Below, in pieces: positions 1-64,000 of a stretch of 64,000 bases of DNA; within the stretch, counting starts at the first letter, position 1; each line of letters opens with the position of its first letter. Source of the stretch: Cyrtodaria siliqua (lineage: Eukaryota > Mollusca > Bivalvia > Adapedonta > Hiatellidae). Made by a program: the position numbers and the translations under genes. The stretch spans positions 62,001-126,000 of the forward strand of contig JAWPHD010001417.1 in assembly GCA_037043455.1 (NCBI GenBank). Direction: 5' to 3'. The notes under the pieces are model-generated. The model was given only the letters and a program-made list of their open reading frames with translations. It did no database searches and was not told the origin of the DNA.

Positions 1-360
1 GAACGGTCAATGGCAGAAAAGGCCGCTATAACATGACGGGATTTATTTCTTTACATTGTCCCGTTTTATTGGGTATATAAAATCTATAAAATAGCGAGGA
101 TGTATTTAGTTACACTGTTCCGTTTTATTGGGCTGATAAATGGGAAATAGAGAGTTTTGATGGTCGAACAGGAAATGTATAGGACGGAACACAGTCAGAT
201 AACAATTACAAGGAAATATCCAAATAACGACGACATAAAGAGGTACGTCCTTGGAACGGCCGCTGGGGATTTAATCCAGATTCTAGGCTTTACCAAAATG
301 CACTCTTATCCTATTGTCGTCGCAAATAAACGGGACACGGACCATTAAAGGAAACCACGT
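1..360 (+). repeat. Dispersed repeat R1, diverged copy
   Basis: This is a degraded copy of the commonest interspersed repeat in the window, called R1 here. R1 is recognised by a conserved core: a 'gaacggtcagtggc' block, an 'aaggccgctggg' block, a 'tctagggtgcacc' block and a 'gggacagtgtaaata' block. It has no coding capacity and no long terminal repeats; its origin (SINE-like or MITE-like) cannot be settled from sequence alone. Confidence 0.6.
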
Positions 361-1079
361 CTGGATATATCATCTAACATAAAGACAGTATTAATAGGAA
401 ATATAAGTACAACTCAAAAATGATCACGTATAACTGAATATAAAAACAAAAGCCTAGAAAAACACAAAGCAAGTACTCATTGACTTACAGACGTCAGAGC
501 AACAAGAGAATAAACAATTAATTGAACGACAGTACAAGATAAACATCTATCAAGTTCGTAACTTGTTGATAGCCTACCTATCACTGATTCTCCTCGCTCC
601 CTCTGGAGGACGACTTACTTAACCTGTGGAATGATACTGCAAATAATTCCCTTGTAGGCGGGACTTAGACCAATGTCACATGCTTGGATAATTTGACAGA
701 GCTCTGCATATCTTCCTAAAACATATATGACGTTCAGAATAACTAATTATAATCACACTTCAGGAATTTGACTTGATATGGGTTGACCTGGGGGTAGGGA
801 AACGGCCAATCCATGTTAAAATGTATATGATACACCCTGAATTAAGCAGTCAGCATGTTTCTTATATGGTACTAGACAGTACGTAATAGGTAAATATATT
901 TGACGCATTCGTCATGTGTATTTACTTGAACTGCTTGTGAAGAAAGAGGCATTGTTTAGTTATTTCGACTTGCGACTGATATAAAGAAATATAAAAAGAT
1001 CGGACAGGGAAAGTAGCAAACAAACATGGAAACAGACAAACAAGAAGGCAAAAGTTATAATAAAAGTAACCGACATCAC
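361..1079. other. Unassigned AT-rich DNA
   Basis: No gene, RNA or clear repeat boundary is visible here. Open frames are short and lack recognisable motifs. Confidence 0.5.
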
Positions 1080-1420
1080 AAACACAAAAGGGTTGACAAT
1101 AGGGCTACCGCCTTGGAACGGTCAGTGGCAAAGTAGGCCACTGGGGGTTTAAACCGGTTCTAGGGTGCACCAAACCTCACACTTACCCTACTATCATCCC
1201 ATTAAAACAGGACAGTGTAAATAAAGAAATACCCGCCATGATCTAATCTCTAACCAACAAGGCAGCATCAATAGACAATATAAGTAAAACACAAATATGC
1301 TCGTGTGAATATAATACTAAAAACAATAGCCTAGAAAGCCACAATGAAGGTACTCAATGACTTGGCAGAAGCCAGACCAGTAAGAGAATAAACCATGGAG
1401 GGCACGACAAGAAAATTCAT
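1080..1420 (+). repeat. Dispersed repeat R1
   Basis: A well-preserved R1 copy containing the gaacggtcagtggc core, the gtttaaacc block, the caccaaacctcacacttacc block, and the downstream block ending in agagaataaacc. It aligns by eye with the copies at 6.5 kb and 16.2 kb and with the inverted copies at 2.2 and 52.1 kb. Confidence 0.75.
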
Positions 1421-2224
1421 CATTCAACCCACGCACTACATTTGTGTCGGTGTGCTGACAGATTTATATACTTTCGTGACTGGATCTAATGCCGCCTTTG
1501 TTGGAAAAAACACATGGAAACATTAAACCTACAGTGTGTAGTAATTAATACATTCAGATACAGGTAGACAGTGTGGACCTACGATGCCATTGCGCTCGGA
1601 AGCTGTAGTTTCTATAGGACCCTATATCTCTTTTTTTTGTATACTAGTTTGAATTGAAATATTTTTATATGGGTTATTTCTTCATTCTAGATTGAACAAA
1701 AGCTGTATTGATTTTTCAAGAGAGACGTATACTCAGCAGAACCATCTCCAAAGCATTTCAGTATATGAATTTATCAAATTAGTTACGAAACAAATGTAGT
1801 GATCTTCGAAAATGTGCATAACTTTATATTAAAAAGGAAACGATTTTAAACTGACACAACTTATCAACATCAGTAAATGAAGACGTTAGATGCTTCTAGT
1901 AAGGGTGATTCTCCCTACCTAGTGTCGCCGCCCAGATTTCCTTTACACTTTCTTTTTTATATGTATAACAGCATTAATATTATGCTATATATACATATTT
2001 TATTAACTTTTGTGTGTGCGTTATCTTAGCTCTCAAGCGTACTTTTACATCTAAATCTTGATAACATTTTCCATTGTATAAAAACTATTATGATTTCTAT
2101 TTCTCTTCTTAAGTAATGTATAACATGTCTGCCATTCCAGTGTTACATATAATAAACATGGTAAGGAAAGGAATTTAATAAGCAGTATGCTTCCGTTCCA
2201 ATCTTTTATTCGTTGTTATTGTAT
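1421..2224. other. Intergenic DNA with fragments of the duplicated host block
   Basis: The stretch around 1,435-1,800 resembles 12,850-13,050 and 3,800-4,150, so it may be an outlying fragment of the host segmental duplication. No coding region is supported. Confidence 0.45.
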
Positions 2225-2760
2225 ATATGCTTAACTCGTAAAATAGGTGACGCCTCCCTAAAGCCCACGATGGTGGCGTTTGATGTTTGGCTATGATCTT
2301 TCTTATCGTGCCCTTAATGGTTTATTCTCTTGTTGCTCTGGCTTCTGCCATGTCATTGAGTACCTTCTAGGCTATTGTTTTTTTGTATTATGTTTACACG
2401 AGTATATTTGTGTTTTACTTATATTGCCTATTGATGCTGCCTTGTTGGTTAGAGATTAGATCATGGCGGAAATTTCTTTATTTACACTGTCTGTCCTGTT
2501 TTAATGGGATGACAGTAGGGTAAGTGTGAGGTTTGGTGCACCCTAGAACCGGATTAAACCCCCAGTGGCCTTTATGGCCACTGACCGTTCCAAGGCGGTA
2601 GCCCTGTTGTCAACCCTTTTGTATTTGTGCTGTCGTTTGCATTTTTTATTACTTTTGCCTTCTCGTTTGTCTGTTTGCGTGTTTGTCTTTTGTGTTTTGT
2701 GGTTGACTGTCGTCCTTGAATGCTGTTTTCCCTGTCAGATATGTTTATCTTTCTTTAAAC
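2225..2760 (-). repeat. Dispersed repeat R1, inverted full-length copy
   Basis: A long R1 copy in reverse orientation. It includes both outer parts of the repeat, including the block reading as gtgttttgtggttgactgtc near 2,693-2,712. It is nearly the same as the inverted copy at 52,080-52,615, which suggests R1 was active fairly recently. The 76-codon open frame inside it is a by-product of the repeat, not a gene. Confidence 0.8.
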
Positions 2761-5700
2761 TAATTTATCACATGACTTGCGGCGTGGGAGTGTAATACAA
2801 GTAGCTATAACAGTCGAACAGAAAATGTAGCATTCAAGGACAAAGTCAACCAAAAATAAACAAAAACAAACAATCATTACAAAGATGAATAAAAGGCAAG
2901 GTATGACATCACAAACATAAATGGGTTAACAATTGGCAATAGGGCTACCGCCTTGGAACGGCAAACGTCAGTGGCAAAAACGATCGCTTGGCATTAAAAT
3001 CATTTTCTAGGGTGCACCAACTCTTACTCTTTCCTTAATGCCATCCCAATCAAACAATGTAAATAAATATATCCCCGCCAGGTTATATTCTCTAGCAAAC
3101 TAAAGTATACCAATAATGAAATGACGTGCGTCAAAAAAGTAAGGTTCCTATTGTATATTGATTTTCAATTTGATAACGAAAACAAATATTGAGGTGTTAG
3201 TAATAAGCATTGTGAAATTGCTATATATGGTAACTGTATACTTCAATAAGGGGTGTGCATAAAATTATGTGATGATGTGAATGAAAAACGCGCAGAAAAA
3301 AAATCAGCCTATTGGTGGAATTCAGAAGTTATTTTAACTTTCTCTTCTATATATATATATATATATATTATATGATCCATTTCGCAGAGAAAAACATATG
3401 AAAGGGAAGGATGTTTTCCATCTTAGTAACATGTAGGTTTACGATGATAAGATGTTAAGTCAAAATGTTTCGATCAGAAATGTTTATCATAATGTGCGTT
3501 GAAATGGACAATACAAAGAATGGTGAAGACAGTGTTACCGACTTTGAACGGTCAATAGGCAATATGGCCTATTGGTTAGCTTAAAACGATGTTATGCGTT
3601 CACAGCCTCGTTATTATCCTTTATTCTTGGCAAATTGACAAGACAGTGTAAATCGCATCAAAGGAAAGACGCATTGACAACCTGTTTTGTGTGTGGTATC
3701 GCATACTTTGGTTCTATTTATCCAAGCTTGTTATTGTAGTTTTTGTTGTTTGTTGAACGGCTTTTAGGTCATATGGCTTCTTCTCATTAACCTTTAGGAG
3801 AATGTAGATACATGGAACATTGATTGATTGATTGAATTGGATTTTATAGTCGCACCAACAGCTAAGGTCATATGGCGACTTTCCAGCTTCCATTGGTATA
3901 GGAAGACCCCAGGTGCCCCTCCGGGCAATTTTCGTGCACGGGCGGACACCTGGGTAGAACCACCGACGTTCCGCAAGCCAGCTGGATAGCTTCCTCACAT
4001 AAAAATTCCTAGGCCCCTGAGGATACATGAAACAGTAGACCGACAGGGTGTAATAGTTAAAACGCTCAGATATAGGTAGACGTACTGGTTTGAAATGGAA
4101 TAATGGTATTCTCAGCAGAACCATCTCCAGCGCATGTCAGTATATTAATTTATCACATAAATTGCGGTATTTGAGCATGTTGAGTGTAATGTCAATTACC
4201 ACAATCAACCAAAAACACGCACAGAAACAAACAATACAAACAACTGGGTTTACAATAGGGCTTTGGAACGATCAGCGGCAAAAAGACCGCTGGGTTTAAA
4301 CCATGCTCTAGGGTGCACCGAACATTACTCTTACCCAATGAAAACGTGACAGTGCTAATATATATGTATTTATATCCCCGGCAGGTTATATTCACTAGTA
4401 AAGTATACCACTAATGAATATTTCATGCGTTGAAAAATAAAGATTCCTTTGTGTATTTATGTTACAATTTGTTCAGAATGAAAGTACTTGAATACATCAA
4501 CGCATTAGTGTGTTTTAAATACATATCATATCAAATATATGTATACTTTCTATTTCCATAAATGAGAATCACGCTGCAGACGTAATTATAAAAAATTCTC
4601 ATCACAAGCGAGACCAATGCAAATGTTGTTTGATTGAAAATGAAATATTAATAATACAGAACAACCACTTGGATTTGTCGCCCTTATATTTTATGGATTG
4701 TTCTTGATATCTGTAGAAACTGTCTAATAGCTCGGATTCGTTCACCGTTTTTCATTAAAGCAAAACTTTTTACTGCAGGAGAGGAATATGTTTAATGGAT
4801 GAGAGACGATAGCCTGATAAGAGGACACCCAGTTACTAATATATAGTTGTTTACATCAGTACTAACTACGGCTTTTGCTAATATATATACATTGAATCAA
4901 CTGTCAAAATAGCAATATTTATGAAAACTTTATTGGCTGTCGTATTTGCCTTAAACCTGTACTCCTATTATTTATATACGACACACAGTAACAAGAATAA
5001 ACTGAGTCGCTTTAAGACATTTCATTATACTAAAGGAAAAAAACGAAACGAAATGTCCGCTATATATTGTATGTATAATATGCAGCTGTTTATCGAATGG
5101 TACATGGCTACAATCGACCTTTCCTTCTAAAAAATAAAGATTAAAACAACACAGCACATCAAATGTTATCCCTACAAACATGACAAACATGACAAAGTTT
5201 CATTATTGAAAGGAAACGCGTTTGGCTAAAGCAGGTGAGCAAACATTGGATGTAACATCTCTTTACATTAAATACAGTACCGGAATGGCTCAAATTTTCA
5301 AAGCGAAATTTCAACATTTATACATTTTGTGTTAAACAATGTACTGTGATTAAAATGTCTACAACAATATAGATTCGTCCTTCCTCTATCTACTGATCTA
5401 CCTGCAAATGTTTGTTTTTTACAAAACACCATAGGGATTTCTCTGGAATGTTACGTGGAATTAAGTGTGCAATATATCAATTATATAAAATTCCCGAATT
5501 GTGTTTGTTTTTTTTTAGTATACTTTGTGCATGAACGTGTACCAATTTTAAGCAAATTTGATTGACAAGGTCCTGACGTACCAGATCATACCACTTTCCG
5601 ACGGATAAGACAAGTGTTCTAATACAGACATTAAAGAATTGCAAACTATTCACTATATGTGTGTGTATTATAATATAATATTATACCTCATTTGCATATT

Positions 5701-5961
5701 CCACTCTTTGTTAAATGTGACGTCATCCGGTCCATAAAGTTGCATATTGAGCGGGCGCCCGGTCCGATAGCTATATTAACGGACGTGTGAAAAAAACGAC
5801 GTCAAAATAAATCATAAGACGTATTGATTTAATTTGTTGGTCAGATTCGGTATAATATAACAAATAATGTATGGTGCTTCGGTCCATATGAAGTTTATGG
5901 ACTGGGCAGTCATTAATAATACAGACATTAAAGAATTGCAAACTATTCACTATATGTGTGT

Positions 5962-6372
5962 GTATTATATAGAGTTTAATTAACATTGTTGAAGTGAGAA
6001 AGATTCTTACGATATAGAAACGAGTGCGTTTTCGCACGAGTTTCTATATCGCAAGAATATTTCTCACGAGTGAATTATTTTCCGTATCACGACAAAAATG
6101 TTAAACTGTATGATATATATTTTGTGATGAATTTCTTTCCAATCGTCTTTTGACACAAGTATTCCTTCTTCTGTCACTCCTTTGGCGACAGCGCGGAGTA
6201 ATATCATGACGTCAATTTGTGACGTAATATCGTGACGTCTGTCGTTTAGTTCATAACATTTGGCTACTGTGCTATCTTGCACACTAGGCGAGATAGCACA
6301 GTAGAGGAAGGGATATGTTATAGATTTTCTAAAACTGGGAAATTTCTATAATTCATCACGGAATATATAATA
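5962..6372 (+). repeat. Foldback MITE R2, copy 1
   Basis: R2 is a palindrome-rich non-coding element of about 430 bp flanked by TATA-rich DNA. Its first third is a long hairpin around a 'gcgatatagaaacgagtgcg' arm and its complement. Its middle carries three TGACG(T/C) motifs, and its last third has a second hairpin on 'tactgtgctatcttgc'. This copy lacks part of the left arm compared with the copies at 7.84 and 44.85 kb. Confidence 0.8.
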
Positions 6373-6479
6373 TAATATAATAACCAGCATTAACATTATA
6401 TATATGCGCACATGCGTATGTAGTATAATATCTCAAATCATTTGCCATACAACCTCGAACTGTAGATACAAAAATCAAA

Positions 6480-6925
6480 TAGAAAAAGCAACATTCAAGG
6501 ACGACAGTCAACCACAAACACACAAAAAAACAAAGAACATATTTAAAGATGAATAAAAGGCCAAATAAGACATCACAAATACAAAGGGTTTACAATAGGG
6601 ATACCGCCTTGGAACGGTCAGTGGCAAAAAAGGCCGCTGGGGGTTTAAACCAGGTTCTAGGGTGCAACAAACCTAACACTTACCCTACTGTCAACCCAAT
6701 AAAACGGGACAGTGTAAATAAATAAATCCACGGCATGAACTATTCTTTAACCAACAAGGCAGCATTAATAGGCAATATAAGTAAAACGCAAAGATGCTCG
6801 TGTATATTTAAATACAAAAACACAATAGCCTAGAAAGCCACAAAGAAGGAACTCAATGACTTGGCAGAAGTCAGAGGAACAAGAGAATAATAAGCCATTG
6901 AGGGCACGACAAGACACTGCGCTGG
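6480..6925 (+). repeat. Dispersed repeat R1
   Basis: A complete-looking R1 copy, starting near the 'acattcaaggacgacagtc' block and ending near 'ccattgagggcacgacaag'. It interrupts copy A of the host duplication; copy B lacks it at the equivalent place (about 33.6 kb), so it inserted after the duplication or was lost from copy B. Confidence 0.75.
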
Positions 6926-7754
6926 GATATTGTACTTGAAATGGACGTACGGCTAAACGTTTCCGCCTTTCAAATAACCTCGCTAGTATGTAAATAAATT
7001 AGCCGTAAAGGACAAAACATACAAACACACGATATTATAAATTAAGTGTATGTTTTATTGTTTACGTGTTCGTTTGCATGGTTTCTTAATGTCCTTATGC
7101 TCCATACCCCACACCACTCCCCACCATCATCTCCTGGGGTATTCGTAGAGGCAGAAACACAGTACACGAACGGCACGTGTCGCATGTGGTGCCTGAGACG
7201 TGCATAAACGGAGTCTTAACAACATCATGTTTAGAACTGTGTTTTGTAGGTACTCTGCATTTCTGCATGTATAAAAATCGAATAGTAAATGTTCAATATA
7301 CATCCTGCGTCATTTCCTGTTGATAACGTTGGAGAAAGTCGCTGTCCAAATTGCTCATTCATATTTGCGTCTTTATGCCTATTTGTGTTGGCAAACAAGT
7401 TTAATTTCTAAACATTGATATGTGTCTATAAATATATTTATAAGGAGAAACATATCGTATTCGCTCATTCCACTGTACAACCGAGAAGATGCATTCACCA
7501 GCATCAAATCTAACATATCGCCATGAGACAGACCTGGTCCAGGAGACTTAATGAATTTAATTACTGTTTAATAAACATTCCGATGACACTGCTCTAACTT
7601 AACGCTACGGCACCAAATGTCTATAATGGCCGTTTGGGTTTATTATTCTAAAACGAGTAAGCCGCAGTAATAAAATCCCAGCATCTTTAATGCCGGTATA
7701 TGTTTCTATTCAACATTAACGGAGCTGGTGCGGACATAGTGTGGTTTATTAGTG

Positions 7755-8460
7755 TATCATTACGTGGCCCGCCTTAATTCTATTAAGCAATTGGAAAGCT
7801 TATATTAGCAGGACTTTTATAACGGATAATTCGACTCTATGTCGAGTTTAATCAACATTGTTGAAGTGATACGGGAAATAATTCCCTAGTGAGAAAGATT
7901 CTTGCGATATAGAAACGAGTGCGTTTTCGCACGAGTTTCTATATCGCAAGAATATTTCTCACGAGTGAATTATTTTCCGTATCACGACAAAAATGTTAAT
8001 TAAACTATATAATATATTCTGTGATGAATTTCTTTCAAATCGTCTTTTGACACAAGTTTTCCTTCTTCTGACACTCCTTTGGCGACAGCGCGGAGTAATA
8101 GCATGACGTCAATTCGTGACGTAATATCGTGACGTCTATCGTTTAGTTCATAACATTTGGCTACTGTGCTATCTTGCGCACTAGGCGAGATAGCACAGTA
8201 GAGGGGGGATATGTTATAGATTTTCTCAAACTGGGAAATTTCTATAATTCATCACAGAATATATAATATATACATTTAAAAGGATTTTTACTGAAAAAAT
8301 GCGATAACCTGTTGAACATTACCTATAACATGTTTTAATTTTAACTTTTTTAGCCGAAATTTAGGTTTTATTTCATACCCCGATCAACCCCGTTTTCGCA
8401 TCTTGGAGAAGTGTTTGGATGGGGTATAAATGTTAATACACGGACCACGTAATGTACTAT
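7755..8460 (+). repeat. MITE R4 with nested R2
   Basis: R4 is a non-autonomous element whose ends are inverted repeats of 'cattacgtggtcc' (left end near 7,760; right end as ggaccacgtaatg near 8,445). The R4 copies at 16,870-17,140 and 53,130-53,385 are about 260 bp. This copy is longer because an R2 element sits inside it at about 7,838-8,268. Confidence 0.7.
7838..8268 (+). repeat. Foldback MITE R2, copy 2 (inside R4)
   Basis: Full-length R2 with both hairpins and the TGACGTCA-rich centre. The flanking R4 arms continue directly on either side, so R2 inserted into R4. Confidence 0.8.
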
Positions 8461-9193
8461 TATCGTCAGACATTTGCATTAAATCACCCGATTTCCTCAG
8501 GCATTTATTGAAACAACTTATTTGATAATTACCATTCGGTAAAAAACCACGTACCTCGTTTGTCATGTGTTTACAAACGCAATAATTGTGTTCTATAAAT
8601 AAACCTGAATTGGCCCTGAATTGCATATGAGCACTGTCGTGTGAAATAAATAGGCAATGTCGTTAGAGTTAAAATAGTACACATATAGATAAAAAAGTTT
8701 ATATCGATATCGCTGGTTATGATAGACTACATTAACGGAAACTAGTTCGAATGTACATCGAAAATGACACTCTAATCAATATGGCTAGTTTGATAGACAA
8801 ATGTAATGTCAACATTAGACTCCTGAACCTGCCAGTAATTTAAATTGACAGTAAATGTATTTAATGCCAAGGCTATATTACTTCAAACTCTAGTTCGTTT
8901 GAATATTAACACATAAGGTGAGCCACTCCTATAATTTATCACTATATAAAATATATTCATTTTAGTGCTGTATATAATACAGCGTTAGATCTATAGCGGC
9001 AATATCCGCTGGCTTTTAAACGTCCACACTTTCTACGAATTTAACCATTAACACAAACAACAAAGGAAAATATATGATAAGAGGTTATTTTTGCCTCCAA
9101 AATATTCAAAATACAAAAACATATTATTTTACTATAATTTGTTGTATATGTTAAAGCATGTTAAATTAAACTGACCATATTCTATGTTCAAAA

Positions 9194-9632
9194 TATATGT
9201 ATATTATATATTCTGTGATGAATTATAGAAATTTCCCAGTTTGAGAAAATCTATAACATATCCCCCCTCTACTGCGCTATCTCGCCTTAGTGTGCAAGAT
9301 AGCACAGTAGACAAATGTTATGAACTAAACTATAGACGTCACTATATTACGTCACGAATTGGCGTCATGATATTACTCCGCGCTGTCGCCAAAGGAGTGA
9401 CAGAAGAAGGAATACTTGTGTCAAAAGACGTTTGGAAAGAAATTCGTCACAGAATATATATTATTTAGTTTAATTAACATTTTTGTCGTGATACGGAAAA
9501 CAATTCACTCGTGAGAAATATTCTTGCGATATAGAAACTCGTGCGAAAACGCACTCGTTTCTGTATCGCAAGAATCTTTCTCACTCGGGAATTATTTCCC
9601 GTATCACTTCAACAATGTTAATTAAACTCTAT
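9194..9632 (-). repeat. Foldback MITE R2, copy 3, inverted
   Basis: Full-length R2 in reverse orientation. The short open frame across it (75 codons) is the same one found on the opposite strand of other copies and reflects repeat sequence, not a conserved protein with a recognisable domain. Confidence 0.8.
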
Positions 9633-9639
9633 TTATGTA

Positions 9640-11155
9640 TTTAGATCAAGATGCTAACCGGACTCAAAAACGAAATTCTTTGGTAATTGTATTCTATTTG
9701 GTAGTTTTGTAGCTTTCTGTTATTGTTTGTTTTACCCAGAATTGTTCTGAACAATTGTTCGTCCGTATTTAACAATTGATGAAAATACCAACTTCTGTAC
9801 GCAAATCGTGCCCACACTGTGCGGGGATTCAGTTCACAAAAACAGTGCTAACACAGTTTTGACCGCTAATTGGTTTCCGATTTTCGCCAAAAGTAGGTAT
9901 AAAACTAAAATAGGAAATCAAGCTTACACGGAAAACAGTCAACCAAAGAAACACGCATTAAAGCAAACAAGAATTACACTGTTAATACGCAAGGCATGTG
10001 ACATAAACACACACACGGGTTGACAATTATAAATGTCAATAATTATATTGTTGACAATTATATTGTTGGGGCGCTTGTTTCAGCCAAAGGTTTTTCATTA
10101 ACGTATGCCTTTTTTAATCATACGCACATCAATTAATTATCGTTTGAATTGGAATGTTTAGTGGTAAATAAATATATCTTAGTTTTGAAAATATGTTGGG
10201 AAATAAGTATTTTACAGCCTATGCTTTTTGGTAGAGCTTTTTGCTTATAAATTCCTGGTTGCTGGAACAGCAGAAAAAATAGAAATCTCAAGTAACTTCA
10301 CTTAATATTATTTCTTTGCTAAAATAACTTTCAGAGTTTCTTAATTTACATTTATCCAATACATTAAATCCATTTTTGGATACAAAAAGTGAAAACAAAA
10401 ACAAGATCAATGTTTCATACGTCAGAAATTTGTATTGAACATTCCTTATCAAAGACAACTTTAGAACGTGACATTTGTATTACTCCACCGATTTTGAAGA
10501 ATAGTGCTAACAATGTCTGTTTCATGAATATACATCTTATTTGAGTACTAGTTAAAATTTGCAACATTGGTAAAGAAAACTCTTTGGCTGAAACAAATGC
10601 CCCAAACAAATAAAATAGACCGTACTTAAGTAAGGTGTCTAAATTAATTTATTTTTCTCAAGACTCAGTTGTCTAATATTCTCAATCGGTATTCTCAATT
10701 AGATGCTTCATACCATATTGTATAATTATCTGTGTTTGTGGAAATTATAATTTCCATGAATGTATCACCAATATTTGTACCAAGTAATTTTTTTGTTGGA
10801 CTTCGTGATTTATTTGATGCCATATGTGACGAAAATTCTGCTTAAGAGGATTGTTCATGGACAATCAAAGCATACACAATACTTTTGTTTCATTACTTAA
10901 AGCACCATGTCTTTAGAAATTCGCATCTTGCTTTTCCTAATTGCCTATAAATGTCTGCTGTCAAGATACTGTATTTGTAGTACGCTTGGAATTGAGATAT
11001 TCTGCTCATAGGACGAAATCAATGCAATCACAGTTGGAAAACACTAGCTCTTATCAAACTGAAATGCAGTTGTGAATAATTCGTAACAGTAATAAATATT
11101 CATCCACATGTATTGATCCTGTAAATATTGTTTCGGTATAGGAAAGGAGTAAACA
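9640..11155. other. Unassigned AT-rich DNA
   Basis: No supported gene or RNA. Two stretches with a 'ttcagccaaag' and 'tctttggctgaaacaaatg' theme near 10,075-10,095 and 10,580-10,600 are inverted relative to each other, about 500 bp apart, which may mark another foldback element. Confidence 0.4.
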
Positions 11156-11159
11156 TGTA

Positions 11160-11545
11160 ATGCGATATTTGCACCTTATATCACCTCTCATTATCAGACT
11201 CAATAAAACCGAGTTTGCTATACCAACTTCGAGATGGCTACAATGTTCATGCTATTGACATTTTAAAAAGTGTTTTCTGGTCAGCTCGTGGGTAGAAGGC
11301 GTGCTTGATAGCAAGCTTTTTTCCACTACCGTTCATGAACAGTCTCAGTCAAAACGATGCTGCAATACTCATATTTATCGTGTTCGGTGATTTCGTAATT
11401 TCCCGTTTCATACTCTTTTCAACGTAGATTACCGCTTTAGGCGGTGCTTGGGGCATGAGAGGTGTTGCACCTTATATTACCTCTCATGAACAGCCTTAAT
11501 AAAACTGAGTCTGTTACTTTTCTCTCTTGTTTGTGTTTGTTGTTT
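11160..11545. repeat. Dispersed repeat R3
   Basis: R3 carries blocks such as 'tcatgaacagtctcagtc', 'aataaaaccgagtttgct' and 'cctctcatgaacag'. Related sequence recurs at 38.1-38.2, 44.5, 51.5-51.7, 53.9-54.25, 54.6 and 59.75-60.06 kb. It is non-coding. Confidence 0.55.
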
Positions 11546-12423
11546 ACAAGGAATCCACTTTTCAGTATTTGTTGTGTAACCCATTTTATGTTTGTGGTGT
11601 CGCATACTTTGCTCCTATTTTTCATGTAATTGTTGTTTGTTTTGACTGCGTATTTTTTGGATGGCTGAGTTCAGTGAGTGTTACATGTACTGTTCGACTG
11701 CTTATATGAATTATATAGCCTGGCGAGGATTTATTTAGTTATATTACATTCTTACTAGAGTTTTATAAAAAATTCCAGTCATCTATCAGAAATATTGTAA
11801 TAACTTGTACTGAGATAATCTATAGCTTCCTAGCCGGAACTATTTTTTTTTACCTATATAAAACTAAATTTTTAACATAGATCAACCAATTGTTCTAAAA
11901 ATAAACACTGCTACTGAGAAGTAATTCATAGAAACAAACAAACAGATATCATAGCTATAGTTTAAAATAAAAAATAAATAAATGAATACAAATAATAAAA
12001 AATATTAAATTATTTCATATGTTCATGTTTTTTAAAAGTAAATTAGTTTATATAATTACACAGACTAAAATCAGACATATCCTAAATCATGAAAGCCGTC
12101 TGCTTCAAAGATTGTAATTGTCAAAAGATGGCAGATTACTAGATTTCATCTCTCAGCAAGCCACTGAAGACATTTACAAGCCAGTCCAGCCACAATCTTG
12201 TATTTCTTGCTTTTACAAAATGAACAGAGGACTGTTGATGTATTATCAACAGCATAGTTAGATCTCAACTTTGAAAACTTTCTGGTAAATGTAAAAAGAA
12301 GAACCCTCCAAGATCCACGGTTTTATGTCGAGTCTTGACAGGTACTTGAAAATGCAATATATGCCTCACTGAGTTAACAAGAATCCTATATTTCCTAATA
12401 GTTAAAATGCGCTAAAGGCTAAA

Positions 12424-12741
12424 ATGACGTATAGAAACAAGCCTAATGAGAGTGACGAGTTGACAGATGATGACACAGACAAGTTGTTTGAATGCGGTCA
12501 GCTAGGTAATGGGGATATCGAATTATTAACAGATGGAGACGGTGACGAATATGTGTGCCATATGAAGGAGCGCCAGATAAAACACGTGTTGGTACCGATT
12601 CCAGAAATGTTAAAATGTTTAAACCAAAGGCATGGGTATATTCGGAAACCAAAAATCGCAAATACAAATTGGTCAAAAGAAGGAAAGAAAACTGCAAGAC
12701 AATCAATGAACAAGAAAACTGATCAACCAGATTATAAGTAA
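12424..12741 (+). CDS. Hypothetical acidic 105-codon open frame
   Basis: I do not recognise this frame. It has an acidic N-terminal half (DELTDDDTDKLFE near residues 10-22) and a basic C-terminal third rich in Lys and Arg. No membrane segment, signal peptide or zinc motif is visible. It lies in otherwise unassigned DNA just left of copy B of the host duplication. It could be an exon, the N-terminal part of a decayed transposase, or chance. Nothing upstream looks like a specific promoter. Confidence 0.2.
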   Translation: MTYRNKPNESDELTDDDTDKLFECGQLGNGDIELLTDGDGDEYVCHMKERQIKHVLVPIPEMLKCLNQRHGYIRKPKIANTNWSKEGKKTARQSMNKKTDQPDYK

Positions 12742-14447
12742 ACATCTAGTTCACATCTGGCTCTTAATGAAACTATCCAAATAAGTGGACACACGAATTT
12801 GTGCAGTGTAAACAAGTATTCCAAAATGAACCAAAAACAACAAAAGCAAGTGGCTTTGTGTCGGTCAGAAATATAGAATTTCGTGACTTGATCATGTGTC
12901 GCCTTTGTTGAAAATAAAACATATTAACCTTTAGGAGAAGGTAGATACACGGAAACATTAGACCTACAGGGTGTAATAATTAATACTGGTTTGAACTGGA
13001 ATAATTGTATGCTCAGCAGAGCCATCTCCAGCGCATTTCAGCATATTAATTTATCGCATAACTTGCGGCGTGGGAATGTAATATCCATTACCATATTCAA
13101 CCAAAAACACTCAAAGAAGCATTCAAATGGGATTCCAATAGGGCTATGGCCTTGGACCGATCAATGGCAAAAAGGCCACTGAGGCACCAAACCTCACTCT
13201 TACCCTAATGTCATCCATATAAAACGTGATAGTGTTAATAAATATATCCACACCCTAGGGTTAGGGTTAGGGCTATATTCTCTAGCAAACTAAAGTTTAC
13301 CAATAATGAATATGACGTGCGTCGAAAAAGTAAGATGCCCTTGTATATTTATTTTTCAGTTTGTTGAATAAAATACATACAGCATTGTGTCTTTATATTA
13401 TCCTGTTTATATATATAATACGTGTACTGTTCACTTCAATAGGTGTTGTGCGAAACAATCCACTACTGGTGGAATTGATAAATTATTTGAACTTTTTCTT
13501 CTATATATAAAAATAATGCATTCCATTTCACAGGGAAAAGCATAGGAAAGGGAAGGATGTATTCTATCTTAGTAAAATGTAGGTTTACGATGGTGAGATG
13601 TTAATTCAAAATTTCAGATCAGAAATGTTTACCATAATTTGTGTTGATACGGACAATACATAATACAAAGAGTGGTGAACACAGGTTTACCGACATGGAA
13701 CGGTCAGTAGGCAATACGGCTTACTCGTTAGTTTAAATCGATGTTATGTGTACACACCTAGCTATTAGATATTATCCTGTATCCCTGTAAAACTGACACG
13801 ACTGTGTAAATAAAAGAACATCCCTCAAAAGGAAAGACACATTCTCAACATTTTGTGTATGGAGTCGCTTACTTCGTTTATTTTTATCCTATATTGTAAT
13901 TGTTGTTTGTGATGTTGGTTGAATGGTGTTTTACGTTATTTTCCTAAACATTTAAGCCGTATATGACGCTAAAATTGTTCGTGATGGTGGTAGGCCATCC
14001 ACTATTTCCTGGAAAGCAATAGTCCTGTGTACCTCCCGTTATCCGTAAGGTGCATCGGCGTAGCTACGGGCCTATACATCATTTTGGAAAATGGAAAAAC
14101 ATGAAATTCAAAATTCAATAAAACCTGAAGCTACAGGGTGTAGGGAGTTTAAGCTTCAACATGAGTTTCTTATTTCATTTTACAGTGTAAGTAATTCACC
14201 TTTGCCCATTTTACTTTTCATTTTTTTTAAAACAAATATTTCTTTAAATACTACACTTCAAGTGCTCTGTCAGATATACACCTAAACGCACCATTGCATA
14301 GCTAAGTTTAAACAAGACGGCGGAGAATGCCGCGAGGAACCCCTGAGTTTGTCGGGCCTATATATGCATTTCAGGTCAGCTACGCCCCTGAGTCGTGGTT
14401 TTCATTGTCTGCGACTGCTACATTTTCTGTTAAAAACAAGAAATGCT

Positions 14448-14860
14448 GAGGTAACACGAAACTGCAAGAACTGAGTTTAAACGAAACTGAGGTTACACAA
14501 AAAGAGTTTATACGAAACTGAGGTTAAACGAAACTGAGGTTACACGAAACTGCACGAAACTGAGGTTACACTAAACTGAGGTTATACGAAACGAGGTTAC
14601 ACGAAACTGCACAAAACTGAGGTTACACGAAACTGCGGTTACATGAAACTGAGGTCACACGAAACTCAGGTTTCACGAAACTGCACGAAACTGAGGTTAC
14701 ACGAAACTGAGGTTACACGAAACTGCACGAAACTGAAGTTACACGAAACTGAGGTTACACGAAACTGAGGTTAAACGAAACTGACGTTACTCGAAACTGA
14801 GGTTACACGAAACTGAGGTTACACGAAATTGCACGAAACTGATGATACACGAAACATAGC
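14448..14860 (+). repeat. Minisatellite, about 16-bp unit
   Basis: A tandem array of a unit close to acacgaaactgaggtt, with frequent shorter variants (acacgaaactgc). It spans about 410 bp, lies inside copy B and is absent from the equivalent part of copy A. Confidence 0.9.
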
Positions 14861-16204
14861 ATATCGCTCATATACCTTACTCTGATGGATGCAACTCATT
14901 TACGTTATCTTTAAAGTCGACATCCAATAATATTATATAAACCAGGGGTAACATAAAGAAATGAAAATTCCAAATTGTGTTGCCTTTTATTTACTTACAA
15001 TAAAATGCAAAAAGGTTTAAACTGTGATTGATAAAGATGTCAAAATGACCATGTGACACTTTTAAAGATAAAACAAGTTTCTCCATTTATAAGATTAAAG
15101 TAATTTTTTCTCGACTCGCTGAACACAAATACAAAGAGTATAATTTAGCAATACAGAGAAAACAGCTGAATGTGTTGTCGGACAGATTGAAGGGTTGTGG
15201 TTCGATCCTCGACGTATCCATGCTATTTATTATTGAGCACGATAATTAATCCACATTCCGAAGTCCTGGTTCTATTTAGTAAATCTGCACGTAATCGTCG
15301 AAATAGGGAGATGAAGTATCCGTAGATAGATATAAGGACACTAATTTTGAGGTCAGTAAATTTACCACATCGTTTTAGAATGAAAGTACGTCTATACACC
15401 AACACATTAGCGTGCTTTCAGTGCATGTCCATCAGGTATACTTTCCCATTAGAGACAGAAATTCCATAAATGCAATGTTTCTGAGAATCACGCTGTAGAC
15501 GTAATTATCAAATGTTCTCATCAGAAGCCAATGCAAATGTTGTTTGATTGAAAATGAAGTCGTAATAATAGAATAATTATGTTCAAAGTCTCGTATGTCT
15601 AGTCTGATGTATTAAATAAATATTTCTGAGTGGCCTTTTAATCCAACGTTAGGGTGAATCAGTCATGTTTTTGTTCAAAAAAGAAATGTCAGATTCTAAA
15701 ATAAAATTTCCCAGGCAGAAACAACCACTTGGATTTGTCGCACTCATATTTTATGAATTGTTTTTGATATCTGTAGAAACTGTCTAATAGCTCGGATGTG
15801 TTAACCGTCTTTCATAATAGGAAAACCGTATTACTGCAGGAGAGGAATATGTTTAATGAGATAAGAGACGATAGCCTGATAAGAGGACACCGCGTTGCTA
15901 ATGTATACTTGTTTACATCAATACTAACCTCGGCTGTAGTTATCATCTATTCATTTAATCAGCTGTTAATAGCAATATTGATGAAACCTTTTACAGGTGT
16001 GGTATTTGTCGTCAACACGTACTCCTATTATTTTGATACGACTTAGTTTTTGTGTTTTGTGGTTGCCTGTTGTCCTTGAATGCTGCTTTCCCTGTCCGAT
16101 ATTTGTGTCTTTCTTTTGCAATAACAATTAATTAATTATGAACCTCTTTAAGACATTTTAATATACTAAAGGAAAAGACGAAACGCAGCTCGGGAATTTC
16201 GGCT

Positions 16205-16660
16205 ATACACATCGATAAGAAAAAGTAGCATTCAAGGACGACAGTCAACCACAAACACACACAGAAACAAAGAACAACTTTAAAATGAATAAAATGCCAA
16301 GTAAAACATCACAAACATAAAAGAGTTGACAATAGGGCCACCGCCCTGGAACGGTCAGTGGCAAAAAAGGCCACTGGAGGTTTAAACCAGGTTCTAGGGT
16401 GCACTAAACCTCACAGTTACCCTACTGTCATCCCAATAAAACTGGACATGTAAATAAAGAAATACCCACCATAAACTATTCTCTAACCAACAAGGCAGCA
16501 TAAATAGGCAATATAAGTAAAAGAAAAAGATGCTCGTATATGTATACATACACAAAATCAATAGCCTAGAAAGCCACAAAGAAGGTACTCATTGACTTGG
16601 CAGAAGCCAGAGCAACAAGAGAATAAACCATTGAGGGCACGACAAGACAAGACTGCAGAC
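16205..16660 (+). repeat. Dispersed repeat R1
   Basis: A full-length R1 copy with all core blocks, starting near the gtagcattcaaggacgacag block. It sits in copy B of the host duplication just before sequence matching 5.15 kb of copy A. Confidence 0.75.
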
Positions 16661-16869
16661 AAACATCAAACGTCACTGTCCTTTCCTGTCCGGTCATCGC
16701 ACAATTAAAGAGGAAAGTATAGTGGTGAACTGTAACTTTTGTTCGGAAAAAAATATTAAAACATCACAGCACACGAAATGTTATCTCTACAAAGTTTCAG
16801 TATTGACAGAAAACGCGTTTTGCTAAAACATATGAGCAAACACTGGATGCAGCATTTTGCAATCTCTTG

Positions 16870-17140
16870 TTTACGTGGTCCCGCCATAATTCTATCAAGC
16901 TAAGGAAAAGCTTATATTAGCATGATTTTATAACGGATATTTTGAAAACCAAAACACCTTTAAAATATTTTACGGAAAAAAAAATGCGGTAACCTGATTA
17001 AAATTACCTATTAAATGTTTTAAATTTACAATATACAAACTCTAATAGACACAATTAAGGTTTTATTTCATACCCCAGCCAACCCCGTTTTCGCTTGTTG
17101 GATGGGGTATGAAAGTATAATACTCGGACCACGTAATGTC
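16870..17140 (+). repeat. MITE R4
   Basis: An R4 copy of about 270 bp with degraded left end (acgtggtcccgcc) and a right end reading ggaccacgtaatg. The inner sequence matches the copies at 7.76 and 53.13 kb. Confidence 0.65.
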
Positions 17141-17357
17141 ACATTAAATACAATACTGAAATGGCTCAAAAATGTCAAAGCGCAATTTCAACATTTATAA
17201 AGTGTTAAAATGTGTACTGTGATTATTAAGTCTACAACATCATAGTTCTTTATCTACCTGCAACCCTTTTTCTTTCTTTCTTTTAAAACACCTTGGGATT
17301 TCTCTGGAATGCTACGTGGAATTAAGTGTGCAGTATATCAGTTACATAAAATTCTCG

Positions 17358-17362
17358 AATTG
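17358..17362. repeat. Target-site duplication of Element 1, left copy
   Basis: AATTG precedes the left end of Element 1 and recurs at 33,375-33,379. The paralogous unoccupied site at 5,497-5,501 has a single AATTG in the same context, which fixes both element boundaries. Confidence 0.85.
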
Positions 17363-17615
17363 ATATATATGTATTTTGGGGTTTCTGTTGTAATTTTTTT
17401 TTTTACCTCGAATTGCAGCAGAACGACCCCAAAATAAACACATATATAATAAATCACCATGAAATGGTGATTTTACTTGATTTATTAAAACTTTTTTAAA
17501 ATAGGGGTAGTGAAGATTGCAAGTTTAATTTTTTTAAATAAATCATCATGAAATAGTGATTTTACTTGATTTATTAAAACTTTTTAAAAATAGGGGTAGT
17601 GAAGATTGCAAGTTT
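17363..17615 (+). repeat. Element 1 left terminal inverted repeat
   Basis: Matches the complement of 33,122-33,374 almost base for base. The outer 85 bp contains two opposing copies of a tattttggggt block, which could fold as a terminal hairpin. The inner part holds two direct copies of an 89-bp unit (starting near 17,450 and 17,539), each with a small tca(c/t)catgaaat(g/a)gtga palindrome. Confidence 0.95.
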
Positions 17616-17769
17616 ATTTTTTTTATAAATTATCAAAATTATAAAATGTTTCTTTAATACAAAACAAATTTTGTTGATTTGTTATTAAAATTACATTCAA
17701 ATCAACAATTTTCTGACCTTGAATACAAAGGTGGTGGATCGTACTCATACACATTACTAAAACAATTTA

Positions 17770-18363
17770 TTACCCACTTTTTAGACTTTTTTGTAAGGTT
17801 GCCATTGCTTCTTTTCTTCCCTGCTCTACTAGTTCTTTTTTTTGAGCTTCACTTATTTCAGCCTTTTTTTGTTTGGTGTCTTCTTTTAAACTATAATATT
17901 TATCTAACTCATCTAAAATCATCTTAAACTCTTGATCAGATATTTGTGCATCACTCAACGCTTTTGATATTTACTGCTTTATACTATTTAACTTAGCCTC
18001 TGCCAAAGTTTTTATTTCATGATGTTTTTGAGCTTTTGCATTAAGCTTGCGTCTGATAAAATTAACACAAACACCTGTAGCTCCACATACTATTGCTGCT
18101 ATTTCCAAAGGTAACAAAACTGGAATAACAAATCCAATCCCAGCCATAATAACACCTGCAGATATCAAGGTAGTGTCAATTCCATCTGTAATATTAATAC
18201 CACGTTTATATTTTTTATAAAGTGACTGACGTATATCTCGTTCTGTAATTAACTTTTTTTCAATTTCTGAAATCTTTTGTAATCTATAATTTTGTCCGTT
18301 TTCCACTGAATTTTCCACTGACAAATCAGGATATATACTTGGTGCTGTTGGTTGCTTTGGCAT
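17770..18363 (-). pseudogene. Small two-membrane-segment protein, one in-frame stop
   Basis: The frame starts at 18,363 and runs 130 codons to a TAA at 17,971-17,973. The same frame then continues, still coding-like, to 17,770, for about 197 codons in all. Before the stop there is a basic linker and a hydrophobic hairpin (about residues 65-105, with GVIMAGIGFVIPVLL). After it there is a charged helix with ISDQEFKMILDELDKYY. I do not know its function. As the left-most gene beside the terminal repeat, and with a membrane hairpin, it might be a virion or membrane-associated accessory protein. The stop could be a nonsense mutation or a readthrough site; mutation is more likely given other lesions in the element. 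Confidence 0.7.
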
Positions 18364-18386
18364 TTTTTTTATTAATAAATAAAAAA

Positions 18387-18883
18387 TTAAATTAATTCAA
18401 TTAATAATGATGCCACCGTATTTACAGCTGTAGCGTTGGCAACCTTGCATACAAAGTTAACAACAGAACCAGCGCCAATCTCTAAAGGTTCATCAAAGTT
18501 ATCATGATTGCGTGGAATGATGTGAAGCGTTATACCATAATTTGGTTTTCAACGCCATTGACAGAAACTATTACAGTTACGTCACCAACTAATCGGTCAC
18601 TTGCTAAACCTATTCCCATAATCCGTCCACGGCGTGTCATTACATGCCCCACATTTGATTCTGCCCCACCATTACCAAATGAGAGTATTCTATTCAACAC
18701 AAGTGGGCCCTTAGCCTCCGCAAATATTGTTATAATCCCATATTTAAGATTATCAACTCTATTTCTCAAATGATTAAACTGGTCAACAAAAGGCACAATT
18801 CCTCTATATAAATCTTGAACATCATTTATCAAAGTCTCTAAGTCTTCTGTTTTTTTAGAGCTTGGTGGTCCAAATATACTCAT
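18387..18883 (-). pseudogene. Small structural-type protein with a single-base frameshift
   Basis: The first part starts at 18,883 and gives 117 codons: a short helical N-terminus (about residues 10-45) followed by beta-type sequence with RRGRIMGIGLASDRLVGDV. It stops near 18,530. Coding-like sequence continues in another frame to a stop at 18,387-18,389, consistent with one base lost near 18,530. The helix followed by beta strands recalls trimeric fibre-like virion proteins, but that is only a resemblance. It lies 7 bp downstream of the end of the penton-like gene and on the same strand, so the three left genes may be co-oriented late genes. Confidence 0.7.
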
Positions 18884-18890
18884 TGTTTTT

Positions 18891-19553
18891 TTATAAAAAT
18901 ATATTTTTTAAATAATTTCTAAAAACACAACTCATAGGCAAACCGTGATTATCTATTTTGTTGCCATACTCATCTCTAACTTCTATTTTCAATTCAGTAA
19001 TTGCACCATTCATAAGACAGTGATATTCAGGATAAAAACTTGTATATACAATATCTCCATACTGCTTATTTACCACAGGTACAACACCTATAATAGTGCT
19101 TGGTGCACCATTGAAATAATTACTACTTGTATTAACTTGTTTCAGATGAACATATAGCTGTTTATAAGGAGCTAAATCCATTGGGTAATCTCCTAAAGTA
19201 GTACCTGTCAACCATTTTCTATCCTTGAATCCCAGCATTTTTGAAAGACCGCTTGACATTCGTGTCTCTATTGACGTATCTATAATGGCTCTGCCAATTT
19301 GCTCAATACTGTCCAGGGTAATATTTTCATTTAGCTTTTTAAACTTTTTTGCTAAGTATGGAATGTTATAGAGTCCACTTGGAAAATGTTCTATTTTGTC
19401 TGGGTTTCTTGTCTTTGCGGTTTCGTGAATAATATTAAACCAACCGATAGTGTATGTAAAACTTTTTAATCCAACGCGCTTAGTTCCATCTCTATTATCG
19501 ATATACTGTTGTAAATTAATAGAGTTGTCTATGTTTGAAATTGTATGAAACAT
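18891..19553 (-). CDS. Probable minor capsid (penton-like) protein, 220 aa
   Basis: An intact 220-residue frame. The C-terminal half is rich in predicted beta strands. It ends with a LYVHLKQVNTSSNYFNG segment, a TIIGVVPV strand and an ITELKIEVRDEYGN strand followed by DNHGLPMSCVF. That arrangement (a short disulfide-free beta domain ending in a LxI.V.DExG.x-D..G-P strand pair) is what I associate with minor capsid proteins next to double-jelly-roll capsid genes in Polinton-like elements. It has no membrane segment. Its start faces the start of the 19,592 gene across 38 bp, so the two share a divergent promoter region. The role as penton is inferred; a structure prediction showing a single jelly roll would support it. 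Confidence 0.5.
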   Translation of the reverse strand: MFHTISNIDNSINLQQYIDNRDGTKRVGLKSFTYTIGWFNIIHETAKTRNPDKIEHFPSGLYNIPYLAKKFKKLNENITLDSIEQIGRAIIDTSIETRMSSGLSKMLGFKDRKWLTGTTLGDYPMDLAPYKQLYVHLKQVNTSSNYFNGAPSTIIGVVPVVNKQYGDIVYTSFYPEYHCLMNGAITELKIEVRDEYGNKIDNHGLPMSCVFRNYLKNIFL

Positions 19554-19591
19554 TTTTTTTTAATATAATAAATATAAAAACACAAATAAAA
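19554..19591. promoter_or_regulatory. Divergent promoter region
   Basis: A 38-bp A+T-only tract between two start codons. It contains TAATATAATAAATATAAAAA, giving TATA-like elements for both directions, and the leaders must be very short. It resembles the A-rich leaders in front of most other genes of Element 1. Confidence 0.5.
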
Positions 19592-20857
19592 ATGATTTCT
19601 AAAGAATTCAAATATAACCCGGATGCTCAATATTTAAATACTTTTAGCAAGAAAGTGATAGATATAATAAATCAAAACATAGTCATTACATCAGACGGTA
19701 AAGACTTTAAAGCATCATTTCCCAATGTCTTTGAAAAATATAAACTTCCATACGTTAAATCAGATGCTATAGTCCAACGTTGGGGAACAGATTGGATGTT
19801 ATTTTGGCAGAATCAGTTAAACTTTGCTATTTGGTGTGCAACAACTGGATGTGGTATTGATTTTAACAATCATCTAAAAGCTGATACTTTGGTTGGTGCG
19901 TTATTTCGATTTCATGTCTATTACCAAGTTAGAAGAATATTATTTGAAATGAGTGTAGCATTACCGCAAGACTCAAATTGGAATGCTTTTAATAACACAT
20001 ATAACCGAAACGCATACGAGAGAATATGCAAGGAGTTTAACGTTGATTTATATTCAGACTGGAGACAGAAACAAAGCTATAATAATGGTCTAGGAACAAT
20101 TTACAATTACTGGACACATATTGGTTATCATCCTTTGGTAAATACTGTATACGACATCAAAACGATGAGTTTTACAGTCTATGAGAGTGATAAAACATAT
20201 CATATTGATTACATTGCACAAGGATTTGAGGCAGACAACAGCTGGTCTACTTTTATACTAGATGATTCATCTGGATTTACAAGGGCAGGAGTAGAAAGAA
20301 TCAATGACAGCATAAGAATATATTGCTGGGCAATTCTTGGTTCACAATCACAAACAAGAACTGATATACTTGGAACTGGAACGGCATTTGATGCACAAAA
20401 ACAATGTTTAGCAAATGTAGAGGACGCAATAAATAGTCCCATCGACTTGCCCAGTCAAATTTCAAGATATGAAAACACTCTAAAATATGCAAGAAGTAGA
20501 GTAAATTTTGTCTATGGAAGTGGATTGTATATGTCTCCGAACGACATGGAATTAAGAATCGGAATAATACAAGACTACAATAATGAAATTGTAATAGCAA
20601 CCGATGCACAAGCATTAGGATTGAACAATGATGTAAATGTAAAACCAGTGCCACCAAAAAATATTCAACCTTTTCAAGGTACCAAAACAAAGAAATTTTT
20701 ACCGGAACATTCTGATAAATCAATACATAAAACTATGGAGCATAACCCACCAGAAATACAAAAAATAGCGATTGAACATGAAGATAACAAAACAACCATA
20801 ATTGTTGGTACTATAGTAATAGGTCTTGCTGCATTACTTATTTACGAGATTTACTAA
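19592..20857 (+). CDS. Hypothetical 421-aa protein with C-terminal membrane anchor
   Basis: I chose the ATG at 19,592 (MISKEFKYN). The upstream ATG at 19,535 would lie inside the opposing gene and across the A+T promoter tract. The protein has no recognised enzyme motif. It is rich in aromatic residues (RWGTDWMLFWQNQLNFAIW near residues 65-85, WRQKQ and NYWTHIGYHP further on). The last 20 residues are a membrane segment (TIIVGTIVIGLAALLIYEIY), preceded by a charged Pro-rich linker. It ends 20 bp inside the end of the convergent 22,196 gene. A virion surface or assembly protein is plausible, but not shown. Confidence 0.8.
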   Translation: MISKEFKYNPDAQYLNTFSKKVIDIINQNIVITSDGKDFKASFPNVFEKYKLPYVKSDAIVQRWGTDWMLFWQNQLNFAIWCATTGCGIDFNNHLKADTLVGALFRFHVYYQVRRILFEMSVALPQDSNWNAFNNTYNRNAYERICKEFNVDLYSDWRQKQSYNNGLGTIYNYWTHIGYHPLVNTVYDIKTMSFTVYESDKTYHIDYIAQGFEADNSWSTFILDDSSGFTRAGVERINDSIRIYCWAILGSQSQTRTDILGTGTAFDAQKQCLANVEDAINSPIDLPSQISRYENTLKYARSRVNFVYGSGLYMSPNDMELRIGIIQDYNNEIVIATDAQALGLNNDVNVKPVPPKNIQPFQGTKTKKFLPEHSDKSIHKTMEHNPPEIQKIAIEHEDNKTTIIVGTIVIGLAALLIYEIY

Positions 20858-22196
20858 ACCACTCTTTGGCTGCCACATACAACAACCCGGAAACAAACAC
20901 AAGCAGAGCCCATAGATTGTTACCAAGCCAATTAATAACATTACCTGTTGCAGATAAAAGCCATGATACTATTGCACCAATAACTCCTGGAAGTGCTGCA
21001 GCAGCTTTACCAGCTAGGTTGGCAAGAAGTTTACCAAGATTAAATAGTTGTTTTTTTATCCAATCTTTTACACTTGATGGATCAGGTTTTGGAGTTGGAA
21101 CAGGTGCAGTCCCTTCTCCTGTTGTAGGAATAATGGTCTCAACTAATACCCCAATAATCATACCAAAGGCAGTCAAAATACTAACAATAGTAATACCTTG
21201 CTCCCTATATAAGGTTTTGATTCTCTCACCCAATGTTGTGTCTTCTCTTAACACCTTATTTATAGTTTCTTTTATCCTGTTTATTTGACTGCGTAATGCT
21301 TCTTTGTTTTCACTCGCCGCTTCAAGTCGATTACTTCTTTCATCTTCTAAGTTTTTTATTCTGTCACGTAGGCGCTCTTGTTGAAACTCATCCTCCTGCC
21401 CGGGGGTGCTAACCTGTTCTAATTTTTGTTTTTCTTTTGTTATGTCTTTATCAAGCTCAGTGAGCTTTGAAAGATTATTAGTAAGTTCTCCGCGAAAGCT
21501 TTGCAATACCTTATCTAAACCTCGTATCTCTCGCATTGTTAGACTTTCTGGTTGAACAGCAGTTTTAGGATGAGTTTCATCTATTATATTACTCAAATCA
21601 CTCTCAATTGTATTTACAGCATCTACTGTATTTTGTACATCTTCAGTTGTTGAAAAAGTTTGCATTTGTATATCTTCTCCTGCTTTTGTGAGGGTATTTT
21701 TTGATTCTAATAAGGCTGCAAAGTCTGCCCTACCCCGAGCAACTCTTTCACGTGGAACTAAATAATCATACATTTTTAAAGTGTTTTTCACAAAGTTAAT
21801 ACCATGTTTTTTAACTAAAGTGTCCAGCTTATAAAATTTGACTGCACTATTTCCCTTATGATAAGTAAGTGGAGCATCATCTGTTCCCAACTGAACTGCA
21901 TATAACATTGTTCTACCGTTTTCGTCCTTATCCACTTTGAAATTTTTATAATCAATTTCGCTGGTATCATCGTGAAATTCTTTATAAAATTCATCTACTA
22001 ACCACCGTTTATGTTTAAGCTGTTCTTCTGTTTTATCTTCCCCTTGAAGCTGATCAATATAGTTATTTTCATTTACAATTTGTCTCTGAAATTCTGAGTC
22101 AGGTTGTATAATTTCGTCTTCAAGTATTCTATCCAAGTCTTCTTCAGTCATAGTGTCAATATCGAACGCAGGATTTTCAAATCCTCCTTCAGCCAT
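20838..22196 (-). CDS. Hypothetical 452-aa coiled-coil protein with two membrane segments
   Basis: N-terminal acidic region beginning with a GFENPAFD motif (residues 5-12). A middle domain (about 75-150) and a long coiled coil (about 225-315) follow, including LRDRIKNLEDERSNRLEA. Then comes a membrane segment (about 334-354), a Pro-rich linker, an Ala-rich amphipathic stretch (385-415) and a second membrane segment (426-444) with a short basic tail. I associate this architecture with a conserved protein found next to the capsid gene in invertebrate Polinton-like elements; its biochemical role is not known to me. It starts 47 bp from the capsid gene, divergently, over an A+T tract. Confidence 0.8.
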   Translation of the reverse strand: MAEGGFENPAFDIDTMTEEDLDRILEDEIIQPDSEFQRQIVNENNYIDQLQGEDKTEEQLKHKRWLVDEFYKEFHDDTSEIDYKNFKVDKDENGRTMLYAVQLGTDDAPLTYHKGNSAVKFYKLDTLVKKHGINFVKNTLKMYDYLVPRERVARGRADFAALLESKNTLTKAGEDIQMQTFSTTEDVQNTVDAVNTIESDLSNIIDETHPKTAVQPESLTMREIRGLDKVLQSFRGELTNNLSKLTELDKDITKEKQKLEQVSTPGQEDEFQQERLRDRIKNLEDERSNRLEAASENKEALRSQINRIKETINKVLREDTTLGERIKTLYREQGITIVSILTAFGMIIGVLVETIIPTTGEGTAPVPTPKPDPSSVKDWIKKQLFNLGKLLANLAGKAAAALPGVIGAIVSWLLSATGNVINWLGNNLWALLVFVSGLLYVAAKEWFSKSRK

Positions 22197-22243
22197 TGTT
22201 TATTTAATTTAATTTTAAAAAATATATTTAAAAAATAAAAACA
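22197..22243. promoter_or_regulatory. Divergent promoter region in front of the capsid gene
   Basis: A 47-bp tract made almost only of A and T, with TTTAAAAAATATATTTAAAA followed by an A-rich leader and a start context of acaatg. The same arrangement precedes the genes at 26,707, 26,968 and (inverted) 18,883. Confidence 0.5.
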
Positions 22244-23512
22244 ATGTCGGCTTACGGAAACAAACTCAGCCCTCATAGAAAACTAAGAGAACCTCATGGT
22301 GCCAAAGGCATCCGCACAAGTGTAGTAATAACTAATAATCCATCAACAATAGACCAAAACCAGCAACTGCTTGTGAGATTTCCCAACCTAAGTACTAATG
22401 ATGTGATAGTTCCAAGTACTGCTCGTCTTGCCTTTGAAATAGAACTTAAAAGCAGAACAGACGCCAACGCTACTCTATTTCAAAATCTGGGTAGAACAAT
22501 TGTAAAAAAAATGACAATAAGAATAAGTGGCAATGAAGTCATGTCAATAGATGACAGTGATATATATCATTGTTATGTAGATTTATGGAAAAGCCCTACT
22601 GAACGACAAAACATAGCTTACCAAGGTATTGGTAAACCAAACATGTTAAAACATAGAGTTAGCGCGGGAGATGCTTCCTCAGACACTAAAGATGAAGCTA
22701 TAGCAGCAGCTTATGGAAATAGATTTTGTATTCCACTGGACTTTGAAATGTTAGAAAGTCATATGCCATTTTATCAAGCGGGGCTTGGTGATAGGTTAGA
22801 ATATGAATTAACGTTTAACGATTATAACAAAGTTATCAAAAGCGCTGATGCTGATGCATCTTATGTAATAAAAAATATCTGCTTGGAATTTGATACAGTT
22901 AGTGATGTTGAATTAGCCAGACAAATAAGACAGCAAATCAATGGTAAGATGTCATTTATGTATGATCGTATCTTGCGGCATAGAAAAATAATAGCAAACA
23001 AATCTGATACTCTTTGGAACATCAACATTAATGTACCAGCACGGAGCATGAAAGGTATTTTAATGCTGTTTGAAGACCCAGAAAGAACAAGCACAGAAAC
23101 CTATTACAACCCAAAGATTGAAAAGGTTGAAATGACAATAGAGGGAGTACCAAATCAGTTGTATAGTCAGGGCTTGAAGGCATATCAACATTGGGATGAA
23201 ATCAACAAATATTTTGCCTTAACATCAAAAAGAAACAAAGAGACAGAAATAGTGGCGAGGGACTTAAACTTTACCAGTGTTTCTCTTGAGACCTATTTGA
23301 CAAAATCATATGCTTTGTGGCTTGACCTTAGAACATGTAATGACAATTTATTACACGGCAGTGGAAGAAGAATAGAAAACGGCAGTGAAGGCATAACGAT
23401 ATTAATAAATAAAAAAGCAGATGCAGATCAAACTTTAAATATTTACATATATATAATACAAGATGCGCAAATCAATTTCGAAGATGGAAGATTCAAAGAA
23501 GCAGGATACTAG
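22244..23512 (+). CDS. Probable major capsid protein (double jelly-roll type), 422 aa
   Basis: An intact 422-residue frame with high beta content and the pattern I associate with Polinton-like major capsid proteins. Features include an early RFPNLSTNDVIVPSTARLAF strand pair (about 45-64), LGRTIVKKMTIRISG (about 86-100), a central IPLDFEMLESHMPFY (about 164-178), KSDTLWNININVPARSMKG (about 253-271) and a closing DLRTCNDNLLHGSGRRIENG segment. The family forms the icosahedral shell. The ATG follows an A-rich leader. The ATPase frame begins inside its last 29 bp, so the two are likely cotranscribed. No disruption is present. Alternative: another structural protein; a fold prediction with two jelly rolls would settle it. 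Confidence 0.72.
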   Translation: MSAYGNKLSPHRKLREPHGAKGIRTSVVITNNPSTIDQNQQLLVRFPNLSTNDVIVPSTARLAFEIELKSRTDANATLFQNLGRTIVKKMTIRISGNEVMSIDDSDIYHCYVDLWKSPTERQNIAYQGIGKPNMLKHRVSAGDASSDTKDEAIAAAYGNRFCIPLDFEMLESHMPFYQAGLGDRLEYELTFNDYNKVIKSADADASYVIKNICLEFDTVSDVELARQIRQQINGKMSFMYDRILRHRKIIANKSDTLWNININVPARSMKGILMLFEDPERTSTETYYNPKIEKVEMTIEGVPNQLYSQGLKAYQHWDEINKYFALTSKRNKETEIVARDLNFTSVSLETYLTKSYALWLDLRTCNDNLLHGSGRRIENGSEGITILINKKADADQTLNIYIYIIQDAQINFEDGRFKEAGY

Positions 23513-24149
23513 TTTGCAACAAAAATATCCTAAATATTCACACAGTGCCATTATTTGTGGTCAGACAGGCTGTGGTTAAACAGAGTTTGTTCTTGACATA
23601 CTTGAAAAAGAGTATGTTGGAGTTTTTGAACATATAATTATATTGTGCCCGACTATAAAGTGGAACGAGGCTTATAAAAATAGATCCTGGATAGGAGATG
23701 TAAGACACCCAAAAGATAAAAAAATAACAATTGTCAATCCTGTTGGTAAAGACGGAAATGAAATGCTACAAGAACTGTTGCGTTTATTTTTCAAAAGATA
23801 TGCTGGCCAGCCCACATTATACATTATTGACGATTGCTCAGCCACAAAAGAATTAACAAAGAAAAAAGATATGTTGTCAGAGTTGGCATTCTCCGGTCGT
23901 CACGCCAAACAATGAGTATGGGTTATTTCACAGAGATATAATTCTGTATTGAAAGATTTGAGGGATTAAGTAAAATGGCTGTGTATGTTTTACACCAAGG
24001 ACAGAGATAGTTATGAAAATTGTTTGAGAGAAAATGATGTTATTCCGACGTTGGAGGAGAGAACCAGAATAAAAAAAACTTTAGCTAAGACTAAATATTC
24101 CAAGTTGATATTGAGAACTGACCAACCAACTGGTTATTGGGTTGAATAA
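23484..24149 (+). pseudogene. Packaging ATPase (FtsK/HerA, A32-like), three in-frame stops
   Basis: The frame starts inside the end of the capsid gene and spans 221 sense positions to a stop at 24,147. It keeps one frame throughout but has TAA at 23,577, TGA at 23,913 and TAA at 23,967. The P-loop reads GQTGCG, then the first stop exactly where the Walker A lysine belongs, then Thr. A Walker B-like TLYIIDDCS lies near codons 109-117, and a VWVISQRYN sensor-like segment follows the second stop. In related elements this enzyme pumps DNA into the capsid. As written this copy cannot produce it. There is no frameshift, so point mutations explain all three lesions; programmed readthrough at the lysine seems unlikely. 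Confidence 0.88.
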
Positions 24150-24168
24150 TTTTTTTCAAAAATACAAA

Positions 24169-24465
24169 CTAGAGTGTCCATATAAACCATAAACTCAATG
24201 CAAGAACCAATATCGGTACAAAATCACTACTCATGTTTTGTGGGTCTTGTAAAACATACTCTCTCGGCTCACATATAAAATATTCTACGTCATCCTTTGT
24301 CACAGAAATTACAGGCGTTTCCTGTGCACCTTTTTCGTACGTTTGTAAAAACTTACTTTCTGAAACACATATACAACATTTTACGTCATCTCTTGTCATA
24401 ACATCCAGTGCTATTTTATTTTTGTTATAATCACTATTCTCACCGTCTGTTATTTTCAAATCCAT
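24169..24465 (-). CDS. Small membrane-anchored protein, 98 aa
   Basis: Function unknown. The N-terminal 75 residues are polar and include two related segments (TRDDVKCCICVSESKFLQTY and TKDDVEYFICEPREYVLQ, about residues 24-43 and 56-73), so the protein contains an internal duplication of about 30 residues. The last 17-18 residues (FVPILVLALSLWFIWTL) form a membrane anchor. The start codon lies close to a TATATAA-like tract on the minus strand. It is convergent with the broken ATPase and ends 19 bp from it. Confidence 0.65.
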   Translation of the reverse strand: MDLKITDGENSDYNKNKIALDVMTRDDVKCCICVSESKFLQTYEKGAQETPVISVTKDDVEYFICEPREYVLQDPQNMSSDFVPILVLALSLWFIWTL

Positions 24466-24538
24466 TTTTTCTTATATAATATTTTTTTATTATTACAAAA
24501 TATATTTATTTTACGCAGGTATAATACCTTTTTTTTTT

Positions 24539-24694
24539 ACAACTGAGCATTTAAAAAATAAATTATTAAAAGGTCCTTTACCTCCTTATTACATAAGACC
24601 GCAGGGTTTAAAACCTTGCAGTCATAATAAAAAGAATAAATATCATTCTTATGATTTGGTTTTTCAAAAACCGACAGTAAATGAAATTTTTTAA
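24539..24694 (+). pseudogene. Truncated second copy of the possible OB-fold gene
   Basis: This stretch has no start codon but is open for about 50 codons. It matches the C-terminal half of the protein at 27,448-27,759: EHLKNKL against DHLKNKL, PPYYIRPQGLKPC against PPYYIRPLGLKPC, and KYHSYDLVF against RYHAYDLVF. Its 3' end faces the 3' end of the neighbouring 25,195 gene, the mirror image of the intact pair at 26,968-27,759. It is therefore the remnant of an inverted duplication. Confidence 0.85.
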
Positions 24695-24695
24695 T

Positions 24696-25195
24696 TTATA
24701 TCATACAGCGTATTAAACCTTTCCCACTCGCTATGAAAACAGCCCCAGTTGGGTTTACTGAAGGTTCTTTTTTTATACTAGCTAAAAACTTATCAAATTC
24801 TTTACATGTTTCATTTTCTTTGGGTGTACTTTTTTCTTTTTTTATCCTAGTAAAAAACTTTTTCAATTCTTCACGTGTTTTATCTTTTTCTTCGGGTGTA
24901 ATTTTTTTATACCACTTTGCCCCTACTGCCCAAATCATTTCATTAAGTGCTGCTTTTAATGATGTAAAATAAAAATCATTTGAATCTGGTATTGGGGGCA
25001 ATTCAATCTCTTCCTCAACGATTTTTTCATAATTTTTAAAAGCTTCCTCTAGTTCAAAATAAGCAAATGATAATTTTCTTTGTTTTGTTAATTCTTCAGT
25101 TATGTAATCCCATCTGCTTATATGTGTTTTATTCCATTCATTTTGCATATCCGTAAAAACTTTTAAAGCATTATCATACCTTTTTTTTCTTCCAT
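24696..25195 (-). pseudogene. Paralogue X1 of a small accessory protein family, probable frameshift
   Basis: One of three related genes in the element (X1, X2 at 25,221, X3 at 26,968). The open part (from 25,148) begins MQNEWNKTHISRWDYITEEL and aligns with VEWNKKRTERLDFINKQL of X3. Homology extends upstream (YDNALKVFTDM, matching HDKAVEQLNAA of X3) into a different frame that leads to an ATG at 25,195. The switch falls in a run of eight A, so one missing A would explain it. That could be a real lesion or a sequencing error in a homopolymer. It lacks the C-terminal membrane segment of X2 and X3. Function unknown. Confidence 0.7.
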
Positions 25196-25220
25196 TTTTT
25201 TACATATATATTTTTTTATC

Positions 25221-25628
25221 TTATAAATAGTTATAAGCTACGATTCCAGTAACAGCTAAACCTCCTATTAGCCAAACATATTCGTTTGTTTGCTGTTCAT
25301 CAGACGGAGCATAATAATCACTTAATTTTGGCTCCGGAGGCATAGATAAACTAGAATCTAAATTACTTCCAGTTACGCTAAAATACGTCTTCATTGCAGA
25401 ATCAACACTGCCAAAAGTTTGAGACGCATGATGTGATTTAATCAATTCTTCATTTATAAAATCTATTCTTTCTGTTCTTTTTTTATTCCATGCAGACTGA
25501 GCTGTGTTTAAATCTTCTACTGCTTTGTCATGTCTGATTTGCTCTTCATTTTTTTTTTGGGTTCCCATTTTAGAAAATAAAAAATTAGAACCCGTAAACG
25601 CCAACGCATTAACTGTTGCTAATAGCAT
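25221..25628 (-). CDS. Paralogue X2, small membrane-associated accessory protein
   Basis: 135 residues. An N-terminal hydrophobic patch (VNALAFTGSNFLFSKMG) is followed by a charged helix (RHDKAVEDLNTAQSAWNKKR), a DSAMKTYFSVTG segment, PKLSDYYAPS, and a C-terminal membrane segment (VWLIGGLAVTGIVAYNYL). X3 has the same layout at the same spacing. It is head-to-tail with X1 (26 bp apart). The exact start is uncertain because the region just upstream, 25,620-25,680, is made of small imperfect repeats around 'agcaatg'. Function unknown. Confidence 0.7.
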   Translation of the reverse strand: MLLATVNALAFTGSNFLFSKMGTQKKNEEQIRHDKAVEDLNTAQSAWNKKRTERIDFINEELIKSHHASQTFGSVDSAMKTYFSVTGSNLDSSLSMPPEPKLSDYYAPSDEQQTNEYVWLIGGLAVTGIVAYNYL

Positions 25629-25817
25629 TGCTCATAGCAAAGTAGCAATGTTAATAGCAATGCTTGCAGCAAATTAATAATGTTAATAGAAAAAATAGTA
25701 AAGTTAATAACAATGCTATTAACAATACTAACAATTACTAGTTGCATGAATATCGCTGCTAGTTGTTTTGTATTTTATATTTATTTCAAGATAAAAAATA
25801 AGATTAATAATATAAAA

Positions 25818-26303
25818 ATGAATGCGGAAGAACTATTACAAAATATATCGGAACAGACGGAACCAGACGAATCAAAGCAACAAGAAACAAAAAAAGAAAG
25901 ATTATCAGCCATAGTAGCTGGCGGTGGTAGTCGTCAATATTTGGGTAAGGACATACAACTCACAAACATAGATGGCATGCCCCCGGATGAAATTAACAAA
26001 CTTTACTGCAGATATGAAGCAAGGCTTGGGGCAAGCATGACTAAAACTTTAGGCAATTCTTTTATTAACTTGTATGTGATGGGAGTATCAAAATATTTTA
26101 ATGTAACCAACCCACCAAAGCTGATAGAAGATTTGGAGGAAGACCCATTTATTAATCATGCTTTGACAAGCGCTTGTTGTGAGTTGTATTACAGGTATGG
26201 AATGTGCTTAGCACCATTTACAGCAATATTGACAACTGTTAGACATATTGATTTTAATAAAAATAAAATTATAGATAATATAAATGGAGAACCAAGAGAG
26301 TGA
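25818..26303 (+). CDS. Hypothetical 161-aa protein (possible longer form from 25,680)
   Basis: I prefer the ATG at 25,818 (MNAEELLQN), which sits in the A-rich start context typical of this element. An in-frame ATG at 25,680 would add 46 hydrophobic residues from low-complexity repeat DNA. The protein has an acidic-polar N-terminus, AIVAGGGSRQYLG, then CRYEARLGASMTKTLGNSF, and CELYYRYGMCLAP near the end. It is probably a helical protein with a hydrophobic core. No catalytic motif is recognised. The end overlaps the next gene by 20 bp, suggesting cotranscription of the four genes 25,818-27,387. Confidence 0.7.
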   Translation: MNAEELLQNISEQTEPDESKQQETKKERLSAIVAGGGSRQYLGKDIQLTNIDGMPPDEINKLYCRYEARLGASMTKTLGNSFINLYVMGVSKYFNVTNPPKLIEDLEEDPFINHALTSACCELYYRYGMCLAPFTAILTTVRHIDFNKNKIIDNINGEPRE

Positions 26304-26670
26304 AGTTATACCTGTTGTTACACAACCTGTTGTTACACAACCTGTTGAACAACAAAAAGTAAAAAATCCAAAAAGAATAGAAGCTGGGAAAAAAGGAGCA
26401 GCGGCAAGAAAGGCAAAGCGTTTGCTTCAAGATGTTACAAATCAAAATGCTGCAAAGCAAGATGCTGCAAATCAAATAACAAAAATAACAATAGGTGAAG
26501 AAGAACCAGAAAAAATCAAAATAAACGTATACAAAAATTATATTCCACCGTGTCTGGTTTTATTAGGCATTGCTGGGTTGGGTTTGTATATTTATAACAA
26601 AAAATCTGCTACACAACCTGTAACTGTGCAACCTGTTCATGTTGCACCAAAAGACCCGTTTGATTTTTAA
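26284..26670 (+). CDS. Basic single-pass membrane protein, 128 aa
   Basis: The N-terminus contains two VVTQP repeats, followed by a strongly basic segment (NPKRIEAGKKGAAARKAKR, about residues 28-46) that looks DNA- or core-binding. A short Gln/Ala-rich repeat precedes a membrane segment (YIPPCLVLLGIAGLGLYIY) and a Pro/Val tail. A basic domain plus membrane segment would suit a virion core or packaging accessory protein; this is inference. The gene starts 20 bp inside the preceding one. Confidence 0.65.
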   Translation: MENQESEVIPVVTQPVVTQPVEQQKVKNPKRIEAGKKGAAARKAKRLLQDVTNQNAAKQDAANQITKITIGEEEPEKIKINVYKNYIPPCLVLLGIAGLGLYIYNKKSATQPVTVQPVHVAPKDPFDF

Positions 26671-26706
26671 TAATTTATTTTAAAAAAAATAATCATATAA
26701 AAAAAA

Positions 26707-26943
26707 ATGGCAGCAAGTATTGACGGAAAACAAATTGTAAATATGATGTATCACGCTGGAGTGGAAACACTTCTAACTGTTGGATATTCTGAAATTGGCA
26801 GAAAAATACTAAAAAGACCAGCACCTAAAGTGGATTTTAATATGGTAGATGTTGGGATGCTGTCTGTGGATATAATGTTAGCAATGGCTACAAAGGATAT
26901 GCTGATTAAGCAAGGTATTATTCCTGCGGATATTATGAAATAA
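26707..26943 (+). CDS. Small hypothetical protein, 78 aa
   Basis: A compact, mostly helical protein with GYSEIGRKILKRPAPKVDFN in the middle and a hydrophobic MVDVGMLSVDIMLAMATKDM stretch that could be a membrane or buried helix. The start lies 8 bp after a TATAAAAA-like tract. No family recognised. Confidence 0.6.
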   Translation: MAASIDGKQIVNMMYHAGVETLLTVGYSEIGRKILKRPAPKVDFNMVDVGMLSVDIMLAMATKDMLIKQGIIPADIMK

Positions 26944-26967
26944 TTTTAAAAAATATATATAAAAAAA

Positions 26968-27387
26968 ATGGCAAGTGCAGTAGCAATGATGATAGGTGGC
27001 GCATTAACAAATGCATTGGCGTTTAGCGGTTCAAATTATTTCTTTTCAAAAATGGGAAGTCATTCAGATGAGGAAAGACAAAGGCATGACAAAGCAGTGG
27101 AACAATTAAACGCAGCACAAGTGGAGTGGAATAAAAAAAGAACAGAGAGATTAGATTTTATTAATAAACAACTACAAAAAGAACATCATGCAAAGCAGAC
27201 TTTTGATGATGTAGACCAAGCTATGAAACAGTATTATTACATAACTGGCAAACATTTACTTTTGGAAACGGAGCCTAAGTTGAGTGATTTCTATACACCA
27301 TCTCCGGATCAACAGAATAGAGAAATTACGTTTATTGTGGTGGGCATGGCTGCAACTGGATTTGTGGCGTATAAATTGATTTCATAA
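26968..27387 (+). CDS. Paralogue X3, small membrane-associated accessory protein
   Basis: 139 residues and the best preserved of the three X genes. An N-terminal hydrophobic Ala/Gly-rich stretch ends in SGSNYFFSKMG. A charged helical region carries RHDKAVEQLNAAQVEWNKKR. A KLSDFYTPSPDQQN motif and a C-terminal membrane segment (ITFIVVGMAATGFVAYKLIS) follow. Its 3' end faces the possible OB-fold gene 60 bp away, and that pair is duplicated in inverted form at 24.5-25.2 kb. Function unknown; two hydrophobic ends joined by a charged rod would suit a virion or membrane scaffold. Confidence 0.75.
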   Translation: MASAVAMMIGGALTNALAFSGSNYFFSKMGSHSDEERQRHDKAVEQLNAAQVEWNKKRTERLDFINKQLQKEHHAKQTFDDVDQAMKQYYYITGKHLLLETEPKLSDFYTPSPDQQNREITFIVVGMAATGFVAYKLIS

Positions 27388-27447
27388 AAAAAAAATAGTT
27401 TAAAACTATAATTACTTTAGATTTTTTTGGATTTGAAATGACTAAGT

Positions 27448-27759
27448 TTACTTTGAAAAGACTAAGTCATATGCATGATACCTATTTTTTTTGTTGTTTT
27501 TACATGGTTTCAATCCAAGTGGTCGAATATAATATGGTGGTTTAGCACTCTTCTCTAATTTATTTTTAAGATGATCAGGCGCCCATACTTCACCATTGTC
27601 TAATAATGTCAATACCATGGATGGACCATATTCAGTATCTACTATTTTCGTATCTGTAATTTTGTATATTTTATTTAGTTCCAAGTCTGTCCATTTCTTT
27701 GTGCTATTTTGATATTGCTCTTCGAGCAGTTCATCAAATTGTGCAGTTGTGATTTCCAT
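27448..27759 (-). CDS. Possible OB-fold (ssDNA-binding-like) protein, 103 aa
   Basis: A compact beta-rich frame: LNKIYKITDTKIVDTEYGP, SMVLTLLDNGEVWAPDHL, PPYYIRPLGLKPC, YHAYDLVF. An N-terminal 'Y.I....V.T.YG.S..L.L.DG..V..P..L' rhythm is seen in small OB-fold proteins that bind single-stranded DNA, which a protein-primed replication system would need. This is a pattern-level guess, not a proven family match. It is divergent from the integrase (45 bp between starts) and is partly duplicated at 24,539-24,694. Confidence 0.5.
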   Translation of the reverse strand: MEITTAQFDELLEEQYQNSTKKWTDLELNKIYKITDTKIVDTEYGPSMVLTLLDNGEVWAPDHLKNKLEKSAKPPYYIRPLGLKPCKNNKKNRYHAYDLVFSK

Positions 27760-27803
27760 TTTTTCTTTATAGTTATATAAAGTTTATTCTTTAGTAGAAA
27801 AAA

Positions 27804-28718
27804 ATGGAAAAGATTTATTACAGCCCAAAAGGATTTTGGAGAGGTTACACAGCAGTTAAAAAATTAGCAAAAGAGGCTGGTGTCAGTGAAAAAAAGGCAT
27901 TAGAATTTTTAAAGAAACAAGCTGTGTGGCAAATTTATTTACCTGCGCCGAAGAAAATAATTAGACCCAGGTTTGATGTTTCTGTTAAGAATGGAGTGCA
28001 TCAAGCTGATTTGTTATTTTTACCGCATGATACTTTTGGGATTGGTCGTGGACGCAAGACTTATAAATATGCGTTGACTGTGGTTGATATTGCAAGTAGA
28101 TACAAAGAAGCAGAGCCGCTGACTTCCAAGGATAGTAAAGAAGTTGCTAAAGCATTTGAGAAAATATACAGTCGGCATTTAAAATATCCAAAGTTATTAC
28201 AAGTAGATCCAGGCAGAGAATTTATGGGTGCAGTATCACAGTTGATGGCAAAACACAAAGTAAATATCAGACGAGGCAGAACAGAAATACACAGAGACCA
28301 AGCTTTAGTTGAACGATTTAACAGAACATTAGCTGAAAGATTGTTTGGTTATCAGTATGCTAAGGTAATAGATTCGCAAAAACGCAACAGAGAGTGGGTA
28401 AAGAGATTACCAGAAGTTGTTAAAGCCATAAATTCGGAGACAAAAAAGCCTTCTCCTGTTGAAACAAAAATATTAAAAGATGATCCTATCTGTATGAATG
28501 CAAGTGTGAGATATTTATATCAACCCGGGGAACAAGAAGGTGGAAGACGCAGAGCAACTGATCCAATGTGGAGTGTAGATATTCACAAGATTAAAAGTTA
28601 TATGGTGACGCAAGGTATAAGAGTTTATTATTTGAAAGCACCAGCGCCACAAAGAGGATTTGTCAAAGAAGAATTACTTATTGTTCCTGCTGATACCCAA
28701 ATTCATAAGTTTTTATAG
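27804..28718 (+). CDS. Retroviral-type DDE integrase (Polinton integrase), 304 aa
   Basis: Catalyses insertion of the element into host DNA. The rve core has D69 (in HQADLLF), D135 (in LLQVDPGREF) and E170 (in LVERFNRTLAERLFGY), giving the expected D...D-35-E spacing. The region after residue 250 with WSVDIHKIKSYMV is a possible C-terminal binding domain. The first 60 residues are basic and helical, with no obvious HHCC zinc finger. The frame is intact. It ends 16 bp inside the end of the convergent polymerase gene. The 5-bp target duplication seen at the element ends is presumably its product. Confidence 0.95.
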   Translation: MEKIYYSPKGFWRGYTAVKKLAKEAGVSEKKALEFLKKQAVWQIYLPAPKKIIRPRFDVSVKNGVHQADLLFLPHDTFGIGRGRKTYKYALTVVDIASRYKEAEPLTSKDSKEVAKAFEKIYSRHLKYPKLLQVDPGREFMGAVSQLMAKHKVNIRRGRTEIHRDQALVERFNRTLAERLFGYQYAKVIDSQKRNREWVKRLPEVVKAINSETKKPSPVETKILKDDPICMNASVRYLYQPGEQEGGRRRATDPMWSVDIHKIKSYMVTQGIRVYYLKAPAPQRGFVKEELLIVPADTQIHKFL

Positions 28719-31700
28719 AAACCATGTGCATCAGTTGTAATTCCATCTTCTCGGATGTATCTTTTTGAGTAAAATGGTGATAATGTAACTTTGTTTACTT
28801 TTATGCCATATATTTGATGCTTCATTGATCGCATCATATTCATTTCATGGTTATATTTTTTCTTGTTAAATAGTGCATCCTTGTAGTTTTCAAAATTTAT
28901 ATGTTTTTTAACTACATATTCTTTTACACCCTTTGCTTTCTTAATAATCTGCTCATTCACTTTCAAAATAGAATCTTGTTTGGATCTTAATCCAATATCC
29001 TCAACTGTAAAAACACCAGGACATTCATCTTTCACTTCACCTATTGATTTAATAATCTTCTCATCCGCTTTCAAAATAGAAGATAGTCCGGATCTTAGCT
29101 CATCCGGTTTAGAATATAGTTCAGGTCTTGATTCAATATACTCAACTATAGAAACACCAGGACACTCATCTTTCATTTTATTTATTACTTTTTCAATAAC
29201 CTGCTCATCCGCTCTTAAAACAGAATATAGTTTGGGTCTTAATCCAACATACACAGCTATAGCAACACCATTACATTCGTCTTTCATTTTACCCAATACT
29301 TTTTTGTTTGTATCATCATGCATTGGGTGATTTTGAGGATAATCACTTAGATCATACTCATCTTTCATTTCAGCCATGTCTTTGTATGCATCATCTGTTT
29401 TGATGTCTACAAGCAAGCTGTCAGTATCTGTGTATAATAAAGTACAGTTATTTTTGTACCTTTTTTTCAAAGTATTATAATACCAATCATACATATGGTA
29501 CTTTGATAAATCCAATACTGCCATTCCAACATAAATTGGTTTGTTTAATGTTAATTTTGTTTTGTTTACATGTACTGCTGATAATTCATCTGAAAATTTT
29601 ATACGCCTGTTAAAGTTGGGTTTGGCTATTATTTTTCTTATTTTTTCATTTTCAGAGCCGTCAGTTCTGACTAGTTTTATATCAGTCCGCTTGCGTAGAT
29701 TTTCCATTGTTTTGCCAAACACAGAGTTGTTCGCAAGTTTGTAAAAATCTTTTTCAAAGGGTGATTTAGCTTTTTTCCTAAGTTCTGTGTTTAGATTTAT
29801 GTATGATGTCATCCATGGTTTTTCATTAAATTTTAATACTCTGTGTACTTTCTTTAGTTTCATACCCAAAGATAAATACAGTTCCAGGGTTTTGTGATGT
29901 ATCACATATTTTTCTTTGTCCATAAGATTTGGGACTAGTTGTTCTGTATTTATCATGCTATTATTTTCTAACAGATCTGTCTGGTATTTAGACAACCATT
30001 CTTTTTTTACTGCTAATCTTTCCGGTGCAAGTGGATAGTCATTATGAGATTCATGAAGTTCTTTAGAATATTCCAAATCAACTTCTGCAAAATATCCTTT
30101 TCCTTTTTTTGACTCTGGCAACTTTCCTGATTCCCCCCACTTAAAGCCAGAATATGGAAGTGGTTGACTCATTGCCCAACCATAGAGGTTACAGGCATCA
30201 TAATACATTAAAAAGTTGTTTTCCTCGTTAGGGTTATAATCAGCTACATATGGATTGTTTGCTTTGGCATATCGTTTTGATACATTACTAATTCCACCAT
30301 GCATTCCTTTTTCTATAAATAAGTGCATGTCAATGTCTGTCAAAAGTTCCAATTCTATTTTTGAATGTTTAAGTAAAGCATCCAAAAATAATCCAGGTGC
30401 TGTGTAGTAATGTAAAGCATCAAGTTTGTATGCATTCATACATGTTTTTCTAAAAGTTTGAAACACATCTGCTAACAGAGTTACATCAGTTTTTAAATAT
30501 AAATCATGATAGTCTCCAAGAGTTTTACAGTTAAACTCTTTCCATATTTTTTGAGCGTATTCATAATCTTCAGTACTTATGTTTTCATCTGATAAACTAC
30601 TGTAAAACTTTTCTATAGGTGGTAATTGCGTTTCCTTAAATCTTTCCATACTGCCCATATATTCGTATGGATAAACACCTTTTCGTAAAAGTAAATCTGT
30701 TTGTTCTCCAAACTGATTTTTGGTAATTTTGAAATCAGATTTGTCTGTTGCTTTAACCAATTTTTCCAGAGACAAAGCCATAAATTGGAAACTGTCTAAA
30801 AATCTAAGTTGTCCGGCACTAAATGAAATATACTTTTCAGCGTTGTTTGGAATGCATGTTATATTACCTTTCATTTTATGTATTTTTTGCATGATGAGAT
30901 GACTATCATATCCTTTGAGGTTGTGAAATATAACAGGTATAGGTGTTTTGTTTGGTTTTATTTTTAGTTTTAGGTTGCAGTTTTTATGTGCTGCACCTCT
31001 GTATTCTCCTGTAAAATGACAGTGATCTCTTACTTTACAGTTTTTGCCACATTTCCTACCTATTTCATTTTCGCATATCCAGCAGTGTGTTGCTTTTTCA
31101 TAATCTTCCTCATTTTGTTGTGTCATAATTAGGGGTTTTGGGTGAGCAAATATTTTATTAATGTTGCTCTTCTCACATTCTAAGTGATTTAAAAACTTTT
31201 CAACAGTATCTTCACCTCTGTAAATAACAGGTTCTTCTGTTTTACCATCATATCTGACAACTTGATATCCAAATCCACAAGCTTCGTTCACACTTGTAAT
31301 TTCAGATTTCTTTCCAAATTTAGTTGATTGTGGTTTGATTATACTCTCAAAATCAGCATATATTGCATAAGGCACAGGCATCTGATTTTGATGATTTTTA
31401 AATTTTACAGTATTTTTACCTTCCTTTGGCATTTCTATTCTGCAAGAATTTTTGTTAATACCATCACAGTCTTCTTTGTGTTTTGTAAGTAGTCCTTGTC
31501 CAGAATAGCCGTGAAGGCAACGATCGCAAAAGTAAGTTTGACCTTTATGTTTGTTTTGGTCATAGAGCAGTCTATTCAGATTTTTAATCCAGCAATAGTG
31601 ATATTTTGTTGTTAATGTTTTTGGTTCTTTGGAATAATCATCAGGGTTATAGTTGTCATCTATAATTCCTTCTTCATTATTTGGATCGTCTTCGTTTTCT

Positions 31701-32770
31701 GATTCAACTTCAGTGTCTTCAGATATTAAGATCAAATTAATTCGTTCAATATCTTTTGGTTGTTCTGATATTTTATATGGAAAAACAGATACCTTTTTAT
31801 TTTTTCCTGTTATGGTATATCCATAAACGTTGATAGCAAGGTTGTTTTGTTTCTCTACTTTGGTTATTTGAAAAATTGGAGTGGGAAAGTCAATACCATC
31901 CATATTCAACTTACCCATGTGTTTGTTATAACTAGATATCCTAGTTGGATTATTTTTATTAGGCCACAAAGCAGAAACCAATGCCACTTCCAAGCACTTA
32001 TTATCTTCATTATTAACATTAATTATTGCTTTTTTATCAGATACTACTTTAGGCAAAGGAATATATGAAGAACCTTTTAATGGTTCATACTTTGCAAAAT
32101 TTAAGTAAAACGTAACACAGTGATCAATCTCCAATCCAGATGCTGTGTTTGTAAATCTTTCAAGGCTCTCTTGTATATAAGCAGATGATTCATCGTAAAA
32201 CTCATTTATTTTTTCAGAGGTTAAAATTGCATTTTGCTCGCTGTGTAATACTGCTGTAGTGTATTTTTTGGTATCACCATCATCTTTGAATAAATTTACA
32301 GTGAGACCTAAATGAAACTTTAATCCATCCATCTTTGTCAGCTCTTTGCTTATTTGTTTTGTAATAATGGATTTCTTATCACGGAATAGTTTTTGAGGTT
32401 CTTTGTATTTCTCGGCAGATATTTCGTATGCTTTAAAATAGCCACACATTGGTTTGTCAACCAGTTTTAATTCTTCTTTAGATTTTCTATCATTAAGCTC
32501 TTTCAGTTCATTTATAACATTGTCTCGTAATTTAGCATATTTCTGCTTTTGTTCATCTTGCAATTTATCATATTTCTGCTTTTCTCGTTTACGTTGTTTC
32601 TTAGCACGTCGTCTCTTGCGTAAATTTTCTAATGTTTGAGAATTAACCTCTTTTGGAGTTTCCTTTGGAACTTCTTTCAATGCATTTATACCGTTAGATA
32701 GTGTTTGCTTATCTATTACACCTGTATCAAACAGGCGTATTAAATTTTCTATAATCTCTTCAGTCTTCAT
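28703..32770 (-). CDS. Protein-primed family B DNA polymerase, 1,355 aa
   Basis: Replicates the element. Basic coiled N-terminus (about 50-145); a domain typical of Polinton polymerases (about 150-350, with NKCLEVALVSALWP); a C2H2-like finger (YFCDRCLHGYSGQGLLTKH, 413-431). Exonuclease: Exo I YADFES (471-476), Exo II FHNLKGYDSHL (615-625), Exo III around YLKTDVTLLADVF (758-770). An endonuclease VII-like zinc insertion with DHCHFTGEYRG lies at 582-592. Polymerase motif A is YYDACNLYGWAM (856-867), motif B KLANNSVFGKTMEN (1011-1024), motif C YTDTDS (1113-1118). All catalytic residues are present. Odd feature: about 40 residues after motif C are repeated three times in tandem (1159-1196, 1197-1241, 1242-1279). 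The frame is uninterrupted. Confidence 0.96.
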   Translation of the reverse strand: MKTEEIIENLIRLFDTGVIDKQTLSNGINALKEVPKETPKEVNSQTLENLRKRRRAKKQRKREKQKYDKLQDEQKQKYAKLRDNVINELKELNDRKSKEELKLVDKPMCGYFKAYEISAEKYKEPQKLFRDKKSIITKQISKELTKMDGLKFHLGLTVNLFKDDGDTKKYTTAVLHSEQNAILTSEKINEFYDESSAYIQESLERFTNTASGLEIDHCVTFYLNFAKYEPLKGSSYIPLPKVVSDKKAIINVNNEDNKCLEVALVSALWPNKNNPTRISSYNKHMGKLNMDGIDFPTPIFQITKVEKQNNLAINVYGYTITGKNKKVSVFPYKISEQPKDIERINLILISEDTEVESENEDDPNNEEGIIDDNYNPDDYSKEPKTLTTKYHYCWIKNLNRLLYDQNKHKGQTYFCDRCLHGYSGQGLLTKHKEDCDGINKNSCRIEMPKEGKNTVKFKNHQNQMPVPYAIYADFESIIKPQSTKFGKKSEITSVNEACGFGYQVVRYDGKTEEPVIYRGEDTVEKFLNHLECEKSNINKIFAHPKPLIMTQQNEEDYEKATHCWICENEIGRKCGKNCKVRDHCHFTGEYRGAAHKNCNLKLKIKPNKTPIPVIFHNLKGYDSHLIMQKIHKMKGNITCIPNNAEKYISFSAGQLRFLDSFQFMALSLEKLVKATDKSDFKITKNQFGEQTDLLLRKGVYPYEYMGSMERFKETQLPPIEKFYSSLSDENISTEDYEYAQKIWKEFNCKTLGDYHDLYLKTDVTLLADVFQTFRKTCMNAYKLDALHYYTAPGLFLDALLKHSKIELELLTDIDMHLFIEKGMHGGISNVSKRYAKANNPYVADYNPNEENNFLMYYDACNLYGWAMSQPLPYSGFKWGESGKLPESKKGKGYFAEVDLEYSKELHESHNDYPLAPERLAVKKEWLSKYQTDLLENNSMINTEQLVPNLMDKEKYVIHHKTLELYLSLGMKLKKVHRVLKFNEKPWMTSYINLNTELRKKAKSPFEKDFYKLANNSVFGKTMENLRKRTDIKLVRTDGSENEKIRKIIAKPNFNRRIKFSDELSAVHVNKTKLTLNKPIYVGMAVLDLSKYHMYDWYYNTLKKRYKNNCTLLYTDTDSLLVDIKTDDAYKDMAEMKDEYDLSDYPQNHPMHDDTNKKVLGKMKDECNGVAIAVYVGLRPKLYSVLRADEQVIEKVINKMKDECPGVSIVEYIESRPELYSKPDELRSGLSSILKADEKIIKSIGEVKDECPGVFTVEDIGLRSKQDSILKVNEQIIKKAKGVKEYVVKKHINFENYKDALFNKKKYNHEMNMMRSMKHQIYGIKVNKVTLSPFYSKRYIREDGITTDAHGFYKNL
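28934..29296 (-). repeat. In-frame triplication inside the polymerase gene
   Basis: Three successive copies of a segment of about 115-135 bp encode KMKDECNGV, KMKDECPGV and EVKDECPGV starts, each followed by an LR/SR..LYS-like and an ADE/NE..I-K ending. The reading frame is kept. Confidence 0.9.
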
Positions 32771-32835
32771 TATTTCTTTTTGATATACTTATATTTTTTT
32801 TTATTTAATATAAAAACATATATCAAAAAAACACA
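32771..32835. promoter_or_regulatory. Divergent promoter between polymerase and right-end gene
   Basis: A 65-bp AT-rich gap with ATATAAAAACATATATC towards the right gene and, on the minus strand, an AAATATAAGTATATC tract towards the polymerase. Leaders are short, as elsewhere in the element. Confidence 0.45.
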
Positions 32836-33153
32836 ATGGAAATTAATGTTTGCAAATTTCTTAAAATTGGATTACACAATCCGTGTAAAAATAAAACTAC
32901 AAAAGATTCTAATTATTGCTGTTTGCATAAGTATAGATTAAAAACAAGTCATGTATTGCCGTGCTCAATATGTAAAAAAGGCACAAGAGCAAAAAATAAA
33001 ATTTGTGCTGATTGTGGTGGAGTTTCAGTCAGAATAATGACACGTTATTGGAAATTTAAAGATTATAATGCTGAGTGCTTAAAATTTAGACGTATTGATG
33101 TTCAACCATATAAAAAAAAAAAAACTTGCAATCTTCACTACCCCTATTTTTAA
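32836..33153 (+). CDS. Small zinc-ribbon protein, 105 aa
   Basis: Cysteine pattern: C6, C17, C28, C29, H31, then C43-x2-C46 and C57-x2-C60 (PCSICKKG...KICADCGG), a classic zinc-ribbon spacing. The rest is basic. It may bind nucleic acid and act as a transcription or replication accessory protein; that is inference. It is the right-most gene, divergent from the polymerase. Its last ten codons (from about 33,122) are read from the inner edge of the terminal repeat, so the repeat supplies the stop codon. Confidence 0.65.
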   Translation: MEINVCKFLKIGLHNPCKNKTTKDSNYCCLHKYRLKTSHVLPCSICKKGTRAKNKICADCGGVSVRIMTRYWKFKDYNAECLKFRRIDVQPYKKKKTCNLHYPYF

Positions 33154-33374
33154 AATTTTTTAATAAATCAAGTAAAATCACTATTTCATGATGATTTATT
33201 TAAAAAAATTAAACTTGCAATCTTCACTACCCCTATTTTAAAAAAGTTTTAATAAATCAAGTAAAATCACCATTTCATGGTGATTTATTATATATGTGTT
33301 TATTTTGGGGTCGTTCTGCTGCAATTCGAGGTAAAAAAAAAAATTACAACAGAAACCCCAAAATACATATATAT
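33122..33374 (-). repeat. Element 1 right terminal inverted repeat
   Basis: Near-perfect inverted copy of 17,363-17,615. The few differences cluster in the A/T runs, for example around 33,156-33,166. It contains the same two 89-bp units and the terminal tattttggggt inverted pair. Confidence 0.95.
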
Positions 33375-33379
33375 AATTG
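33375..33379. repeat. Target-site duplication of Element 1, right copy
   Basis: AATTG, identical to 17,358-17,362. It continues into TGTTGTTTTATT, the counterpart of TGTTTGTTTTT at the empty site. Confidence 0.85.
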
Positions 33380-33921
33380 TGTTGTTTTATTTCCTTTTAG
33401 TATATATGCTTATAGTGCATAAACTTGTACCAAGTGTAAGCAAATTTGATTGACAAAGTCCTGACGTACCAGATCATAGCACTTTCGCAAACTATTCACG
33501 ATATGTATGTGTATATTATAATATAATAACCAGCATTAACATTAAATATAGCCGCACATGCGTATGAAGAATAATATCTCAAAGCATTTGCCATACAATC
33601 TCGTTCTATGCCTTACTATAGTGACACTGCGTTGGGATAGTGTACTTGAAACGGTTGTACGGCTAAACGTTTCCGCTTTTCAAATAACCTCGCTGGTATG
33701 TAAATAAATCAGCCACAAAAGGCGAAAAATACAAACACACGTTATCATAAATTATGTATATGTTTTATTGTTTACATGTTTGTTTGCATAGTTTCTTAAT
33801 GTCTTTATACTCCATCTCCCACCACCTCCTGAAGTATCCGTGGAGGCAGAATAACAGTACACAAACGGCACGTGTCGCCTATGGTGGGTGAGACGTGCCT
33901 AAACGGAGTCATAACCACACC
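33380..33921. repeat. Host segmental duplication, copy B, middle part
   Basis: The only host DNA between the two elements. It matches copy A at 5,502-5,610, 5,640-5,670, 6,385-6,470 and 6,905-7,225, without the R2 and R1 insertions of copy A. Confidence 0.8.
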
Positions 33922-35310
33922 AGTAGTAGGGGGCGGGGGGGGCCTCCTGGACGCCAATACAGAACAAAGGAAAAAAATCTGTTGTTTAGAACAAAGGAAA
34001 TTATTTATGAAGACAAGAGAACTAGTGTACTGAACAAAGGGAAACAAATGCTTTTGTAGCGTGGTGTAATGGATAATTATCTGAGCGGTAGGGACTTCTA
34101 TTGTGTGTCAAAACAGATGACAATAGGAAAAAGGATTCCATTGTGGGTTTGGTTCTTTTGATGACGTTTTTTGTCATACTGCAAAGAAAATTCTCGGGAT
34201 TTTATTGGTCAATGAGGCGTAGACATTAGCCCATGTCTAGGTCTCGCGACGTGAACTTAGGACAATTTTCCCGTAGCTACCCCATACCTGCAATACACAA
34301 AAACAAAATGGCAACGATAACGTTGCCGATTTGTTTTGGAAACCGCCGATTGTTTCCTTTATATTGCTTTTCTGCGCTTTCCATTGTGTGTAAAGGTCTG
34401 AAATAATCGTAAGTATATATTTTTTGCAATTTTACAGATAATAAAACATTAACATAGAGATAAAATACGTCTATTTTATGAAAAAAATCCACCAAATTTA
34501 ACGACGTTAGAGCGATGACGTCACGAAAATAAACAACGTCTAGTTAGAGGCACGTTACGGGGATATTGGGGCAATAAAAATGAAAACATGTTTTGGCTGT
34601 TTTTTTCTTGAATAAATGGTGACAACTTTGAAGTATGACAAATTCGTTATTAGTATTCTTGACAGGGAACAGGGGCTCACATTCCCTGCCTGGAAAATAT
34701 ATTTCCCCTCGCCTAACGGCTCGGGTGAATATAATTTCCAGGCTCGACTAACGGCTCGGGTGAATATAATTTCCAGGCAGGGAATGTGAGCCCATGTCCC
34801 CTGTCAAGAATCCTAATAACTTATAATGTCTCCGGTATGTCTAGAGTCTCTATTGTGCGCGTGATGTACTGGAACTATTATTAACAATGGAATCCGATAT
34901 GGACAGAATAAAAAGAATATTTTGCTCTATAGAAAGTTAGTGTACCATTAAGTACTGGAGACAGGGTGTCTGGACTCGTCTTTATACAAGTGTCACAACT
35001 GATGACAATAGCTAAAAGGACTATATATAGTAGTAGGTTCTTTTGATCACTCAGTATGTCTCCCGTGTGTCTAGTGTGTGCTTGCTGTGCCTGAACTGTT
35101 ATTAACAATGGATCAATATATATAATTGAATATTTTGTTCTGTTGACAGTTAGGGTACCATTTAGTACCGAAAACAGTGTGTCAAGACTCGTCTTTATAA
35201 ATTAACCAATCAGGACGACGCGGTTAACCAGGCAAGAATACGTAAAAGATGAACGTTTAAGTGGAGTCCCATCACTCAGACAACATATTTCACACATGGT
35301 CAATATCAAA
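33922..35310 (+). repeat. Element 2 left terminal inverted repeat
   Basis: Matches the complement of the right repeat over many blocks: gaacaaagg units, atttatgaagacaa, ctagtgtac, aattatctgagcggta, gatgacaatag, gtctccggtatgtcta, ggtaccatttagtaccgaa, and aaccaatcaggacgacgcgg. It contains an extra 650-bp stretch (about 34,168-34,815) that the right copy lacks, ending in a palindromic element. Confidence 0.85.
34655..34815. repeat. Palindromic insertion in the left repeat of Element 2
   Basis: A foldback unit with arms that read ttgacaggg...ggctcacattccctgcctgg and their complement. Between the arms lie two direct copies of an 'acggctcgggtgaatata' block. It is non-coding. Confidence 0.8.
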
Positions 35311-35394
35311 GCTCCATTGTAAGAGCCTCAACTTACATTTGGTATAACTCAATGGATCCTATAGATTTTATAACACTATACAAACGCCTCTGTG

Positions 35395-35665
35395 GATAGC
35401 ACTCAATCTCACGGTTATAAGACAATACCTTTATTATCGCACTCTGACCAAAGTTTTTGGAATCTTCATTAAGTCGAAGGGCAACTTACGATACTTTCGT
35501 ATGTTCTTGCAAATACAATGCAAAAGGCAATGGTGAACATTTAAAGAATGGATACGTGACATCGTTTTTGAGGAAATTATCATGAAATATATTTTGGAAG
35601 AAATCAGATGCGCCAACCTAACTAGACCCTGGACACGTAGCAACATCAGCAGCATTAATAATAGG
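35395..35665 (+). pseudogene. Possible coding remnant, unassigned
   Basis: One plus-strand frame reads almost continuously through this part, with one stop in the middle. It includes LTKVFGIFIKSKGNLRYFRM and, after the stop, TFKEWIRDIVFEEII. The composition looks protein-coding, but I recognise no domain. It lies between the left terminal repeat and the CAG-rich tract. Confidence 0.3.
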
Positions 35666-36131
35666 TAGCAGCAGCAACAGCAGTAGTAGTTAACAACAGC
35701 AGAAGAGGCAGCAGTTATAGGTAGCAACAGCAATAATAGGTATCAGCTGCAGCAGCAGTAGTAGGTAACAGCAGCAGCAGCAACAACTGTAGTAGGTAAC
35801 TGCAGCAGCATTAGTAGTAGGAAGCAGAAGCAGCAGCAGTAGTAGGAACAGCAGAAATAGTAGGTATCAGCTGCAGCATCAGCAGCAGTAGTAGGTAGTA
35901 GCAGCAGCATCAATAGTAGTAGGTATCAGCTGCAGCATCAGCAGCAGTAGTAGTAGTAGGTAGTAGCAGCAGTAGAAGTAGTAGGTAACAGCAGCAGCAG
36001 TAGTAGGTAAAAGCAGCAGCAGTAGTAGGTAACAGCAGCATCATCAGTAGTAGGTAGCAGTAGCAGCAGCAGCAGCAGTAGCAGGAAGAAGCAGCAGCAG
36101 CAGTAGTAGGTAGCAGCAGCAGCAGAAGTAG

Positions 36132-36169
<38 letters not shown>

Positions 36170-36172
36170 AAC
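35660..36172 (+). repeat. CAG/TAG-rich microsatellite
   Basis: About 500 bp of interrupted agc/agt triplets, in higher-order units resembling gcagcagtagtaggtaac. It ends with an uninterrupted CAG run at about 36,133-36,165. Long Leu/Ser/Ala-type open frames on either strand here are artefacts of the repeat. Confidence 0.95.
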
Positions 36173-36220
36173 TTATAAGGAACAAAATAACACATTTTAA
36201 TTAAAAGTATCAAATACACA

Positions 36221-37524
36221 ATGTATACGTGTAATTATTGTTCTAACAATTATGTTCGGTCAGGTGATTTAAAGCGACACAAACGTAATAAGCATTACAT
36301 AAACGCAGAAGCATATATGCAACAACCGCAGCAGCAACAACCGCAGCAGCAGCAGCAGCAACAACCGCAGCAGCAGCAACATAAACAGCAGCATCTTCAG
36401 CAGCAACCGTAGAATCTTCAGCAGCATCGGCATCATCATCATCAGCAACAACCGCAGCAGCAGAAACATGTCAAGATATCGGAAAAAAACGTTTCATTCT
36501 ATCATCCGTTCACATGTATACTTAGCGGATCTACTTTGAGCGGCCAGACATACCTTGTGAAGAACGTTCTACGAGATAATTTGAAGAGGCTGTTTCCTCC
36601 ACCCATCGTATTATCTGGCTTTATAAACGGTGGCAGTCATTGTACGATGTCGTCAAAACAACAGTCAGTCCGAATATACAAGGAATACCGTTAAATTTGG
36701 AAAAAGATGAGTTTCTAGATCCGAACATCAGAAATGTAATTATTCTAGATGATCTCATGTCATTGTTTGGCAATGATCCATGTATCACAGATTTGTTTAC
36801 GGAAGGAAGTCATCACAGGAATCTCTCGCTTTGGACCAGAACTTATATTTCAGTAAAGATCCGACACAGCGAAGAAATTGCCACTATCTTGTATTGTTCA
36901 ACAATCCTGTGGATAAACAATCAGTCATGACATTAGCAAGATATATATATCCTGAAAATCCACAATATTTCATGCGTCATGTTAGTTTTGCGATGAATAG
37001 CGGACCATTTTCTCTCTTGTTAGTAGATCTTAAACCTACAACCCTAGAAGCAAATCGACTTTGCACTAATGTATTAGGACAACCGGAAACCGATGAGAAG
37101 ACATTGACCAATCAAAGTACATGCCATAAGGAGGCTATAAGGGCTCAAGAATCAGCGTCGGCAAACTGTCATAAAGTGCGTGAACAAATCAGAGCCGTTT
37201 GTATCAAACCATTCATCCTCCGACGAAACTGATAACGAAAGCGACTGCAGTCTCGATATGCCAATTTGTGACGAGTGTGGTATTACGTTCGGTGACAGCG
37301 CTATACATAAAGAAGTCATGGGTCATATACAGGATTTTTTTGAACGAGGATTTAAAGTGAAGGTAGCCATAAAGTCATCTTTGGCCAAATATAAACATTT
37401 GACTGAACGCACACTGAATAATTATGATTCGGATAACATGGATAAAGAAAAGAAAATGAGGAAGATGGTGAGGATGTTGATGAACCAGAGTGAACAGAAA
37501 TTTAAACACTTTGGAAATTTTTGA
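36221..37524 (+). pseudogene. C2H2 zinc finger-polyQ-packaging ATPase remnant
   Basis: Starts MYTCNYCSNNYVRSGDLKRH with a good C2H2 finger (C4, C7, H20, H25). A Gln-rich tract encoded by CAA/CAG follows, with a stop at 36,410. After the stop the frame carries a decayed P-loop, GSTLSGQT, with Gln where Walker A needs Lys. The frame shifts near 36,604, and a Walker B/DLM segment follows (NVIILDDLMSLFGN, then LFTEGSHHRNLSL), typical of A32/FtsK-like packaging ATPases of invertebrate Polinton-like elements. Further shifts lie near 36,830 (then YLVLFNNPVDKQSVMTLARY) and 37,185. The last part has another Cys/His pair (CDECGITF...HKEVMGH). Non-functional as written. A zinc finger fused to this ATPase is unusual. 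Confidence 0.8.
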
Positions 37525-37589
37525 ACCTTTATAGTTTATATTTTATGATATTAAAGTATTAGTTCGTTGGTTACATTGGCAATTATAGA

Positions 37590-38260
37590 ATAAACCGAGA
37601 CTGCACTATTTCGTATGTGTCGTGCTCGGCCGTTTCCAAAGGTCCATTATCATACTCTTTCTTTATAGCACAGTGGCGTTGCTTGTGCAGTGTGGCGGCA
37701 GTAAAACGTCTCCCCGCGCTTGCAATCAGTACTGTTATTCATTCGATCTTTGGAGATCGCTGAGCCCGATACTTATGTTTAGTTATCGGTGGTACATTTT
37801 CAATTTCTTTTGTTTTCTTACTTCATTTTTGATTCGGTGGTTCCACTACTCCGGTTGATAAAAGGCTCTGGGTATTGTTTAACCACTTATAGGATATGTT
37901 GTCTGCTTTTTAATTTAGTCTTTTGGCTGTTACTTGTGATACGCAGGCTTCATAACCGCTGCTTCCAACTAAATTCCATTATGTTTATTTCACTCTTCGG
38001 GGCATTTAATTTTATTAGATACTGGGACCATACGCCGTACGACATGGGGAAGCAAAGAACTCCATGTCTACCGCCGTATGCATGCCATCTTCGGGATGGT
38101 TAAAATTGTGTACTATTGATTTTATGAATATTGAGTTCTGCTCAACCCGGGGCTAAAAGGCGTGAGCGGTTGCTAGCATATTTCACTATGCTCATGAACA
38201 GTCTCAATCAAACGGCCGTTTCCAAAGGTCCATTATCATACTCTTTATTTGATAAACAGT
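37590..38260. repeat. Dispersed repeat, two partial copies
   Basis: Blocks 'gtttccaaaggtccattatc', 'gggaccatacgccgtac' and 'caacccggggctaaaaggcg' recur in inverted order at 44,420-44,740. The two short open frames here (78 and 104 codons) lie within this repeat and are not supported as genes. Confidence 0.7.
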
Positions 38261-38649
38261 ATATTCATGTAAATGAAGATATTTTAAAACAATATGTGCA
38301 CCATTTGTAAAATATTCTTCATGTAATTTTCAAATTTACAAATGTTTTAACGAGTGTGTCAGTTAGTCGACATGTGGTTTGGTATACTTTAGTTGGTTAT
38401 TTTAATTGTATTGTTCATGACCTTCGGCTACGCATAGTCTTAATAAATTGATGCATGCTACTGTAACGTCTACCGAGCGGTCTTGTACAATTGAGCCGCA
38501 TATTCCAAATTACAGATTGAGCTACTAGCTCGAAGAAAATGATTATTAACAAACAACGAATCAGCCAATATAATTAACAGAATGAGCAACTATGAGTATA
38601 AAATGATTGCATTAATTGATGTATATAAAACAATATGGTAAATAGCTAG

Positions 38650-39085
38650 TATTTACTGCTGAGATTTTGGGGCTCGCTCTATTCGGGCTACCTCCCAAAG
38701 CCGTCCACAGTATTACCTAGAAGGTTCTTACCAAGTGCTCTTTTCTACTGCAATCAGAATCACTTCCTAAATCGTCAAGCTTATTCAGCTTCAGAGCAAC
38801 AATGAACCTGTATAATTGGCTGCAGCGCCTTATATACAGTCCTGAACCATCCCAGTTCTGATTGGTCGGTTAATTTGATTGGACAAAAAAGTGATTGGTC
38901 AATGTATTTGATTGGTTCGATTTCAATCCGTTTTGTGAAACAAGAAATCAACCGGAAGTTATAATATACGTAAGTAAAACGATTTGCACGAACAGGGATA
39001 ATTAAATAGACGAATACAAAATCGTCGAACTACATAAATAAATGTGAGGTTTGTTGGGAGGTGGCCAACCCTGACCCTCACAAAC
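38650..39085 (-). promoter_or_regulatory. LTR-like promoter segment (possible solo LTR)
   Basis: On the minus strand there is a TATATAAG box (38,829-38,836) with four CCAAT boxes upstream (38,860, 38,877, 38,893 and 38,910, read as gattgg on the plus strand), all in about 85 bp. The segment could begin TGTGAGGGTCAGGG near 39,084 as an LTR would, but a matching CA end and target duplication were not found. It splits Element 2 between the ATPase remnant and the TBP-like remnant. It could be an LTR, or a fragment of a cellular promoter. Confidence 0.35.
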
Positions 39086-39317
39086 CTATTACGAGGTGAA
39101 TAAATTGATGACCATTAATTTGGTGATTGAAGTTTAAAATAAAAGAAGTAGTTCGTTATTTTATAAATAACCCATAGACAATATTATATAAACAAATATA
39201 GTATATAGTACGCAAGGGATTAGGGTGGTCCCCTTGACGCACTTTACACGAGTTGTAATTCTAATAACGTAGGTATAACACAATCATAAAATTGTCTTTC
39301 TGTTTTGATTCCCATTA

Positions 39318-39739
39318 TCAGGATCCAGTATGAAAACATGTGAAATGAATAGTTTTCTTCACAAACATGGCCTCAGTGAACCTCTCGGGTTCGTGGGAGC
39401 CTCTGTATTTCAGAGGTCCAAAGGTATATCCAATTTGTAAAACGCTGAAATTGTGGATATTATGTTGATGGTCGTCAATTTCACGTTCCATCTCATTCGT
39501 TGTTAACATCTGGCATATCGTCTCAATCGTCGCCTGGCTTCACTTATAGACTCGATTTTACCATTGACCATCATTTTTCCATTGGAATGTAACTGACAAC
39601 ATCCACCAATTATGTTATGATTCCATATAGTTCCGGATAATTTTCGAGGATTGAAAACGATGTTGCCACATTTCGATTTTAATTGTCTCAAATCAATGTC
39701 ACACTGTATATCGGTGTTGCAGACCACGTTCGTAATCAT
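39318..39739 (-). pseudogene. TATA-binding protein (TBP)-like remnant
   Basis: Two overlapping minus-strand frames together cover both halves of a TBP-like saddle. The first (from 39,739) has ITNVVCNTDIQCDIDLRQLK, GNIVFNPRKLSG, then LHSNGKMMVNGK and EARRRLRRYAR. This matches the order in the TBP repeat: conserved N-P-R/K-R/K turn, SSGKMV-type strand, and the K-YAR helix. A one-base shift near 39,505 leads into the second half (FSVLQIGYTFGPLKY, EPERF), which stops early. TBP binds promoter DNA and nucleates transcription; a virus-borne copy could direct transcription of viral genes. The remnant is far from cellular TBP, so it is not a processed host pseudogene. Confidence 0.75.
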
Positions 39740-39859
39740 TGTAGCACCGCGTTAGTCTCTCTGCTGCTTCTCTGGCTACTCTTTTTAATTGATAAAATTG
39801 CAGCCACCATTCAAAGTCATCAATCAGAAAAACGATTACTAATGCCAGTCCAAACATTA

Positions 39860-40262
39860 TCAATCATCTGTGTGTGTGTGTGTTTGTGTGTATTTTTAAG
39901 GATTATAGACCGTCCACCAAGCAACCGTCAGGCGTTCTACCTGAAGGTCATAGGTACAATTGAGTCTGGACTTTTATCTGTGTGTTTGTGTGTGATGTGA
40001 TGATATGTTTACTTGAAGCAGCGAACTCAATGGTTTCTTTATAGTGCTGCCAAACTGGAATACCACGCCGTAATAGACATGATACCCACAGTCACATTGT
40101 TCTGACACTAGTCAATCAGCTGTAGCACTACCCATTATTTGCTCGTCAGGCAAGGGTTACAAGTGACTACTACCATTTTTAAAGTCTTTGGTATGACGCG
40201 GTCAGGAGACTCGAACCCATGACCTCCCGAATGCAAGGCAGACGCTCTAACTACTTCGGTAA
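39860..40262 (-). repeat. tRNA-derived SINE
   Basis: Reading on the minus strand, a tRNA-like head (about 40,262-40,190) has a box A-like gtagttagagcg and a box B gggttcgagtctc. A body of about 300 bp follows, with a (CA)n/(CACAA)n tail near 39,870-39,895. The tRNA part is degraded and is not a functional tRNA. It separates the TBP-like and BIR-like remnants of Element 2. Confidence 0.75.
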
Positions 40263-40469
40263 TTATATGAATAATCTGTCTGAATAAATGTTTCTTTTAT
40301 ACCACAACGTTAACGAGAAGTGATAAAATACTGCCTTTTGATTGGCTAGCTACATTTCAATTCAAATGACGACACACTCACTTTGATGTATAAAATGGTT
40401 CCTTACTTCTATCAAAAAACGTCATGACTGCGAAACCCCAGAAACCGTCTTGTCATAGGTTTCTTCTTT

Positions 40470-40672
40470 TCCACACCCACCATCTTGACATATTCCTAGA
40501 GCTCAATTTGACTTGACAACAAAAGCAAACGATTTCATCAGCATTACCCTTGTAGTAAAATCCAGCTTTGGCTAATTTATATTTATCCGTTTAGGGTAAG
40601 TACCAAACGTAGCAAGTCGATTCTCATAGCAATTCGTGTTAGATACACAACGTATTGTCACGTTCATCATAT
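40470..40672 (-). pseudogene. BIR (IAP-like) domain remnant
   Basis: Two minus-strand frames, offset by one base, give the core of a BIR zinc domain. The first has CYENRLATFGTYPKR (the R..TF..(W/Y)P start of a BIR). The second has LAKAGFYYKGNADEIVCFCC (the LA.AGFYY.G..D.V.CF.C core with the first zinc cysteines). The expected later His and Cys fall in a decayed part, so the fold cannot be complete. BIR domains occur in inhibitor-of-apoptosis proteins of insect viruses and of animals, and IAP genes are numerous in bivalves. The location inside Element 2 suggests virus cargo. Confidence 0.72.
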
Positions 40673-40939
40673 TAGTCGATCTGAACCTCATAAATAAAAT
40701 GCCTTCCAAAAATTCATCTAACGTCTTTGATGTGTCTTACTCTGGAGATCCATATGGTCTATAAATCCTACAATCTGTTTGGTCGGTTAGTGACTCATTG
40801 TCGTCAATAGTTCTTTATATGCACTTTTTGGCACGTGTTTGGTTATCGGTTCATAGGTCAATGTTCGTTTACTATGACGTCTATCTAAAATATAATTAAC
40901 GTGTGCAAACACGATTTAATATCTACCGGTTGTAGAACT

Positions 40940-41400
40940 CGTTCGGATTACATTCTGATCCATCATACATCGTTGTTTTTCTTTACCTAGTTCCGGTATC
41001 ACTTGTTCAATTCCAGCTTTCAATTCCACCAATGTGGCAAATTCTTAAAATTTTAAAATTTTAAAACAATCCCTGTTCTCGTGGGTTGCACTTCTTATCT
41101 GCCGTGAGATAACCAAAACTGACGTATATCGACCACACTAAATCCAGTATTCACCTGCATGTAACGATTGGCGCCCAGATGATGTCTTAAGTGAACTTTC
41201 GTCTCTTCTTTATGGGAAGTCACTGCTCGTTGAATATCTTCTAATTACTCTGCTTTCAACGACGTAGTGTTAACGGAAATTCCTTCATTGTCGGCATTTT
41301 GTTCACGTAAATGGACTGTGAAAATACAATGTTCACATTACCGTTTCCAAAATCCTTCACCTTTACATTAACATATTTTCCAAGCTGGTATGTAGCTCTG
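40940..41400 (-). pseudogene. Tandem PC4/Sub1-like coactivator remnant
   Basis: Minus-strand pieces resemble two successive PC4 DNA-binding domains. The first is YQLGKYVNVKVKDFGNGNVN, followed by decayed sequence. The second is LGANRYMQVNTGFSVVDIRQ, then F-W, EVQPTRTGIVL and LVELKAGIEQVIPELG. This order (LG..Y-V.V..F, VDIR(E/Q)(F/Y)W, PT(R/K).GI.L, then a terminal helix) is that of PC4, a ssDNA-binding transcription cofactor. At least two stops and two frame changes interrupt it. It is the gene nearest the right terminal repeat of Element 2. Confidence 0.72.
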
Positions 41401-41424
41401 ATATTTTCTATGTTTGAACTGTAT

Positions 41425-42386
41425 GTTGTCTGAATATTGGGACACCACTTAAACGTTCATCTCATACGTTTTGTTGCGTGGTTAACCGCGTCGTCCTGAT
41501 TGGTTAATTTATAAAGACGAGTCCGTACACACTGTCTTCGGTACTAAATGGTACCTTAACTGTCTACAGAACAAAATATTCTTTTCATCTTATTGATCTA
41601 TTGTTAATAATAGTTCAGGCACAGTACGCACACTCCAGAGACTCTAGACACACTCCAGAGACTCTAGACACACTCCAGAGACTCTAGACACACTGCAGTA
41701 GTTCAGGCACAGTACGCACACTCCAGAGACTCTAGACACACTCCAGAGACTCTAGATACACTGCAGTAGTTCAGGCACAGTACGCACACTCCAGAGACTC
41801 TAGACACACTGCAGTAGTTCAGGCACAGTACGCACACTCCAGAGACTCTAGACACACTCCAGAGACTCTAGACACACTGCAGACATATAGAGTAATCAAA
41901 AGACCCGTACTCACAATAGAATCCTTGTATCTATTGTCATCAGTTCTGACACGTGTATAAAGACACACTGTCTCCAGAACTTAATGTTACCCTAACTTTA
42001 TATAAAACAAACGAGGTTTGCATTCTGTTCCTCTATTGTTAATAATAGTTCCAACACATTAGGCGCACAAAAGAGACTTTAGACATACCGGAGACACATA
42101 AGATGATCAAAAGAACCAAACCCACAATAACACACAATCCTTTCACCTATTGTCATCAGTTTTGACACATAATATTAGTCCTTACCGCTCAGATAATTAC
42201 CTAGAGATCCATTACCCTACGCAACTTTGATCTAAACGAAAGCCTTTGTTTCCCTGTGTTCGGTACACTAGTTCTTTTGTCTTCATAAATAATTGTCTTT
42301 GTTCTAAACAAATTATTTATTTTCTTTGTTCTAAACAAAAGATTCTTTGTCGTGGCCCCTAAGAGACCCCCACTCCCACTTCTACT
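41425..42386 (-). repeat. Element 2 right terminal inverted repeat
   Basis: Complement of the left repeat. Matching blocks include aacgttcatc, accgcgtcgtcctgattggt, cggtactaaatggtacc, ctaccgctcag-like sequence near 42,190, ttcataaataatt and the cttctact end. It contains a tandem array at 41,630-41,885 that is not expanded in the left copy. Confidence 0.85.
41630..41885 (+). repeat. 20-bp tandem repeat with higher-order structure
   Basis: Units of cacactccagagactctaga alternate with a longer cactgcagtagttcaggc-type spacer, giving a higher-order period of about 60-90 bp. The array lies in the right repeat of Element 2. The left repeat has only single related blocks. Confidence 0.95.
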
Positions 42387-42944
42387 CAATTCATTTATTA
42401 GTACTGTGTTTTGTAGGTACTGTGCATTTCTGCATGTATAAAAATCGAACAGAGAATGTTCAATATACATCATGCGTAATTTCCGTGTGATAACATGGGA
42501 GAAAGTGGCTGAAATGCTCTATTCTGTTTGCGTTTTTTGCCTGTTTGTGTTGGCAAAACAAGTTCAATTACTAAACATTAGTATGTGTCCATAAATTGTT
42601 TTATAAGGAGAAACATATCGTATTCGCCCATTCCACTATATAACCGAGAAGATGCCATAATTCAGCATCATCAAATCTAACATAATGTCATTATGCGGAC
42701 TTGGTCCAGGAGACTTGAATTACATTACTAATTAATAAAAGTTCTGATGACATTACGATAACTTAACACTACGGCGCCAAATGTAAAGGTCTATAATGTC
42801 AGTGGGGGTTTATTATACTAAAACGAGTAAGACAGAGTAATGAAATCCAAGCATTCTTTAAAGCCAGAATATGTTTATGTTCAACATTACCGGAGATGGT
42901 GCAGACATTGTGTGGTTTATTATTATATTACCGTTATATAGAGT

Positions 42945-43412
42945 TTAATAACCAGTGTTTTTGAGATACGGGAAATATCTCCCGAGGTAGAGAAATGGCC
43001 CCGATATAAGAACGAGTGCGGAGCGGGAGATATTTTCAGTATCTCAAAAACACTGGTTACTAAACTATATATTACATAATTTAAAATGATATTTTATTAA
43101 TATTTCTAATGACTCACGCATTTTTACACCAGTTTGCACGAGAACGCCAAGACAACGTTACGTCATCCAAGACGACGTTACGTCATACAAACAAAACAAG
43201 TGGAACCGGAACTCTTCGTTAATTCCGTAATCGTTATTTCCTAGTGGCGGAATCCGACGAAGACGTCCGTAAAACAGTCGGAACGTCATTTGGCATTCCC
43301 GCCACTGACGGAAAAGGCCGAGCAATGGGAGATATTTCCCAGTAGAGCAAACGAGTAGATATAGCTTTTCTATTGCTAGTATTTCCTATACAAATCACAG
43401 ACAAATATGTAA
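42945..43412 (+). repeat. Foldback element related in design to R2
   Basis: Bounded by tatagagtttaat-type sequence like R2 and with the same hairpin architecture. The arms differ: 'aaccagtgtttttgagatac' and its complement near 43,037-43,062, and 'gaacgagtgcggagcgggag' between them. It is followed by cgtcatccaagacgacgtta repeats. It looks like a diverged subfamily of R2. Confidence 0.65.
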
Positions 43413-43415
43413 TAT

Positions 43416-43850
43416 ATAGAGTTTAATTAACATTGCTGAAGTGATACGGGGAATACTTCCCAGTGAGAAAGATTCTTGCGATATAGAAACGAGTGCGTTT
43501 TCGCAAGAGTTTCTATATCGCAAGAATATTTCTCACGAGTGAATTATTTTCCGTATCACGACAAAAATGTTAATTAAACTATATAATATATATTCTCTGA
43601 TGAATTTCTTTCCAATCGTCTTTTGAGACAAGTATTCCTTCTTCTGTCACTCCTTTGGCGACAGCGCGGAGTAATATTATGACGTCAATTCGTGACGTAA
43701 TATCGTGACGTCTATCGTTTAGTTCATAACGTTTGGCTACTGTGCTATCTTGCGCACTAGGCGAGATAGCACAGTCGAGGAAGGAATATGTTATAGGTTT
43801 TCTCAAACTGGGACATTTCTATAATTCATCACCGAATATATAATATATTT
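43416..43850 (+). repeat. Foldback MITE R2, copy 4
   Basis: Full-length R2, directly after the R2-like foldback element. Same hairpins and TGACGTCA-rich centre as the other copies. Confidence 0.8.
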
Positions 43851-44845
43851 ACATTACATCACCCGATGTCCCCAGGCGTTTATTGAAACAACTAATTTGA
43901 AACGTACCTTTCGGTAAAAAGTACGTAGATCTACCTCGTTTGTCTGTTTGTACATATCATACTTAATAAATGTTCTATAAAGAAAATGTCCCTGAACTAT
44001 ATCCGTGTTATGCATATGAGCACTGTCGTGTGACAAAAATATACACTGTCATTAAAGTTGAAATATCACACAGATAACAAAGTTTATATCGATTGTCCTC
44101 GTAATGGCAGACTCCATTAACGGAAACTAGTTCGAATCTACATCGAAGATGACACTCCTATCAATATGGTTAGCTTGATAAGCAAATGTAATAAACGTGT
44201 CTGTCAAAATTACGATCAGTAACCTGCCAGTAATTTATATTGACATTTAATGCATTTGATGCCAATGCTACATTACTTTAAACGCTAGTTCTTTTGAATA
44301 TGAACGCATAAGGTGAGCCACTCCTATCATTAATCTTTATAATATATATATACTTTTATATATCTTTATTTTATGTATATATAATACAGTGTTATAGCGG
44401 CAACATCCGCTAGCTTTCAAAACGAGTATGATAATGGACCTTTGGAAACTGCCGAGCATGACACATACGAAATATTGCAGTCTCGGTTTGATTGAGACTG
44501 TTCATGAACGGTAGTGAAATATGCTAGCTACCGCTCACGCCCTTTAGCCCCGGGTTGAGCAGAACTCAATATTCATAAGATCAATAGTACAAAATTTTAA
44601 CCATCCCAAAGATGGCATGCATATGGCGGAGGACATGGAGTTCACTACTTCCCCATGTCGTACGGCGTATGGTGCCAGTATCTAATAAAATTAAATGCCC
44701 CGAAGAGCTAAATAAACATAATGGAATTTAGTTGGGATAGAAAAGCATATTATTCTACTATAATGTGTTGTTCATGTTAAAGCATACTCAATATATTGCC
44801 TATATAATGCTACATTGTTTGTTAGAGAGTATAACCTTGCAAGGA

Positions 44846-45272
44846 TATATAGAGTTTAATTAACATTGTTGAAGTGATACGGGAAATAATTCCCGAGTGA
44901 GAAAGATTCTTGCGATATAGAAACGAGTGCGTTTTTGCACGAGTTTCTATCAAGAATATTTCTCACGAGTGAATTATTTTGCGTATCACGACAAAAATGT
45001 TAATTAAACTATATAATATATATTCTCTGATGAATTTCTTTCCAATCGTCTTTTGAGACAAGTATTCCTTCTTCTGTCACTCCTTTGGCAACAGCGCGGA
45101 GTAATATCATGACGTCAATTCGTGACGTAATATCGTGACGTCTGTCGTTTAGTTCATAACATTTGGCTACTGAGCTATCTTGCACACTATGCGAGATAGC
45201 ACAGTAGAGGAAGGGATATGTTATAGATTTTCCAATACTGGCAAATTTCTATAATTCATCACAGAATAAATA
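44846..45272 (+). repeat. Foldback MITE R2, copy 5
   Basis: R2 copy with a shortened central hairpin, since part of the right arm (the tatatcg portion) is missing near 44,949. Confidence 0.8.
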
Positions 45273-45284
45273 ATATATTTATTT

Positions 45285-45540
45285 ACTCTGTCCCGCTTTA
45301 TTAGGATGACAATAGGGTAACAGTGAGGTTTGATGCACCCTGGAACCTGGTTGAAACCCCCAGCGGCCTATTTTGCCACTGACAGTTCCAAGGTGGTAGT
45401 TCTACTTTCAACCCGTTTATGTTTCTGATGAATGCATATAATTATTGCCTTTTATTAATTTTTGTAATTATTTCTTGTTGTTGTGCGTTTTTCTGGTTGA
45501 CTGTGGTCCTTAAAGGCTACACTTGCTGTCCGACTGTTGT
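45285..45540 (-). repeat. Dispersed repeat R1, inverted partial copy
   Basis: Contains the inverted R1 core (tgccactgacagttcc, ggttgaaacccccagcggcc). Confidence 0.7.
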
Positions 45541-45719
45541 ATCTAGTTTTGGGAATGCAAGAGATTGAAACAAAGCGAAATATGTTCTATGGTCTGTATT
45601 TTCTAAACCGATGTTTAGTTATATTCTGACGCTAATGTGCCTGTCGGAAGAATGTATTGTGTGCCTGGGGGTACCATTTAGTATAGGTTTACGTGTAACG
45701 GTATTGATATACGTATACG

Positions 45720-45960
45720 AGTCGAACGGGAAATGCAGCTTTCACAAACGACAAACATGAATGGCCTTGTAAAGGCATATGACGTCACAAATACAAAAAG
45801 GGTTAACAATAGGTTGTCTTGGAATGGTCAGTGGCATAAAAGGCCGCTGGTGGTTTAAACCAGGTTCTAGGTTGCACAAGCTTACCCTGCTTTCCCAATG
45901 AAACGGGACAGCGTAAATAAAGAAATCCCCGCCATGAACAACGAGGCAACATTAATAGAG
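45720..45960 (+). repeat. Dispersed repeat R1, partial copy
   Basis: Contains the ggaatggtcagtggcataaa and ccgctggtggtttaaacc blocks in direct orientation, about 200 bp from an inverted copy. Confidence 0.65.
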
Positions 45961-48900
45961 GGTCCCAAAGGGGTTTTGCGTGAAAACGTGATCGGGGTGT
46001 TTTTAAAAACGTGACACGTGAAACAAATAATATGTTTGCGTGATTGCGTGAAAATTATATCAGCGTGATCCGGGATTTTGGTCTTGGTAAAACATGATCG
46101 CGTGATATGGTGACGTGAAACGTGAATTTTTAGTCCTTTTCAGTCTTGTCCCTCCTCCTCCCCCGAGCCTCCCTACTGGTGCACAAACATTCGATTGAGG
46201 AAACACCATCTTACTGGTTCATGACTCGACGCTGGTATTAAACTAAAAACATAACTGCCACATAAAAACAATTCTTCGCATTTGTTAAAATTACGAGGGA
46301 TTTTCAATTATATTCTGCTGATCTTTGATGTGTTGAGTGTCATTTATTCTGTGATGTGAAAACGCAACTCTTTCTCGATAGTTCCCTCTTGAGGTAAAAA
46401 AGAAAATGTTGCGGCAATGCATCAGGTTCTTGTGGACAATATTATGCATCAATTTCGTGTAAAATAAAACGTATTTAGAACCACGTGTTACATAGTTGTA
46501 AAACTTACACGTACGTGTATTGTGATCAAGACTAATGTAAGAGACTATGCATCATATTGTTTTATTCAGTCGCTGGCTTTAGTATGTCGACGTATTTTAT
46601 GCTTAGTTTTCTACAGTTTATTATTCTCTTGTGCAATGACTAGACAAGCTCGTGAAATTGTATCATTGCACCTTCTGAAACCCTGAAAAGTGAGATTAGT
46701 ACATATAAGTTCGCCCCTCGGGCATTTTGCTCTTTTATTTGGTTGCAAATTCTGTGATTGTTCAATACAATTCTGAATAATTATGTTTTATAAATCTAGA
46801 ACAACAACATTTAAGTGTATCGTTTGCTCTGGATGTGACTTTATTATTAGAGATTTATTTTACACGTGTGTGTCCAGTTGGGCGATGAAGATAGGATAAT
46901 TTCCGCACCTTGACTTTACCATTCTTGTTTTGTGTATATATTGTATATACATCGCGGATATATACGGTGCCATTGCGTTTGGGTGTTATGGTACCTATAT
47001 GACCACTTTTTCCATTGTGATAAGGCGATTTCAGTTATAAATTCCGCTCCATTAAAACTGTGAAAACCTTTAAAAAAATTATCCAAAAATGTGTTATTCA
47101 TTTTGACAAATTGAATGTATATTACAAACTATTTAAGCTAAACAATTTAAAGTTTTTGTTGATCCAACAGCAAGGACTTAAGATGGACACAAACCTATCA
47201 AAAAGTAGTTTGGCTGTAGAATATATATGTCTCAACCAATTCTTAAAACTAATATACCTGTATTAACCACTAAATGTCCGGTATCAATGATATATAAAGT
47301 ATTTAAGTATTTTGAAATTGTTTATGAACATGCCAAATAACCTTTGCACCCTAAACATTCAGAATTGTCAGCATCGGCACAATAAGGACAATGGTATTAT
47401 CAATTGATTTCTTTGAATAGATACACTTTTCCATTCGTAATGACTGCTATTTTATAAAGTGGCTTCTCCCGTATTTTCGCAGTAATGATCACTCCATCTA
47501 CAATCGTACAAGTCATAATTACAGTATTTACGATACAAAGGCGAGAACAATGTGGCACCCATTAAGGATTTTAGACATTGGAAATATCCCGAAAGCGTTA
47601 AAGTGTTTATTCTGGATCCAATTAGTCAGTACTCTAAATCATAAATGAATGAATCGAACAGAAAACACGAGCAAAATTGTATTTCTGTACTAGTAAATGT
47701 AGCTCAGTTTCATATAATATACCGACAGCATTTGATACTTATCGTTGGCTTTTGTTTGTCAAAGTAGGCATAGAAGTTGAACAGAAAATGGAGCAATGTT
47801 GATTGTCTTCAAGGTCTCACAACACACTTCGATTTTACTGTGTTGGCCATAGGCAGAAAAGTCCAATTTTCCATTCTGAATCAAGCATTTACAGTCTAAA
47901 AGTATTTTTTTGGGAAAAAACAGTTACTGCTGCTCATAAAAATCCACAAAATCTGGTACATAGCCCACTTTGTTTGTTTTTTAATGTGAGTGGTGGCAGT
48001 CAAGGTACTCTTTTCGGCTTTCACTAAACAGTTTGCACCTAAATTCATACGCATTTTGGGCACCCACAAATGTGTCACATTTTGCTGTCAGTGTCGTCTA
48101 ATCGCTGTTCATCCAATCTCACACTATTGTTTTCTCACCTGTAATAAGAAAAGAAAATATCCATGGGCAATTATTAAAATATCTCAAACCGAAAAACACC
48201 GCCCTACTTTGTATGGTGTAAGAATCATACTACAGTCACATGCAAGGGAGCTAAGTGTGTAGTGAGATCTTGAATCCGTGTTTTGATGTCTTTCTGCGAA
48301 TGCTACATTTCCTGTTCGACCTGTATCTACTTTTGATATATAGAGGATTTGACATGAGTTGTCATTTAATACAAAAATTTATTAAACGAGTTCAGGAATT
48401 TGTTATTAAGCGAGCCTCTGGCGAGCTTAATAACAAATTCTTGGACGAGTTTAATAAAATTTTGTATGAAATGACAACGAGTGTCAGATCCTTTTTATCA
48501 CATGAATTTTGAAATTTTGAATTTGAATTTTTGAAATTTTTAATTTTTAATTTTTAATTTTTGAATTTTGAAATTTTGAAATTTGAAATTTTTTAAATTT
48601 TAAATTTTATAATTTTGTAATTTTTTAATTTTTTAATTTTGTATTTTTGAATTATTTGAATTTTTAAATTTTGAATTTTTGAATTTTGAATTTTGAAATT
48701 TTGGTCGCCTTGTATTAAACATGGTTAATATAATGAAATACGTAATGGGTATATTATACGGAATACAAGCAGTTTCATGTGATAAATAAATACATTCCAT
48801 TTGTAAGAAGGAAATATTAACTTGCTTAGACAAGCCGGTCAATACATATACAACTGTAATGGACGTAGAATATAAGATAGAAAGATGGTCAAAATAATAG

Positions 48901-49006
48901 AACCCTACATATCACGTGGTATATTAATATGATTTTTGTATTTTAAACCATGTCTGATTACAATCGTATGACTAAAAAATGAAACAATCTTGAACTTTTA
49001 TTCCAG
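45961..49006. other. Unassigned DNA upstream of the GPCR exons
   Basis: No supported gene. 45,970-46,130 repeats a cgtgaaacgtgat theme. 47,800-48,240 looks coding-like on both strands but is not assignable. 48,360-48,485 is a large palindrome on 'aatttgttattaagcgagcc'. 48,505-48,715 is a low-complexity aattttgaaatttt tract. Confidence 0.5.
48350..48495. repeat. Long palindrome (foldback element)
   Basis: Left arm gacatgagttgtcatttaat..., right arm the complement, with nested pairs tttattaaacgagtt/ggacgagtttaataaaa and ttgttattaagcgagcc/ggcgagcttaataacaaa. It is close to a complete hairpin of about 130 bp. Confidence 0.85.
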
Positions 49007-49117
49007 AGAGTGTATACTGCAATGCAACATGGGACACGATATTGTGCTGGCCAACTGCACGTGCAGGTGCTACGCTACGGCTAGCATGCCCACCGCTACC
49101 GGGGTTGGATCCAACAA
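49007..49117 (+). CDS. Class B (secretin-family) GPCR, exon of the hormone-binding domain
   Basis: A 111-bp exon flanked by ttttattccag and gtaagtat. Read with two bases from the upstream exon, it gives VYCNATWDTILCWPTARAG, then ATLRLACPPLPGLDPT. The spacing of Cys, W-D and C-W-P is the signature of the extracellular hormone-receptor domain of secretin-family GPCRs (peptide hormone receptors on the cell surface). The donor leaves one base of a codon, which pairs in phase with the next exon at 50,710. The family is clear; the ligand (for example PDF or calcitonin/diuretic-hormone type) cannot be told from two exons. Confidence 0.85.
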
Positions 49118-50709
49118 GTAAGTATATTATCTACCTGGTGCTCATTTGCAGTTAAACAACACACACACATGGTAATATTCGCATACACTCTGCTGAAAAT
49201 TGTATATTGATACTTATATAATAAGATGTATTACTAATAAAATTTCTTGTGAATCGACCACAAATTCAATAACCTATAACATGGAGTGGCTTAGTACAGT
49301 GATTCTTACAGTAAATGAATCTAGGCAGTATCGCTGGGTCACTAACATCCCCGCGCCCGACCTTACGTAATGTATGCTCCATACAAGTTCCATATAACAG
49401 TTCATAAACACTGCCATTTACTACCACGTGATGACATGGAACCTTTCAGAATAGCGTTAATACGGTTATAATGTCCCATAAACAGCGCCCTGCGGATCAA
49501 TTATAGACAACGATAGACTGCATTTAGAAGCGAAGCTGTGCAATATAATTATAACATGGTAATGGGATTGTCACTGTGTGCAAGTTGTATTGCTTCGTCG
49601 TGACAATAACAATACATTGTATACCGTGTTTACAGGTTTTCTAGTTAGCGTTATATGGCGTCATCTGGTCATTATATTTGTATGCCTACCGGTATTACGC
49701 GTCCCGGTCCAAAAGGGTAAACATAATATGTACATCAGTGGTTCAGTTGTTATGGTGCGTGTGGAAAAAAAGTATGTGACTTAGCTAAATAAACTAGGCA
49801 AATAAAACTACAAAACAAGGACTGATGATTTCAAAGGAATTAAACTGTAAATTAAGAGTTTGAATATGTTCACGTTGCATGAAAAGTTCAATGCGAAATG
49901 CTAAAACACGAAATCTGTACCAGTTTGTGAAAATAAACTGTATCCAAAAACTTAGATTTTGTATAATGTAACATAAAATGCATGGTATTCCGGGTCGTTT
50001 CAAGTCAGTCAGATCAGAAAATGTATATGGACCTCAGCTATGCTACTTTCTTTCTGATCTGACTGCTCGGTCCATAAACGTGCATATGACAAATATCAGT
50101 AAGCAAGTTGTGTTAAAAAGATATAATGTTAATTTGTTTAAATGTAAAACGCTTAAGAGGTTTTATATTGATTCTAAAATACGTTTAATGCATTAAACAC
50201 GATAACTTTAGTAGATTAATTTATTCCCATGTGAAGAAATACAACACAACACGACAACACAACACAACAGACATGATCAAAACAAAACGTTCAATACAAG
50301 AAAATGTTGATTTGGTGTCTTTTAAGAGTATGGATAAGGACCAGAACAGAATGAAATCATTATTATATCCCCGCTTTCAAAAAGTGAAGAGGATGCTATA
50401 TAGGAATCACGTTGTTCGTAAAGTCACCTCGCGTCGCGTACCACACACAGTGTTGCACCGTCGAGAGGTGTCGCGTTCCCCTAACACATTGCTATTACTT
50501 GTATTACTCAAACTGTCTTGAATAGGTGGTTCCCAAACTTCATATACACATATAACAACTGATGACCATATGCCCCTCTACATCACATTGTTGACTGCTT
50601 AACTTATTACTGAATTATGTTCCTTTGTTTCACTAAGAATTTAAGCGTGGGTATTCACATCACCTTCAGTATAAATTCTGGTTAATGTTGGTTTGTTTTT
50701 GTTTTTTAG
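49118..50709 (+). other. Intron of the class B GPCR gene
   Basis: Bounded by gtaagt and a T-rich tract ending in ag. It contains a palindrome near 50,000-50,075 around 'agtcagtcagatcagaaa' and its complement, and no other supported feature. Frames inside are short. Confidence 0.8.
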
Positions 50710-50873
50710 AGTATGGATACCGCACCTGTGGGCCGGACGGACGATGGGAAGGAAAATATCCCGGAGATTATAGTTTGCCGAGAGGTTACACTAACTATAC
50801 AGACTGCTATACACCAGAAACGTTTGACATCTACAAACGATTCTTTCTGTCAAAGACACCAGCCCAAAAGCAG
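50710..50873 (+). CDS. Class B GPCR, second exon of the hormone-binding domain
   Basis: A 164-bp exon between gtttttgttttttag and gtacttg. In phase with the previous exon it encodes YGYRTCGPDGRWEGKYPGD, then GYTNYTDCYTPETFD and a basic C-terminal part ending AQKQ. This completes the receptor's extracellular domain (the R.C..DG.W and NYT.C motifs) just before the first transmembrane helix. It ends in phase 0. No downstream transmembrane exon was recognised before 64,000, so the following intron is probably long, or the exon lies outside the window. Alternative start-like frames here are not supported. Confidence 0.88.
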
Positions 50874-52079
50874 GTACTTGTTAATATCATATGCTGTAGT
50901 TTTTTGGATTGTATACTATAAATAAACATGTGGCTCAAAACATGTTTATGGTTTGGTTCAATTTTAATTATATCGCACAGAATACAACAAAATAAACCCA
51001 GTTAAAACGTTCATACTTTCATAAACAGAGTGAACAATACGAGAATAGTTGTTCTAAGAAGCATTAGTTCTAGTCCTAACAATGTAACAACGTGTATAAA
51101 TATTTATATACTGTGAAGCAAATTAAATATTGCGATTTTTGTAATCGTGCTCAAGTTTCACATACATATGTCATACATCTAAAACCTTTTAAACTTCGAT
51201 TACCTAAGAAAGTAGCAAATTTATTGACACACGAGATGTAAAGAATGCAATTCTGCAAGTTGGTGAAAAATCAATTATCTTTCGAAATTGAAGCAAACGT
51301 GTAGGTGTATGATTCAATTTAGATTAATTGAGGGAAACTTCTACTAGGTGAAAATGTCATTTTGAATGTGGAGACAACTATAACGATTTTGCTATGGCGT
51401 GCATGGAAAGATGTGAAACAGGCAGCGTTACGATATAAATCGTTTGTTCTGTCTCCATATACAAGTCAATAGCCAAGTCTTCTTTCAGGACATTTCTAAT
51501 GTGTCTCTCTATCACACCATAAGAAATACTTCAAAGGCTATCCCTTGGAAGCAACAAACACAAACGAGAGAGAGAGTAGCAGACTCGGTTTTATTGATTA
51601 GAGATGTTCAAGATGTTAATGTGCAACACCTCTCACACCCACTAGCACCGCCTTAAGCGGTATTCTACTTTAAAGATGAATGGCCACCATTGTTGTAGTA
51701 AATTTAACTCTTAAACACATCATATGAACATTTCTTGATAGTCTCGGAAAACCGCTACTAAGCTGTATGAAAACATAAGTATTATTTGTATGACGTAGTT
51801 ACTACTTGTACCAGCGCCTGACTACACGGGGAAATAAAGTAAATCTGAATTGTATAGCCTCACAACTATTGCCAGATAATTGATAAATACATTTACCTGT
51901 GGATTAATTTACCTGTTCAAATTTTTTTTCGTCATCAAATAAAATCTTATTCTCGCTTTTAACAGATATTGCAATGTGTGAATTGTAAATACCTATCGTT
52001 GTTTATTGATTTCGATTTAAAAAAACATAAACACGTTCTTGAAACAAAAAATGGCCGGAGAACTTTAAGCCACAAAGGA
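50874..52079. other. Probable intron DNA of the GPCR gene, with an R3 fragment
   Basis: No exon seen. 51,480-51,680 matches the R3 repeat (caacaaacacaaacgagaga, aacacctctcac, gcaccgcctta). Confidence 0.5.
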
Positions 52080-52615
52080 TGGACTGTAGACCCTATGATG
52101 ACGCCTACCTAAAGCCCATTGGGACGGTGGCGTTTGATATTTGTCTATGATCTTTCCTGTCGTGGCCTTAATGGTTTATTCTCTTGTTGCTCTGGCTTCT
52201 GCTAAGTCATTGAGTACCTTCATTGTGGCTTTCTAGGCTATTGTTTTTTTGTATTATATTTACACGAGCATATTTGTGTTTTACTTATATTGCCTATTAA
52301 TGCTGCCTTGTTGGTTAGAGATTAGATCATGGCGGGAATTTCTTTATTTACACTGTCCTGTTTTAATGGGATGACAGTAGGGTAAGTGTGAGGTTTGGTG
52401 CACCCTAGAACCGGTTTAAACCCCCAGTGGCCTTTGTTGCCACTGACCGTTCCAAGGCGGTAGCCCTATTGTCAACCCTTTTGTGTTTGTGATGTCTTTG
52501 CATTTTTTATTACTTTTGCCTTCTCGTTTGTCTGTTTGCGTGTTTGTTTTTGTGTTTTGTGGTTGACTTTCGTCCTTGAATGCTGCTTTCCCCGTCCGAT
52601 ATTTTTATCTTTCTT
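52080..52615 (-). repeat. Dispersed repeat R1, inverted full-length copy
   Basis: Close match to the inverted copy at 2,225-2,760, spanning both ends of the repeat. Confidence 0.8.
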
Positions 52616-53129
52616 TTTGATGATCCCAATGTACTAGTAAGTAACAACTGATTTGTAGTTGGGTATTTATTCTACAGCCGCCATACAGCACTAAACAAAA
52701 CAAATGCTAGTACGAATGCCAATGTACACTGAAAAGGGAAGAAGTCCCATAACATTTTAATTAATTTCGAACAGTTGTCCTTACGCAGAAAGTAAAATAT
52801 GTAGACTGGTATATGTAAGAGTCTTCTTTTATACACGGCTTCTTGTTAAAATAAAATAAATTATTAAATGATATTACGAACTAAAGCATAATTAAATGTT
52901 TAATTTACACATAGTGAAATTGTGTGTTTATCCCCATATGACTGGAAAAAGACAGATACGAAAATATAAACACTGAATACGTATATTGCCTTTAATGCTG
53001 CAATGTTTGTTAGAGAATATAAACTGACGGGGATATCTCTATTTACACTGTCCCGTTTTGCGGGGATGACAATAGGGTAAGAATGAGGTTTAGGCCACCT
53101 TAGATTCATTGTAATTGTTTCGTTTGTTC

Positions 53130-53385
53130 TCATTACGTGGTCCCGCCTTAATTCCATTAAGCGATGGGTAAGCTTATATTAGCAGGATTTTATAACGTAT
53201 ATTTCGACAATAAAACCCGCTTAAAAACATGTTTACTGAAAAAATGCGATAACCTGTTTAAAGTTATTTATAAAATGTTTTAATTTTACAATATGAAAAC
53301 TTTTTAAGCCGAAAACCCCGATTTTGGTTCTTGGAGAAGGGGTTGGATGGGGTATGAATGTTAATATTTGGACCACGTAATGAAT
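53130..53385 (+). repeat. MITE R4
   Basis: Ends cattacgtggtcccgcc and ggaccacgtaatg are inverted repeats. The interior matches 7.76 and 16.87 kb. A further inverted fragment lies at 55,030-55,115. Confidence 0.75.
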
Positions 53386-53879
53386 GCATTATTTTTGGTT
53401 AAATGCGTTCTATGAATGCTACATTGCCTGTTTGACCTTTATATCTACTTTTTCAGAATGCTTATGATAGTAGTTTATATTTGGCTTTTGTTTCAAATCC
53501 AATTATCCATGATAATGTACATTCAATAGTATAGTTATTTTTTCTTTTAAGTGGACATGCAGCAATACCATCGAGGTATCCCTTAGCTTTTCGTAGAAAA
53601 ACTGCATATAAGCAACCGATATTTCAAAGCAAAAACATTTGTTTTGAATCTATGTTAAGAGTAGCGAAAACAAAACAAAACAAAAAAAATCTCAAAATTA
53701 CCTTCTCTTTTCAACTTAACGTATTCAAGCCCGACGTCAAATTGTCACTTGATTAGTAAATTGAGATGCCAGTTTTACTGATAAAAATAAAAGATTACCA
53801 TGTGCCCCGTTAACATAATGGAAAAAGTAACACAAGCACATGTTATTTCTTAGCTTTTAACATAGTTTATGAGAATACA

Positions 53880-54255
53880 TATCACTACATACTGAAAAAC
53901 TTTGGAGCAACAAACGCAAACAAGAGAGAAAGTAGCAAACACGATTTAACTGAGTCTGTTCATGAGAAGTATTATGATATTCAAAATCGTTCACTTCCAC
54001 TAGCACCGGCGTAAGCGGTATTCTACTTCGAAGTCACCAATATTGGGCTCGATGATCCCAAAGGACCAGTAAGTAATAGCACTACAGATCTGGTAGTCGA
54101 GTGGATGGTTTACAGCAGCCAAACCGCACTAAACCAATAAAAGTGTGATTGTCAGTAAATACTGAAAAGAGGACCCCTCGGAAGCAACAAACACAAACGA
54201 TACAAAAAGTAGCAAACCCGGTTTTATTGAGTCAGTTCATGACAAATAATTATAG
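53880..54255. repeat. R3 repeat fragments
   Basis: Two partial copies with 'caacaaacgcaaacaagag', 'cactagcaccggcgtaagcg' and 'cggttttattgagtcagttc'. Confidence 0.55.
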
Positions 54256-54362
54256 ATTATTAGATTTGTATTGGGATATATGCACGAGTTCTTTTGCGTA
54301 GTAATATATTTATGCGCAACAGAACGAGTGCATATATCCCAATATAAATCTAATAAGCTTTT
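54256..54362. repeat. Palindromic foldback element
   Basis: Arms reading attagatttgtattgggata and their complement, with gcacgagtt/aacgagtgc at the hairpin shoulder and ttgcg/cgcaa near the loop. Related in style to R2 but not in arm sequence. Confidence 0.85.
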
Positions 54363-56430
54363 TATTGCATACGCATTTTTAAATTAGAGAGAATAAAATA
54401 GGTTGTAACATTTAATTTTCACCAAAAACATTTATTTGAAACAAAAATATTGTCTTTTCGCAATGAAATCAACATTGTTTACATCACGTGATCTACTTTC
54501 TTTGACATGATCGACAAGTGCACCATTCACGAACGAGTATACATTACACACCCAATATGATCCTACTACACGTCAATACGGGCGAGACGTTTCCTGTTAC
54601 ATTGAAAGTAAACGGAGCTTATAAATCATCCCTCTCACGCCACTAGCATCGACTAGGCTATTCTTCTTCAAATTCACCGATATTGTGATTGATGATCCCA
54701 AAGAGCCAGTAAGTAATAACTCTACTTTCGAATGAAACCCCGATTTACTTCTATCAAACAACGAACACAAATCATAATAATGTTACGAGTCGGTTTGTGA
54801 TTTAATCTCGATTAAATCTTATATTCACAACAAACCAACAGATATTCTTATACGTATAACACATACATGATCGTATATCTATAAAAAAAAAAAAAGCCTA
54901 GAATGCCACAAAGCAAGTACTCATTGACTTAGCAGAAGACATAACAACAAGAGAACAAACCATTAAGGATACGACAGGACAAGATTTAAGACAAACATCA
55001 GACGCTATCGTCCTATGAGGCTTTAGGTAGACGTCAAATATCCGTTATAAAATCCTGCTAATATAGCTTTCCTTTCGCTTAATGGAATTAAGGCAGGACC
55101 ACGTAATGCAACTGTAAATTGAATCGAGTTTGTTTAGCTTTGTGTTAGATATTGTGAAAGCCTTAGAAAAGTATGGTTTCGTAATTTTCTTATTATTTCA
55201 TACAGATGAAATACCTTACCATGAAAAAATATGCATTTGTTACGTATGAAACAAAGCGAGTAACATCATTGGCCTCAATATTGTAATTTGCAGATATGTT
55301 CCAGAAACTCGAAGAAAGTGCGAAATCAATTCTAATCGTGTTTTAAAACGACAAGAACGCGTATGAGCTGATGCCGTCGATATGTTATTCAATAACTATG
55401 ACACTGGTAAATGCGAAATATTGAAAAGGAAAGCGATCACGGCATTTATATATTAAATAACAATGTAATTGATACAGAATAATGTTTCTCTGACAATTGA
55501 TCAAATTTCGATCATCCATAACTGGACATAAAGAGTTGATTTAATTATGTATGCATTGTGGAAGCGTTGCGTTATTCTTGTTTAGAGCTAGTTTTTGATC
55601 CGCACCCACCCCTCCCTAAAATCACACAAACAAGGCGAAAATGATACTATACAGAAGTTAAGAAAGGGGAATGAATATATTGAAAATAATTAGAAATTTG
55701 AAAGATCTAAAAAAAAAAATCAATATATAATATCGATATAGTATACATATAGAAGATCTTAAATGAGTACTCATTCATTATTGAATTTATCAATGATATA
55801 ATGCGAGGCTCTTGCAGGGCATTATATCATTTTTGCTAACTAGTTTGATAAATGAGAACGAATGTAAGATTCTATTTATCACATAACTCACATATCGACT
55901 TTTATTGCATTTTGCCTGTCGCTTTAACACAAAACCTACATAAACCATGATTTAAATCGATTTTTTGACAGCGCATACTAGGCTTATTTGCATACTCGTA
56001 TAACTAGTGGTATATCGAAAATATAGAATGATGTTATGTTATGTAGGTTATGTGATAAACATATTTTATTAAACCAGTATATCGATATAGTCTGAAAATT
56101 ATGTTTTTTCTATCCATTTTTCTTCATAAACTTCGTATTGAACACGTTTGACTTTTCAGCGCAGCGCATCTGTATGTGCATGTATATTTGGATAAGTATA
56201 GGTCAAGAACTATCTCGAGTTGTTCTTTGCATATAGAGCCTTATGAAGAATGTATCCAGCTTAACCCTTTAAGAATGTCCCATAATTTAATTAGCGGTTT
56301 ATATTGTTTGTTTGTCAATACCTTTTGAACCTTACATAAAGGAATGATATTGTACGCCGTGAATCTGACTCGTCTTTGGTAAACAAAACCTTTTACGATC
56401 TAGAGTAATTTCAACGGTGACACGAATGCA
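54363..56430. other. Unassigned DNA with small foldback units
   Basis: No supported gene. 55,785-55,865 is a foldback unit with arms 'atttatcaatgatataatgc' and complement. 54,890-55,115 carries R1- and R4-like fragments. Confidence 0.5.
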
Positions 56431-56439
56431 AGCGTTCAC

Positions 56440-58711
56440 CGATATGCGAATCCAAACCTATTCAATAACGAATTTAATATCATGTTTGAAGAGTTGAATG
56501 TATATTTTACAGTGGATGAGATTGAAAAATCAATTAAGCAACTAAATTCAAATCGGTCCTCTGGGCTTGACATGTTATTAAATGAATTTTTCATTCATGG
56601 TTATTACTATTTTATCACCAGTTATTTGCAAATTGTTTAATAAAGTGTTTGAGGTTGGTTATTTTCCAGAGGTCTGGTCAGAAGGGTATGTTATTCCTTT
56701 ACACAAAAAGGGCAGTATTAATGATGTAGAAAATTACCGAGGTATCACGTCATTAAGCTGTTTGGGTAAATTATTTACACGTCTATTGAACAATAGATTA
56801 TCTGAGTGGGCAGAAACATACAGTGTTCTTATTGAAGCACAAGCTGGATTTAGAGCGCACATGAGTACTGTGGATAATATTTTTGTTTTACAGGGTTTAA
56901 TTACACATATTTTAAACCAGGGAAAGAAATTGTATTGTGCATTTGTCGATTTTACTAAAGCCTTTGAATATGTTGTGCGTGATAATCTATGGTATAAATT
57001 AACTAAGTTCGGTATTCGGGGAAAGATTCTTGATATTATTAAATCGATGTATTCATGTGTTAAGTCTAAAGTCAAATATTGTAACCAATTGAGCGATGAA
57101 TTTTATTGTGTTATTGGCGTTAGGCAAGGGGAGTGTCTATCCCCATTGTTGTTTTCCATGTATTTAAATGACATAGAAGATGAATTCATTCATAGTGGTC
57201 TTGAAGGTCTTGATATTAATATGTTTAAGATGTTTATGCTTTTATATGCAGACGACATAGTTTTGTTTGCTAATAATGCAGTAGAGTTACAAGATGGAAT
57301 TATTGTAAAGAATGGAGATTAAAAGTGAACTGCACTAAAACAAAAGTAATGGTGTTTAGAAAAGGTGCAATATTACCACACAATTTAGTTTTTAATTATG
57401 ATGGCGTTTCATTAGATGTAGTTAGCAAGTTTACATACTTAGGTATAGTTTTCTCTACGGGAGGATCTTCATCAGAGGCAGAAACTACCCTTGCTGGTCA
57501 AGCACAAAAAGCTATTTTTAAAATGAATAGGTATTTGTGTAAATTTACATTTGTATCACCAAAACATAAATTAGATTTGTTTGATAAATTGGTAACTCCA
57601 ATTTTAAATTACGAAAGTGAGGTGTGGGGATTCGTACAAGCTATATCAATTGAAAGACAACACAAAATGATTTCATATATGGGGAATTTGGTAGAACATC
57701 ATTTATTACAAGAAGATATTTTATAATTGTTAAATATTTGTTAAAAATCATGAGCGTACATGAACGTAAATATATAAAAATAGTGTATAACATGATGTTA
57801 AATGACTGTAAAATATATCCTCGCAAAAAAAAACTGGGTTTCACAGTTGAAACACTTATTGTCCTCTCTTGGGTTTTATGATGTATGGTTACAACAAAGT
57901 GTTGGTAATTGTAATTTATTTCTTGCAGTATTAAAGCAACGGTTAAATGACAATTTCGCTCAAAATTGGCATAGTCGATTAGATATCTCCACCAGAGCAG
58001 TGTTTTATAGGAGCATTGCATCTTTTCAGTTGCAACCATATCTTGATAATATAAATATTTTCAAAATGTGTCAAGCACTTACCAAATTACGGGTGTCATC
58101 TCATAGGTTGCAAATTGAAGCGAGAAGATGGGTTAAACCAAACAGAAATCCTGTTATTGATTGATTATGTTTATTTTGTAACAAACTTGACGATAAATTT
58201 CATTTTGTGTTGGAATGCTAAACCTATACTGTCTTAAGAAAGCAATACATTCCACAATATTTTTACAAGAGGCCAAACATGATGAAATTTTTGGAATTAC
58301 TAAATTCACAAAATAAAGTATATATTCACAAGCTTTGTACCCTTGTTTTAAAAGCATTTAAATTACGAACCGAAACATTATATGGAAATTAGTAAATATA
58401 GGTAACTTATTTTATCGAATGTGTTATGAAATGTATGGTTCAGTATTTATTTATATTATGTAGTAATACGCCTTCTCAATGCTTAAGTCCACTTAATAAA
58501 TGATAGAAATTGTTGTGCGCGTGAGTGCGTAAGTGATTGAGTGAGTGAATGCGTACGTGCCAGTATACGTGCATTTTGATGTGACTGTCTCAGATTAACA
58601 AAAGTTTCTTGTTTGTAAAATCCTACACTGTTGCCATGTTTTATGTAACTGTATATTGTATCCTCACGGGCTTTTAAGCCTATTGGAATTTGGAAATAAA
58701 GTTATCTATCT
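56440..58711 (+). mobile_element. 5'-truncated non-LTR retrotransposon (LINE)
   Basis: Contains reverse transcriptase and downstream sequence in several frames, followed by an untranslated 3' part. It ends at ggaaataaagttatctatc and a short atct tail, typical of LINE insertion by target-primed reverse transcription. The endonuclease and 5' end are missing. Confidence 0.85.
56465..58164 (+). pseudogene. LINE reverse transcriptase, broken
   Basis: RT motifs appear in order: YVIPLHKKGSINDVENYRGI and SLSCLGKLFTRLLNNRL, EAQAGFRAHMSTVDNIFVLQ, YCAFVDFTKAFEYV (catalytic Asp), GVRQGECLSPLLFSMYLND, and MLLYADDIVLFA (the catalytic YADD). The frame changes near 56,600 and again near 57,300, where part of the protein is missing. 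It stops at 57,724 and at 58,162. The later part (KTKVMVFRKG, FTYLGIVFSTGG) is the usual C-terminal continuation. The host enzyme would copy LINE RNA into DNA; this copy cannot. Confidence 0.9.
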
Positions 58712-58734
58712 ATAAACGTGTGACAGTATATAAA

Positions 58735-58860
58735 TATTGCATCCCTGTGAGGGTGACAGTGGATATTGTCAACCTGAGGAAAAATAATGTCAACCGAGGC
58801 TTCGACAGTGGATATTGTCAACCTGAGGAAAATAGTGTCAACCGAGGCGAAGACGATTAT
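58735..58860 (+). repeat. Short tandem duplication
   Basis: Two copies of a unit of about 60 bp starting gacagtggatattgtcaacc and carrying aatgtcaaccgaggc. The inner ttgtcaacc and tgtcaaccgagg blocks give it a repetitive look. Confidence 0.85.
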
Positions 58861-59140
58861 TATACCGAACAAATGTTTTGATTACAATTTAAATATATTT
58901 AAAAAAAAAAAATTAATTTATATTTGTATACCAGTTTTGATTTAAAGTAACAAATCTGCTCGCCACATTTTTTATTGTCGTTTGGTAAACCAAGCGTCTT
59001 ACCATTGACATAACTTCAACTGTATTTTAATAAGCGTCCACCGATTTCTAATTGCCAAAGCGTGTCGTTATTGGAAAAACCCAAAACCTATTTTCATACT
59101 TCCCGTGACGTCACAATCGTGTAACAGTAAAACTTGTTGA

Positions 59141-59316
59141 CCGGTGAACAGTAAAAATTGCTTCACGCTAAGTGTATGGGCAATTTCTACAGGAGTGTAA
59201 ACGAGAGGTATAATAATAAAAATTATTTACCGGTGAACAGTAAAAAATGCTTCACGCTAGGGTTATGGGCAATTTATACAGGAGTGTAAACGTGAGGTAT
59301 AATAATAAAACATGTT
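59141..59316 (+). repeat. 88-bp direct duplication
   Basis: Two adjacent copies starting ccggtgaacagtaaaaa and carrying tgcttcacgcta and caggagtgtaaacg blocks, with few differences. Confidence 0.9.
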
Positions 59317-59594
59317 ACCGCTTTCATCCTGGTATAGGAATTGTAGTGGTTATACAATATTGACTCATCCGCAAGCAGCACGCAAATACACGATGGTCCT
59401 TACAGATCTGAAACGACTACTGTTTACAAAACAGAAAAACATGTATCATCAAATAATGCATTAGTTTAAACATATTTATTTTACATCGATTGCGAAACAA
59501 GTTATTGCAACTTAGATTAATCACTCTCGATGGCTTCCTGGGTAGAACCAGTACTAAGAAATGTGGATTAAGTATCTGCTCAAGGATAAATAAC

Positions 59595-59675
59595 GTGGCC
59601 GCGGCGAGGATCGAACCCACGACCTCTCGATATGGAGTTCGGCGCTCTACCACTGGACCACGCACACAATAACGC
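59595..59675 (-). repeat. tRNA-like SINE head
   Basis: On the minus strand, box A (tggtccagtggtagagcgc) and box B (gggttcgatcctc) are at tRNA spacing with a ctccata anticodon loop. The acceptor arm pairs poorly and a non-tRNA body follows (59,500-59,595), so a tRNA-derived SINE is more likely than a working tRNA gene. Confidence 0.6.
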
Positions 59676-59749
59676 ATTCGTAGAATTGTATTGCATGTTT
59701 GTTTACTACTGACATATGTACTATATCAATAAAGATTTGACGTCAAACA

Positions 59750-60060
59750 CAGACCCAATAGAACAGTGTCTGCTTCTTTACTCTCTTGTTTGTGTTCGCT
59801 GCTTGAAAGAGATCTTCTTTTCAGTATTGACCTTCACTCTGGTGTCCGTTTAGTGCTTTGTCACGGCTGTAAAATTTCGCCCCTACCACGACTTAGTAGC
59901 GTTATTACTTTCTGGTCATTTAGAATCTTTCAGCTCAGTAATTGCGGCGTTAAATTAGATTACCGGCTTAGTCGGTGATAAGAAGCATGAGGGTGTGGTA
60001 ACTAATATTACCTCTCATGAACAGACTCAATAAAACTAAATATACTACTTTGTTCTCTTC
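59750..60060 (-). repeat. R3 repeat
   Basis: Matches other R3 copies through ctctcttgtttgtgttcgct, cagtattgacc and acctctcatgaacagactca. Confidence 0.6.
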
Positions 60061-61680
60061 GTTATGTTAGTTTCTGTCAAAGTATTTATTTAAGACCAAA
60101 TGAAAACTGCAATTGAAGAAATCAAGTAATGTTTTGTTTTATTAGTTTTGTTTAAATGGTGCTTTACATCAATGTTAGCACATCTTAGGCCATATATGAC
60201 GGTCGATGTGTTGATGGTAGAGGCAGCCATCCGAATACATCGACACTTTTTCACTTTCACATTGGAATGTCAGCAAAAAAAAATGTAACATATGTTATGA
60301 GAACATCATGATCAAAATTAATTTTGTTTTTTATACAAGCGTAAACATAGCTTATTCAATTTTAAATTACAAATAGTTCAACTGGAAATGTTTTAAGATG
60401 GGAGCAACCGAATGGGACAACCATTAATACTCTCAAGATACGGCTTCCGCGCATTTTGATTTGTTGGTTTATAAAGGGCTTCCGAGCTTTTCAACATGTC
60501 AATAACTATCTAGATCCGTTATTCCTAAAACCACATTTGAATAATTGTAAAAAAAATAATCACCGTGTTTCTTCCGTCGCAGCTGTCAATTTGATTTAGT
60601 AGTGTTGCTTAAAGAGAAAAAGAAGCCAGGGGAAATTGAAAAGGCAGAGAATTGTAACGTATATCTAGCGTAGTTTATTTAAGTACTCAATGCTGATTGG
60701 TTATTGACGAGCTTTTAAAATTCCTACAAAGACCTCTACGTCACGTCATTCAACCGTTAAGACGTCATTTTAAACGATTTCAAACATCAGAAAACATCCA
60801 AAACAAGATTTCATTAGTTGAAAGCAAAGTTACGTTCAAATCATATTTTTTTGAAATTGATATTTTATAACATGATAAAACTGTATATATATTGTCATCG
60901 TATGGTGTGAGAGATGGACATGCAATGTAAGTTGTGAGAATTTCTTTGTATTATGCTCACTCTCTCGAAAATATTAAATACATAAAATTCATGTCAGATA
61001 AGAAATAAAATATTTCCAGCGGGTTTATATTGTGCAAGATCAAAACTTGGTGTTTTAACTTGAAACACATCGATGATGTTCACGCCCACCAGGTATGGAC
61101 CTGGGACAGCCCGCTGGAAATATTTTATTTCTTAATTAGTAGTGTATTCCCAATTAGTATATACAGTTTACATCATACATAATACATGTGCGTGCATGTT
61201 TTACATATGACATTACATATACAATTAGGAACTGGATTAAGATGTAGCTTTTGTGAATCTGTTTCCCAGCAGGCTAGCTACATGGTAATGAATAATTTTA
61301 TAAAAGTGTTTTCATGTAAATAAAGAAAAGAAGATAGAGCTAGGATGTTGCTGATAGCAGATATAAATTCTACACCGACAGTTTTTTCCTAATTGTGATT
61401 ACTGATTAGGTATATATTCCTTTTGATTAACTTACACAAGTGTATTCTTCTGTACGTCTCACACCACCAATAATTTGCCCATATGCTCCCATTGTAATGT
61501 TTATATTTGTGACATAGAGATAAACACAATTTACAACATGTCCTTGTGCTTAAAAACTTCACTGATTCAATATCTGCAATTTAAAATAAAATTAAAAATT
61601 TTTATCAGGTTGACCTCTATGAAAAATACAAAATTCATACACTATCTAGCTGAACATGTGGTACTTCGGTAAAACACTTC
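60061..61680. other. Unassigned DNA with one foldback element
   Basis: No gene supported. 61,000-61,132 is a foldback with arms reading 'aagaaataaaatatttccag' and its complement. Confidence 0.5.
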
Positions 61681-61684
61681 TGAA

Positions 61685-63110
61685 ATTTGAAGTCAACCAT
61701 AAATCAACACGAGATTTTCTGTATCATCTTTTTTTTTTTCACTGCAGATGTATGCTAAATCAAAGAATATCTTTCTTATTTTTTCAAATTACAAATTGCC
61801 TAAAATGGAGAAACAAACGAAATCGTTCCTGTTTTCCTTTTGTCACTAGGTCCGCGAGCTTTCAGTGGAGATAACAGAGTGCCTCTCCTAATCAAGACTG
61901 AACGTTAAGGTTAAGCATATTTTCAATATCCACACATGTACTTCAGTCGTTTTGGGAAACTTGAAGAAGGATATATTTAAAAAGATATTTTCGAAATTGG
62001 TAATTTTGCTTCAGAATCTTTCTTTTTTTTATTTTAAGAAAGAAATTGTTTTTACACATTTTTTAATATCAGATAAAAGTATGGACCCGCCTTAATGTCA
62101 TCTTTAATATAGAGGATCTTACATGAAAACCTGTTTGAAATTGAAATTATTAAACGAGTGTGATAAAGGTGTATGATGCGAGGCTGTGCCATTTTATCAA
62201 ACGAGTTTGATAAATTCAGTATTAAATAGGCACAAATGTTAGATTATATTTATCGCATAACCCAAAAGAGCCTCATAGGGAACACTTTTATTGCAGCTCC
62301 CTTGTATCTTCCTATATACACATTATCTGTTGATGACGTACGTTTGTAAGATGATGTCGTATGTTCACTCGGTCTTCTCCGTTTGTCACCGAACAACGAA
62401 CTTCGTCGTCGATTTCCGTAATCTGGTTTTAAACGGTTACGGATATTGACGAGGCAATTTCGATACATACCCAGCTGAACGGAAAGTATCGAAAGATGAT
62501 TTGACATACATTTGCCTATTTATTCCACTAGTGTAATTTGGTAAATATTACACTCTTAAAAACCTCATACCAACACGAGATTGTCTGTATCATCAGCATT
62601 TTCACAGCAGATGTGTGCTAAATCAAATTTCAAATTAAAATATGCCTAAAATGGAGAAAACAAATAGAAATTGTTGTTGTTTTCCTTTTGTCTCTAGGTC
62701 CACGAGCTTCAGGGAAGATAATAAGGGTGTGAGACATGTTTGCCTCTCCTAATCAAAATTCATCGTTAAGTCTAGTAAAAACTTCAATATCCACACGTCT
62801 ACTTCAGCCTTTTTTTTGGGATCCTTGATGAAGGATCGTTAACAAGCTCTTTTCGCAGTTGGTCATTTTGCATTTTTGTGCACATTGTGTGTTTTTGTGT
62901 TCACTTGTTGTTGTTTTGTTTTTGTTTTTGTTTTGTTTTCTACATGTTTTACACATATTTTAATGTCAGATAAAAGTATGGACCCGCCTTAATGTCATCT
63001 TTAATATAGAGGAGTTTACATGATGAGTACTTGTTAACGATTTATTTTTAAACGAGTTGGATACATTCAATATTAAATAGGCTCACATGTTATATTCTAT
63101 TTATTACATA
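61685..63110. repeat. Tandem segmental duplication of about 0.9 kb
   Basis: 61,685-62,260 and 62,565-63,115 share ordered blocks: aacacgagat, cagatgtatgctaaatca, cctaaaatggagaaa, ttgtcactaggtcc, tgcctctcctaatcaa, caatatccacac, agataaaagtatggacccgc and ttaatatagagg. The second copy is interrupted by a ttgtttttg tract. Confidence 0.8.
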
Positions 63111-63164
63111 ACCCTAAAATAGCAGAAGAAACACGTTTTAGTGTAGCTCAATTGTAGCTTCCTA

Positions 63165-63340
63165 TATACATAGAGGATTTTAAATGTGTGACTGTGTATT
63201 ATGGATTTTACAAAACGAGTTGGATAAAATGATAGGATACGAAGCTCTGACGAGTATACTATCTTTTTATCCAACGAGTTTATTAAAGTCAATAATAGAC
63301 AGTCATGTAAGATTTTGTTTGTCACATAACACACTTACGA
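63165..63340. repeat. Palindromic foldback element
   Basis: Starts tatatacatagaggatttta, holds arms 'acaaaacgagttggataaa' and 'tttttatccaacgagtttat', and ends gtcacataacac. Relatives at 62,070-62,265 and 62,995-63,115 are less complete. Confidence 0.8.
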
Positions 63341-63504
63341 CGTGATAGTTTCACTTTAAGGTTTTGTTGTTTACATGACGTCATGTAAGTAAGATTGCAA
63401 ATAATGTTAAATAGTTACTAAGGTGTCTGAACGTATCGTATGATATACCATGCAAACAATTAGGGTTTAATGTTTACTGTATACAAACAAAGTGATTCGG
63501 CCTT

Positions 63505-63592
63505 CATCTGCATCTGTAGACGCCCTCATTTGCATCTGTAGACGCCCTCATTTGCATCTGTAGACGCCCTCATTTGCATCTGTAGACACTAG
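63505..63592 (+). repeat. 22-bp tandem repeat containing octamer motifs
   Basis: Four units of about 22 bp, tgcatctgtagacgccctca plus tt. Each junction after the first creates ATTTGCAT, the octamer recognised by POU-domain factors. Confidence 0.95.
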
Positions 63593-63784
63593 TGTATTAC
63601 GAGAAATAGGTAGTGGCTTTATAACACTCCCAGAAGCTTGTTATGTGATAAAACATTGTCTGTTGATGACGTCATGTGTTTGTATGATGACATCGTATGT
63701 TTATTCGGTCTTCTCCGTACGTCACCGAACAACGAACTACGTCGTCGATATCTATGGAAAGCCTCGGCTGCCTTCTGTTGGCCT

Positions 63785-64000
63785 TTTGCATTTTGTGCAG
63801 TACGCTTTGTAAGTCGTTTTGTGCATTTTCTAAGTTGTTATGTGCATTTTCTAAGTTGTGATGTGCATTTCGTAAGTTGTTATGTTCATTTCGTAAGTTG
63901 TTGTGTGCATTTTCTAAGTTGTCCTGTGCATTTTCTAAGTTGTTATGTGCATTTAGTAAGTTGTTATGTGCATTTTATATATTGTCATGTGCATTTTCTA
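63785..64000 (+). repeat. 21-bp minisatellite, running off the window
   Basis: About ten units close to gttgttatgtgcattttctaa, with small variants. The array continues past the window end. Confidence 0.95.

What the first reader, a model, noticed from the sequence alone, without database searches (positions are those of the whole stretch)
33922..42386. A second, older virus-like element with AG...CT ends and an unusual gene set
The segment is absent from the duplicated host block, has inverted repeats of about 1 kb, and encodes remnants of a packaging ATPase, a TBP-like protein, a tandem PC4-like protein and a BIR domain. Transcription-factor homologues plus an apoptosis-inhibitor domain point to a DNA virus that controls its own transcription and host cell survival. 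I know of no described Polinton with this combination. This is the strongest candidate in the window for an undescribed system.
Basis: partly seen in the sequence, partly recalled or inferred. Interest (0 to 1): 0.88.

Follow-up and report, generated by a model that had tools for sequence, protein, structure and literature searches.

The report
Polinton virus with its own TBP
This is a decayed, cut-down copy of a virus-like Polinton element whose intact relatives in the same animal genome carry genes for a TATA-binding-protein homologue, a doubled PC4-like protein and an apoptosis-inhibitor domain, so this small DNA virus likely brought its own promoter-recognition machinery and would also help explain how apoptosis-inhibitor genes multiplied in such genomes.

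Summary
The element is real: 33,922-42,386, AG...CT ends, 0.9-1.4 kb inverted repeats, absent from the duplicated host block. It holds broken genes, in order: C2H2-ATPase (+), TBP (-), BIR (-), PC4 (-). In its own 2.88-Gb genome these genes co-occur far above chance: 47 of 98 TBP loci have PC4 within 3 kb (0.02 expected). In intact relatives PC4, BIR and TBP sit beside protease, capsid-like protein, integrase, C2H2-ATPase and type-B polymerase, so they are genes of a Polinton (Maverick/adintovirus kind). The window copy lacks polymerase, integrase, protease and capsid. The same four-gene set is found in C464, C610 and C15046; C464 has an exact 6-bp target duplication. Best read as a mobilised deletion derivative. 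The viral TBP keeps residues aligned to the DNA-inserting phenylalanines; open copies show purifying selection (median dN/dS 0.225). Seven of 13 genes of the intact element have a TTATAAGRG box 39-117 bp upstream, against 0 of 15 genes of the window's other, TBP-less Polinton. 31 of 150 BIR matches lie within 5 kb of PC4 or TBP matches, another possible reading of 'retroposed' bivalve IAPs. Functions are inferred, not tested.

The parts
33922..42386 (.). whole element, AG...CT ends, four-gene Polinton derivative
   Evidence: empty site at 7227/7231; same kind of ends in C610 and C464
33922..35317 (+). left terminal inverted repeat, interrupted at about 34176-34820 by another repeat
41390..42386 (-). 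right terminal inverted repeat, with a tandem array at 41629-41883
35640..36170 (+). CAG-rich repeat; sister copies C15046 and C1059 match it, C464 partly
36173..36180 (+). TTATAAGG box, 48 bases before the ATPase start codon; the only exact match inside the element (4 in the whole window, 3.6 expected by chance)
   Evidence: same place (-47) in the intact ATPase gene
36221..37524 (+). broken C2H2 finger + packaging-type ATPase gene
   Evidence: C2H2 E 7e-4, below Pfam's cut-off; 130 matches in the genome; tblastn to intact C2H2-ATPase E 1e-8. 'Packaging' is by gene order and recall
37661..38212 (.). later insertion of a repeat, not present at this place in sister copy C15046
39247..39745 (-). 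broken TBP-like gene (two TBP repeats in relatives)
   Evidence: Pfam TBP E 3.6e-10; tblastn E 2e-46
40439..40634 (-). broken single-BIR gene
   Evidence: Pfam BIR E 4e-9; tblastn E 1e-14
41038..41193 (-). second PC4 domain of a broken tandem-PC4 gene
   Evidence: E 5e-8, 2 stops; tblastn E 5e-13
33916..33921 (+). left putative decayed 6-bp target copy (CACACC)
   Evidence: compare exact GTTCTA in C464
42387..42392 (+). right putative decayed 6-bp target copy (CAATTC)

Best explanation
The segment is an old, inactivated, likely deletion-derived four-gene form of a Polinton (Maverick/adintovirus-type) family whose intact copies in the same genome encode a TBP homologue, a tandem PC4-like protein and a BIR protein, which likely act together to switch on the element's own promoters and to keep the host cell alive. 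Shown: the family, its gene order, the linkage; no PolB, integrase, protease or capsid found in the window and in the sister copies C464 and C610 (C15046 likewise, but its left end is overlain by another Polinton); AG...CT ends; an exact 6-bp target duplication in one sister; a TTATAAGRG box before 7 of 13 genes of the intact element. Inferred: the viral TBP would bind the TTATAAGRG box and hand over to host TFIIB and RNA polymerase II (no RNA polymerase gene was seen); the PC4 protein would help promoter opening or coat single-stranded DNA; the BIR protein would delay apoptosis; the four-gene form would have been copied, packaged and inserted with proteins from full-length relatives.
For: Linkage in the 2.88-Gb genome: of 98 TBP loci, PC4 within 3 kb at 47 (0.02 expected), protease 39, BIR 19, ATPase 13; TBP and ATPase on opposite strands, ATPase downstream, in 24 of 24 match pairs within 12 kb, on 17 contigs. 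Intact element, read from two near-identical copies (overlap 99.4%): PC4x2 (Pfam 1.1e-11), BIR (2.6e-23), TBP (7.5e-26, two stretches), protease C5 (5.6e-5); rve 6e-14, PolB_2 1.8e-15 and 1.2e-22, C2H2 on the ATPase 4e-4, below cut-off. The 50 PDB rows shown for the capsid model are double-jelly-roll capsid or scaffold proteins (fold recalled). Four genes only in window, C464, C610, C15046; exact GTTCTA duplication in C464. TBP Phe 34, 51, 124 in 18 of 18 and Phe 139 in 15 of 18. Median dN/dS: TBP 0.225 (88 pairs), BIR 0.22 (3), PC4 0.38 (3). TTATAAGGG before 5 genes, reached by 0 of 300 shuffles; TTATAAGRG 7 of 13 against 0 of 15 in the TBP-less Polinton.
Against: No function was tested. No TTATAAGRG box within 120 bp of the TBP, PC4, protease, integrase, p111 or PolB starts, nor within 160 bp in other copies of TBP (0 of 24 loci), protease (0 of 18), PC4 (0 of 5) or p150 (0 of 1). 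The classical TATAWAD motif is not enriched (2 of 12, shuffled mean 2.85). Two of the seven boxes lie in a neighbouring coding frame and may be conserved as protein. The capsid model is poor (pLDDT 50) and its BFVD hits mix capsids with uncharacterised and BTB-annotated proteins. TIRs of the intact element were not found. 22 of 34 TIR-bearing contigs show no family gene within 12 kb. Protease dN/dS is weak (0.54, 12 pairs). BIR genes of the family are not one clade. BIR and ATPase matches rarely lie within 3 kb (1 of 146 BIR loci).
Confidence: 0.78

Rival explanations
1. Ordinary decay: each short copy was once a full-length Polinton and lost polymerase, integrase, protease and capsid on its own; there never was a mobilised four-gene form.
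For: In the four short copies the genes are split over frames or broken by stops; later repeat insertions are seen; C1059 (left part only) and C6973 (ATPase, capsid, protease) show other states; only four short copies were looked at gene by gene, and junctions were not compared to the base.
Against: The same four genes in the same order in window, C464, C610 and C15046; part of the ATPase-TBP spacer (window 38245-38461) is shared by C464 and C610, and 38287-38358 by C15046; C464 is bounded by an exact target duplication, about 6.9 kb apart; C610 has TIRs about 11.9 kb apart.
Confidence: 0.22
2. Chance neighbourhood: host TBP, PC4 and IAP pseudogenes and a viral ATPase fell together by separate insertions.
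For: The genome has many BIR matches (150 listed), and 116 of 150 have no family gene match within 5 kb.
Against: Linkage within 3 kb is hundreds to about two thousand times above a uniform expectation for TBP-PC4, TBP-BIR, TBP-protease, TBP-ATPase and BIR-PC4; intact copies lie beside virion-type genes; the host TBP is split over exons and only 33% identical over 60 residues.
Confidence: 0.02
3. The TBP, PC4 and BIR genes act against the host or rival viruses (for example by soaking up TFIIB or blocking host promoters) and not at the element's own promoters.
For: The TBP, PC4 and protease genes themselves lack the box; a BIR gene beside them suits host manipulation.
Against: The TTATAAGRG box before 7 of 13 genes, absent from the TBP-less Polinton, and the conserved residues aligned to DNA-contacting phenylalanines.
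Confidence: 0.2

Closest known systems
Polintons/Mavericks (Krupovic 2014, PMC4028283, passages seen)
   Same: rve integrase, type-B polymerase, adenovirus-like protease, capsid with double-jelly-roll fold hits, ATPase; AG...CT ends and 6-bp target duplication (those two as defining features are recalled)
   Different: adds TBP, tandem PC4 and single BIR; also a four-gene form in which no replication or capsid gene was found
Adintoviruses / MELD viruses
   Same: the capsid model's BFVD hits include MELD-virus and adintovirus proteins; PolB_2 + rve + C5 protease
   Different: TBP and PC4 are not mentioned in the two adintovirus-naming texts looked up for them (PMC11071296, PMC10120064); the founding adintovirus paper was not held
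Virus-encoded TBP of large DNA viruses (ASFV, mirusviruses)
   Same: a viral TBP
   Different: those genomes are far larger (recalled; the ASFV and mirusvirus papers were seen only as listings; mirusvirus-like elements of an alga with sporadic TBP genes: passage of PMC10675990); this is an element of roughly 13 kb or more
Bivalve IAPs of hard clam (PMC7831173, passages seen)
   Same: many intronless single-BIR genes scattered over the genome, DNA transposons enriched nearby, a BIR+PC4 'G3' type
   Different: explained there by retroposition and domain co-option; here the BIR gene sits beside PC4 inside a Polinton
Non-autonomous DNA transposons and satellite viruses (recalled)
   Same: ends kept, replication genes lost, recurrent layout; facing TIR pairs about 0.7-1.7 kb apart are also seen on four contigs
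   Different: keeps four genes including an ATPase and transcription factors

Membership tests
Polinton/Maverick (intact family members) | type-B DNA polymerase | tested here: met
   DNA_pol_B_2 E 1.8e-15 and 1.2e-22, in separate open frames
Polinton/Maverick (intact family members) | rve integrase | tested here: met
   E 6.3e-14
Polinton/Maverick (intact family members) | adenovirus-like protease | tested here: met
   Peptidase_C5 E 5.6e-5, 23.3 bits against a cut-off of 21.3
Polinton/Maverick (intact family members) | double-jelly-roll major capsid protein | tested here: inconclusive
Polinton/Maverick (intact family members) | packaging ATPase | tested here: inconclusive
   C2H2 finger below cut-off; AAA matches only E 0.04; no useful PDB match
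Polinton/Maverick | terminal inverted repeats with AG...CT ends and 6-bp target duplication | tested here: met
   ends in window, C610, C464; exact GTTCTA in C464. Met for the short form; TIRs of the intact form not found
Autonomous Polinton (window copy itself) | polymerase, integrase, protease and capsid genes present | tested here: not met
   none found by tblastn at E 1e-3 in 33,900-42,450
TATA-binding protein | two TBP repeats and DNA-inserting phenylalanines | tested here: met
   two Pfam stretches; PDB TBP alignment over residues 2-158; (fourth Phe 15 of 18). The window copy itself is broken
IAP / BIR | BIR domain | tested here: met
   E 2.6e-23 in the intact ORF; caspase binding not testable here

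The most novel reading that the evidence does not exclude
A small animal DNA virus runs its own promoter code: a virus-encoded TBP with a doubled PC4 reads a private TTATAAGRG box before its virion genes, four-gene satellites carrying the same factors ride on it, and its BIR gene has been sown through bivalve genomes, where it is counted as 'retroposed' host IAPs.
Probability: 0.35. Interest if true: 0.88.

Novelty: new variant of a known kind. Interest (0 to 1): 0.75.

Why it matters
Elements of this size are generally taken to rely on host promoter recognition (recalled). A Polinton with TBP, PC4 and a shared TATA-like box would be a compact, testable system for how a small virus takes over RNA polymerase II. 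The tie between BIR genes and Polintons (31 of 150 BIR matches within 5 kb of PC4 or TBP, 34 counting protease and ATPase) gives a checkable alternative for part of the bivalve IAP expansion and for the 'BIR+PC4' IAP type in print (PMC7831173).

Tried and rejected
Rejected: unlinked insertions. Rejected: recent capture of the host TBP; the host gene is split over exons and 33% identical over 60 residues. Led nowhere: IMG/VR scans with one TBP and with an alignment (no relative confirmed); homologue search with the BIR ORF (none); TIR search in the intact element; TATAWAD test (not enriched); PDB and PHROGs for the window's ATPase pieces and PDB for the intact one (nothing useful). Single origin of the family's BIR genes: not supported (3 label changes, 66 columns). 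The tree used 14 of the 34 Polinton-context BIRs; those with internal stops were not used, and one fetched domain (L110, C450) was dropped because the script's C..C rule did not fit it; 'HOST' there means only that no family gene match lay within 5 kb. The first TATA test missed the box because its pattern demanded TATA[AT]A; the later word count was not planned in advance, so its shuffle figures are exploratory: the 7-mer is matched by 1 of 300 shuffles, the 9-mer by 0 of 300. The same count on the window's other Polinton returned only A/T-rich words, also above its shuffles, so enrichment as such is not special; the word itself is. The check used too strict a pattern and was redone.

Literature: ten searches combined Polinton/Maverick/adintovirus with TBP, PC4, BIR/IAP, transposon or mollusc/bivalve words; no title or abstract start listed (at most 20 papers each) named a Polinton with TBP, PC4 or BIR. 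Term look-ups: PMC11071296, PMC11071308, PMC10120064 and PMC3671162 do not mention TBP or PC4 in the terms asked; PMC10675990 names TBP genes in mirusvirus-like elements without DNA polymerase or double-jelly-roll capsid; PMC8905726 counts Mavericks in hard clam. The library is open-access only.
Full report
The host block at 6913-7757 matches 33623-33922 and 42398-42928 and lacks the segment between them. The segment has AG...CT ends and inverted repeats in three blocks at 76-86% identity, with a left arm of about 1.4 kb that includes a later repeat and a right arm of about 0.9 kb. The TBP and BIR pieces pass Pfam's cut-offs; the C2H2 finger does not. PC4 is weak in Pfam but is found at E 5e-8 by its relatives, and the ATPase by its intact relative at E 1e-8. 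'Packaging ATPase' is a label from recall and gene order.

The window is part of a 2.88-Gb assembly that could be searched. TBP-like matches: 107 (126 of 126 candidates scored). ATPase-like: 130 (150 of 222 scored). Tandem PC4: 136 (150 of 181). Protease: 151 reported, 150 listed (150 of 2,013). BIR: 151 reported, 150 listed (150 of 472). Except for TBP the counts are lower bounds. Merged into loci, 47 of 98 TBP loci have PC4 within 3 kb, 39 the protease, 19 a BIR and 13 the ATPase; a uniform scatter expects 0.02-0.03. All 24 TBP-ATPase match pairs within 12 kb, on 17 contigs, are convergent in the same order.

The window copy is a cut-down form. Tblastn with 17 gene queries at E 1e-3 finds only ATPase, TBP, BIR and PC4 in the window, in C464 and in the two stretches fetched of C610; C15046 has the same four, next to integrase and protease of another Polinton, which overlies its left side, so the missing PolB says little there. 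Gene order matches across these copies; parts of the ATPase-TBP spacer are shared (window 38245-38461 with C464 and C610, 38287-38358 with C15046). C464 is bounded by an exact GTTCTA duplication, about 6.9 kb apart. C610 has facing TIRs about 11.9 kb apart. C6973 carries an ATPase 86-89% identical in DNA to the window's together with capsid and protease genes, so the short form probably arose by deletion from such a relative. Of 34 contigs with TIR matches (40 of 56 candidates scored), 12 have a family gene match within 12 kb and 22 do not. Facing pairs about 0.7-1.7 kb apart on C2271, C5972, C5985 and C6127 look like miniature forms. C1059 is a segmental or allelic copy of the left part of the element with host flank.

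Function. The intact TBP (169 aa) aligns with the TBP core of cellular structures over residues 2-158. The protein search returned 33 homologues, 14 of them exactly 169 aa long and 32 of 33 on contigs under 8 kb. In 18 aligned sequences, residues 34, 51 and 124 are phenylalanine in 18 and residue 139 in 15; by the PDB alignment these face the four phenylalanines that insert into TATA DNA (that role is recalled). The window's own copy has lost two of them (by eye). The host TBP is split over exons and 33% identical over 60 residues. Among open copies, median dN/dS is 0.225 for TBP (88 non-independent pairs), 0.22 for BIR (3), 0.38 for PC4 (3) and 0.54 for the protease (12, including a faster copy).

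Promoter box. A test for TATAWAD failed (2 of 12). An unplanned word count then found TTATAAGRG 39-117 bp upstream of 7 of 13 genes: BIR, capsid, p123, p164, p114, ATPase and p150. The 9-mer TTATAAGGG lies before 5 of them, which 0 of 300 shuffles reach; the 7-mer TTATAAG before 7, which 1 of 300 reaches. The TBP-less Polinton at 17.4-33.4 kb has TTATAAGRG before 0 of 15 genes. In other copies within 160 bp: capsid 9 of 10 loci, BIR 2 of 3, p123 1 of 2, p150 0 of 1, TBP 0 of 24, protease 0 of 18, PC4 0 of 5 (many of these loci are close kin, and no other locus gave a usable start for p164, p114, ATPase or integrase). At the capsid gene the box lies in the p123 frame, and at p123 in the p164 frame, so both may be kept as protein. 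The window's broken ATPase keeps TTATAAGG 48 bases before its start codon, the only exact match within the element; window-wide there are 4 matches against 3.6 expected, so this one is suggestive by place only. The most likely mechanism is that the viral TBP reads this box and recruits host TFIIB and polymerase, with PC4 as helper; this is inference.

BIR and the IAP question. 34 of 150 BIR matches lie within 5 kb of another family gene match, 31 of them near PC4 or TBP; 20 of the 34 match profile positions 1-70, while of the other 116, 73 match 1-69 and 7 match 1-70. In a tree of 39 domains (66 columns; 14 Polinton-context, 2 unlinked, 23 other), Polinton BIRs are closer to each other (median 50%) than to the rest (35%) but do not form one clade, so more than one acquisition or exchange is possible. 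In hard clam, 51 of 159 IAPs are intronless and scattered, 42 of the 49 in clade 1 are intronless with one BIR exon, DNA transposons are enriched nearby, and a BIR+PC4 type is called an innovation (PMC7831173, passages). Adjacent PC4 and BIR genes of a Polinton would explain these features; I could not test that genome.

Host. Named relatives of the tandem PC4 are from Ruditapes philippinarum and Mactra antiquata, so a bivalve is likely, not shown. Contig lengths of 7,276 and 3,466 bases appear for both a TBP and a PC4 homologue, which suggests linkage elsewhere; those contigs could not be fetched.

Noticed in passing
window 17362-33375: The younger Polinton-like element (PolB-like ORF, integrase-like ORF, capsid-like ORF by eye) has its empty site in C1059: flanks read CTCGAATTG|ATATATATG...CATATATAT|AATTGTG, i.e. 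a 5-bp AATTG duplication and ends that are not AG...CT, unlike canonical Polintons.
   Followed up: partly
C1059:333001-342000 (L059): Segmental or allelic copy of the window (about 92-96% identical in the long pieces) that lacks the younger Polinton and carries only the left part of the four-gene element.
   Followed up: partly
window 37625-38246: A repeat (also at 44486-44735, 93%) sits inside the element, flanked by a repeated stretch of about 34 bases; the sister copy C15046 has this stretch once.
   Followed up: no
L051:32-1916 (C15046): A different Polinton lies beside the sister copy: protease-like ORF, an ORF resembling a phospholipase A2 (by eye) and an integrase.
   Followed up: no
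L054 (C4503:1-10000): Two TBP genes in inverted orientation with PolB-N pieces on both sides and p150 pieces on one, an inverted duplication of part of the element.
   Followed up: no
L062:2372-6879: PolB of the intact element is split over several open frames that look intron-separated by eye.
   Followed up: no
window 6000-9640 and 43400-45280: A family of about 440-bp repeats with internal inverted symmetry recurs on both sides of the duplicated block.
   Followed up: no
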